A DNA stretch of 43,175 bases from a virus: positions 1-43,175 of IMG/VR virus record IMGVR_UViG_3300047564_003491; one strand, 5' to 3'. Numbering within the stretch: the stretch's first letter is position 1; every line of letters begins with the position of its first letter. Shown one piece after another: positions 1-43,175 of the stretch. The notes beneath the pieces were generated by a model. That model was given only the letters and a program-made list of their open reading frames with translations. It made no database searches and had not been told where the DNA came from. The position numbers and the translations under genes are program-made.

Positions 1-492
1 CTGCAGCTCGGCGTCAGTGGGCTCCTTGCCGCTAGCCCACTCACCCACCGATGCCGCGCCAACCCCGTTCAGCGCCCAACCCGCCCCAGGGGCCAGAACA
101 ATGCTGACAAGGTCATTGTTGCCAAGTGGTTTTTCGTAATAGCTTTTACATGTAATAATTCCGGCTTCAATTACAGCACGGTTAATCGTTTTAAAAGGGC
201 GAGCCTGTGTATATCCGCATTCAAGTCTTTGAAGTTCGATCCTCTCGGTGGCACTTCCGCCAGTGGAAAAGCTACCGCCAACAAAAGTATCTCTGCCCGT
301 ATATGGATTTACATACAGAACATAAGGAGCGCTAAGCGGATCATTGATAAGCGTGCCAGGGCCGATGTCTGGATTGCCGCCAAGCTGCCGAACCGCCTCT
401 GTGATTGCAGCAATCTGCCCTCTGAACTGCGCCTGAGTCAGGTTGAGATTATTGATCGAGCCAGTGCTTCCAGGAAGAATGATTGAAGACAC
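1..492 (-). CDS. Virion structural protein, partial (C-terminus beyond the window)
   Basis: An open minus-strand frame runs from a GTG at 492 through position 1 without a stop, so only the N-terminal ~164 residues are seen. The segments YVLYVNPYTG, LQRLECGYTQARPFKTINRA and VIEAGI match a pattern I associate with large virion or tail-fibre proteins of cyanophages, in which these residues precede a beta-helix domain. It follows the 353-aa tail protein by 15 nt, in the same frame after a TAG. No ATG is available at the start, so GTG is chosen; the Shine-Dalgarno sequence is weak (AAAGAA). It is probably a fibre or baseplate-periphery protein. The family resemblance is recalled, not searched. Confidence 0.75.
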   Translation of the reverse strand, partial: MSSIILPGSTGSINNLNLTQAQFRGQIAAITEAVRQLGGNPDIGPGTLINDPLSAPYVLYVNPYTGRDTFVGGSFSTGGSATERIELQRLECGYTQARPFKTINRAVIEAGIITCKSYYEKPLGNNDLVSIVLAPGAGWALNGVGAASVGEWASGKEPTDAELQ

Positions 493-507
493 TTTGATGG
501 ATTCTTT

Positions 508-1569
508 CTATAAGCCCATTCTAAGCTCAACCGCCCCAGTGGTCACAAACTGTGCGGTACCAACAATTACATCATCAACTCTTGTGCTAATTGCGATACT
601 TGTTACCAGAATGTTTGATTCATAGTACAGGTCACCAGAAGCAAGCTCGCCACATTTTTCATCTCGTTTATCAATCATGTAAAACTCTGCTTCGGCTTTT
701 GAGCCTTTCTCTGTCATCAGCAAAAGTCTCATCAGAGTAGTGCTGTCGTTCTGGTTTTCACTTGTGGTTCTTTCAACAATGAAATCGAAACTGCCACCAC
801 CTGTAACAATCGACTTAACACTTTCTCCAAATTTCTGCCCAACAGATGTTGTACTTACGCTTGCCGCCTCAAGGTCAAGACTCCACTCTCTGATTCCGCC
901 TTGCACCTTCCAGAGGAAGCCGTTAATCGGATCGCAGGGGAGGGTCTCCTCTTGTTCACAAACTTCAATATCAGCAACCAGCTGCAAATAAGCTGGAGAG
1001 TTTTCGCAAAGATTCTCCAGCATGATTTCATCCGCAATTACTCCTCCCCTTGATTCAAGAAATTCAATCGCACAATCTTTAATAATTTCGTTGTAGGCAT
1101 TGCTGCCAATAGCCGAAATCAACATCACTTCAAAGTCGAGGCTTCTTAGATCGACCCTGTCGGCAGCTCTGCCGTTGATTGCGTCCGGCCTGTTCCGATA
1201 AAAACTAATTCTATCAAGATTGTCTCTATGGATAAAAAACGTACCAGTTGTATTTACAACGCCTTGGTTGTAAAAGAATTCACCTTCATTCGCTTTGTAC
1301 TGTAAATCATCGTCAGATGAAACATGAATACGGTTTGCCCCTAGCTCCCATTTGGATCCAGCGTAATAACCTACGCCACCAGGACATTCATCAACCGACA
1401 GCGGCAATCCATTTTGAGTATAAACATAAACTTCATCGCCATTCCAAAATTCTTGATTGCTTGCAAGTAACAAGTTGCTCTCACTACGCATGAGAGAAGA
1501 TGGAACCAGGATTGGGTTAGGCGTTTCACGACGAAAGCGAACAACCCCACCATCACCAAGGACAGCCAT
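508..1569 (-). CDS. Tail protein with C-terminal tail-tube-like domain (353 aa)
   Basis: The C-terminal ~130 residues carry GGIREWSLDLEAASVSTTSVG followed by an SFDFIVERTT strand. This parallels GQVRDWSFEITRNEIDVTTIG in the major tail protein at 30461-31213 and the core of the neighbouring 132-aa protein. The N-terminal ~220 residues are an extra beta-rich region containing a GDEVYVYTQNG...GYYAG...IHVSSDD pattern. The ATG at 1569 follows the upstream stop closely, with GAGGG 12 nt upstream. I infer a distal tail-tube or tip-ring component. The homology is visible by eye, the exact role is not. Confidence 0.7.
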   Translation of the reverse strand: MAVLGDGGVVRFRRETPNPILVPSSLMRSESNLLLASNQEFWNGDEVYVYTQNGLPLSVDECPGGVGYYAGSKWELGANRIHVSSDDDLQYKANEGEFFYNQGVVNTTGTFFIHRDNLDRISFYRNRPDAINGRAADRVDLRSLDFEVMLISAIGSNAYNEIIKDCAIEFLESRGGVIADEIMLENLCENSPAYLQLVADIEVCEQEETLPCDPINGFLWKVQGGIREWSLDLEAASVSTTSVGQKFGESVKSIVTGGGSFDFIVERTTSENQNDSTTLMRLLLMTEKGSKAEAEFYMIDKRDEKCGELASGDLYYESNILVTSIAISTRVDDVIVGTAQFVTTGAVELRMGL

Positions 1570-1570
1570 G

Positions 1571-1969
1571 TCAGAAGCCGCCCTCTATCGGGCCGGAGAC
1601 CTGGAAGGAAACCGAACAAGCCTGGGCCTCTCCGACAGAGACGCTAGGCGAAACACCTGTAATCAGTGCGGAACAGAAAAGACCTTTGCCAATGGCAGTG
1701 CTAAGAATAAAATCAACTGATTCTGAGCTGTCGTCTTCGTTGCTTAATATCGAATTAAGTAAATTGACTGCAGCATTTTCATTTGGGTCATACATAATAT
1801 CTGCACTACCAGTTGCCCCACGAATGCCAGAAACATAAGTTCTGTCGTAAACGCCTAGGCTTGTTGTCTCAAGGGCGTCACGACTGATATCAAGTGACCA
1901 AGAGCGAACTTTCCCAATAGGACTTCCGCCCCATTTCAAAGAGCCATTCTTGCCGGTAAGGACAGCCAC
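1571..1969 (-). CDS. Small tail-tube-like protein (132 aa)
   Basis: The motif GKVRSWSLDISRDALETTSLG near the N-terminus and SVSFQVSGP near the C-terminus align with the major tail tube protein (GQVRDWSFEITRNEIDVTTIG ... SVSINFRPSG). It is about the size of a minimal gpV-type tube domain. The start is GTG at 1969 with GGAG nine bases upstream. It lies two genes downstream of TipJ, where lambda-like phages usually have fibre genes, so a tip-proximal tube ring or adaptor is plausible. The stop lies one base before the 353-aa gene, indicating one transcript. Confidence 0.72.
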   Translation of the reverse strand: MAVLTGKNGSLKWGGSPIGKVRSWSLDISRDALETTSLGVYDRTYVSGIRGATGSADIMYDPNENAAVNLLNSILSNEDDSSESVDFILSTAIGKGLFCSALITGVSPSVSVGEAQACSVSFQVSGPIEGGF

Positions 1970-2004
1970 ACTACACTCCAGACCATGGAATCACTCTAGG
2001 CGGA

Positions 2005-2394
2005 TCAGAAATCGCGAGTCGCTTCAAGTTTGATTGATACAGTGCTAAACCCAGGGGCGGAACGCCTTACCGTGGGGGGTTCAGATAAGTGCCACATGAG
2101 ATTGTCGCCTCCCCCTGCCATAAAGCCTGCAAGTGCGGGATCAGCACCATCAAAGAAGACTTCAGGAATCTCAATCGGTAAAAGATTTCCAGTCGCTTCT
2201 TTCCATGTATTACATATTTCCGTTGCAATAGAATCTCGGATATTCTGAAACTCTGCACTAATGGTTGCATTGCTGGCCCTGTTGCCAAATATACGCCTAC
2301 TCGTAACTCCGCTTAATGATATGTTCGACTTGACCGGGTATTGCGGAGCGGTGAAGTCAAGAGAGCTTGGCGTTATAGCTGGAAATGTTGCCAT
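2005..2394 (-). CDS. Minor tail protein (129 aa)
   Basis: The pattern FPAITPSSLDFTAPQYPVKSN then SLSGVTSRRIFGNRASNATISAEFQNI recalls a widespread small minor tail protein family in phages and prophages of aquatic bacteria. In those the N-terminal FPxxxPSS and RxxGNRxxxAxxxxEFxN motifs are characteristic. The ATG at 2394 directly follows the TipJ stop (TAA then one base). No catalytic motif is seen. It is probably a beta-sandwich protein at the tail tip, based on context. Confidence 0.65.
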   Translation of the reverse strand: MATFPAITPSSLDFTAPQYPVKSNISLSGVTSRRIFGNRASNATISAEFQNIRDSIATEICNTWKEATGNLLPIEIPEVFFDGADPALAGFMAGGGDNLMWHLSEPPTVRRSAPGFSTVSIKLEATRDF

Positions 2395-2395
2395 T

Positions 2396-5300
2396 TTAAG
2401 CTACCGTCCAATAAGAATCATCGCTCCATTCAGCATAGAGCTTCAATCTTCCATCAGGGAGGGTTGGCGTGTAAATGGTATCAATCTCGTATCCATCCTC
2501 CGTGGGCTGAATAGAGTCAATTCTGTAGGTGCGAACAGTGCTCTCTTCTGTTTTCAGAGTGAAGATAATTCCAGCTGGAGATGCAACCGTGCCTTCGCCT
2601 GAAATTTCCAAAACCCCTTCTGCTACCTCAGTAGCACTTTCCCCATTCCAGAAAATTACGTCGTAAACCCCGTCTGTCAAATCACTAGAAGTAACAAGAG
2701 ACCCATCTGCAAGCACTACGCCGTTTACATAATTAGAGTAATAGGTATAGTTCAAGGCAATCTTGACAAAATCACCAGGCGCCAAAGGAGATGTCAGGGC
2801 CTCGTGAGTAGTCTTTATTTTAATTGTATGATCAGAAATCTTTCTTGCCCCAATAATGTAACGAGCAGCTTTGATCGCATGTATTTCACTGGTGCAGTAT
2901 TCGCTTATGTCAATACTCTCTGGCGGCCCATCGCCCCATTCCGTGTGATACACCAATCGCTCTTGCGGCTCTGGGAAAATTCCATAGTTGAACTCAGTGC
3001 CTGGGAACGGGGCATCGGTCCTGTATCGCTCGGTTCTGTACTTGACGGACACCGAGAAGGGCTGACGCTGCTCGACATCAGCTGACTGCATCTCCATGCT
3101 CAGGCAGTTTCCAGCTGTAAAGATGCCCTTGATTACCGGAAACTCTGGAATAGCCTGTTCCATATAGAAAATTCCCCCACGCTCAATCAATAACAAACAA
3201 TGTGTTGCGGCAACATCTGCCGCCCACTGCCTCCAATTGGTATTGTTAATCTTTGGCCCGTCATAGAAAAACCGATTGTCATAACAAAACTGAGTAGCAG
3301 CTGCAAAAGACTCTACGTTGATCTGATTAACTGATATTTCATTTCCAAGGCCAGCAATCGGATCAAGCATGAAGTTGTAAAGAACTTCAGGTAGCAAATG
3401 AGTTGCCTCATTGACTCCTGAGAAGCGATCAACTTTTCTTCCGCCTGTTATGTAAGAAGAGAATTGAGCAAATTGTGACCATTCCTGAGACGCCCTGATA
3501 TTTAGCCCAATAAGGCTAATGTTGTCATACTGCGGTGCGGCTTCATTTTCTTGAATAACATTTACATATGTAATTTCATGTTCAGGGGATGTATTGCAGC
3601 TGGTGGTGATTTCGTCATAAACGAAAAATTCAGCAACACGAGCAAATCTGTCAATATAGGTTCCATCGCTTGTGCTTGAGTAATCGCCTTCGGTCCAGCT
3701 AATACCAGTCTCCCTAAGTGGATCGAGGCTTTCAATTTTGAAAATATCCTCAAGCTCCAGTTCAGTCAAAATTCTCCCCTGGACAAATAAATCGCCCCAG
3801 TCGAACGGAAGCTCTAGTGTCGCAGTATTTACGTTGTCCTCTGATGCACCAGTTTCAAGCACGACAAAGGTCAATTCACTGTTGCGAATTTCCCAACTTG
3901 TAACTGGCTCAAAACGAACTTCCCAGTATTCCTCGGTACTCATGCGAAAACGCATGAAGTTAAAAATAGCTGTTTGCTTTGCACTTCCAACCCCGAACAC
4001 GACATCTTCACTTGTCTCAAATGGGGTTTCTGGATCTGGTTTTGAGCGAACAAGTACACGGAAGAAGCTGTATCTTTTCTCCGGGACCGAAAGCGAGCCA
4101 GAGACATAAGTAGCAACGCTTAGATTGTTTTTAATTTTCTTGTTGTTAATCGAATCAGCTGCTTTCCAATTAATTGACTCGTATCCAGATACATTATTAA
4201 AGCCGGTATCATCAAAGTCGATTTCAACAACTTCGTAATTAAACGTTGCGCCGCCTGTCGAAAAAGATACGTCGTCCTCTTCTTCATAACCACTTCCGCC
4301 ATTGATAATAGTAGTTGAAGTCGGGTTGCCAGAAGCAATAACAATCGTGACCTGCAGTCCAGTTCCACTACCGCCTGACGCAGTTAATGTGTAGCTTCCG
4401 TTTGGAAGTGTTGCACCAGTTCGCGAAACGTAAAAAAGAGCAGTTACGAACGTTGAGAACTCTTGTTTAGATGTTGGAATGTCAGCAAAGTTGCATATGC
4501 CTTGTATATTAATTCCAACTACACTTTTAATTCCAACTTCAAAAAACTTTGCACTGCGATTAATCGTAAAGCCACCAAGGGCGCAACGATAAATTTGTGG
4601 GAAGCTGGATGCTGTGTAATGTCTCAGCCCAATCTGCCCAGCAGAGAGATTCAATCCAACGGTTTGATAGTCCCATACTTTTCCAGCATCTTCCGTCCCG
4701 AGCCTAGGGAAAAGTCTTGAGGCAGTGAAAAATCTTCTTTGGACTTCTGTTTGGCCAATTACGCCAACAGTTCCTTCTCTTACAACTTTGAATTGATACA
4801 AAGCATCAACACCAATATCCTCACCGACTTGATCCACCGAATAAATCTTAACGCTGTAATCAGCTTCACTTACAAAAAGCTCGCTTCGGTCGGTTAAGAT
4901 AGCAAGACAGCTGCCAATTTTATACATCTCGCCCTCTACCAGCGCAGCGTCATATTGCTTCTGCCTCCCAGCAACAGATGCACCAACTGCGATCAGGGTT
5001 TCTTCCCCATCTTGGGAGCCTTTTGAGTTGCTGGTGTTGTCTTGAGCCCTAATGACAATCTTGGGCGGAGGTGATCCGACTGTCAAAACACCATCAGACC
5101 TCTTGCTCATGAGGTAGACGAAGGTATCTCCGACCTCAAGATCAATAAGCCCTGGGGTGCTTCCTTTAGAGGTTAAAACAATTCCAGACTTGCTGCTATA
5201 AATATATTTATATTTCCACGCCGTTGCAATTCCCTGTGCATCATCATCAGCGTCATACTTCTCGCCGCTTGAAAGCAGCTGCCTCAAGGGGCGGATCTGT

Positions 5301-6094
5301 GGATTAACTCGATACCCAAGACCGTTTGCAATAGGCGAATAAATGCCAAACGAAGTTGATGTGCTTGGCTTATAGGCGCCGCAAAACGCGGGCATAAGTT
5401 CATCTTGCCCTGCGTCAACTGTAAAAATATCTTCCGCGTAATCCCCTCTAGCTCCAATATCATCAGTTGCCCCGGCAAGAAGATCTGTTGCATTCATTCG
5501 CCCTCCGTTCGGGCGCCAATAAATAGCAATTCTTTTTGTTGTTCCTTCAAGTGCGTAACCAGCAAGTGTATTGTTGCCGATTGCAAAACTGTTTGGGTGA
5601 ATTGACTCGATCTCGCCTTCGCCTACAAGAAAAACGCCTCTTAGTAGCTGCGATCCGCCCAGGCTCCACATCTGACTCCAGAGCAAAGGCGTGGAAAGAC
5701 GAACGCCCCCATACCACTGGCCATCAATAAATTCTCTTTTTGCATAAACAAGTGGAATTGGATCGCCTAGTGGGGCAATGTCTTGAACCGACTCAAATCC
5801 ATATGTCGGGGCAAATAAGGCCGGAGTCCTGAGAGTCTCCCCCTCTACCTGTCTATTAGTTAATTGCCCTTGTTTTGGTTTTGGAAGAAAAAGGGAAACA
5901 ATCGTTAGGCCAACACTAATAATTGTTGAAATTAAAGATATGATTGCAAGTGTTTCGCCACCTGCAATAATTGTTGGCTGAGGGCCTTCTAGCGCACGTT
6001 TCTGCACTTCCGCCTTGAAATAGCGAAGCTCGTCTTCTGTGATCCCGAGAAGCTGGGCGAGATAGCGATCTTGGGGTAGAAGCGGGCTGTTCAT
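2396..6094 (-). CDS. Tail tip / host specificity protein, lambda gpJ-like (TipJ)
   Basis: A 1232-residue protein placed directly after the NlpC/P60-like peptidase, as gpJ follows gpK and gpI in lambda. Residues ~49-71 form a strongly hydrophobic segment (IISLISTIISVGLTIVSLFL), typical of the N-terminus of TipJ or gpI proteins. The middle contains long beta-rich domains. The region with FCYDNRFFYDG and CLLLIERGGIFYMEQ resembles the putative phage-tail-protein domain shared by central tail fibres. An upstream TTG (6100) is possible, but the ATG at 6094 overlaps the previous stop as ATGA and is preferred. It likely forms the receptor-contacting tip. Confidence 0.85.
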   Translation of the reverse strand: MNSPLLPQDRYLAQLLGITEDELRYFKAEVQKRALEGPQPTIIAGGETLAIISLISTIISVGLTIVSLFLPKPKQGQLTNRQVEGETLRTPALFAPTYGFESVQDIAPLGDPIPLVYAKREFIDGQWYGGVRLSTPLLWSQMWSLGGSQLLRGVFLVGEGEIESIHPNSFAIGNNTLAGYALEGTTKRIAIYWRPNGGRMNATDLLAGATDDIGARGDYAEDIFTVDAGQDELMPAFCGAYKPSTSTSFGIYSPIANGLGYRVNPQIRPLRQLLSSGEKYDADDDAQGIATAWKYKYIYSSKSGIVLTSKGSTPGLIDLEVGDTFVYLMSKRSDGVLTVGSPPPKIVIRAQDNTSNSKGSQDGEETLIAVGASVAGRQKQYDAALVEGEMYKIGSCLAILTDRSELFVSEADYSVKIYSVDQVGEDIGVDALYQFKVVREGTVGVIGQTEVQRRFFTASRLFPRLGTEDAGKVWDYQTVGLNLSAGQIGLRHYTASSFPQIYRCALGGFTINRSAKFFEVGIKSVVGINIQGICNFADIPTSKQEFSTFVTALFYVSRTGATLPNGSYTLTASGGSGTGLQVTIVIASGNPTSTTIINGGSGYEEEDDVSFSTGGATFNYEVVEIDFDDTGFNNVSGYESINWKAADSINNKKIKNNLSVATYVSGSLSVPEKRYSFFRVLVRSKPDPETPFETSEDVVFGVGSAKQTAIFNFMRFRMSTEEYWEVRFEPVTSWEIRNSELTFVVLETGASEDNVNTATLELPFDWGDLFVQGRILTELELEDIFKIESLDPLRETGISWTEGDYSSTSDGTYIDRFARVAEFFVYDEITTSCNTSPEHEITYVNVIQENEAAPQYDNISLIGLNIRASQEWSQFAQFSSYITGGRKVDRFSGVNEATHLLPEVLYNFMLDPIAGLGNEISVNQINVESFAAATQFCYDNRFFYDGPKINNTNWRQWAADVAATHCLLLIERGGIFYMEQAIPEFPVIKGIFTAGNCLSMEMQSADVEQRQPFSVSVKYRTERYRTDAPFPGTEFNYGIFPEPQERLVYHTEWGDGPPESIDISEYCTSEIHAIKAARYIIGARKISDHTIKIKTTHEALTSPLAPGDFVKIALNYTYYSNYVNGVVLADGSLVTSSDLTDGVYDVIFWNGESATEVAEGVLEISGEGTVASPAGIIFTLKTEESTVRTYRIDSIQPTEDGYEIDTIYTPTLPDGRLKLYAEWSDDSYWTVA

Positions 6095-6471
6095 TGCCAA
6101 TCAAGCCATTTAAGTACCTTAAGGCTACTGCCTGGAATCCAGCGCACGCCTCTTTTTAAGTTTACACAGAGAAGACCTTGATCAATAAAAACAGAAACAC
6201 CTATATGATTTTCAATATTTTTAATAATAAAAAAACCATTCTTTGGTTCCGGCTTTTCAATTAAATGATGCGCAATTGTATTTTGAATCTCCTCAAACTT
6301 AAGCTGCTCAGAAAGAGTAAGCAAGTGATCTAGTTCAGTGTCTGACGGAACAATCAGTCCCAAAGCTTTTCTTATTTTTACCAGCATAATTAAGCAATCA
6401 CACCTATCAGATGTATCAGGGTCAGCCCGAAACCCATGTGGTTTGCCAAGCCATGAGTACCAAGAATCCAC
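6091..6471 (-). CDS. NlpC/P60-like tail-associated peptidase (gpK position)
   Basis: A 126-residue protein. SWYSWLGKPHGF...TSDRCDCLIMLVKIRKALGL matches the catalytic-Cys block of NlpC/P60 tail hydrolases (a G-x-DC context before a helix). HIGVSVFID at about residues 90-98 fits the following His block. In lambda-like tails the K protein holds this domain between gpL/M and gpJ, exactly this location. The protein would cut peptidoglycan stem peptides during DNA injection. The JAB metalloprotease half found in lambda gpK is absent. The start is GTG at 6471. The motif match is good by eye but not tested. Confidence 0.7.
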   Translation of the reverse strand: MDSWYSWLGKPHGFRADPDTSDRCDCLIMLVKIRKALGLIVPSDTELDHLLTLSEQLKFEEIQNTIAHHLIEKPEPKNGFFIIKNIENHIGVSVFIDQGLLCVNLKRGVRWIPGSSLKVLKWLDWQ

Positions 6472-6491
6472 TGAAAACGCAGCAGCTAACG

Positions 6492-6941
6492 TCAGGATAT
6501 TACAAGCGTGCCAGACGAAGGGATACTCCCTACAAACTTTCTTGATAAAACTCGCCCAGGCCCAGTTTTTGTCGCGTCTCCGGGGCCGCGCAAAACGAGG
6601 GTAGCGATTTCTTGATCATCCGAATAACTTCCAATTGTCCAAAGCTCTTGGCTAACAAGCCCAACTTCTTCAAAAGAAATAATATTAATCTCTTTGGTAG
6701 TAATTTCGGCAAGGTATCTATTTGACGAAGCTTCATAAATATAGTTTAACGAAATCTGATTAACTGGAATAACAAGATTTGCCTGTGATCTTTCACCAGC
6801 AACCTGCCCCGCCCCCTGCCCATAAGCAAAGGCGAGGAAATCAGTTGTTCGATCAACATAGAAATTCTGCCATAGCGGACTGACTGGCTCAAATGTTTCA
6901 CGACTGCGAAACTGAAGATAATTTACGATGGCAACAGACAT
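6492..6941 (-). CDS. Minor tail protein between tape measure and NlpC peptidase
   Basis: A 149-residue protein occupying the gpM/gpL position between the tape measure and the gpK-like gene. The sequence is beta-rich (RYLAEITTKEINIISFEEVGL, QELWTIGSYSDDQEIATLVLR) with no catalytic motif or membrane segment. Its ATG overlaps the tape measure stop as TGATG, so translation is probably coupled. It likely joins the tape measure end to the distal tail or tip. I do not recognise a named family with certainty. Confidence 0.7.
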   Translation of the reverse strand: MSVAIVNYLQFRSRETFEPVSPLWQNFYVDRTTDFLAFAYGQGAGQVAGERSQANLVIPVNQISLNYIYEASSNRYLAEITTKEINIISFEEVGLVSQELWTIGSYSDDQEIATLVLRGPGDATKTGPGRVLSRKFVGSIPSSGTLVIS

Positions 6942-9900
6942 CAGCTAATCCCAACTCTTTTTCTTGTTCTCACGCTAGCTTGCAGCGTACCAATTGCAAG
7001 ATCCTTCCCTTTCTTCGCCGATTCACTGGCCAGGCGCTCAGCTTGCTCACGAGTCACGTACTCAACATTGTTGATAACTTGAGACTCATAGCGAATGTTT
7101 AGAGGCGGCGTAGTGGTGAGCATTTGCCTCATCATGTTCATTTCGGAATCTTGCATTGCCTCGCCCTCCTGCAGCATGGCCTGCCTCCGCACAGCAGCAG
7201 CAGTTGCCGCAAACTCCATCATCCGCTCCTCCTCGCCTTTCCTGGAGCCACTGGAGCTGCTGGTGTCAACCCCAGCAGCCTTCCTGGTCCCGTCGTAGAC
7301 AGAAACCCCTAGGCGCCCGTCAGAGCCACGCTTCAGAGGCATGATTGCTTCTGGACCAGCCTCGCCCATCTCACCAAAGTCAAAAAGCGTAGGCGAGGAA
7401 ACAATTGAATTTGTGAAAGTTCCACCGTTGGCAAATTTGCGAATATTCCCATCTGAGAAATTCGCCATTCCACCTGAGAAATAAGCACCTTTGGCTGCTT
7501 TTTTGAGCGCAGCGAAGGAGCCAGTGATACTCGCAATGCCACCAAATACAGCGGCAAGGCCAGTGATGACGCCATAGGCACCACCCTCCTTCATGCTTTC
7601 AAGCCCACTGACAATTGCGGCGATACCAGCTGCAGCACCAGCCACGCCAGAAACTGCTTTACCAAGACCTTTGGTCAGCTCATTTCCACCTTGTTCGGTT
7701 GATTCAGCTGCCTTCTGTGTGTTTTTGCCAATGCCCTCAAGGGCACTACCAACTTTGTTGCTGTCTTGAACAATTTGATCTGCACTAGGTCCGACTTGCT
7801 GTGCCGCAGTTCTTGGCAGCGCTTGCGCCAGTGATCCAAGCTGCTCAATCCCTGCGCCAACAATTTTGACAGGAACGGGACTCATTTCAGTGGCAAGTCC
7901 GAACGCAGAATTTATACCAAGTAGATTGTCAGGCAAGTCTGGACCTCCGCCAACAAATTTTCCGATTTCTGGGTAGTCGTTAGCTGATCTATTGGTAGAC
8001 CTGTCAATCTGATCGGACATCCGCCTAGTTTGAGGCAATTGTTTTGGTGAAACAGTCGGAGGACTCGGAATAAATTCTGGCACACTTAACCCAAATATTT
8101 CTTTGCGGGCCTTTCTCACGTCTTCGTAAAATTTTTCCATACCAAGATTGAAATATTCCCTAGTACCGGCAGTGGGAAGCACCTTGGCAGCAGGCGTTAA
8201 TCGCTTGTTGACGTATTCATCAAATTCGAGTAAAGCGGATTTAGCATCTTCAGCAGATGGACCAGAAGCAAAGAATTTTTTGGTCTGATCAACCGCAGAT
8301 TGCAGTTCCTTGGATTGAGTGCTAAATACTTGGTCGATGACAGAAGCAGTTGTTTTTTCTAGCGGTGAGAAAGATTGCGTTAGTTGATTTTTTGTCAATA
8401 TCTGAATCAGTGCTGCTATTTTTTGATCAATTGAGCCAACGATTCCCGTCAGCGCCTGAGTTTCCTCAAGTTGCTTCAGCGCTTCTGGCTTGACATCAAC
8501 CCCAAGAGCTTCAGCAATTTTAAAGAACTGCTTTTCAAATTGCTGCTCAATTGGCTTGAATGCAATGTCAAGAGCGAAGCCAAGAGACTTTTTACCAAGC
8601 CTGTCAGCAAACCTAGTTGCAAGCTCTGAAACGCTACCAAGCTCGACAAAGTCTTCAATGAGCCCACGAAGCGAGCCGGAGAACTCAGATGCAGCGCCAC
8701 TGACCTGAGTAAAAACACCAACCTTGTCTCTGAGTCGATCAAGTTCCTTCGATGACTCAAGAAGTAGTGTCGCCTGAGCTGAAGCAGGGCTTAGACCTCT
8801 AGCCGCAAGAGAAATAAGAGCCTGCTCATAGGCGCTTGTCCCAACAATTGCACTGTTGATTTCATCTTTAAGTGAAGAGATTTCATCCTTACTTCTTTCA
8901 AGCGCAGAAGTGAAGAATTGATTTGTCTCTGCAAGCTTTTCGTTCTTCTCAGCAAGCTCTTCATAGAGCTTTAGAAGGTCTATTAGCGCATTGCGAAGAG
9001 GTGAATTTTGTACGCCGGGCGAAAAAATAGCTTTTTGTACTCCAACCGCAAATCTTTGAAGTGCTGGAGATTTTGCAGATTTATCAAACGCCCCAATTAC
9101 AGCGCCAAGTTCATAAGCGACATCTTCAAAAGCTTTAATGGCATCTTTTGCCCCAGCATCCGCAATATCCGAAAGACTTTTATTGAGAGCTAGGAGATTA
9201 CCAGAAGAAACAAGATCACTAATCTGATTTTGCAAATCATCAATTCTACCTCTAAGCTCTATGCCAGCTTGAGTTACGCTTGCAAGGCCTGCAGTAGAAA
9301 CATTGCTACCAATAGAAGCGGAGCCGAAGGATACCTGTTGGGGCGCCGAAGTTGACTGAATCCTCTTAAACAAAGAAGAGAAACCATTCGGATTGGATGT
9401 TTCAAGAAGTGACTGCAAGGAATTAACGACTTGCTGAAGAGCATTTTTCTCCTGCTGATCCGTGACACCAGGAAGGATCCGCTTGGTTTCAAGGATTGTT
9501 TTTTGTGCGCCAACTTTTTCAACATTTAAGCGAAGCAACGCAATTTTCTTCTCGGCCTCAAATCTATTTTTGTCGAAATCTTGATTCTTCCTCAGAACGT
9601 TAAGCCTGATACTTTCAACCTGTCTTGCTGTATTCTTGTCAAGATCTGCAACTTGCTTTGCAACATCAATCTTGTAGTTTTGCGCCTCAAGATTGATTGA
9701 CTGAATTTCAGCCTCAAGATTGCGACGACGATTGGCTATTTCGTTTTCAGCAGAAAGTTGCTGCTCAGTAAATTGAGCAACAGCATCAAACAACTGTTGC
9801 CCGACTTGATTGCCATTCAGTGTTTGACTAATTAGAGCATTTTGATTTCTGAGTTGCTGGAGGCGAACTTCACCCTGCTGTTCGTAGACCTGATTTTCAA

Positions 9901-12900
9901 GGCGAAGATTGTTCAGGCGCTCTTGCTGCACTTTTCTCTCTACGCCAAGGCGAATACTTGCAATAGACTCTTCGTAAGACCTCAGCAAATCAGCTCTCTG
10001 TCGGTCTAAATCCTGTTGCTCCCTGGCTGCGTTTCTTGACTGATCGGTAATGCCCTTGGCAATATCGAGAGCCTGAAGCTGCTTGCTTACTGCATCAAGT
10101 GCAGACTGGAAAGCAGTTATCAACTGCTCTTTAGCCTTAATTGGATCAATCTTGGGATCAAATTTTACCGGAACAAGAAACTCTCCAGTAGCAATTTCAG
10201 CTTCAAGATCTTTTCTTAATTTATCTGGCGAGAATCCAGGCAGGAATCTGAACGGCGAAGTTCTTGCTGTTTCAAAACTTCCAGCTGTATTGAAAATTCT
10301 CTTTGCTTGTTCGGTCTCCCCTACGTCCCTGAGTCGCTTTCCGACTTCAGTTGCTCTAATTGTGAGAGATTCATCTTTTAGCGCACCAGTAATTTTCTCC
10401 AGGAAAAATGCAACAGGACCAGCGACAAGAACCTGTAGCTGAATACCGAGTTCTGCAAATGCTCGATTAGCCCGATCTGCCTCTGTTTCAACACCTTGCA
10501 ACGCTGAAATTCCTTCTGGCCCTATTTTTTTGAAAACTTCTTCTTGAGCAAGTGCGCTAGCTGACGCAGTGAGTCCAGCTTCCTGAAGCCTTGTCGCAAG
10601 CTTTTCAATTTCTTTTGTAGAAAAAAGCGATCTTTCTTTTACGACATCGAAGGTTTTACTCGTATCATCAAGAGCCCCACCAAGCTCTTGTGCTTTTTGA
10701 ACAAGCGTGTCAAAAGCAGTGCCAAGAGCCGTGCCAGCAAGCGATAAGCCAAACCCAAGACCGCCCCCAAGAAAGCCACCAGCTGCACCACCAATGCCAC
10801 CGCCAAGAGCAGCACCAGCACCTTGGCCAAACAGCAGCGGGAAGGCGCCACCAATTAAGCCTTCGCTAATTGCAGCTGCTCTTCTTGGGCTCCCAGTCCT
10901 GCGAGTAAGAAAATCAGCATCAGGAGCACGACTTGCACTGAGTTCCTCCAGTGAAACAATCGTGCGTCGAAGCTGAGCCGAAACAGCATCAGCTCCTTCT
11001 GCCATTGGATCAAGACTGTTGTAAACCTCTTGCAGAATGCCAGAAAGGAGATTAAGCCTTGCAGTTGACACCTCTGCCGGTCTTTGCAGTTCAGCGAGGC
11101 TCAGAAGACCCTCTGCCCCACGAACAGCAGCAGCCCCAAGGCGATCACCGAAGTCGTCAGGGCCTCCTAGGCCAGCCGGGCCACCGGGGCCACCAGGGGG
11201 GCGCCCACCACCTCCGCCGAATACGCCACCGCCACCACCAAGACCAGTAACAGCCGAACCAAGGCGAGAGAAAAATTCACCCACAGCCCTTCTAAGACTG
11301 TTTCTGCCATCATCTGCAGCCGAGCCAGCTTCTTCTACCGCTCTCGCTGTTGTGTCAATCGCAGGCGGCAGCAATCTGTTGCCAATGACTGGATTGAGCC
11401 GAGCCAGCCGAGCTGGATCCGCCATGAATCCAAAGCTCGCAGCAGGAAGAGCCGACTGACCTACGCCTCCAAAACGATCCGAAGAAAGGATCGACGTAGA
11501 TCTTTGTTGAGAACGCAGCAGAGCTTGATCAACCCTCGCCTGCTGAATAGCAGACAAAGTTTGTGAAGCGGGCGGCAACGCACCAGCAATCCGAGAAGAA
11601 GGAAGAGCTAGCTGTGTTTGCAGTTTTTCAGTAGAGGCTATAACCTTATTGATAAATTCTTCGTAGTCTCCAACAGGGCCAACCCATGGATTGGGAATCC
11701 TGATACCACGGAAGTATTCAGCGGCAAGATTCTTGATTTGATTCTCCAGTTCACCTGGCCCAATCTCTCTTTGTGCCTGCATGAAGTAGGGGAGATTTTC
11801 AGCCGCATTGGCGCGACGAGATGCGGCACCGGCAAGATCGGTGGTCAGGCGAGAATCAGGAAGAGCATTGAGAAGGGCTTTGTAGATTTCTGGCTGAGTT
11901 GTCAATTCAGCCATATCGCCTCTAAAGCGATACATCATGTTTTGAAATTCCCTAGAAGCCCCCTCCGTACTGGCACCCACGGGAAACGGGCGGAATCCAG
12001 TTGAAGTTCGCCCAACTTCCTCAAACCCGGTATTTGTTGCTCTAAGAGTTTTTACGTCTCTAAGCAGTGTTTCATTGCCAAAGGCTCTATCGGTAGCGGC
12101 TTGGATTCTTGGATAAGCCTTTTGCATTTCGGCTACATAGGTATTAGCCAAATTCGCAACCAGTTCAATCATGAACCTGGAAGGACTTGCAATGCCAAAA
12201 GCTTTTTTGATTGCAGTTTTAGCCGCTTCGCTAAATGCAGTTGCCGCAGATGCGGCTTTTGAGGCTCCAGACTTAATCGAGTCAGTAAAAGTTTTGGCTA
12301 CATTTGCACCTGCATCACCAGCCCCACCAGCAGAAGTGGATCTACCGCCAGAAGCGCTGTTAAATTCTCTAACAATCTTGTCAATTGCTTGGGCAGGTGA
12401 AAGGTCGCCAAAAAATTTGCCCTGGCCTGAAAGCGCTTGTTTGAAATCATCAAAGCTTTTACCAAAACCACTTAACTGCGATTCAGCCTGAAGATCATTT
12501 CTTGCACCTTGGAGCCCAGTTCTTATCTCTTGAAGTCCGGAGGCAAGGATTTCAAGATCAGCTTGGCTTGCCTTGCCCTGAGCCTGCTTGAGTTCAAGTA
12601 TTCTTTGCTCTAGCGAAAGCCTTTCATTGGCGACAGATGCGCCCTTGCCTTCTAGGTCTCCAAGACTTCCTTGAAGCTTCAGGGCGTTTTCAAGCAATCT
12701 GTTTCTTCTTCCCTCAAGGACCGCAGGAGATGTTCCACCGCCAGTCGGAACTTCGGAGACACGAAGTCTGCGAATTGACTGGAATTTAGAAATTATTTCG
12801 CCAACCGCTTTTTGTGTTCCAGGGCCAATCTTGAAAGACGGACTTGAGAGTAGTTCAATTGTCCTAGCCAGCCCTGACTCTTCTTGTTGAGAGAACTTTG

Positions 12901-14461
12901 CTCCTTTCTCCTTAGCCTTGTTGTATTCATTTTGAATTGTTTTTAGCTTTGTAAGCTGCTCTGGCAGAGCTTTTGCTGAATTTAACTGAGCATCAAATAT
13001 CTTCCCGCCCAATTCGTTGTTTTTGTTAAAATCTTTTTGCTCTAACCCAAGCTTTCTTTGACTATTAAGAAAAGACTCCAGATCTGAGTTGTCGTAGGCC
13101 CCAGACTGAATTGCATTGAGCCGCGAAACTGCGGCCCCTACCTCTGCAATGCTTTCGCCAAGCTTGGCCTCAAGTTTGATTTTTCTGTCAGATTGAATCT
13201 GAGCATCTCTAAAATCGCGACGCGCAATTCTTGTATCGGAGCGAGTAGTTTTTGCAATTTCTTGCGCAACTTCAAGCCTACCTTTATCAATAGCAAGAAA
13301 GCCAGGAGCAAGTTTTGCGCGAAGTTGATCTTTTTGCGCCTGAGATGCAAGTATTCCATCAATTTCAACGCTAATCCTAAAAAGATCTTCTCTTGTTTTT
13401 TTGATGTCTCTATCATACTTAATCTGCTCTTTTGCTGCCCTGACTGAACCAATCTCCACTGCAGGACCACGTGCCGATGGCGCAAGTTGCTGAACATCGA
13501 CGGTTTTGCCCTTTAGGCGTGAAAGCGTACCATCTACTTCCTTAATGGCCGAGCCAAGTGTTTCAAAGTTCTTACTTGCAAACGGAGTAAGAGTCCTAAG
13601 TTCTTCAAGCTTGTCTCTGTACGACTGAAGCCCCGCTTCACTTTTGGCAACATTGGGAAGCTGTGCAACGAGATCCCTAAGTGCATCACTAGGCCCTTCA
13701 AACTGCACCCCAAGATTCTGCCTTGACCCACTAAGGGCATCAGCAAGAACTTGATAGCGCTTAATGGATTCTCCAAAAGATTCTATTTCAGCCGTTGCGC
13801 CTGCTAGTGTAAATTTTCTGAACTGAAGACTTGCTGTATTGGAATTAGCCGCAAGCTCTTTGAAAGCTGCAGCGGCACTTTTAATCTGAACAGGAACAAC
13901 GCCGCCACCTAAGTCGTAAATTCTTGATGCACGATTCTGTTTCTTGATGTATTCGCCCGTAAGCTGATCGAGACGCCTAAGCGCATCTTGTTGTTTTTTT
14001 ATGCCTGCCAGGCTCCCGGCTCTTACATCATTTATATTTTTTTCAGCTTGCTCAAGCTCACCAAGAGAAGCGCTATATTTACTTTGCGTTTCCGCAAGTC
14101 CTTTTATTGCTCTATCTCGCGCTTCTACGGCTTGAGCGTATTTCTTGGTTGAAGTCCTTCCAGACTCCTCGGCTTTTTGAATTATTTTTACATTTTTAAC
14201 AATTGCATCCCCATATCTGTCGGCCTGTTTTGCAAAGTTTTCGGTAATTTCTTTTCTTTTTTTCGCAATACTATCCGAGCTTCGATTCAATAAACTTTCA
14301 ATTTGTTTTATATCTTTACTGACATCAGAAAGACTAAGATTGATCGGAGCTACTTCAAGTCTACTTGTAACTTGTTCAACCTTGCTAAGACTATCCAACA
14401 AAGAGTTGATTTTCTGCTGTCCACTGACAACTATATTAATTGCCGCATCAATGCTTGCCAT
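6941..14461 (-). CDS. Tail tape measure protein (2506 aa)
   Basis: The largest gene in the window. The N-terminal ~900 residues are alanine-, lysine- and glutamine-rich, predicted coiled coil. Around residues 1075-1110 lies a glycine/proline-rich linker (GGGGGVFGGGGGRPPGGPGG). A Gly/Ala hydrophobic stretch at ~1205-1250 (GAALGGGIGGAAGGFLGGGL) and another at ~2265-2330 fit membrane-inserting segments of tape measures. FDFGEMGEAGPEAIMPLKRG near residue 2370 is the conserved C-terminal tape-measure motif. It follows the frameshifted chaperone and precedes the minor tail genes. By the ~0.15 nm per residue rule it would set a tail near 375 nm, which is inference. No lysozyme or peptidase domain was noticed. 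Confidence 0.93.
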   Translation of the reverse strand: MASIDAAINIVVSGQQKINSLLDSLSKVEQVTSRLEVAPINLSLSDVSKDIKQIESLLNRSSDSIAKKRKEITENFAKQADRYGDAIVKNVKIIQKAEESGRTSTKKYAQAVEARDRAIKGLAETQSKYSASLGELEQAEKNINDVRAGSLAGIKKQQDALRRLDQLTGEYIKKQNRASRIYDLGGGVVPVQIKSAAAAFKELAANSNTASLQFRKFTLAGATAEIESFGESIKRYQVLADALSGSRQNLGVQFEGPSDALRDLVAQLPNVAKSEAGLQSYRDKLEELRTLTPFASKNFETLGSAIKEVDGTLSRLKGKTVDVQQLAPSARGPAVEIGSVRAAKEQIKYDRDIKKTREDLFRISVEIDGILASQAQKDQLRAKLAPGFLAIDKGRLEVAQEIAKTTRSDTRIARRDFRDAQIQSDRKIKLEAKLGESIAEVGAAVSRLNAIQSGAYDNSDLESFLNSQRKLGLEQKDFNKNNELGGKIFDAQLNSAKALPEQLTKLKTIQNEYNKAKEKGAKFSQQEESGLARTIELLSSPSFKIGPGTQKAVGEIISKFQSIRRLRVSEVPTGGGTSPAVLEGRRNRLLENALKLQGSLGDLEGKGASVANERLSLEQRILELKQAQGKASQADLEILASGLQEIRTGLQGARNDLQAESQLSGFGKSFDDFKQALSGQGKFFGDLSPAQAIDKIVREFNSASGGRSTSAGGAGDAGANVAKTFTDSIKSGASKAASAATAFSEAAKTAIKKAFGIASPSRFMIELVANLANTYVAEMQKAYPRIQAATDRAFGNETLLRDVKTLRATNTGFEEVGRTSTGFRPFPVGASTEGASREFQNMMYRFRGDMAELTTQPEIYKALLNALPDSRLTTDLAGAASRRANAAENLPYFMQAQREIGPGELENQIKNLAAEYFRGIRIPNPWVGPVGDYEEFINKVIASTEKLQTQLALPSSRIAGALPPASQTLSAIQQARVDQALLRSQQRSTSILSSDRFGGVGQSALPAASFGFMADPARLARLNPVIGNRLLPPAIDTTARAVEEAGSAADDGRNSLRRAVGEFFSRLGSAVTGLGGGGGVFGGGGGRPPGGPGGPAGLGGPDDFGDRLGAAAVRGAEGLLSLAELQRPAEVSTARLNLLSGILQEVYNSLDPMAEGADAVSAQLRRTIVSLEELSASRAPDADFLTRRTGSPRRAAAISEGLIGGAFPLLFGQGAGAALGGGIGGAAGGFLGGGLGFGLSLAGTALGTAFDTLVQKAQELGGALDDTSKTFDVVKERSLFSTKEIEKLATRLQEAGLTASASALAQEEVFKKIGPEGISALQGVETEADRANRAFAELGIQLQVLVAGPVAFFLEKITGALKDESLTIRATEVGKRLRDVGETEQAKRIFNTAGSFETARTSPFRFLPGFSPDKLRKDLEAEIATGEFLVPVKFDPKIDPIKAKEQLITAFQSALDAVSKQLQALDIAKGITDQSRNAAREQQDLDRQRADLLRSYEESIASIRLGVERKVQQERLNNLRLENQVYEQQGEVRLQQLRNQNALISQTLNGNQVGQQLFDAVAQFTEQQLSAENEIANRRRNLEAEIQSINLEAQNYKIDVAKQVADLDKNTARQVESIRLNVLRKNQDFDKNRFEAEKKIALLRLNVEKVGAQKTILETKRILPGVTDQQEKNALQQVVNSLQSLLETSNPNGFSSLFKRIQSTSAPQQVSFGSASIGSNVSTAGLASVTQAGIELRGRIDDLQNQISDLVSSGNLLALNKSLSDIADAGAKDAIKAFEDVAYELGAVIGAFDKSAKSPALQRFAVGVQKAIFSPGVQNSPLRNALIDLLKLYEELAEKNEKLAETNQFFTSALERSKDEISSLKDEINSAIVGTSAYEQALISLAARGLSPASAQATLLLESSKELDRLRDKVGVFTQVSGAASEFSGSLRGLIEDFVELGSVSELATRFADRLGKKSLGFALDIAFKPIEQQFEKQFFKIAEALGVDVKPEALKQLEETQALTGIVGSIDQKIAALIQILTKNQLTQSFSPLEKTTASVIDQVFSTQSKELQSAVDQTKKFFASGPSAEDAKSALLEFDEYVNKRLTPAAKVLPTAGTREYFNLGMEKFYEDVRKARKEIFGLSVPEFIPSPPTVSPKQLPQTRRMSDQIDRSTNRSANDYPEIGKFVGGGPDLPDNLLGINSAFGLATEMSPVPVKIVGAGIEQLGSLAQALPRTAAQQVGPSADQIVQDSNKVGSALEGIGKNTQKAAESTEQGGNELTKGLGKAVSGVAGAAAGIAAIVSGLESMKEGGAYGVITGLAAVFGGIASITGSFAALKKAAKGAYFSGGMANFSDGNIRKFANGGTFTNSIVSSPTLFDFGEMGEAGPEAIMPLKRGSDGRLGVSVYDGTRKAAGVDTSSSSGSRKGEEERMMEFAATAAAVRRQAMLQEGEAMQDSEMNMMRQMLTTTPPLNIRYESQVINNVEYVTREQAERLASESAKKGKDLAIGTLQASVRTRKRVGIS

Positions 14462-14494
14462 CTCTTAGCGCATCAACTCTTGATAGTCTAATCA

Positions 14495-14533
14495 AGACAA
14501 AAACAAAAAGAGGAGGCCTAGCGCCCCCTCTTT
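14495..14533 (-). terminator. Intrinsic terminator between gpGT and tape measure
   Basis: On the minus strand an 11-bp stem (AAAGAGGGGGC pairing with GCCTCCTCTTT, one G-U) with loop GCTAG is followed by a T-rich run (TTGTTTTTG). The stop of the gpT extension lies in its loop. It would reduce transcription of the tape measure relative to the chaperone. Confidence 0.8.
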
Positions 14534-14712
14534 ATTTTTGCCATTTCCTTGTCGTGAACTTCTTTTTTGCGTTCAAAGTGCAACCGCCACAACACGCATT
14601 CCTCTTCGGTAACACGCGATTTTAATTCATAAAGTGTACAATGCAGAGTTTCTGCAAGATTTAATTGAAATTGCAATCGCGTGTCTTTATCGAACTCACT
14701 CCTCAGAGCTTT
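14518..14712 (-). CDS. Tail assembly chaperone gpT extension, reached by frameshift
   Basis: This frame is +1 relative to the 124-aa chaperone. It is open from just after a TGA at 14713-14715 to TAG at 14518-14520 and has no start codon of its own near its beginning. It reads ...FQLNLAETLHCTLYELKS followed by VTEEECVLWRLHFERKKEV, the typical T-domain pattern (an (E)EE-LLW-xxF motif) of lambda gpGT-type fusions. The overlap with gpG runs from 14712 to 14696. Within it, AAA followed by A allows a P-site lysine tRNA to re-pair perfectly after a +1 slip. The fusion would recruit the tail tube protein to the tape measure, as in lambda. The product is inferred. Confidence 0.75.
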   Translation of the reverse strand, partial: KALRSEFDKDTRLQFQLNLAETLHCTLYELKSRVTEEECVLWRLHFERKKEVHDKEMAKIKRGR

Positions 14713-15070
14713 TCATGTCAGGTTCGTCGTCTTCCTCGTCTCCATTTGGGCGCAAAACCGCAAGAATCATTTTTTGCAAAATTTCATCTGATACTTCATT
14801 TTTCAGTGCAGCAATGTCGCCCATCTTGAACAAAGGCTGACCATCAAGGTCTTCTGCTTTGAGCACAAGGAGAGAAAGTGCGAAGTCCGCAGTACCTTTA
14901 CTATTTTTCTGCGCTTTCTCCCGTTCAGCTGCCGTCAATGGTTTAGTTTGAAATTCAAACTCACTACCATCGTCAAGAGTAATGCACTGGCGAATTGGTT
15001 CAAAATTAGCAGCCTTACGCAGGCGATCAATAGCCCTCATCGAGCTGGCAGCGGAACTGGAAGCGGTCAC
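14696..15070 (-). CDS. Tail assembly chaperone, gpG-like
   Basis: A 124-residue protein directly before the tape measure, with an acidic C-terminus (NGDEEDDEPDMKSSEE). LDDGSEFEFQTKPLTAAERE and LPLFKMGDIAAL-type segments fit phage tail assembly chaperones. The proposed start is GTG at 15070; an ATG at 15040 (MRAIDRL) is an alternative. Its 3' end overlaps an open frame that extends it by a +1 (or -2) shift. In siphophages the unshifted and shifted forms coat the tape measure before tube polymerisation. Confidence 0.82.
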   Translation of the reverse strand: MTASSSAASSMRAIDRLRKAANFEPIRQCITLDDGSEFEFQTKPLTAAEREKAQKNSKGTADFALSLLVLKAEDLDGQPLFKMGDIAALKNEVSDEILQKMILAVLRPNGDEEDDEPDMKSSEE

Positions 15071-15158
15071 AAAAACAAAGGCGAGTACGGGAAGACTCTA
15101 CCGCAGCAGGCTCAATTGCGCACATGCTGACAGTCAAGACAGGGACGCCGCAGGGGAA

Positions 15159-16763
15159 TCAGCGACGAAAGACCATCGCATTATTCAAAAACCAACCCAT
15201 ATGATAACCAGAAGCAATCCATTCAAGTAATTTTTTCTCAACTTCGGCATCTCGCTTTAACCCGTGACTCTCTAGGCGAACTTGCCAGTAATCTTTATTC
15301 TGGCAATTGATATGCCCAACTCCGCCTTGTCCAGGTTGAGCCGCGCTCCAGATCAAATAACCATCCTGAGCTACTGAATCTGCAACCGAAACAGCCAAGT
15401 CATCGGCAAGTGCGGGATCAACGTGTTCGGCAACTTCTAAGCAAATAATTAACTCGGCTTGTTCATTTAAATCAAATAAGCTCATGTTACGCAAATACTT
15501 TTTACTAGCAACTCTTTCATCTGTATCTATACCATTTGCAGAAATGTTATGAGTACGAAGCGCGTTCACGTAAGTTCCCGGCCCACAACCAATATCAAGC
15601 GCGCTTTTGGGGGCAAGATTTTCAGCAATCCAAGTTGCTAATTTTTCGGCAAATGGACCCTCTTCACGCTCAATTTCGTAATAATTAATTTGATCAACCT
15701 CATACCAGCCACGACAGTACAAATCATTAACCTGCTGAAAAACTTTGTCATACTTTTCCCCACATGTCTCAAGTGACCATTTCGCACGAGATATTGCTGC
15801 AATAGTTCTACGATCTAAATCCCCCACCGAATTAATAGCGTCAAGCCAGTCCTGCAATGTATGACAACGAAAGCCGCTAATCCCTTCAATCACGGTTTCT
15901 GTCATCGCCCCATAATCAACAGAAACCACAGGCGTGCCACAAAGCATGGCTTCGACAGCCATCCCGCAGAAGGGCTCTGTGAACACCGTAGGGGCCAGTA
16001 GCGCCCGAGCCCCACGCAGGAAGTCGGAGCGGGCAGCCCCGGCAATAGGGCCTCGATACTCGATGTTTGGGTGAGCCCAGGGCGATGCGTCCCCTTGCCC
16101 ATGAAGCACGATGGGCCACGGACTGTAATCAGCTATTGCCTTGATCGTATCAATTCCCTTTAGCTGCGTAATTCGCCCAAGAAAAGCAAGATAGCCCCCA
16201 ACTTCGTAGCTTGGCTCCCAATCGCTTAAGTCGTAATAGTTTGGAATGACCCATTCGTAGTTTCGCCCATTTCTGTTTTCTTTGCCTTGGTGGTAGTGCA
16301 TCCAGGCGTAGGATTCAAAGATGCGAAAACTGTTTGGCATCAATGTTGGATAGCCAATCCCCGTCTCAACGTGCTGATGCCCCGGAAACTCACTCATCAA
16401 TTGCTGATGCGCGTGCCCAAATGGGTGACAAATAATATCTTGCGGCTGCAAGCGCTCTCGCAGAGCCGGAATAAGGCGTGATTCAAAAAGTTGATGGCTA
16501 GGGCTGCCCAGTGTTGCGTCGTTGCCGTGAAAGTCAGTCTCCTTTCTTGAGTAAAGCGACTGAAATTCATCATGTTTCAAAATAATTACATGTTCGCTTG
16601 CCTCGCTTTCGCTACCTTCGTTGCTGTATTCAATTACTTCGTAGCCCTGAGCTTGCATCATCTTTGGAAAGCGCAATGCTTTGCCAGTGAAAGCGCAATG
16701 GCTATACGCCTGAGTGTGTTGAGTATGAAAAATCCCTACAAGGTGGAGGCGCGGTTTGTTCAC
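15159..16763 (-). CDS. Bifunctional glycosyltransferase (GT-B) - SAM methyltransferase
   Basis: A 534-residue fusion. Residues ~1-350 form a GT-B glycosyltransferase of the GT4/GT1 type: FLGRITQLKGID at 194-205, and an E-x7-E region with FTEPFCGMAVEAMLCGTPVV at 261-280 binding the nucleotide sugar. Residues ~360-534 form a Rossmann methyltransferase with motif I ALDIGCGPGTYVN at 388-400, acidic D413, and LEVAEHV at 442-448. It lies between a collagen-like S74 fibre and the tail chaperone, inside the fibre operon. A role in modifying virion fibres or a host surface glycan is inference. No signal peptide or membrane segment is seen, so it acts in the cytosol. Confidence 0.88.
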   Translation of the reverse strand: MNKPRLHLVGIFHTQHTQAYSHCAFTGKALRFPKMMQAQGYEVIEYSNEGSESEASEHVIILKHDEFQSLYSRKETDFHGNDATLGSPSHQLFESRLIPALRERLQPQDIICHPFGHAHQQLMSEFPGHQHVETGIGYPTLMPNSFRIFESYAWMHYHQGKENRNGRNYEWVIPNYYDLSDWEPSYEVGGYLAFLGRITQLKGIDTIKAIADYSPWPIVLHGQGDASPWAHPNIEYRGPIAGAARSDFLRGARALLAPTVFTEPFCGMAVEAMLCGTPVVSVDYGAMTETVIEGISGFRCHTLQDWLDAINSVGDLDRRTIAAISRAKWSLETCGEKYDKVFQQVNDLYCRGWYEVDQINYYEIEREEGPFAEKLATWIAENLAPKSALDIGCGPGTYVNALRTHNISANGIDTDERVASKKYLRNMSLFDLNEQAELIICLEVAEHVDPALADDLAVSVADSVAQDGYLIWSAAQPGQGGVGHINCQNKDYWQVRLESHGLKRDAEVEKKLLEWIASGYHMGWFLNNAMVFRR

Positions 16764-16790
16764 TTTAAGAAAGCCTAGGCGATCAGTGTA

Positions 16791-19700
16791 CTACTGCGCT
16801 TCCAAGTTGTCAACACGCTCTTTAAGGTTTTCGATTTCAGTAATTGCATCTTTAAGTGCCGACGTAAGTACAGCAACTAAACTACTTTCTGACATTCCAA
16901 GAAATTTTTCCTCTGGCAGTAGCTGGGTTCCATCCTCGTCAAATACTGCAGACTGCTTATTTTCTTTTACGATACCTCGCAGCCAATCTTTTTCACTTAA
17001 AACAGATTCCACTTCTTGAGCGATAAAGCCTACCTGGATTCCTTCTGTAAAATTATGAGCAGTGCGAATAACCACCTCTTGCCCTTCCTTATTAATATGC
17101 GTAACATCCTGCTGCGGCTTCCAGCTAAAGCTAACTGGACGCAAATTTTTGACTATATTTACGCAGTCAGAAAGCGTTGTAACATTTTCTTTGTACCTTC
17201 CGTCAGAAGTTGCAATAACATTATTGGTTGCAAAAATTTGACTATTTACCTGTAGCTTGTAAGCACCATTATCTGTCGTGCCATACCCTATGGTTAACTC
17301 CCCCTGCGCATTTAAGCGCATTGTTTCACCATTGCTGTTATACCAAACATGTACGTTTGGGTTAATTAAATAGTATGTCCACAGTGCGTCTACGCCAGCA
17401 GCTCGCCCTTTTACGGTAATGGTTCCATTCGTAGTGGTTAGCTCCATTTCCGGGTCATTTATATCACCGCTTGCGAAATTAAGTTGAATCCTCCCATCAT
17501 CGCGAAGAACTGTCCTAGGAGTCGGAGTTGTCCCACCGTCACTTGTTGTGGAAAAGACCAGCCTGCCAGGCATGTCGTTTGCGCCTGGAGTGTCATCCAC
17601 CTCGGCGCGAATACTTGCAGCTTCAATAAATTCAGTACCATCACTTCCCTGGAACGAAATGCGTCCAAGAGCGTCCCCATTGGAGACAACTGTCATGCCG
17701 CCAATTAAACTTGAACGATGTTTTGCAAATATATGAATAGGCTCAGCGGTTGAAGCTGCACCGTAAATCTGTCCAACAATTCTTTGAGTTTGGCTATTGG
17801 CTCCTTCGATTTGAAATAAGGCTGAATTTGTTGTATTAAAAAAGTTTGCGCGAGCTGCTGAAAGATTGATTAAAGTTCTACCTAGATTGTCAATCCGAAT
17901 TCTTTCATTTGCAGCCGTACTAACAGCTAAAGTATTTGCATCAGGACTCCAAATTCCAGTATCACTATCCGTGCCAGGGTAAATAGATGGAGTTGCTTCC
18001 GCGCCAAGCGGAAAACTAATTGCAGTGTCAAACCTACCAAGACCCGTAACATCTAGTGTTCCGGGTATATCAACATTGCTTGTCCACTCGCCAGCAGTAC
18101 CAGTAGCATTCGTCTGATAAAGCTGTCTTGCTGTGCCAAAGCCAATGCCAGCACCAGACGGCCCAGTCGCACCAGTAACCCCGGCGTCACCAGAACGCGC
18201 AAAATTAAGAGCAATCTGGGTGGTATCAGCAGGAAGCGTGCCAGAAATATAGCTAACACCTACACGGTAGTAGCCAATTAAGGCGGTAACACTGGTAACC
18301 TGAAAAACATTGCTAACAGTTCCGGTGCTCAAGTAGCTTTGAATTGTTAGATAGCCCTTGGCGGAATTAGTAGAATCATCCCAAGTAGCAAACCATGCAG
18401 TCTGATTGACACTATTGACATCAAGATTGTCAATGAAGATCTGCGTAACAGAAGCAATAGTCGCGTTGTTATAACGCAAAACGCCTGTTCCTGGATCAGA
18501 ATCAGTAGTTGTGGTGCTAAATGTATAACTAATTCCACTACGAACTCCAGTGGCTCCACTAACACCGATAGCCCCAGTCGCCCCACTGACACCAGTAGCC
18601 CCAATTGCTCCGGTCGCACCAGTTACACCGAGTGCGCCTGTTGCCCCCGTTACTCCAGTCGCACCTGTTGCACCAACTACCCCAGTTGCACCAACGGCTC
18701 CTGTTGCCCCACCAACGCCAGAGGCACCAGTAGCACCAACAGCTCCCGTTGCCCCCGTAGCACCCGTGGCCCCCGTCGCGCCAGACACTCCAGTCGCGCC
18801 AACTGCCCCAGTTGCCCCGGTTACACCAGCAGGTCCAGTTGCACCAACAATCGTGCCAACATTCACCCATAAGCTGCCGTCGTAAATCCAAAGATCTCCA
18901 GACGCCTGATCAATAACACCATTGCCAATAACTGCGCCGGGGAAGGCGGTATTTAAAGTGGTTTGAGGATTTGCTCCAACATCTGCAACTGAGCCAATAA
19001 TTGAAACCGAGGTACCAGCAGGACCTGTTACACCCGTGGCGCCCACTACGCCACTGGCTCCGGTTGCGCCAGTAGCTCCAGCCGCTCCGGTTGCCCCCGT
19101 CACGCCCGTGACACCTGTTGCCCCAGCTACGCCTGTTGCACCCGTGGCCCCCGTAGCTCCTGTCGTGCCCCCAGCACCCGTGGCCCCAGTTGCGCCCGTG
19201 GCCCCAGTTACACCCGTCGCTCCAGTGACTCCAGTGGCCCCTGTAGGCCCGGTAACCCCAATCGACCCAGCACCAGCAGGGGCGGGCTCCCACCTTTGCG
19301 TCGAAGCATTCCAGGACAGAACATCCCCGTCATCCTTGCCCGTACTCGCCTCAACATCATGTAAATCAGACAGCCTTCGCCCAACATCAGAGCGAATCAT
19401 CAAAGTACCATTACTTGCTTTACTGATAACAGCAGCAATTGGCAGTTTTAAATTAGGCGCTTGAGGCTCAACATTTACAAGACCCCCAGGCGTGGCTGGA
19501 TCACACCAGAGAATATCTCCCTCGTTGAAACTATTCGTATTAATTCCTTTAATTTTGCCAAAAGTAGTTACAAAACCGTCTTCTCCAGGAGCAATATTTG
19601 CTGAAGCAACGCCAAAGAATACATAGCCAGGCAATGATCCATTGGCTACCATTGGAGCGACAACAAGGCGCCCTGAGCTGCCAATTGTCCCGGCAAAGCG

Positions 19701-20117
19701 AACAGCCGTACCTTTGACAATAGTGCTTGCGGTGTTATTGCGACACAGAGTAATTAACTCTTGACCAATCTGCAATACAACATTGTCGCTTTTGCCAAGA
19801 TCAAGAGTTTGCTCGTCTGCGTTCCAAGCAAGCTGACCAGTCGATACTCCTTCATTTGCCGCTAAATCAAAAGCGAGGGTATCAACAGTGGCAGCGCTTA
19901 CGTCAATAGCATCATTGACAGGGTCGGCAGCAATTAACCTACACCACTGATATTCACTACTGCCATTAACTTGCAGTGATTGATATACTTGCCCGTCATC
20001 GCCTAAAACGACAGCGCCTGGCGCCGCCTGTGGATCCTGAGCAATTGGCAACCCAGTCTCAGCCAACGGTTGACGCCGGAGCTGACGGCCAGAAGCAGTG
20101 CGAAAACGGTCGTTCAT
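16791..20117 (-). CDS. Collagen-like tail fibre with C-terminal S74 chaperone domain
   Basis: A 1108-residue fibre. Residues 1-280 are a beta-rich head (RWEPAPAG ends it). From ~286 come Gly-X-Y repeats dominated by GAT and GVT, interrupted by a ~58-aa module containing [19 protein letters not shown], then a second collagen block and a beta-rich shaft. From residue ~971 the sequence SDGRYKENV, ...LRPVSFSWK and VGFIAQEVE define a Peptidase_S74 intramolecular chaperone that trimerises the fibre and cleaves itself at the Ser of SDGRYK. The final coiled coil [11 protein letters not shown] is typical. The ATG overlaps the upstream stop as ATGA. It probably mediates host binding. Confidence 0.92.
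18547..19275 (-). repeat. Collagen-like triplet repeats within the S74 fibre gene
   Basis: Two blocks (about 18547-18850 and 19027-19275) of 9-nt units encoding Gly-Ala-Thr or Gly-Val-Thr, with synonymous variation in most units. They flank the non-collagen module at about 18841-19026. On the plus strand they give spurious proline/alanine-rich open frames. Confidence 0.9.
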
Positions 20118-20617
20118 AGTCCTGCCTCCGAATCAGGATCGTGTTGAGCCGCTTCAAGTTCCACGGCTGAGCCCATTACCTTAAAAGCATTATTTACCTC
20201 GCCTCGTATTTGCAATCTGCCGCCAGCAGTAGTATCAAAATCTGTTTTCAACAATCTCAGCCCTTGCACTGGTAAATAAACAGTTTCCTTGGCTGGAACA
20301 ATTACTTGAGATGTCAATGGAATTGCTTGCCCTGATACGCCTTGCAACAGCATTTGTAACTCTACCCATTGGCTTGTCGCGGTAACGTTTGTAACGCCTA
20401 GAGGTGATTCAATGAAAATTTCCCCAGGGCGCAACTCACGACTGTTATCAGCTGGATCAAGAACTGCCGTGTTTTCATCGACTACTGGAATCGAGAAATC
20501 TGGAGCTTCCGCAAGGGTTTGCCAGGTCGTATTAACAAACCCACTATTGCTAGAGGACGGAATATACAGAAGCAAGGGCTTGCCGCTGCTTGGTTGATCG
20601 GTGTTAATCCTGGTCAT
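20114..20617 (-). CDS. Virion structural protein, fibre-associated (167 aa)
   Basis: A 167-residue protein with [20 protein letters not shown] near the N-terminus and [14 protein letters not shown] then SQWVELQML in the middle. This organisation is familiar from small virion proteins encoded beside fibres in cyanophages. The second half ([20 protein letters not shown]) is beta-rich. It is coupled to the S74 fibre by ATGA at 20114-20117. It has no enzymatic motif and is probably a fibre adaptor, based on location. Confidence 0.65.
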
Positions 20618-20619
20618 GC

Positions 20620-22308
20620 TTAATAGCTCCTGGCGAGAACAGCGCGGGTTACACGCCCACGAATTGCGGCATCAAAGGGCGGCCCGCTAAGCTGCCCGCT
20701 ACGTGCATTGATTTCAAGCCCGCCAACAAAAACGGCATTTCCTGCATCATCTTGACCAGAAAATTGAACACGCCCACCATTTCTTTGAACAATGGATCGC
20801 TGAATTGTTCTAGCTTTGCGCGATGGTGGCACACGGTAAAACTCAACACCAGCCAAAGGAGCAGTCCATTGATGATTAATTGCAGTAATTAAACTACGCA
20901 GTTTGCGTTGCACCGGCTCAACAGGCGTAGGAGGTGAAGCGCTGCCTTCTTCATACCAATAATTATCCATAGTCGCTTTCAGCCTAGCAACCAAGGCGTT
21001 GACAAATGCCACGCTTCCAGAGGTAAGAAGCCCACCAGCAATTAATTGTGACGCCAGTCTGTCCCAACTCGCTTTAAATGCAACGTGCAGTGAATAGGGG
21101 TAAACACAAGTCCCGTCAAACTTAAACATCCCCTCTGCAAAATTCAACATCGGCCTCTCAAAACCATAAGTCAACGACGCAGAAATAGCATCAAGAAACA
21201 GTCCTGAATCTTTACGGGTGAGAGCTTCATAGCTGGACGACAAGCTGTAAGGCGGGGAGGAAATAAATGCCCAAACATCATTAATTAATGTATTTTTAGC
21301 AGCGGTAACAATTGCTTCCGCTCCTACTTGAGTTGCGACAACAGCAGGATTGACCTTCAGTGGAACAATTCGCTGTGTGCTCCCTTCACTCCAGAAACTA
21401 TAATCGCCAAACTGCGACGAGCTGCCACTAACAAGCATTTGTCCCCCATCAGTACACATAAAGTGTCGATGAGCGCCAACGCCAATAGCGTTTACCGGAT
21501 TAATAAAACCACGATTCTTTGCAACATAGCCAATTCCATTCGGGGAGCTTGGTGTAAATCCCCAGGTCATCATATTTGGAAACACTGTGTAAGCCGAAAG
21601 CACGGAAGCATCAGCCAATACACAACCCCCACCTTTTACTTGACTTGGATTCCCGCTATCTGGATCAATCGGCAAGGGCGTAGGTGTCTGAGTAATGCCA
21701 CTGCTGACTACACAATTTTGCCCATAAGGAACACCACCAGGAAGAATGATCGCCCCTGGACGAAAAGCCATTGCAAAGCCTTTGGTGGGGTTGTCAAAAT
21801 CATCAATTTGCCAGCCAACAAATTTCATGTTGACAAGATGAACCCCGTTCCCACAGAGAAAAGTATTACTAATTTCATTGCCAGAGGTTGGCTGAATAAC
21901 CGTGCGGCGCTGAAAATTCAGCCCCATGATCGTGGTAAAATCTGGAACCTCTAATTCACCATTTGTTGATAGCCCATCCATTAAAGCAATTGTCCATGAA
22001 GTTGGCTCTGGCAAATCCCACAGTCGCTCAAGAGCCTCTTCGATGTTCTTCAGCCCGGTAGCTGGACTGGTGCCAGATAGCGAATTGCTGCCATCGCTAC
22101 GAACATAGTAAATATTTGGCCTCGCAGAAGTTTCACCCCTTGGCTCATTTGCTAAATTAGCAATTGAAACAGCAAGTCCCGTATTCTCGCCAGGGGCAAA
22201 TCCAATACCAATGCCTGCTTCACTTCCAGGGGCGTAACCAATACCAACCTCTACGTCGGGGTTGGGAACGTAACCAACACCAAATTGAAAAGCCGGAAAA
22301 TCAGTCAT
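20620..22308 (-). CDS. Beta-helix-like virion structural protein (562 aa)
   Basis: The N-terminus has three short degenerate repeats (VGYVPNPDVEVG, IGYAPGSEAGIG, IGFAPGENTG). A stretch beginning NIYYVRSDGSNSLSGTSPATGLKNIEEAL follows, the usual entry to a right-handed beta-helix (pectate-lyase-like) domain in fibre proteins. Near the end, RVQFSGQDDAGNAVFVGGLEIN and SGQLSGPPF resemble C-terminal blocks of cyanophage virion proteins. No catalytic acid triad can be assigned by eye. Coupled by ATGA (22305-22308) to the gene upstream. Probable fibre or baseplate-periphery adhesin. Confidence 0.72.
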   Translation of the reverse strand: MTDFPAFQFGVGYVPNPDVEVGIGYAPGSEAGIGIGFAPGENTGLAVSIANLANEPRGETSARPNIYYVRSDGSNSLSGTSPATGLKNIEEALERLWDLPEPTSWTIALMDGLSTNGELEVPDFTTIMGLNFQRRTVIQPTSGNEISNTFLCGNGVHLVNMKFVGWQIDDFDNPTKGFAMAFRPGAIILPGGVPYGQNCVVSSGITQTPTPLPIDPDSGNPSQVKGGGCVLADASVLSAYTVFPNMMTWGFTPSSPNGIGYVAKNRGFINPVNAIGVGAHRHFMCTDGGQMLVSGSSSQFGDYSFWSEGSTQRIVPLKVNPAVVATQVGAEAIVTAAKNTLINDVWAFISSPPYSLSSSYEALTRKDSGLFLDAISASLTYGFERPMLNFAEGMFKFDGTCVYPYSLHVAFKASWDRLASQLIAGGLLTSGSVAFVNALVARLKATMDNYWYEEGSASPPTPVEPVQRKLRSLITAINHQWTAPLAGVEFYRVPPSRKARTIQRSIVQRNGGRVQFSGQDDAGNAVFVGGLEINARSGQLSGPPFDAAIRGRVTRAVLARSY

Positions 22309-22889
22309 CGCGATTTCGTATTAACTACTGAAATTTGCCCCTCAACTGCGTAAAATCGCTTACCACTCGGCGGAGTAAGACTTACATCAAAAGCATATGT
22401 ACCTACGCTTAAATTAACCGTAACTGTTTGATCCAACTCAAGAGAAAACAAACCATTCTCTTCGTCGTCAACTATTGCAGCAAATGTTGCAATTTGAACT
22501 CTTGAAGGCGTTGATATTGCACAAATATCTGAATCAATAACGTAGCTGGTAATGTCAAGTGGTTTTGCTAGCCAGAAATCTTGGTCCCCAGCATCAGAGA
22601 TGACGATAGCCGGATCACCAATCTCAGTCGTTAGCCTAAGTTCATCAGAGGTGAAATCAGAGTCGCTAACGTAGTAAATCTGATTGAAAGAAGCCCCGCA
22701 TATTCTTGCCTCTGGCTCTTTTGCAAGAAGCACAACCTTATCATCAATCGAAAAACCGTGACAATCGCCAACAAGCAAGCCCCCTTCTTCTATTTTAAAA
22801 GGCCGCAACGCATCAGTTAAGCGCATTTGAACGCTATAATAAGCGTTCTGGCGAATCGACGGTAAATTTGCGTAAACTGGCTCCAGCAC
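22305..22889 (-). CDS. Beta-rich virion protein, hypothetical (194 aa)
   Basis: A 194-residue protein, start GTG at 22889 (alternative ATG at 22826, MRLTDALRPF). It contains SIDDKVVLLAKEPEARICGA followed by IYYVSDSDFTSDELRLTTE, a small beta-domain pattern that also occurs in the major tail protein and the 353-aa tail protein. The second half looks like an immunoglobulin-like beta sandwich (VTVNLSVGTYAFDVSLTPPSG). No signal peptide. Probably a fibre or adhesin accessory. The function is unknown. Confidence 0.6.
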   Translation of the reverse strand: MLEPVYANLPSIRQNAYYSVQMRLTDALRPFKIEEGGLLVGDCHGFSIDDKVVLLAKEPEARICGASFNQIYYVSDSDFTSDELRLTTEIGDPAIVISDAGDQDFWLAKPLDITSYVIDSDICAISTPSRVQIATFAAIVDDEENGLFSLELDQTVTVNLSVGTYAFDVSLTPPSGKRFYAVEGQISVVNTKSR

Positions 22890-22957
22890 GAGAAGGCCTG
22901 TCAGGCTTTGTCTTTACTGTAGCTAGAGCCCTTGTTGCGAGCACGTTTCAACACAAA

Positions 22958-23197
22958 TTACGGAATGCTGGCCTGGTAGGCCGCGATCACCTCTGGTGTC
23001 CACAGCGCAGCTGCAACTGTCTGCAGCTCGGCGCAATCATCGCTCACGTCTTCGCCGGGTACGCGGACGTGGCGGTGATAGCTACGGGAAATCTCTATTC
23101 CGTCTTTTTCGACGATGTCAGCGCGACGGCACTGAATAACCGAATAAGGCGGCTCAACTTGAATCTGAAACTCTTGGCGCTCAGTAAAAACAGCCAT
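22958..23197 (-). CDS. Small conserved phage protein (79 aa)
   Basis: Starts at ATG 23197, which shares a base with the stop of the collagen-like fibre (TAATG), so translation is coupled. The C-terminal pattern RVPGEDVSDDCAELQTVAAA then LWTPEVIAAYQ is one I have seen in small phage proteins next to fibre genes, with VPG-D-S and WTPEV-AAY conserved. A longer frame from 23215 is possible but less likely. No motif gives a function. Confidence 0.65.
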   Translation of the reverse strand: MAVFTERQEFQIQVEPPYSVIQCRRADIVEKDGIEISRSYHRHVRVPGEDVSDDCAELQTVAAALWTPEVIAAYQASIP

Positions 23198-25869
23198 TAG
23201 CCCGACCTGTAGCAAAGAGTGAAGTCAACAGTAGCAGCGGTGTCGACGCTTATCGTTCCTGCGGCGTTACCAGTCGCAGGGCGGGTCACAAAGTTAGCAT
23301 AAGCCTGGCCGTCAATGACTTTTAGCCCAGGAGAAGTACCGGAAAATGTCAAGTTGGAATAGGTAATTGTCCCAACACCATCTGATGCAGCAGTAACAGG
23401 TAATCCAGCCAGGCGCATGACTCCTGTCCCCGTGTGGGCGCTCCAGATAACTATTCCTCTAAGAAATGTAAGAGCGCCAATAGTGATATATGTACCATCT
23501 TGAACACTGTAAGTACCCGTGCCAGCCTGCGTAGCTCCATCTATGCGAGGCGTGAAAGTACCTTCTTCATAATCATCTAAAGTATTGGCATCTGCAGAAC
23601 CAACTCGCGTTGCTGGAAATCCAATTCCATTAATACCAGTCAATACCTGCGCTGCACTCGCCCGATTTAAGGCAATTGCAGTTGTCCCGACGTAGGTTGT
23701 CTGACCAACTGCAGCAGCGCCCAGGGTTGCGAGCTGTGCTGCAGCGTCGGCATCGTCCAGCAGGGCTCTACCGGCAGCCGTGCAAGTGATCTCCTCGATA
23801 TCCCCCGCTCCCGCACTGCTACGCCCTAAAACTCGATCCGTTGCACTGACGTTCTGAATTTTGGAGTAGCTAACTGCATCGTTGTCGATAGTCCAGATCA
23901 CCCCAGAACTTGAAACCGTGATATCACCTTTGTCGCCATCCGTAATAACACCAGTAGCACCAGTGACACCGATCGGACCAGTGGCACCTTGCACACCCGT
24001 CGCCCCCTGAGCGCCTGTGGCACCAGTAATTCCAGCCACCCCAGTTGCACCAGTTGCTCCACTTACCCCAATTGCGCCCGTCGCACCAGTTGCTCCCAGG
24101 GCTCCAGTAGCACCAGTTGCACCCGTTGCTCCGGTTGCTCCAGAGGCTCCCACGACCCCCGTAGCCCCAGTCGCTCCACTGACACCAGTAACTCCAGTTA
24201 CTCCAGTAGCCCCATCTATTCCAGAAACCCCTGTAGCCCCCGTGACTCCCGCAGCTCCCGTAGCACCCTGAACCCCCGTAGCCCCTGTTGCGCCTGTAAC
24301 TCCAACTCCGGTTACCCCCGTGGCTCCGGTAGCCCCCTGAACCCCTGTGGCACCTGTGATGCCTACGCCCGTTGCACCAGTGACACCAGTGGCACCGATA
24401 ACGCCTGTTGCACCCGTCGCCCCTGCAATGCCTACCCCCGTAGCCCCAGTAGCTCCCGTAACACCTTCAACGCCAGTTGCTCCTGTAACGCCAATTACAC
24501 CTGTGGCGCCTGTAACGCCTATGCCTGTGGCGCCAGTGACACCTTGCACACCAGTAGCGCCCTGAGAACCCGTGGCACCCGTGACGCCCGTAGCACCGCT
24601 TACCCCGATTGCACCAGTGGCCCCAGTAACACCGATCCCCGTAGCACCCTGAACTCCAGTAGCCCCAGAGGCGCCAGCGACTCCAGTTGCTCCAGTAACA
24701 CCAGTCGCACCAGTTGCTCCCAGGGCTCCAGTAGCACCAGTGGCTCCACTGACGCCAATAACACCAGTTGCCCCGGTAATGCCAATTGCCCCAGTTGCCC
24801 CAGTTGCCCCTGTAGCACCGACGATGCCGGTAGCCCCCGTAGCGCCGATTCCCCCAGTTGCTCCAGTCGCCCCAGTCTGCCCAATCGGCCCTGTTGGGCC
24901 AACAATTTGACCAACGTTTACCCAAAGACCGCCGTCATAGACCCATAAATCCCCAGACGTTTCATCTATAACACCATTGCCATCTACGGCACCAGGAAAC
25001 GCAGTATTTAATGCAGTTTGAGGATTGGCACCTACAGTTGTAATTGATCCAATAATTACAACAGACGTACCAGCTGGGCCGGTTGCACCTGTAGCACCAG
25101 CACCAGTCGGGCCTGTTGGCCCAGCAACGCCAGTAGCACCAATCGCTCCAGTGGCCCCGGTAGCACCGGAAACCCCAGTCACCCCAGAGACACCGCTTAC
25201 ACCTGTAGCTCCTGTAACTCCAGCGACGCCAGTTGCTCCTGTAGTTCCCGCAATCCCTGTGGCCCCAGCAGCACCAGTGCTACCAGTCGCTCCAGTCGCC
25301 CCAGTCGCCCCAGAGGCTCCAGTTACTCCAGCAGCACCCGTTGCCCCCGTTGCCCCTGTAGTGCCAATCCCGGTAGCCCCGGTGACACCAGTAGGACCAG
25401 CGACGCCACTTGCCCCGGTTACGCCCTGAACCCCCGTAGCCCCGGTAGCGCCAGTAGCACCAATGGCTCCGGTTGCTCCGGTAGCCCCATCACTTCCTGA
25501 TAGACCGCTGACACCTGTTGCTCCAGTAATGCCAACTGGCCCAGTTGCTCCAGCTACACCAGTTGCCCCTATCGCCCCGGTTGCCCCTGTAGCACCAGCA
25601 CCAGTGGCGCCAGTTGCACCAGTAACACCGCTAGGACCAGCGACGCCACTTGCCCCCGTAGCGCCGTCGGCACCATCAAGCCCTGTCGCTCCGGTTGCCC
25701 CAGTGGCCCCAGCGACGCCAGAAGGGCCTGTCGCCCCAGGAGGCCCAATTGGCCCCTCTACAATTACTTTTGCTGCAACAACTTGCTTAACAGGTACAAC
25801 AACAGTCTTACCACAGTCTTCCGTGATAATTACTTTTACGATAGTATCTGATACATTTACAGATGTCAT
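23197..25869 (-). CDS. Collagen-like tail fibre (890 aa)
   Basis: Residues 1-37 form a short beta head. Gly-X-Y repeats (GATGATGAT type) run from ~38 to ~640 with one ~58-aa interruption containing [19 protein letters not shown], nearly the same module as in the S74 fibre. The C-terminal ~250 residues include [20 protein letters not shown]-like and [20 protein letters not shown] segments typical of phage fibre knobs. It has no S74 domain. It forms a long flexible trimeric fibre by analogy to known phage collagen-like fibres. Joined to neighbours by ATGA upstream and TAATG downstream. Confidence 0.9.
23940..25755 (-). repeat. Collagen-like triplet repeats within the 890-aa fibre gene
   Basis: A long array of 9-nt units (Gly-Ala-Thr, Gly-Val-Thr, Gly-Ile-Thr and variants), interrupted once at about 24896-25080 by the non-collagen module. 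Codons are varied enough that few units are identical at the DNA level, though short exact repeats are frequent. Confidence 0.9.
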
Positions 25870-26216
25870 GGCGCAACAGGCTTGGTATAACCCTCAGATA
25901 CATAGCCAATGCCTTCCATATAGTAATCTCTAAAACCAGACGAATCTTCAAGCAAGATATCATAAAAAATTTCGTCAGGCAAAACTTCTGTCTGTGTGTC
26001 TGTTAAAGAAATCTTGATTCTCCCCTCAACTCTATTAACAAAAGTAAAAAGAAAGTCCGCATATTTTACGGTTCTACCCTTGTTCCATGCTTGCGCGTAT
26101 CCGCTCCAGTTCGTGAAATTAAGAGGAACATCATTGCTGTCCGTGAATTGCAACGACAGTGCGTAATCAGCACGTCGCTGAATTTTAATGTTGTACTGGC
26201 CGGGACAGGTGCTCAT
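25866..26216 (-). CDS. Baseplate/fibre-attachment-like protein (116 aa)
   Basis: A 116-residue protein opening [20 protein letters not shown] then [19 protein letters not shown], the pattern of small beta domains (CPG.YNI.I..GA.Y.L.....D..G.P.NLTG) found at the N-terminus of phage baseplate upper-like and fibre-attachment proteins. It ends [14 protein letters not shown]. The ATG at 26216 is good; the 3' end overlaps the collagen-like fibre start as ATGA. Its likely job is anchoring the fibre to the tail, inferred from coupling and pattern. Confidence 0.6.
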
Positions 26217-26225
26217 GCAAGCAGT

Positions 26226-26291
26226 CTAGAAAGAGACGGCTTTGAGAGCAGCCCAAGCAATGTCACTCAAAGCCCCCCCCATGGCAAACAT
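26226..26291 (-). CDS. Possible micro-ORF with G8 tract (21 aa)
   Basis: A 21-codon minus-strand frame ATG TTT GCC ATG ... TAG encoding MFAMGGALSDIAWAALKAVSF, an amphipathic Ala-rich peptide. The second ATG is followed by eight consecutive G residues. No clear Shine-Dalgarno is seen, and it may be non-coding. It lies 9 nt before the ATG of the 116-aa protein, so it could be a leader peptide. Confidence 0.3.
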   Translation of the reverse strand: MFAMGGALSDIAWAALKAVSF

Positions 26292-26334
26292 CTAATCTGC
26301 GTCAAATTAGAAGTTCGATCTCAGCTGTCGAAGT

Positions 26335-26347
26335 CGGGGACTCCTGT
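26335..26347 (-). repeat. 13-bp direct repeat copy 1 after the membrane protein gene
   Basis: On the minus strand ACAGGAGTCCCCG. It follows the stop of the 60-aa membrane protein gene in the context CCT TAA CC. The same 13 bp in the same context follows the LamG-like gene at 26600-26612. Confidence 0.8.
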
Positions 26348-26355
26348 AAGGCTGG

Positions 26356-26538
26356 TTAAGGGTCACCCTTCCAAGCCTTCCTTAAAGGTTCATACACGAA
26401 GTCAGTCGTACCGAGAAGCGTGGTGAGCAGAAGAAGAGGAAGAGTTGCAACCATAGTGAGAAGGATAAATGCTCTCCTGATATGCAGATTTTGCAGCCAA
26501 GGTCTGTAAGGATTACTTTGAGTAACGGACGATTCCAT
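26356..26538 (-). CDS. Small membrane protein, holin-like size (60 aa)
   Basis: Sixty residues with one clear transmembrane segment at about 23-43 (AFILLTMVATLPLLLLTTLL), preceded by basic HIRRA and followed by a charged tail ending LRKAWKGDP. The ATG at 26538 has no obvious Shine-Dalgarno. Small one-span proteins near fibre genes may be holins, spanins or superinfection factors. The window holds no endolysin to support a lysis cassette, so the role is open. Confidence 0.55.
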   Translation of the reverse strand: MESSVTQSNPYRPWLQNLHIRRAFILLTMVATLPLLLLTTLLGTTDFVYEPLRKAWKGDP

Positions 26539-26556
26539 TGTTTTGCTGGAGGTAAG

Positions 26557-26608
26557 TTAAGGGATAGCTACTGCAAGCGCATTTACCAGCGTGGTTACGC
26601 GGGGACTC
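26557..26608 (-). pseudogene. Leftover 3' end of a paralog of the 268-aa adhesin gene
   Basis: The minus strand reads RVTTLVNALAVAIP then TAA. It matches the C-terminus RVTTLINAIGAAIP then TGA of the 268-aa protein (27411-28217). Over 43 aligned bases about 34 agree by eye. There is no complete reading frame attached, since the LamG-like gene ends just upstream in another frame. This looks like a remnant of recombination that replaced the body of the paralog. Confidence 0.7.
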
Positions 26609-26612
26609 CTGT
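26600..26612 (-). repeat. 13-bp direct repeat copy 2 after the LamG-like gene
   Basis: Same ACAGGAGTCCCCG string as at 26335-26347, again shortly after a CCT TAA CC gene end, here overlapping the 3' remnant of the 268-aa paralog. It could be a recombination footprint or an exchange point. Confidence 0.8.
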
Positions 26613-26620
26613 GGGTAGGG

Positions 26621-27340
26621 TTAAGGTACAGGCGGTGAATTTTTGTATGGATGACCAGAAGGCAGCAAAGACGTTAGACCTGATGTCCAATGTGCCCAGC
26701 CTTGAATCTTAGAGATAACGTCAAGACTAGGAGCCTGCTCGATGCCGATCAAAATGCGAGAATGCAAACTGACGCTGCTAGTTGTTGCGCTCATTGTTCT
26801 ATTAAAATTGCCAAGCCCTCCAGATCGAACACGACTGCTAAAGATTTCTCCATTTCGCGAAACAAAATGAGTCTGGTTATCAGCGTAATAAGCATAAGAG
26901 CTTACTGAGCTTACGAATGACGCAAAATTAACGAGAGCAGAAGAGCCGTCTCTGTACAGCCAGTTTCCAACGGCTAGGCCAAGCCTAGGGTTTAGGCCGG
27001 CGGTATTAAGAACGCACTGAGCACTGTCATTAACAGTCGCGTCAGGTATTCCCAAGTAAAACCAAAAAGCATATGCAGCCGGGAGAGTTATATTCAGATG
27101 ACCCCTGTCTCTAACGATGCTTCCTGCTCCATTGATACCAGACGTTGTGTAATTAGGTCTGAGGATTGCGGATGCTTGCGTTGCGTGGCGGCTATTGCCA
27201 CTTTTATCGCGCAACTCGCTGAGGTATCCATCGTTATCTAATGTGACCGTGCTGGCATCCGCAGCATCTAACCACAAATCCGTAGTAATCAGCGACGGAT
27301 CCCAGTTGACCTTCTGACTGCCCGTAATCAACCAGCTCAT
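26621..27340 (-). CDS. LamG/concanavalin-like adhesin (239 aa)
   Basis: The sequence LWLDAADASTVT at residues ~22-33, SELRDKSGNSRHATQ at ~41-55 and the terminal LLPSGHPYKNSPPV are a recognisable signature of LamG-like (concanavalin A fold) phage and bacterial surface proteins. It has no signal peptide, as expected for a virion protein. The ATG overlaps a 25-codon ORF stop as ATGA. It probably binds host surface sugars. The downstream 3' remnant suggests this gene was swapped in. Confidence 0.72.
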   Translation of the reverse strand: MSWLITGSQKVNWDPSLITTDLWLDAADASTVTLDNDGYLSELRDKSGNSRHATQASAILRPNYTTSGINGAGSIVRDRGHLNITLPAAYAFWFYLGIPDATVNDSAQCVLNTAGLNPRLGLAVGNWLYRDGSSALVNFASFVSSVSSYAYYADNQTHFVSRNGEIFSSRVRSGGLGNFNRTMSATTSSVSLHSRILIGIEQAPSLDVISKIQGWAHWTSGLTSLLPSGHPYKNSPPVP

Positions 27341-27414
27341 TTGTCTACCTCCCAGGCAGTCGTAGTGGCAGTGACCTGGAGCCCTGGCTCGCTATAGCTC
27401 ATTGCGTGTGTCAT
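27337..27414 (-). CDS. Coupled micro-ORF (25 aa)
   Basis: A 25-codon frame (MTHAMSYSEPGLQVTATTTA, then five more residues) whose ATG overlaps the upstream stop as ATGA and whose TGA overlaps the next ATG as ATGA. The double overlap would let ribosomes pass between two adhesin genes. No family is recognised. It could be a real peptide or a translational relay. Confidence 0.5.
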   Translation of the reverse strand: MTHAMSYSEPGLQVTATTTAWEVDK

Positions 27415-28217
27415 GGGATAGCTGCTCCGATGGCGTTGATCAGCGTGGTGACGCGGGCATCCAGCAGGGCGAGATCCAGGGATTCGCCGATGGAGTAGAA
27501 GGCTAGGCGGGCGTTGGTGTACGAGCCACCGGCTCTACGAAAAATAAGCAAGCTAGATGATTGCAGCGGTGTGGTTGCAGAATTAAGAAATAGGGCTGAT
27601 AACCTAGAGGCCCTAAGAGTGACTGAATTGATGGCATTGCGCGAAGCGCCAGACAAAGAACCAGCAAGGGGCACATAAACAGCACCGGGAGCGATGGCGT
27701 TGTCAGATTGAAGTCTTACCAAAAACTGAGGTACCGCTTGATTGTATAGCAGGATACGTCCATTGACTTCCGTTTCGCTGCCAATATATGTCGTTTCAAT
27801 GTTTCCCACTGTTGAGTGCCAAACAGCAGCATGAACATTGGAAAGAGGATCGGCATTGCTTGCCCTGTTGCTATTCAGAAACTTCGTGCTTCCATTCCCC
27901 ACCAGCCCCGTCTTCCGGTTGTAGTCCCCACTCACGAAGTTGAAGTTCGTCGGCGCCGTACCCACCAACGGCACCAACGCCCCATTCAACGTCCTCGCAC
28001 CAGCCAAGATGCAGCTTGCCTTGATCGCACTCCAAATCCCATCTGCCTTGCAGCCCAGCACGAAGTTATCAATGGCGATCTTGACCCGCTCCTCCAGCGC
28101 CTGGTTGTCAGCAGCCTCGACAGCGGTGATGTAGGCAGCCGCATCGGGGTCCATCGGCTGCCAGGTTTTGCGCAGGTTCAGCTTCGCCCCAGTCGGCTTC
28201 TGGATGATCAGCGTCAT
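27411..28217 (-). CDS. Fibre/adhesin protein (268 aa)
   Basis: A 268-residue protein with N-terminal helices (AAAYITAVEAADNQALEERV, then IDNFVLGCKADGIWSAIKAS) followed by a beta-rich LamG-like domain (FNFVSGDYNRKTGLVGNG, then AFYSIGESLDLALLDARVTT). Such proteins are frequent as fibre tips in cyanophages. The DNA is visibly more G+C-rich at the 5' end. A degraded copy of its 3' end remains at 26557-26608. Coupled by ATGA to both neighbours. Confidence 0.65.
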   Translation of the reverse strand: MTLIIQKPTGAKLNLRKTWQPMDPDAAAYITAVEAADNQALEERVKIAIDNFVLGCKADGIWSAIKASCILAGARTLNGALVPLVGTAPTNFNFVSGDYNRKTGLVGNGSTKFLNSNRASNADPLSNVHAAVWHSTVGNIETTYIGSETEVNGRILLYNQAVPQFLVRLQSDNAIAPGAVYVPLAGSLSGASRNAINSVTLRASRLSALFLNSATTPLQSSSLLIFRRAGGSYTNARLAFYSIGESLDLALLDARVTTLINAIGAAIP

Positions 28218-28414
28218 TCGTCACCCTCCGCAGGGCTAGTAGTGTCGTTGACCTCGACCGCTGCCCAGGTAGCAGATTCGCGTTCAGGCGTTGTCGGATC
28301 GTCTTGCGCAAACGTGCCGTCCTGTTCGCGTACTTGAGTCACGCGCCACAGTTGGCCATCGGGAGCTGTCCATTCCTGGCCGACGTACTCAGCCACAGGC
28401 AGCTCCCACGTCAC
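28214..28414 (-). CDS. Hypothetical small protein (66 aa)
   Basis: Starts at GTG 28414, overlapping the previous stop (GTGA), and ends overlapping the next ATG (ATGA). The sequence opens TWELPVAEYVGQEWTAPDGQ and LWRVTQVREQDGTF, like a small beta domain, and ends with an acidic tail. I do not recognise it; the context implies a fibre accessory. Confidence 0.6.
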   Translation of the reverse strand: MTWELPVAEYVGQEWTAPDGQLWRVTQVREQDGTFAQDDPTTPERESATWAAVEVNDTTSPAEGDE

Positions 28415-28794
28415 TTTCCCGGCGCCACAGGGCGCTGATAGAACAGGATCTCAGCCACGCGCTCGGGGGCGATCAACTCAGCAGCGGCCAGGGTTTGCAA
28501 CGCAGGCTCCAGGCGCGGATCGGTGAGAGACACGTAGGCGTTATTCACGAGGTCGGTAACGTACCCGCTCACTTCAGTGTGATCTGGAGCAGAGGCAAGA
28601 ATCGCTGCGTATTCGTCCGGCTTGAAGCGCATCACGAATGCAGCGCTGGTGATAATGCCAATCTTGAATAGGTCGGCGTACTGATTACCAGCATTGGTGA
28701 GCAGCTCGGTAGCGATCGCTTCGGCAGTGGTGTCGTTACGATTGCCGGCTTCGATCAGGCCGTCAAGTGCTTTTTGGGAAAGGGTGATGTTCAT
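28411..28794 (-). CDS. Hypothetical helical protein in fibre operon (127 aa)
   Basis: A 127-residue protein rich in alanine and leucine, apparently helical. GNQYADLFKIGIITSAAFVM and FKPDEYAAILASA are the clearest segments. It belongs with proteins that accompany fibre genes (possible assembly factor). No catalytic motif. The ATG at 28794 lies 21 nt after the 405-aa fibre stop, and its end overlaps the next gene by GTGA. Confidence 0.6.
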   Translation of the reverse strand: MNITLSQKALDGLIEAGNRNDTTAEAIATELLTNAGNQYADLFKIGIITSAAFVMRFKPDEYAAILASAPDHTEVSGYVTDLVNNAYVSLTDPRLEPALQTLAAAELIAPERVAEILFYQRPVAPGK

Positions 28795-28815
28795 GGGAAG
28801 GGGAAGCAGCAGGGG

Positions 28816-30033
28816 TTAGTCGGCTTGGCCGGTCATGTACTGAACCGACAGGTAGATGACGCCGGTTCCGTTGAAATTGCCGCCCGTGGCGGTCACGATG
28901 ATGTCTGTATCCGTGGGGAAGCACTCAATGGTGCCTGCGGTCCAGTTGCGGTTATCGCTGGTGGTGCCAGCAGCAGTGCCGGTGATACTGCCCCAGCGGT
29001 CATCGTCTGTAGCCGTGCCGATCTTGTAGCCGGTGGTGCCGTTGGCCGTGCCGAGGGCGGTGGTGACTTTGCTGGTGACACCCATTACGACAGCACCAGC
29101 AGGGATCAGACCGGCAGCGGTGACGCTGGCGCCAGAGACGTTGGTCAGCGTGGCGCGGGCTGTGGCAATCGTGACACGGTGGTAGTCCGTGGCCGAGGTG
29201 TAGGTGTCATAGATATTGGTCTTCTGGGCGTTGGTGCCGTTGCGCTGGGCCAGGGTGTTGGCGGCGTCCTCAATTAAGATTGTAGTATTACCCGTGCCAA
29301 ATAAAATTTGAGCGCTGGTTTTTAGAGATGATCCGATTACAATACCAGAAAATATCCAATTTCCCCCAGCACTGGGCGCGGCAGTGGAGAATGTAATTCC
29401 ACTCCATAGGGAAAGTGTCCCGGTGCTTGAAATCTTTGCAAAACTCGTCCCATTAACCTGCAGATCCAGCAGGTTCCCCGCAAACCCACTCGCTGCATTA
29501 ATGCCCAAGCCCGTGCCGCTGGTGCTCCACGCCGTGCTCGTGGTGCCCGTGGGCTCGATCAGCACCTGAGGCTTGGTGGTGGTGCTGGTGCCACCTGTAA
29601 ACCAGGTGCCGGTGAAAGCCTTAGCCGGGCTCGATGCAGTGGCGTTGTAGCTGTTGATAAAACTGCCAGAGCTGGTCAGGATGCTGCCGTCATAAGTGAG
29701 AGTGCTAGCCCCTGCATTTGCGCCGCTTGCGTTATACAGCAGTTGCCCACTAGAGCCTGCAACTAACCCGACGGTGCCAGTGGCATCAGGAAACGAAATC
29801 GTCCTGTTTGCCGTAGGTGTGACGAGCTGCAGGGTGGTGGTGTTGGCACCGCCGTCGTTTAGCTCAACGTCACCGCCAGTTGTCAGCTTGTTGCTGGTCT
29901 TGTTGAACACCAGGCCGCTGTCACCCGCCAGCTTGCCGCCGTCGTTGAACTGAACCTGTGTATCAGATCCACCAGCGGCAGTAGTATCTACCTCGTCAAG
30001 ATTGCCAGTGAACGGGTTGAAACGAAACGGCAT
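28816..30033 (-). CDS. Tail fibre protein, beta-rich (405 aa)
   Basis: Opens MPFRFNPFTGNLDEVD and then DTQVQFNDGGKLAGDSGLVF, a common N-terminal pattern of phage fibre proteins. Long Thr/Ser/Gly/Ala-rich beta repeats follow (GSSGQLLYNASGANAGAS, GTGLGINAASGFAGNL). The C-terminal ~130 residues (DYHRVTIATARATLTNVSG, VIYLSVQYMTG) look like a compact knob. No S74 domain. The final part is G+C-rich compared with the tail genes. Probable fibre or spike subunit. Confidence 0.72.
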   Translation of the reverse strand: MPFRFNPFTGNLDEVDTTAAGGSDTQVQFNDGGKLAGDSGLVFNKTSNKLTTGGDVELNDGGANTTTLQLVTPTANRTISFPDATGTVGLVAGSSGQLLYNASGANAGASTLTYDGSILTSSGSFINSYNATASSPAKAFTGTWFTGGTSTTTKPQVLIEPTGTTSTAWSTSGTGLGINAASGFAGNLLDLQVNGTSFAKISSTGTLSLWSGITFSTAAPSAGGNWIFSGIVIGSSLKTSAQILFGTGNTTILIEDAANTLAQRNGTNAQKTNIYDTYTSATDYHRVTIATARATLTNVSGASVTAAGLIPAGAVVMGVTSKVTTALGTANGTTGYKIGTATDDDRWGSITGTAAGTTSDNRNWTAGTIECFPTDTDIIVTATGGNFNGTGVIYLSVQYMTGQAD

Positions 30034-30036
30034 GGC

Positions 30037-30366
30037 TCAGCTCTTGGTGACGGAATCGAGCCGACTGCCGGTGTACGACAGCGTGAGTGTTGCAACGGTG
30101 GTGCCACCAGACCCCCCATCCTTATAAACAACACCGGTCAGATTTTCCCCGGTATAGCTCAAGGCAATAAAATCATGTGCAGGAATTTCCAGCCCTTGAA
30201 TTGTAGGAACAGGATTTCCGGTATCATTCTTGATTTCAATACCAGCCGCATCAAGCTCAAGAGTAGCCCCTTCAATATCAACCTTTACTGCCCCAGTATC
30301 AGTAACGCTAACCGGCTTATCCGCCCCATCCGGCCCACGCCCTAGTAAGAAAGCTCCCGCAGACAT
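30037..30366 (-). CDS. Small virion/fibre-base protein (109 aa)
   Basis: A 109-residue beta-rich protein: SAGAFLLGRGPDGADKPVSV, then DTGAVKVDIEGATLEL and a C-terminal VATLTLSYTGSRLDSVTKS. Similar small proteins precede fibre genes in phages of aquatic bacteria. It is the first gene after the terminator that follows the major tail protein, so it begins the fibre transcription unit. No enzymatic motif. Confidence 0.6.
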   Translation of the reverse strand: MSAGAFLLGRGPDGADKPVSVTDTGAVKVDIEGATLELDAAGIEIKNDTGNPVPTIQGLEIPAHDFIALSYTGENLTGVVYKDGGSGGTTVATLTLSYTGSRLDSVTKS

Positions 30367-30412
30367 TGACCGTCTAGCTGCTACAAAGTCAATCTAGCCA
30401 CTGAGCACGGAC

Positions 30413-30439
30413 AAAAGAAAAGCCCCTCCGAAGAGGGGC
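30413..30439 (-). terminator. Intrinsic terminator after the major tail protein gene
   Basis: The minus strand has GCCCCTC-TTCG-GAGGGGC (perfect 7-bp stem with UUCG tetraloop) followed by TTTTCTTTT. It separates the major tail protein from the fibre operon. Confidence 0.92.
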
Positions 30440-30460
30440 GTTGCTTGCCAAGCTGATCTA

Positions 30461-31213
30461 TCAGGACTTCGACAGGTCGAAGGTCGGTGCGCCAGACGGG
30501 CGGAAGTTAATGCTCACAGACTGAGCATCGTCAGGGTTGACGTTGATACTTGCAGAAGTCAGCACAATTGCAGACTCGATGTAGCGGCTAAGAGTGTCGC
30601 TAACAGCACCACCAGAGAAAACCTGGTCGATGTAAAGCTTCACACCAGCACCAAGCTGCTTGCGCTGAATCACGTCCTGGATCATACGGTTAGCCATCGA
30701 GGAATCATCCTCAGTGGTATAAACCGTGCAGGTACCAGTACCGTCAGCAAAGCCAGTCACGAACTTGCGGAACGGCGCATACTGACCAGTGCCCTGGCCA
30801 ATAGTCGTAACATCAATTTCGTTCCTGGTGATCTCAAAACTCCAGTCGCGAACCTGCCCGAGCAGCTCAGCCTCCTTGTACTTCAGACTTGCTTTTTGAC
30901 CGTTAAAGCCAGAAGGCTGAGCGGTTGCAGTAGCAGCACTACCACCAGCGGTTGCAGAAATCGTCATCACGCCCGTGTCGGCGACATAGGTTTTGACGAA
31001 GTAATTACCAGCGGTAATGGCACCCGTCGTGGTAGCCCCAACAGGATAGGCGAGAGTCACGGGATCTCCGACACGGAAACCCTGATAGACTCCAACTTGG
31101 ATGTTGGAACCAGTGGCTGGAAAATCAGAAGCAAGAAGGCAGACTTCGGTACCTGCAGGCTTGTAGTAGAACGCGCCCGAAGTCCCGGTCAGGACAGTAG
31201 TTTCGCAAGACAT
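30461..31213 (-). CDS. Major tail tube protein
   Basis: A 250-residue protein. An N-terminal ~100-residue beta region (FRVGDPVTLAYPVGATTTG, NYFVKTYVADTGVMTISA) precedes a gpV-type tube domain with LGQVRDWSFEITRNEIDVTT, FVTGFADGTGTCTVYTTEDD and SVSINFRPSG. It follows the tail terminator gene and carries its own leader hairpin and a strong terminator, as expected for an abundant structural protein. The start ATG at 31213 is supported by the leader. Two shorter tube-like relatives lie at 508-1969. Confidence 0.85.
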   Translation of the reverse strand: MSCETTVLTGTSGAFYYKPAGTEVCLLASDFPATGSNIQVGVYQGFRVGDPVTLAYPVGATTTGAITAGNYFVKTYVADTGVMTISATAGGSAATATAQPSGFNGQKASLKYKEAELLGQVRDWSFEITRNEIDVTTIGQGTGQYAPFRKFVTGFADGTGTCTVYTTEDDSSMANRMIQDVIQRKQLGAGVKLYIDQVFSGGAVSDTLSRYIESAIVLTSASINVNPDDAQSVSINFRPSGAPTFDLSKS

Positions 31214-31239
31214 TGCTTTTAAAGCGAGAACGAGAATGC

Positions 31240-31250
31240 GGGCACAGCCC
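31240..31250 (-). promoter_or_regulatory. Leader hairpin GGGCTGTGCCC before the major tail protein
   Basis: The 11-nt perfect inverted repeat GGGC-TGT-GCCC lies 27 nt upstream of the ATG. The same core GGCTGTGCC occurs three times in the major capsid leader. Just upstream, an inverted repeat GTCTA-N9-TAGAC (31251-31269) includes the string TGTCTAATCT, a possible -10 region. Confidence 0.55.
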
Positions 31251-31277
31251 GTCTAGTGTTAGATTAGACAGACGTGG

Positions 31278-31748
31278 TTACGCAGAGCAGGGTAAAACAG
31301 CTTGCCATCCAGCAGAAATCTTGCCCATAAAATGAGGCGCTTGGTTTGAAAGTGAACTCTCAATAGATTCAACAGTTTCCCCGTAAAAAGAAGGCCCAGA
31401 AATCGCCCCAATTCTTACAAAAACCGCCCCAGATTCGCGCTTGGAATTAGCAAGTGATTTGATCACATTGACAGCAATAGAAACAAGCTCTTGACACCTA
31501 GCAGGCCCGCCCCCTTTTGCAGCAAAGCACCTGATCACCAAAGAACCCCTAGGCGAGTCAAGAATCCCCGAAATAGCCTCTTGATTCATTTCCCCAAACA
31601 TTAAGTTCACGCGAATGTATTCCTTCGGGGGATCAGGTGGAACGGCTGTTACGTTGTCAAAGTAAACAGGGATAGACGGTGTTTGAGAGTTGAAAGTCGT
31701 GAGGATTGGGGCTTCGATTGCTGCTCTGATTTTTTGATAATCTGTCAT
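31278..31748 (-). CDS. Tail terminator protein (gpU-like)
   Basis: A 156-residue protein: KIRAAIEAPILTTFNSQTPSIPVYFDN then EYIRVNLMFGEM and RGSLVIRCFAAKGGGPARCQ. This matches the size and order of tail-terminator (minor tail U-like / DUF4128-type) proteins between the neck protein and the tail tube. The ATG at 31748 overlaps the upstream stop (TGATG). It caps the tube at the head-proximal end. Confidence 0.72.
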   Translation of the reverse strand: MTDYQKIRAAIEAPILTTFNSQTPSIPVYFDNVTAVPPDPPKEYIRVNLMFGEMNQEAISGILDSPRGSLVIRCFAAKGGGPARCQELVSIAVNVIKSLANSKRESGAVFVRIGAISGPSFYGETVESIESSLSNQAPHFMGKISAGWQAVLPCSA

Positions 31749-32293
31749 CACCCAAATCCCTTGCCACGAGTTGAACTAAATGCTTTACTTACTCCGAGGT
31801 TCAAATCTTTCTGAAGCCCACCCCCTTGAACATAGTTTTCGTACCAATCAAGAGGAGCGGTGCGCCTTGCAATGCTTTCACCAGAGCCGATTGCACCACG
31901 ACGACTTGTCTCAGGCGCCCTCGGCCTACGTCCAAACTCAACACGACTTAGATCAATAGGTTCAGATTGCGCTTTAAATATCCCCTCATCCATATCCATA
32001 GCTAAACCCGCATGAGCCGCCCCATTGACAATCTGAAAGTAAGTTTTACTAGCTGCAGAAAAGCGTCTTTTTGGCACGTTCCTCAAATCATACTTGTAAA
32101 CCTTGCCTTCACTCCTCGGGCCGCCAGGAGTCCCTCCCTCTGGCACTGCATACCAAGCAGACGAAAAGCTGCCAGACCAGACAGGGCCTCGCTCGGCAAG
32201 GCTGTTCATAATGCGAACGCTTGCTTCTCTCGCCGCCTGAACAACAACCTCTTCAATCTCTTCAACAAGAAATCTGATCTGATTACGCGCCAT
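31748..32293 (-). CDS. Tail completion / neck protein, HK97 gp10-like
   Basis: A 181-residue protein. Amphipathic N-terminal helices (VEEIEEVVVQAAREASVRIM) are followed by GPVWSGSFSSAWYAVPEGG and FQIVNGAAHAGLAMDMDEG, the usual pattern of HK97 gp10-like head-tail joining proteins (W-G-AR-SW, then N---YA--LE-G). The order, after the stopper and before the tail terminator, agrees. TGATG coupling to the gene upstream. Confidence 0.72.
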   Translation of the reverse strand: MARNQIRFLVEEIEEVVVQAAREASVRIMNSLAERGPVWSGSFSSAWYAVPEGGTPGGPRSEGKVYKYDLRNVPKRRFSAASKTYFQIVNGAAHAGLAMDMDEGIFKAQSEPIDLSRVEFGRRPRAPETSRRGAIGSGESIARRTAPLDWYENYVQGGGLQKDLNLGVSKAFSSTRGKGFG

Positions 32294-32670
32294 CAGCTCA
32301 ATCTCGCAACAACTACATGCAGTATAGGGCTGTCACCTCTATAGGACATCATGCCAATAATTTTTGCAGTTCTCTGAACCCCATTCTGCAAATATCTAAT
32401 TGAATCAGTGGTCTGCGGATAATATTCTCCAAGCGATGTAGCTGCGATTAAAATCTTAACATCAGTCATTTGATATAGCCCTTGCACTTCTTCGGGCCTG
32501 AGCTGCGTTGGAACTATTTTCACAGGAACCTCCTGTGCATACCCTAAAACAGTGCCCGTCTGAGGATCATACTGTTGATTTTGAGAAGCCTTAATATATG
32601 TAGCAGAAATCCCCCACTGCGAAATCAGCGGCCCCGGAATTCCCCCAAATACCTGATCAACAAGAGACAT
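32293..32670 (-). CDS. Head closure (stopper) protein
   Basis: A 125-residue beta-rich protein (SATYIKASQNQQYDPQTGTV, VPVKIVPTQLRPEEVQG, KILIAATSLGEYYPQTTDSI) in the position of the head-completion or stopper protein between the connector adaptor and the neck protein. Fits the size of SPP1 gp16 / HK97 gp7-type stoppers. Identified mainly by order and length. Confidence 0.65.
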   Translation of the reverse strand: MSLVDQVFGGIPGPLISQWGISATYIKASQNQQYDPQTGTVLGYAQEVPVKIVPTQLRPEEVQGLYQMTDVKILIAATSLGEYYPQTTDSIRYLQNGVQRTAKIIGMMSYRGDSPILHVVVARLS

Positions 32671-32676
32671 GATTGA

Positions 32677-33336
32677 TCACAGTGGATTGCTATACCATCC
32701 CCCATAAGTGGGGAAAACGGCACCATTCGCAAATCTGATTCGACGCCCATAAGCCGCCCCAGAGTAAAAAGGCGTGATACGAGCTGAGCTTGTCCTGGAA
32801 ACATAAGGCTGATTAAAACTACTATCAACAATATACTTCGACAAAATATCCATCACAAAAGGTGGAATGTATTCAAAGCCCGACTGCCCTTCATCTTCAT
32901 CCTTGAATTTAACTCTTAAAGCGCCCGAACCAAGCTCAACTTCTTCATACTGATTATTTTGCTGTAATTGAACACCCCCATCATTCCCACTCGGAATCCC
33001 CGTATATCCCCCACTCGTCGTCAAAAAAGCAGCCATGTAGGCTACTGCATACTCAAGATCAAGAGGCAGCTCATCAGATGGCAGCCTTCGCCCATCAATC
33101 TTGATATTCCTTGGCCAAGCAAGAGACTGCTCGGCTGTTGCAACAAACCCCTTCCATCGAAGAGGATTGATTGTCATTGTTGCAGCAACAAGAGTTTTTT
33201 CTTTTTGCGTATCTGTAAATGCAAGCCAAGAAACAACCCCAGGGCTGTCTGGTAATTCAGTCAAAAGAGATGTGGCCCTCGCAACGCTAATGAAGGAGTT
33301 TGCGTTGTCGGCTCCCAGCGTTGAAACGAAGGCCAT
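32677..33336 (-). CDS. Head-tail connector (adaptor), DnaT-like fold annotation
   Basis: A 219-residue protein starting FVSTLGADNANSFISVARAT and with EKTLVAATMTINPLRWKG, then QSLAWPRNIKIDGRRLPSDE and AVAYMAAFLTTS. This is the helical pattern of phage head-tail adaptors often annotated as putative DnaT-like ssDNA-binding protein. W-W-G--A---Q-L-WPR is conserved. It should bind the portal ring. No independent sign of DNA binding. Confidence 0.75.
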   Translation of the reverse strand: MAFVSTLGADNANSFISVARATSLLTELPDSPGVVSWLAFTDTQKEKTLVAATMTINPLRWKGFVATAEQSLAWPRNIKIDGRRLPSDELPLDLEYAVAYMAAFLTTSGGYTGIPSGNDGGVQLQQNNQYEEVELGSGALRVKFKDEDEGQSGFEYIPPFVMDILSKYIVDSSFNQPYVSRTSSARITPFYSGAAYGRRIRFANGAVFPTYGGWYSNPL

Positions 33337-33362
33337 TTTCCATCAATACAACCCCGAACAAC

Positions 33363-33572
33363 TCACTTTTGAGTAGTGGCTTTCGGCTTTGACTTCACTG
33401 TAGCCGCCCCAGAAGAAGTCGGAATTTTTTCAAGTTCATCTTTCTTGGCTTCAACAGGAGCAGGCATTGGATATGCTTCCTCAGTTAAAGCAGCTTCTTC
33501 TACAACAGCAGCTTGCTGCTGAATCATCGCTTCTTGAGCTTCACGAGCAAGTCGAAAACTAGTAATAGACAT
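33363..33572 (-). CDS. Small hypothetical protein, Ala/Glu/Lys-rich (69 aa)
   Basis: Sixty-nine residues of low complexity: a helical first half (REAQEAMIQQQAAVVEEAAL) and a Lys/Pro/Ser-rich tail. It is the first gene after the terminator that follows the major capsid gene. Possibly a minor head protein or a linker. No known family recognised. Confidence 0.55.
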   Translation of the reverse strand: MSITSFRLAREAQEAMIQQQAAVVEEAALTEEAYPMPAPVEAKKDELEKIPTSSGAATVKSKPKATTQK

Positions 33573-33588
33573 GGTTTAATTGCCATAG

Positions 33589-33622
33589 AAAAACCCCACT
33601 AGCATACTAGATGCCAGCGGGG
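33589..33622 (-). terminator. Intrinsic terminator after the major capsid gene
   Basis: A 12-bp minus-strand stem (CCCCGCTGGCAT with ATGCTAGTGGGG, two G-U pairs) with a 5-nt CTAGT loop and then TTTTTC. This is one of the strongest hairpins in the window and isolates the capsid gene from the connector genes. Confidence 0.93.
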
Positions 33623-33656
33623 TAGAGATTGCGACTAAAGAAAAATCAGAACAAAA

Positions 33657-34640
33657 TCACACAAAAGCGCGAAGCTGAGTCACGCGAATGTTGCGATTGT
33701 CAGTAAACACCTTGTCCCAATTGGTGCCAGTGGCCAGCTCGGCATTAGTAGGCGAGTTACCAGCTGCGTTACCAGTCCAAGAAATACCGTTGGGGTGGAT
33801 CATGTAGTGAGTGCGATTGATCAGATAATCAATCCCCTTCAGCGAATCACGATCAGTTTCAACGGGAGTCTTGGCAGGAGCAGTTGCATAAGCAAAGGCG
33901 CCAGGGCCAAAGAAGTAGGTGTGATGCACATCGGTGCTACCAGTACCAGCGCCCACATCCACGGGCAGGGTGTCATCCACGAAGACGGGACGACCCAGAT
34001 AGGTGCCCAGCTCAAGGCGTTGAGCCGAAAGGCGGGTATCGAGCTGGCTGGTGCTGCTGGCCGGAACGATCAGGTCCAGGTTCATCAGGGCGTAATACAC
34101 CGGGGAGCGCATCACGATGCCCGTCAGCTCCTGGCCGGCATCACCGAGCTTGGCGATGCCACTGACCATGGCCGATTGAGTCAGCTGGGTGCTGGTGCCC
34201 CCAACGGCATGGCTGGTCGCCAGAGGGCCGCCAGCGACGAACATCCCCTTCAGGATGCTCACCAGGGTCTTCTGCATGTCACGCACCCAATACTGGCCAG
34301 TGCGGCGAGCAATGGCTTGCATGGGATCGGAGCCAGCAAGTTCACCAGCAAGGTCAGAGGACTTCCAGGCCTTACCGCGAACGTTGCGGACGCCCGTTTG
34401 CAGATCGCCACCAATGGCGTCAGCGACGAGGCCCGTGGTGTCATCGAGGATCTGAGAGTCGCCTGTCAGGTCACCGAAGAAAGGAAGGTCGATGGTTTTG
34501 CCGCCTTTGGCAAATTCGGACTGGATGGCATCGTTAGTGACCATCAGACCCGAAGTGACCAGCGCATTGCGGTCTTGGATCTCTTCTTGTTGGTACTCAA
34601 GAAAGAGCTGAGGAATGAAAGGAACGCCTGCGAGAAGCAT
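33657..34640 (-). CDS. Major capsid protein
   Basis: A 327-residue protein. VPFIPQLFLEYQQEEIQDRN at the N-terminus, GGKTIDLPFFGDLTGDSQIL, ARRTGQYWVRDMQKTLVSIL and GIVMRSPVYYALMNLDLIVP, then LGRPVFVDDTLP and a PNGISWTG block, match HK97-fold coat proteins of the major capsid protein 13-like (PF20036) type as I recall. It follows the scaffold-portal-terminase genes and has a long leader with repeats and its own terminators. No propeptide or protease site is evident. A weak AAGGG Shine-Dalgarno precedes the ATG. Confidence 0.88.
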   Translation of the reverse strand: MLLAGVPFIPQLFLEYQQEEIQDRNALVTSGLMVTNDAIQSEFAKGGKTIDLPFFGDLTGDSQILDDTTGLVADAIGGDLQTGVRNVRGKAWKSSDLAGELAGSDPMQAIARRTGQYWVRDMQKTLVSILKGMFVAGGPLATSHAVGGTSTQLTQSAMVSGIAKLGDAGQELTGIVMRSPVYYALMNLDLIVPASSTSQLDTRLSAQRLELGTYLGRPVFVDDTLPVDVGAGTGSTDVHHTYFFGPGAFAYATAPAKTPVETDRDSLKGIDYLINRTHYMIHPNGISWTGNAAGNSPTNAELATGTNWDKVFTDNRNIRVTQLRAFV

Positions 34641-34683
34641 TGTTTTGCCCTTGTAGAGGAATGGTTGGTTTGTCGATCAAGTT

Positions 34684-34791
34684 CGGCACAGCCAAAGGAG
34701 ACGAGGCGCAGCCAGTGCTACAGGCTCTCTCTTCACTTGTAAAAAGGTTGCGGCACAGCCGCGAGTTGCGATTAACGGACTCGGCACAGCC
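34684..34791 (-). promoter_or_regulatory. Capsid gene leader with three GGCTGTGCCG repeats
   Basis: The 195-nt leader between the upstream terminator and the capsid ATG contains GGCTGTGCCG exactly at 34684-34693, 34751-34760 and 34782-34791, plus a degenerate copy (GGCTGCGCC) at 34706-34714. Each can form a GGC-TGT-GCC hairpin. The last two sit in an imperfect direct repeat starting TTAATCGC. The same core lies in the tail tube leader. A regulatory role is inferred. Confidence 0.6.
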
Positions 34792-34835
34792 GGTCGCGGA
34801 ATCGCGATTAATTGCATACTAGCAACAGTTCGCAC

Positions 34836-34863
34836 AAAAAAGCCCCCCAGAAAACCTGGGAGG
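34836..34863 (-). terminator. Intrinsic terminator upstream of the capsid leader
   Basis: The minus strand has GCCTCCCAG-GTTT-TCTGGGGGGC (9-bp stem, one G-U) followed by TTTTTT. It ends the transcript of the 96-aa gene. Confidence 0.92.
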
Positions 34864-34885
34864 CAAGAAATAGCCCAGAAATGAC

Positions 34886-35176
34886 TCAGGGGGTAACATC
34901 CAGAGTCCAGCCTTTGCCAGTAGCAACCAGTTTTTCGCCAGCGGTGACAGTTGCATTACCAGTGGTACCACTGATGTCCAGGGTCTGAGTGCCGGTAACA
35001 GTAGGCAGATCGGCAAACAGCTCAACCAGGTTGGTGCGAGTAAAAGCAGCAGGAATCACGTAGATACTGCCACTGGCCATGCCAGCATCGTAAGCGACAC
35101 GAAGAGCGGTAACGACTTCTTCAACAGCAGTGGTGATCTGCCGTCCGATGACGTTGCGATCAGTTTTGAAGGCCAT
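34886..35176 (-). CDS. Hypothetical protein upstream of capsid (96 aa)
   Basis: A 96-residue protein with an N-terminal helix (VIGRQITTAVEEVVTALRVA) and a beta-rich second half (TQTLDISGTTGNATVTAGEK, TGKGWTLDVTP). It sits just before the capsid gene with its own terminator, a common place for decoration or minor head proteins. It is preceded by TGTCTAATCT (35200-35209), also seen before the tail tube gene. The function is unknown. Confidence 0.65.
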   Translation of the reverse strand: MAFKTDRNVIGRQITTAVEEVVTALRVAYDAGMASGSIYVIPAAFTRTNLVELFADLPTVTGTQTLDISGTTGNATVTAGEKLVATGKGWTLDVTP

Positions 35177-35248
35177 GGCAAAATTGGAAACTCTATCTCA
35201 GATTAGACACTGATCAGGCTCTAGCCTTTTAGTAGCGGCTGGAGGAGC

Positions 35249-35443
35249 ATGGAACGAAGAACCTGGAATACTCCAGCCAGAGAGAACTGGAATCAACTCA
35301 TATATCAATCGCTTAAAGGAATTGACAGACACAACGAACTATATTTTAAAACAAAAAATTTATGGCATTTACGAAAAGCAGCAGAGTTGAGAAGTTACAT
35401 AAGAGAATTGAAAGACTGGATCAGGCAAAATGAAAATAATTAA
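35249..35443 (+). CDS. Lone plus-strand small protein (64 aa)
   Basis: The only convincing plus-strand gene in the window. It has a perfect GGAGG (35241-35245) followed by AGC and then ATG at 35249. The protein is basic and helical (MERRTWNTPARENWNQLIYQ, then LWHLRKAAELRSYIRELKDW), without Cys or a membrane segment, and may bind nucleic acid or be a small regulator. It is divergent from the 96-aa gene and its stop abuts the end of the convergent gene at 35444 with no gap. I recall similar WNTP-type small proteins from cyanobacterial sources but cannot name a family. Confidence 0.7.
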   Translation: MERRTWNTPARENWNQLIYQSLKGIDRHNELYFKTKNLWHLRKAAELRSYIRELKDWIRQNENN

Positions 35444-35737
35444 CTACCATTTCACCTTATGGCTCCAGTATTTTGCACTTAATTTTGTAGTGGGCTTACC
35501 TTGTGCATTATGGCGTGCATAATAACTATCACGCCTAGCTTTTTCAGCTTTAGTGCGAGGATTTGATCCCGCCCCTTCGACCCCTTGCTGCCCAAAGCGA
35601 ATTACCTTATAGGTATCGCCCTCTTTCGCAACAACAACATGCGATTTTGTTGGATGACTGGGAGTTCTTTTGGGCTTATTAACCCCAGAAACCCCAAGCT
35701 CTTTCATCTTATTTTTTACACGCTCAGGGACTGCCAT
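35444..35737 (-). CDS. Conserved small phage protein, DUF6321-like (97 aa)
   Basis: A 97-residue basic protein: MAVPERVKNKMKELGVSGVN, then KPKRTPSHPTKSHVVVAKEG and RFGQQGVEGAG, ending SYYARHNAQGK and SAKYWSHKVKW. This is a well-conserved pattern I associate with a domain of unknown function (DUF6321) in aquatic phages, next to portal, scaffold and packaging genes. It might bind DNA or a head component, unproven. The stop lies directly against the convergent plus-strand gene. Confidence 0.8.
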   Translation of the reverse strand: MAVPERVKNKMKELGVSGVNKPKRTPSHPTKSHVVVAKEGDTYKVIRFGQQGVEGAGSNPRTKAEKARRDSYYARHNAQGKPTTKLSAKYWSHKVKW

Positions 35738-35761
35738 TTCCGTAGCACAACTGCTGACAGC

Positions 35762-36025
35762 TTAGCGACGCTTTTTACGCTTGTGTTGATACTCAATTCG
35801 CTTTGAACTTGTTTTTTCTTTTTTGAACTTTCTTTTTTCTTTTTCAGAAAGTTCAGAGGCTGTTTTAGGAGTATCTGCCGACACTCGCTTACTTGGCCTG
35901 CAAGCGGGGTATCCCTTGCGCTTTTCCCCGGTTTTTCGCCCACACGGCTTGCCCGTTTTTACGTCAATCCACTCCTCAGCAAACCATCGCCCAAGCCCCC
36001 CTCGCCCACGCTTCTTTTCAGCCAT
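35762..36025 (-). CDS. Small basic phage protein, GLGRWFAEEW type (87 aa)
   Basis: An 87-residue lysine/arginine-rich protein with GLGRWFAEEWIDVKTGKPCG, then RKGYPACRPSKRVSADTPKT and a basic helix ending SKRIEYQHKRKKRR. The motif GRWF-E-W-DVKTGK-CGR, GYPACRPSKR is a family found with capsid genes in cyanophages and other aquatic phages; I associate it with an unknown-function domain. Two Cys could coordinate metal. The ATG overlaps the preceding ORF stop by 8 nt. Role unknown; DNA binding is plausible. Confidence 0.78.
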   Translation of the reverse strand: MAEKKRGRGGLGRWFAEEWIDVKTGKPCGRKTGEKRKGYPACRPSKRVSADTPKTASELSEKEKRKFKKEKTSSKRIEYQHKRKKRR

Positions 36026-36182
36026 TTGACTTCACCGTTTTATACTTGCCCCCACGAGCTTTGTATTCTTTTACGAGCCAGCCATTTGCGTAAGCGCTTG
36101 GGTACACTTTAAATTTGCGCTTAGCCTCAGCCTTAACGCGAGCGTACAAAGCTTTGTTTAGTGGCACGTTTTTGGATCTCAT
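36018..36182 (-). CDS. Small basic protein, DUF5872-like (54 aa)
   Basis: A 54-residue [23 protein letters not shown], then [20 protein letters not shown] and [14 protein letters not shown]. The block [20 protein letters not shown] is a highly conserved small family in phages and prophages; I recall the label DUF5872 but would not insist. The ATG at 36182 overlaps the upstream stop as ATGA. Its end overlaps the 87-aa gene by 8 nt, so all are coupled. Confidence 0.8.
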
Positions 36183-36325
36183 TTCTTGCTCTTTTTCTTT
36201 TTCTTGGATTTACCAGCACTGGAATACGCAATCGCAACAGCTTGACGTTGCGGATAACCTTCTTTGCGCAGCTTTTCAATATTTGAAGAAATCGTCTTTT
36301 GCGATTTCCCCTTCTTAAGCGGCAT
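36179..36325 (-). CDS. Small lysine-rich protein, MPLKKGKS type (48 aa)
   Basis: A 48-residue protein: [20 protein letters not shown], then [20 protein letters not shown] and a KKKKKSKK tail. The pattern MPL-KGKS-K-IS-NI--L---G-P-KQAVAIA is a widespread short phage family. A second ATG at 36328 gives one more Met. It lies just downstream of the terminator after the scaffold gene and starts the coupled set of small basic genes. Unknown role. Confidence 0.78.
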
Positions 36326-36347
36326 CATCAAAAAGTAGCTACACACA

Positions 36348-36376
36348 CAATAAAGCCCCCGACCGAAGCCGAGGGC
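36348..36376 (-). terminator. Intrinsic terminator after the scaffold gene
   Basis: The minus strand has GCCCTCGGC-TTCG-GTCGGGGGC (9-bp stem with two wobble pairs, UUCG loop) followed by TTTATT. Separates portal/scaffold from the small basic genes. Confidence 0.9.
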
Positions 36377-36399
36377 CAGCAAGTGCGACGAAAGAATTG

Positions 36400-37278
36400 T
36401 CAGTCAGCAAAAACCTTCGCCATTGTCGGATCAAGTTTTCCAGCAGCACGAGCTTGATTAATCAACTGTCGCGCTTGCTCTGGTTTTTCGCTCATAAGCA
36501 TTGCCGCTTGAGTTGCATTAACAGAGCCAGTTGCAAAAGGATTATTTGTTGCAACAGGAGAACTAGAGCGACTTGGTGCAAGACCGGATCCAGTGGCCCC
36601 CGACCCATTGAAGTAAACCGAATACTCCTCGTCATCTTTCAGTTTAGAAATCGCATCACGAAGAGGAACAAGATCCTCCCCAACGCGATACATCACGGTG
36701 TCTTCGTCGTCAAGCAAGTCAAAATTCTCTCGCTCAAGCTTGAAGAGATGACTCGGGCGACGGCATTCAGCCCTGGCCAGCTCGTCAAGGATCTTCTGCT
36801 CAAGGCGTGCTGCACGACGCTGCGAGCGCTCCTCATCACGCTCTTTCGTGATCTGCTGCACCAATCGAGCCAAGTCCTTGTTCTGCTTCTCCAGGGAGGT
36901 CAGCTTGCCCTCCAGGGCTGCACTCATGGCGTCTGCCGGTGTCGGCTGCTGATTGGGCTGAGGGGGCACTGCGGGCTCCTGTGATGATTGTTCTGAGGCT
37001 TGCTGCTGAAGCTGAACCGGCGCTGGAGCCTCTGCTTCAGCAGGCGCTGGTGCTCTGAGCCCAGCAATTCGCTCAGCGATCTCCTCTTCGCTCATTTCAG
37101 GCGCAAGCTCGATACCGGCAACCTTCAAGAACGAGTCAACCGATTTCTTTTTCTTCAAATCGGCCATCAGGCCTTGCTTCGTAGCCTTTAGCTTTGAATT
37201 TTCGCTTTCAAACTTTCGGAGCTTCTCATTCAGCTCCTCTAGAGCGGCATTGGCCTCTTCGACGGTTTCAAACGTCAT
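36400..37278 (-). CDS. Capsid assembly scaffolding protein
   Basis: A 292-residue protein. The N-terminal helix ([20 protein letters not shown]), an Ala/Pro/Gln-rich linker with repeated [11 protein letters not shown], then a coiled coil ([20 protein letters not shown]) and an Asp/Glu-rich section ([20 protein letters not shown]) are typical of scaffolds. It lies between portal and capsid. The ATG at 37278 is favoured over an upstream TTG at 37302 because AGGTG sits five bases before it. No protease domain is seen. Confidence 0.78.
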
Positions 37279-37309
37279 AACACCTGAAATGGTTTGACCC
37301 AACTATACC

Positions 37310-39016
37310 TCAAGCCTCAGTTACTTCAATGCCGGATTCACCAACCTCTCTATCAGCCCCCTCGCTCAAAGGTCCATTATTATCCACTTCAACCCCAGGC
37401 CCCCCAGGCGTGAGAGAAGAAACCCCTAGATCCCTTGCCGTTTCCTGCCCGGTAAGCCCCATCGAACGCAGTGTGTCACGAATACTGAAGTTTGGAATCC
37501 CTTCAAACAATTCCCCGGCTTCAAGCATACGCATAAATAGCTCAAGTGGCATAACGTTATCTTTAAACAGCGAGCTGTACGCCATAACTTGCTGAGAGTG
37601 AAGCTTAACAGGAATAAAGTTCTTGCTAATAGAAACACGCACTTCTGAGAAATTTCTGTAAGCAGCGGCGTACAAAAGTGCTCTATTCAAAGCATCTTCC
37701 AGCGACTGTACCAAAACAGCAAGCTGCGAATCGCTTTGTGAGCGATCAAGCAGCTTCGCAAAGCCAGACTCAGCCTGTGTTTTACCAGTCGTCATTGCAA
37801 CTGCAGCAAGTCGCTCCATTGACTTTTCAAGTCGCTGCAGATTTTGAATAGTTACCCCAGCCCCCTCCATGGAAGCTGAAAGCATTGCAAATTTTGCATC
37901 AGGGCTTTGCGACGTAAGAGCACGCCCAGACCCCGCTTTTACCTCTTCATCAGGACGAACGCCTGTCATTGTTAAAATAGGCGCCGCAGTTAAGTGAATT
38001 GATTCAGCAAGATCAGCAGAAACGGCCCAATGATGAAGATTCAGGCGTGCAATATCAAGAAGCAAGGGGCGGGCACGGAAATATGCCTCTTTTTGACCCC
38101 CAAATACGGGCACAAATGGAATAAAAGGCACGGAAAGATAACTTGTGCTATCAAGCACGTACAAGTCAGTGTTACCTGGTACATTTTGCTTGATATAAGT
38201 ACGGCACCGGACACGCCTTCTTGTATTTTCCCCAACTATCATCACCTCAACAATGTCGCCAGTGGTCGAAAATTCGGTCTGTTTAATGTCGTAGACAAGA
38301 ACTGCTGGTAAAACTTCTTCAAAAAACTCATTTGAAGCACTTTGCCGACGAATTTCACTCTTGATTCGCAAGTATGTCGGGAAAGACCCAAACAGGGTCT
38401 GCCCCAAAATCTCTGCTGTATAAATATCATGCCGACACTCAAGCACCTGATCGCACTTCATCAGCACGAGGTAAGGGCGAGGATTGAGCAATTGCTCTTC
38501 ACGAGCAGAGATATTTGCGGGAATCTTTGGGTATTCAACCCAAATCGCAGCTACGCCGTTGTCAATCGCAGAAGTAAAAGTTTCCTTGCAGAAAGAAACA
38601 AGCGAATGCCCCTCAAGGTCGCAATCATCAAAGAAAGTGCCCCAATCTGCCCCAATATCCTCAGGCAGCCCAATCCCTTTCCTTAAAGCGGTACCAACAG
38701 TAAGCGAACGAAGCGAGCAATAAAACGGCTCAAAGCTACTTTGCGCCCTGGTTTTCCTTACTTGATAGCTCCCATCTTCTTCCAGGTAATCAGAGGGAAT
38801 ATATTCTTCTGTCGCCTCTGTTAAATAAAATTCTGGCAGCGTACAATATCTAATCGGGGCCAATCTTGCAAGTTGCTGCGCCTGTTCAATCGAATATTCA
38901 GCAACCCCGGTTACACCTTCAATATTTGCTTCGATTTCTGGGTGACGACGCTCAAAAGGATCCAATCCCAGTTGATCATCAGCGTTTGGGATCAGAGAGC
39001 CAGGTGTGAGTACCAC
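37310..39016 (-). CDS. Portal protein
   Basis: A 568-residue protein. Following terL, it matches the DUF4055-type portal family by pattern: FEPFYCSLRSLTVGTALRKG, DNGVAAIWVEYPKI, LLDIARLNLHHWAVSADLAE and LQRLEKSMERLAAVAMTTGK, with the ALLYAAAYRN helix towards the end. It has no membrane segment. The dodecameric portal docks terminase and connector. GTG at 39016 is used because an in-frame stop closes off upstream codons. Confidence 0.85.
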   Translation of the reverse strand: MVLTPGSLIPNADDQLGLDPFERRHPEIEANIEGVTGVAEYSIEQAQQLARLAPIRYCTLPEFYLTEATEEYIPSDYLEEDGSYQVRKTRAQSSFEPFYCSLRSLTVGTALRKGIGLPEDIGADWGTFFDDCDLEGHSLVSFCKETFTSAIDNGVAAIWVEYPKIPANISAREEQLLNPRPYLVLMKCDQVLECRHDIYTAEILGQTLFGSFPTYLRIKSEIRRQSASNEFFEEVLPAVLVYDIKQTEFSTTGDIVEVMIVGENTRRRVRCRTYIKQNVPGNTDLYVLDSTSYLSVPFIPFVPVFGGQKEAYFRARPLLLDIARLNLHHWAVSADLAESIHLTAAPILTMTGVRPDEEVKAGSGRALTSQSPDAKFAMLSASMEGAGVTIQNLQRLEKSMERLAAVAMTTGKTQAESGFAKLLDRSQSDSQLAVLVQSLEDALNRALLYAAAYRNFSEVRVSISKNFIPVKLHSQQVMAYSSLFKDNVMPLELFMRMLEAGELFEGIPNFSIRDTLRSMGLTGQETARDLGVSSLTPGGPGVEVDNNGPLSEGADREVGESGIEVTEA

Positions 39017-39136
39017 AATCGCGCTAGAATGTCTGCTTCATCGTAGCGTCAATGCGACGCAAAATCAAAAGAAGGGCAAGTGCGAGGAAGGAAATTCAGG
39101 GGGCAAATCAATAAGCCAAAAATAAATACAAGAAAA

Positions 39137-40537
39137 CTACCGCCACCTCTGCCCACGTCCTAATCCGGCTGCGGGGCGTGGCATAGATTGCCAAACCAAA
39201 TAACGCATAGCATCGCCAAAGTGCGAATAATCAACAGTACCATTTTTGCTCGGTTTTAAACTTGAATCGTACGTCCAATTTTCGCACATCTCAACAGTAT
39301 CCCCACACGTAGCAGCATTAACAAGAATCTGCTTTTTGTGTAGATAATTGTTCACCATTGCAACCGTTTCAGCAATTGGGGGATTTCTGCGATCTGCGAC
39401 AACTTTCAGCCCAGCTTCTCGCAAAATATCATGATCACTTTGCGTGGAAGACGTACTTGCGTGTGACCCCGAGCTGTCGGGGTAAACAATAATCATCCCC
39501 CTGCTTACGTGCTTGATAAATTTGCGCTTGATGTGCTCCGCGAGAGAAAAAGTGTCTCTCACAATAACTTCATCAAAAATGTGCAAAGTTTGCCCAGCGT
39601 GAGAATTGCGCATGACAGCATATACGCTTGAGCACTTCCCGATATTGAAATCCGCCCCCACCAAGACAACTTCGCCCTCCTCTGCATGAAACACTTTTGA
39701 CGCATTTGCGTCTCGATTGAACTCTGAAAATACAGTTGCTGTCTCCAGATTTGTAAAAAGCCCCCTAACATAGGCGTCAACTAAGTGAGGGGGGTACTTT
39801 TCTAACAGGTCTTCGACATATCCATCTTGCAGGAAAGGATTCTCTCTGGTATCTGCACGGTAAAGCTGCTTGTCGTCACTTTTTTCTTTCTCAAAGAAAT
39901 TCCATACAAATTTCCGCCCCTCAGGCGTGGATGCAAAGCAAATTTGAGGGCAGTTCCCCACACGAACCCGCCCCTGCAGCTTGACCAGGGCGGCCTCTGC
40001 AGTCTCCTGTTTGACCGTATCCGCCTCGTCAATGACCAGGGAAGCAGCGTTGATGCCCACCAGGCGCTCGTAGTTCAAAAGCGGCAGCAAGAGGATCTGC
40101 GTGTCGCCGTTGGGCAGCTTCAGGATGATCTCGGGCGAAGGCGCAGTACGAAATGTATGTGGTATATCGTATTTATTCATCACTTTGAACCAAGTAGGCA
40201 AAGCCACCTGCTTGATCATCGGAAATGTTGGCTCTAGGTATATATGCTGCTCCCCCTGAGAACGAAAAGCGAGCAAGATAGCTTTCACGACTGAAGCATA
40301 CGACTTACCACTTCCTAGCCCCCCGACATAAAGCACATATCTATGATCAAAATCACAAACAAAATCTCTTTGATGCGGGAGCAAGTCATCAATAATTCTT
40401 TTCTCGCACTCGTTTACATCAAAACTACTGTAATTCTTTGACTTAAACTTCTTGATCAATGTTGTGTCATGAAAAAGCCCTAGCGTCTGAAGCGCCGCTT
40501 TGTCGGCATACCTCATGCTTCGGGCTTTGGCTGGCAC
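39137..40537 (-). CDS. terL: Terminase large subunit
   Basis: A 466-residue protein. Walker A GGLGSGKS at 72-79, Walker B LVIDEAD at 167-173, coupling motif STPEG at 203-207. The nuclease domain has D296 (GADFNIG), D354 (VYPDSSG) and a C-terminal acidic site in DYSHFGDAMRYLVW at 437-449. All catalytic positions look intact. It powers DNA packaging and cuts concatemers. The start is GTG at 40537, with ATG at 40516 as an alternative. It lies 37 nt after thyX in transcription order. No small terminase subunit could be identified upstream. Confidence 0.93.
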   Translation of the reverse strand: MPAKARSMRYADKAALQTLGLFHDTTLIKKFKSKNYSSFDVNECEKRIIDDLLPHQRDFVCDFDHRYVLYVGGLGSGKSYASVVKAILLAFRSQGEQHIYLEPTFPMIKQVALPTWFKVMNKYDIPHTFRTAPSPEIILKLPNGDTQILLLPLLNYERLVGINAASLVIDEADTVKQETAEAALVKLQGRVRVGNCPQICFASTPEGRKFVWNFFEKEKSDDKQLYRADTRENPFLQDGYVEDLLEKYPPHLVDAYVRGLFTNLETATVFSEFNRDANASKVFHAEEGEVVLVGADFNIGKCSSVYAVMRNSHAGQTLHIFDEVIVRDTFSLAEHIKRKFIKHVSRGMIIVYPDSSGSHASTSSTQSDHDILREAGLKVVADRRNPPIAETVAMVNNYLHKKQILVNAATCGDTVEMCENWTYDSSLKPSKNGTVDYSHFGDAMRYLVWQSMPRPAAGLGRGQRWR

Positions 40538-40574
40538 TGTGTCAACGCTCTATTGCATCGCACTATACACGTTT

Positions 40575-41204
40575 TCAATCAACCGCAAAGGCGGCCTCAG
40601 CAATAACAGGAAACTGCTCACAAAAAATCGCAAGACAGTCTTCGGCTACAACACGATGTTCAAGCTGTGTATCCTCTGCAGTCCTCAATTGCAGATAATG
40701 CACCCAACTACGCAAAGTCCCGTGCATATAAATAGTCGTAGGCGTGCATAAAGGCAAAATACGTCTGGCCGTCTCCTTAGCCACCCCAGCAATCAACATC
40801 TCTTGATAGAGCAAGTAACAATTTCTAATTGTAACCATTACTTGCGAATCAAAACGCTTTTTCGTCTCATCATCAAGACTGTCGTCACTCGACTGATGAT
40901 TCTTCACACTCTGCTTTCGCAATACTGGAATTTCAGCAGGGGCGGTAGCAGAATATCTTGTCGAAAATTCTTGATACGAAAATGATTTATGACGAATAAT
41001 CTGAGCAGCAATATCACGCTCTGTTTCAATTTTTACGCACATTGAGGCCATTTCAAATGGGCTCCAGTGTTTATGTTTAATTAAATACTTTAAAAGTCTT
41101 GCCCCGGTATCAAAATTATCTTCATTTGATGGATTGCTCACTCTCGCCATCTTGACAATCAGCCTCTCAGCCTCAGGCGTGCAGTGAATCAATTCAACAG
41201 TCAT
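40575..41204 (-). CDS. thyX: Flavin-dependent thymidylate synthase ThyX
   Basis: A 209-residue protein. The ThyX signature RHKx7S is present as RHKSFSYQEFS (71-81), with Lys where many enzymes have Arg. The C-terminal block ARRILPLCTPTTIYMHGTLR and TQLEHRVVAE is conserved. The enzyme makes dTMP from dUMP with FAD, NADPH and methylene-THF, so it would supply thymidine for phage replication. The ATG at 41204 is preferred over an upstream frame from 41225. Common in cyanobacteria and their phages. Confidence 0.9.
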   Translation of the reverse strand: MTVELIHCTPEAERLIVKMARVSNPSNEDNFDTGARLLKYLIKHKHWSPFEMASMCVKIETERDIAAQIIRHKSFSYQEFSTRYSATAPAEIPVLRKQSVKNHQSSDDSLDDETKKRFDSQVMVTIRNCYLLYQEMLIAGVAKETARRILPLCTPTTIYMHGTLRSWVHYLQLRTAEDTQLEHRVVAEDCLAIFCEQFPVIAEAAFAVD

Positions 41205-41282
41205 TGAGCGTTTGCAGCTCTGCACAGACTAGCCTGACGGGGGGCAATCTTGCAAGTCAATATTTGTTACTGATAAGAAATA

Positions 41283-41312
41283 AGTATAATAGCTGTAGAA
41301 AAATGCAAGCAA
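41283..41312 (-). promoter_or_regulatory. Candidate minus-strand promoter for thyX
   Basis: The minus strand has TTGCTT (41312-41307), an 18-nt spacer and TATACT (41288-41283), a fair sigma-70-type promoter pointing to thyX about 80 nt downstream. It overlaps a plus-strand TATAAT at 41285-41290. Confidence 0.45.
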
Positions 41313-41490
41313 AAAAATTTTGCGATCAGAGTTATTTGTAAAAGCTTGGGGGTAGGTGAAAAATATTTTAGCGAGTAAAAATCTTTAAGTGTAATTGCTG
41401 TGGAGAATAGGTAAAAAATATTTTGGGAGGGGGGTACCGCGCTCATGCCTGCGAGGCAGGGTCGCCCCCCCCATCTAGTGGGGGGCTTTA
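41285..41490 (+). ncRNA. Candidate plus-strand small RNA with terminator
   Basis: A TATAAT at 41285-41290 (with TTGTTA 15 nt before) could start a plus-strand transcript of ~190 nt with no good ORF. It includes a CCTGC-GAG-GCAGG hairpin (41448-41460) and ends at a GCCCCCC...GGGGGGC stem with an 8-nt CCATCTAGT-type loop followed by TTTATA (41464-41490). This is inferred from signals only. Confidence 0.35.
41353..41424. repeat. Two copies of a 17-bp motif with AAAATATTTT palindrome
   Basis: TAGGTGAAAAATATTTT at 41353-41369 and TAGGTAAAAAATATTTT at 41408-41424, 55 bp apart start to start and identical at 16 of 17 bases. The core AAAATATTTT is a perfect 10-bp palindrome. Possible operator pair in the thyX upstream region. 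Confidence 0.75.
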
Positions 41491-41520
41491 TACATTGCCC
41501 CCCGGCTTAATTCTTAACTG

Positions 41521-41808
41521 TTACCTATCCAGTATTTGGCGCTGAAGCTCTCTAATAGCTTGGTGGTTTTTAGCTACAGCGACCTTCAGTGGATGCGCCA
41601 TTAGTTCAGCCTGGATGATATCCGTTCTCCCATCTTGCCATGCAAAGTAAGAATCCAGCGCTTTAAGTCTGACAGTCTCCAGACTCTCGCATCCTGCAAC
41701 GGATCGTGTGAGGATTCTCCCAGTATCTGTTAGTAGAATCTCCAACGCTCGCCAGTTGGTGCGGTTGGATTGATTGGGTCTGGCCGTGGCCTTGGTGGCT
41801 ACTTGCAT
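41521..41808 (-). CDS. Hypothetical protein (95 aa)
   Basis: A 95-residue, mostly helical protein (WRALEILLTDTGRILTRSVA, then LETVRLKALDSYFAWQDGRT). No recognised family. It is downstream of the 206-aa gene with a GC-rich stem-loop in the 58-nt gap. It is a candidate for an early or regulatory gene by position between the repeat array and the packaging genes. The sequence is less AT-rich than the flanking intergenic DNA. Confidence 0.6.
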   Translation of the reverse strand: MQVATKATARPNQSNRTNWRALEILLTDTGRILTRSVAGCESLETVRLKALDSYFAWQDGRTDIIQAELMAHPLKVAVAKNHQAIRELQRQILDR

Positions 41809-41833
41809 TGATCTATGGGGGTTGATGAGTAAC

Positions 41834-41853
41834 GGGCCCCGATAGTGGGGCCC
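41834..41853 (-). promoter_or_regulatory. GC-rich stem-loop between two hypothetical genes
   Basis: GGGCCCC, a 6-nt ACTATC-type loop and GGGGCCC form a 7-bp stem in the 58-nt gap. No T-run follows on either strand, so it is more likely an RNA processing or translation-control hairpin than a terminator. Confidence 0.5.
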
Positions 41854-41866
41854 GGATGGTTGAGGT

Positions 41867-42487
41867 TCAGGCCTTGGTTGCGGTCTTGGCGGGCTTAAGG
41901 ATGCGGTCTGCCATTTGCGCTAAGACATCGTGCATAGCTTGTTTCCCGTTCGGAGCGGCTTTGTAGAAACCGCTGTCGGTTCTCTCGACTTTGACGCGTA
42001 GCACGCTGCCGAGCTTGGTTGCAAGTTTGCCAGGAGTGCTAGCCCAGTCGCCTTGTGCTCCTGCTGCTGTAATTAGCTGCGCGCAGTGGCCTACATGGAT
42101 CTGCCCATAGACAGCGAGTCGAGCGCAAATCATCCCTAGTGCAGTCCAGTTGGCGAGGCCGATAGGGTCGGCTTCACCATTGGCGACTTTTTTTGGATCA
42201 GGACACTGCGGGCCGGCTTTGGCTAGGTGGGCTGGGAGATTGGTACGGGATGCTTTCTCCCGGACAATCCAACCCTGAGGCATCCACCCCAGTTTGACCA
42301 ATGCTCGCTCCTGCTCCGGTGTGATGGTGACGCCGGCCCAAGGGTCAACGTCTGCTGCTGGGGTGCTGGATCGGTTGGGAGTGCGCTGCGCAGCCGCTTG
42401 AGCAAATGCGGCCATCAGTTCGGCCATGATGTCGCCATCGCCCGTAGGGGCAGCGTTGGCATTGGTGCTGGTTTTATCGGTAGCCAT
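41867..42487 (-). CDS. Hypothetical protein (206 aa)
   Basis: The frame extends upstream to 42571, but that part runs through three strong hairpins, so the internal ATG at 42487 (MATDKTSTNANAAP) is chosen. There is an N-terminal disordered Ala/Asn/Pro region. A conserved-looking core (PWAGVTITPEQERALVKLGW, then LANWTALGMICARLAVYGQI and GKLATKLGSVLRVKVERTDS) follows, then a Lys/Ala-rich C-terminus. No family recognised. The core could be DNA-binding or structural. It is the first gene after the repeat array in transcription order. Confidence 0.6.
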   Translation of the reverse strand: MATDKTSTNANAAPTGDGDIMAELMAAFAQAAAQRTPNRSSTPAADVDPWAGVTITPEQERALVKLGWMPQGWIVREKASRTNLPAHLAKAGPQCPDPKKVANGEADPIGLANWTALGMICARLAVYGQIHVGHCAQLITAAGAQGDWASTPGKLATKLGSVLRVKVERTDSGFYKAAPNGKQAMHDVLAQMADRILKPAKTATKA

Positions 42488-42502
42488 GGTGTGATCTGGT
42501 GA

Positions 42503-42589
42503 GCCCGCCTCTGTGGCGGGCAATAGGGCACGGGGGAGTCGATCCCCCGCCTCTCGCGAATGCGTGCCCATAGGCTCCCCTTGGGGAGC
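42503..42589 (-). promoter_or_regulatory. Structured leader with three GC-rich hairpins
   Basis: Upstream of the 206-aa gene: GCCCGCC-TCTGT-GGCGGGC (42503-42521), CGGGGGA-GTCGA-TCCCCCG (42531-42549, within an outer GGGCAC/GTGCCC pair) and GCTCCCC-TT-GGGGAGC (42574-42589). No coding use is evident. From 42590 to 42778 I see only a TATATT box (minus, 42669-42664) and no gene. Confidence 0.55.
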
Positions 42590-42778
42590 ATGTCGGCAGT
42601 GGTTCTTTAGTTTTCAAGTTGCGGGAGGGGCGCCAGAGAGGCGGCTCCCTCGCCGTTGCAACCAATATACAGCATCTGAGGACCATTGGTGCGGATCGGT
42701 GCCAATGTAACGGAATCGAAACAATCCGCCCTTAGGCTCGGATCGACTCTCTCTATCTGTAACTGCGCCTTGCTTTAT

Positions 42779-42814
42779 CTGTAACTGTAACTGTAACTGT
42801 AACTGTAACTGTAA
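42779..42814. repeat. CTGTAA hexamer tandem array
   Basis: Six perfect head-to-tail copies of CTGTAA followed by CTGTTG. A separate TATCTGTAACTG occurs at about 42754. The hexamer also appears as part of the longer units downstream (TATCTGTAACTA), so both arrays share a core. Confidence 0.95.
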
Positions 42815-42845
42815 CTGTTGACGCGGCTTGTGATAACAATTACTT

Positions 42846-43175
42846 GCAATATATATCTGTAACTATAGGTATATTTAGCTAATCGTTATCTGTAACTAAT
42901 TATCAGCAATCGCTATGTGTAACTATTACCTGGAAAATGCTATGTGCAACTTAACAATCGCTATCTGTAACTATCAACCAGTAATTACTATCTATAGCTA
43001 TTAACTAGCAATTGCTATCTGTAACTAATTATCAGCAATCGCTATCTATATCTATCATCTAGGAATCGCTATCTATCATCTAGGAATCGCTATCTATATC
43101 TATATCTAGCAATCGTTATCTATATCTATTATCTAGCAATCGTTATCTATATGTATATATAGCAATCACTATCTA
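42846..43175. repeat. Iteron-like array of ~27-bp imperfect tandem repeats, continuing past the window
   Basis: About 12 to 13 units of 21-30 bp (mostly 26-27), each opening GCAATCGCTATCT or a close variant followed by an AT-rich part (TGTAACTATTA or ATATCTATTAT). There are no unique spacers and no reading frame. Units near 43021-43175 are most alike; those near 42846-42960 are more diverged. The array is cut by the window end. It may be a replication origin, a partition site or a phage DNA-recognition site. Confidence 0.85.

Follow-up and report, generated by a model that had tools for sequence, protein, structure and literature searches.

The terminase module of an uncultivated phage, probably a cyanophage, contains a non-coding array of 27-bp direct repeats whose core is nearly unchanged in a diverged relative. 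Judged from this conservation, the array is probably where a protein docks for replication or DNA packaging, and a replication-control site resembling oriR of phage SPP1 is tentatively favoured over a site of the pac or cosB type.

The stretch of DNA analysed (the window) corresponds to one entire IMG/VR record, 43,175 bp long and classed as 'linear'. The late genes that it carries belong to a tailed phage and are all read from the minus strand; their products include the large terminase subunit TerL, a DUF4055 portal, a Gp13-like capsid protein, an adaptor, a tape measure protein, collagen-like repeat proteins and the thymidylate synthase ThyX. Among the TerL matches listed, several Synechococcus and Prochlorococcus siphoviruses at approximately 35% identity are interleaved with enteric phages, and the host of this phage is probably a cyanobacterium. 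To our knowledge, neither the replication origins nor the packaging sites of siphoviruses of cyanobacteria have been well mapped. The genes for phage tail proteins contain long collagen-like coding repeats of 9/18 bp (approximately 18547-19241 and 24020-25323).

The right-hand part of the array, 12-13 units, occupies positions 42846 to 43175 and ends at the contig end; its core, TAGTTACAGATAGCGATTG, reads on the minus strand. Tandem Repeats Finder, run on the window, reported a 27-bp array at 42881-43174 with 11.4 copies and a score of 178. A pattern scan of the window located 12 units in one orientation between 42847 and 43163, spaced by 33, 27, 48, 27, 27, 27, 27, 21, 26, 27 and 26 bp, with one degenerate unit inside the 48-bp step. 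The original prediction of an imperfect array of 12 or more units of about 27 bp was thus borne out: 12 units fall within 330 bp of the window, against no more than six per 330 bp in 50 Markov shuffles of the whole window. A 20-bp pattern allowing up to three mismatches matched eight times in the window, always inside the array, and never in 100 shuffles. The array is real. The stretch is also AT-rich and contains no open reading frame of at least 80 aa, as had been proposed. Information content in the extended locus is 1-2 bits at each core position and mostly lower in the 8-bp spacer, in agreement with the predicted conserved 5' part and drifting 3' part when read in the orientation of the window. 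No DnaA box was found in the array, and no Rfam RNA family matched the array loci. A pseudogene reading was rejected: no coding remnant was seen, and the repeat and its flanks are non-coding in both phages described below.

With the 234-aa ORF adjoining the array as the query, two sister contigs were retrieved. These, L002 (G001; 31,960 bp) and L003 (G002; 12,129 bp), represent the same phage (species 1), with 99.5-99.9% identity to the window in long alignments, and both cross the array. The array continues for approximately 75-85 bp past the window end in both contigs, so that the rest of it, which extension of the sequence had been expected to reveal, was recovered. The full array of species 1 is approximately 400 bp long (about 9292-9725 in L002, whose coordinates are the reverse of those of the window) and consists of 14 or more non-coding units in the same direction, spaced mostly by 27 bp and in some cases by 26, 21 or 48 bp. 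One 21-bp unit present in L002 and L003 is absent from the window, a difference that is either real slippage or assembly collapse. The supposed junction with the structural half proved to be merely the end of the contig, and the array lies inside the terminase module, between the genes for the small terminase subunit (TerS) and TerL.

In L002 the module begins with TerS (7329-7988; phrog_6299, 2.5e-13), followed by a winged-helix (wHTH) gene (8287-8766), a 99-aa ORF, a second conserved tandem array of CATTCA repeats (9078-9250) and the 27-bp array. Next to the 27-bp array is the flank TTATCACAAGCCGCG (9736-9750; window 42822 to 42836, minus strand), then a hexamer array, (ACAGTT)6.7 (9754-9793; window 42779 to 42818, minus strand), and a single-copy 19-bp motif, ACCGATCCGCACCAATGGT (9872-9890; window 42682 to 42700, minus strand). 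The 19-bp motif holds the odd palindrome ACCAWTGGT and may be a candidate cos-like, recombination or operator site. The gene for a 206-aa protein lies just downstream of the array (10085-10705; window 41867 to 42487, minus strand, with a possible ORF start at 42571), followed by a 95-aa ORF, ThyX (Thy1; window 40575 to 41225, minus strand) and TerL (12035-13435; window 39137 to 40537, minus strand). The 206-aa protein has no family in Pfam, PHROGs or NCBIfam, and was found in this phage group only among the viral contigs searched. Elsewhere in G001 (L006, 1-9800), many small plus-strand early ORFs read a similar stretch ending '..RSM' before the probable start codon, suggesting an upstream motif common to early ORFs, possibly a promoter or ribosome-binding element.

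A second species is represented by a contig of 98,034 bp (G003; L011). Protein identity between G003 and species 1 is 89% for TerL, 87% for the portal, 73-75% for TerS, 65% for the 206-aa protein and 34-38% for the wHTH protein, while fourfold-degenerate sites are identical at 47% in TerL, 40% in the portal and 50% in TerS; by this measure, neutral sites between the two phages are near saturation. At the equivalent place in G003, at approximately 60.7 kb, there is an array of 15.3 copies over 400 bp. The G003 consensus, TAGTTACAGATAGCGATTG, and the species 1 consensus, TAGTTATAGATAGCGATTG (with C in several units), agree over 18-19 positions, and each array is made up of direct repeats that all point the same way, 27 or 21 bp apart. 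Over the whole element, 762 8-mer repeat pairs were counted in species 1 (shuffle maximum 118) and 937 in G003 (shuffle maximum 27). The longest exact stretch common to the two array gaps is 23 bp. TerS, the wHTH gene, CATTCA repeats (5823-6008 in L011), the 27-bp array, TTATCACAAGCC directly beside it, ACAGTT-type repeats, the 206-aa gene and TerL follow in the same order in both phages. The period of the CATTCA array is 18 bp in one phage and 13 bp in the other, and the hexamer array is replaced in G003 by a 12-bp ACAGTTGCCAAT-type array. Genes between TerS and TerL have been exchanged, with ThyX, which has no match in G003, present in species 1 and a 576-aa gene in G003. The remaining gap sequence is unalignable between the phages except for the 19-bp motif, which in G003 retains 18 of its 19 bases as a single copy in the opposite orientation (61222-61245; about 6608-6630 in L011).

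The core is nearly unchanged although the two phages agree at only 40-50% of fourfold-degenerate sites, a pattern for which purifying selection on sites bound by protein is the best explanation, and the comparison supports a binding-site array under selection. The original prediction of selection on a binding site is strengthened accordingly by the 19-bp core kept in this relative, and a wHTH gene adjoins the array. It is quite unlikely that the array is functionless satellite DNA, whether selfish or neutral, that replication slippage has spread. A hexamer-like substructure within the repeats and the 21-bp unit gained or lost between near-identical contigs are features expected of such DNA, but the core and the order of the three repeat types are preserved between phages near neutral saturation.

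In the collections that were searched, no occurrence of the element came to light outside this small phage group. When 2.9 million viral contigs and 84,980 genomes were scanned for exact 17-mers of the core, arrays turned up in the two phage species only, and the other 17-mer matches were isolated coding or chance occurrences. Relatives of TerL, the 206-aa protein and the wHTH protein among the viral contigs were confined to G001, G002 and G003. No comparable array was found in cyanophages with related TerS or TerL or near wHTH homologues, no relative among 66 contigs carried the full 19-bp motif beside an array, and targeted literature searches turned up no account of a comparable array. The possibility that the 19-bp motif is a host attachment sequence was rejected, as four one-mismatch matches in 300 genomes are at chance level and no conserved host site was seen.

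No second cluster of the core, allowing up to four mismatches, was found in G003 or in species 1 without its left arm, and the array therefore looks like one cis site rather than an operator network. An operator array, on which the wHTH protein would bind cooperatively and control both its own gene and the late unit (206-aa, ThyX, TerL and structural genes), is unlikely. The array does occupy non-coding DNA where the late operon begins, beside the MarR-like wHTH gene; against this, core copies are absent elsewhere in either genome and promoter-like sites are not enriched (2 found against 2.1 expected, and 4 against 4.7). Arrays of this length are unusual among operators. Promoter or terminator arrays were also considered and rejected, as neither was enriched at the array.

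The wHTH gene encodes the nearest candidate binding protein. An alignment of 10 family members (A5) shows a general winged-helix region and a tail resembling 'INP.L.SVGG..RR'. Pfam matches in the family were to MarR_2 (7/10), HTH_36 (5/10) and RepL (PF05732; 4/10, the best at 4.6e-5); the protein of the window phage matched HTH_36 only, at 23.9-24.1 bits against a cut-off of 25. PHROG matches of the family were weak and mostly to 'replication initiation', O-like initiators included, and matches to PDB structures were weak and MarR-type. AlphaFold2 models, with a mean pLDDT of 48 and 45, fell short of what a fold search needs; their secondary structure is compatible with a winged helix. In the T7-like cyanophages S-SRP02 and S38C3 (in S38C3, across the record ends), homologues are encoded immediately before TerL, and in three picocyanobacterial genome islands they adjoin genes of the VapE or D5/DUF3854 primase type; no comparable array is present at the T7-like cyanophage or island loci. 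The islands (L053, L054 and L049), with an integrase in L049 and a serine-recombinase-like ORF in L054, are possible phage satellites or integrative elements. Such a neighbour is compatible with replication, packaging or regulation, and does not decide between these functions.

Iterated sites next to a small wHTH gene are the layout of centromeres of the TubR-tubC and ParR-parC type. The locus resembles this layout, and the original prediction included a partition site. It is nevertheless very unlikely that the array serves a phage-plasmid as a plasmid-type partition site to which a small wHTH adaptor like TubR or ParR binds. Unlike in those systems, no match to a partition NTPase of the ParA (AAA_31) or tubulin/TubZ type was found in G003, G001 or the window, three fragmentary contigs, by searches whose positive controls performed well; in the ParM search the controls themselves were silent. 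No integrase scored above its cut-off in these three contigs, all of which are fragments.

Packaging is an equally serious reading that the original prediction did not contain. The array could be an enlarged packaging initiation site of the cosB or pac type, on which TerS, alone or with the wHTH protein, would load TerL; TerL would then cut nearby, possibly at the single-copy 19-bp motif. This is possible but doubtful. Although genes in this region have been exchanged, both phages have the array between TerS and TerL, the partly palindromic 19-bp motif adjoins it, and the wHTH family is found directly upstream of TerL in two T7-like cyanophages. TerS is 75% identical between the phages, with a conserved N-terminal HTH-like stretch, against 34-38% for the wHTH protein, while the DNA core has hardly changed; TerS is therefore the better-conserved possible reader. 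Terminase genes contain or adjoin the packaging sites of phages (PMC4669245, PMC6316719). In lambda, wHTH dimers of TerS bind R sites in the 120-bp cosB next to cosN (PMC4669245), and the pac site of SPP1 overlaps the TerS gene (PMC6316719). The array shares with lambda and N15 cosB and with SPP1 pac the presence of repeated protein-binding sites in the terminase module and a candidate single-copy cut site nearby, but differs in having many more sites, all direct and downstream of TerS. Its 14 or more direct repeats over 400 bp far exceed the three R sites of lambda cosB, one of which is inverted, or SPP1 pac, and it follows TerS at a distance of approximately 1 kb instead of lying within that gene or immediately ahead of it. 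Furthermore, TerS and TerL are adjacent, with no such array, in cyanophages with a related TerS (S-CBS2 and S-CRES3). No known cos or pac site fits the array closely.

The reading we favour over a pac- or cosB-like site is that the array is a replication-control site resembling SPP1 oriR, a cis-acting iteron array at a single locus; by analogy this is plausible, though somewhat short of probable. A phage DNA-binding protein, either the small wHTH protein encoded beside the array or a distant O-like initiator, would bind the 19-bp cores cooperatively and assemble side by side on the array, and the AT-rich DNA would be easily opened. Replication would start at the array, or an arriving fork would be arrested there, and fork arrest could bring about the switch to concatemeric, recombination-dependent replication that feeds the adjacent terminase. 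We infer both the identity of the binding protein and replication as the consequence of its binding.

This proposal is based on direct repeats of 27/21 bp in the same orientation with a nearly identical core in two diverged phages, the lack of a second core locus, and the low stability of the DNA: no 400-bp stretch of the 98-kb G003 contig is less stable than the array, and the species 1 array overlaps the least stable 400 bp of that phage. It is also based on the weak RepL and O-like matches of the wHTH family and its VapE/D5-type primase-helicase neighbours in islands. In G003 an O-like initiator (29402-30235) and a DnaB-like helicase (27895-29397) are encoded approximately 30 kb from the array. 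No clustering of repeats was seen within or around this initiator gene, so repeats do not place the origin elsewhere, and the array is the only AT-rich non-coding array found in G003. The Erf, RusA and exonuclease genes of this phage would suit recombination-dependent replication. Two further G003 genes encode a sigma-70-type RNA polymerase sigma factor of its own (3070-3969, minus strand; phrog_351, 3.9e-52) and, close to the helicase gene, a 674-aa protein of the large uncharacterised family phrog_1735 (24711-26735, minus strand; 1.1e-209), which is likely part of the replication module.

Several observations argue against the oriR-like reading. GC skew does not turn at the array: in G003, where the array is at approximately 60.7 kb, the skew minimum is at approximately 40 kb, although that is also where transcription diverges. 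The position between TerS and TerL points equally to packaging. The distance of the recognisable replication genes and the lack of a DnaA box weigh against it, as do the missing second repeat copy in G003, unlike SPP1, and the wHTH matches, which are weak and equally MarR-like, with relatives in T7-like cyanophages that adjoin TerL without an array. The adjacent rep, parAB or primase genes and the skew change anticipated by the original prediction were not found. That prediction had named a pseudogene, or distance from replication genes with no skew change, as grounds against it; the array is indeed far from the recognisable replication genes with no skew change, but no pseudogene remnant was seen, and in SPP1 a second origin lies approximately 12-13 kb from the first (PMC6316719, PMC3485210). 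An origin retains as support the initiator-like wHTH gene, the AT-rich direct repeats and the oriR precedent.

In SPP1, oriL and oriR each consist of direct repeats and an AT-rich unwinding element, and oriR, the late origin, has been proposed to stall forks and trigger concatemer formation (PMC6316719, PMC3485210). Like these origins, the array consists of AT-rich direct repeats in a phage with a DnaB-type helicase and recombination genes, and like oriR, which is far from oriL, it is outside the initiator gene. The SPP1 repeats are bound by gp38. The array differs in its 14 or more units, two further repeat types and an adjacent wHTH gene, and in that the O-like initiator gene of G003 has no matching repeats within or around it. 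A small wHTH gene directly beside directional iterons is also a feature of iteron plasmid origins that use RepL or another wHTH initiator; the present locus differs from them in its weak wHTH family membership, its position in a phage late module and the lack of any partition genes found. It is improbable, though conceivable, that the three ordered repeat types, together with the genes for the wHTH and 206-aa proteins, make up a compact and hitherto undescribed site coupling replication to packaging in the terminase module, where one nucleoprotein array would arrest or start replication and mark the start of packaging by TerL.

The array is a specific, testable candidate for a replication origin or packaging site, with a candidate binding protein encoded next door. 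If it is a late origin or fork barrier within the terminase module, the concept, drawn from SPP1, of a link between replication mode and packaging would extend to another host phylum.
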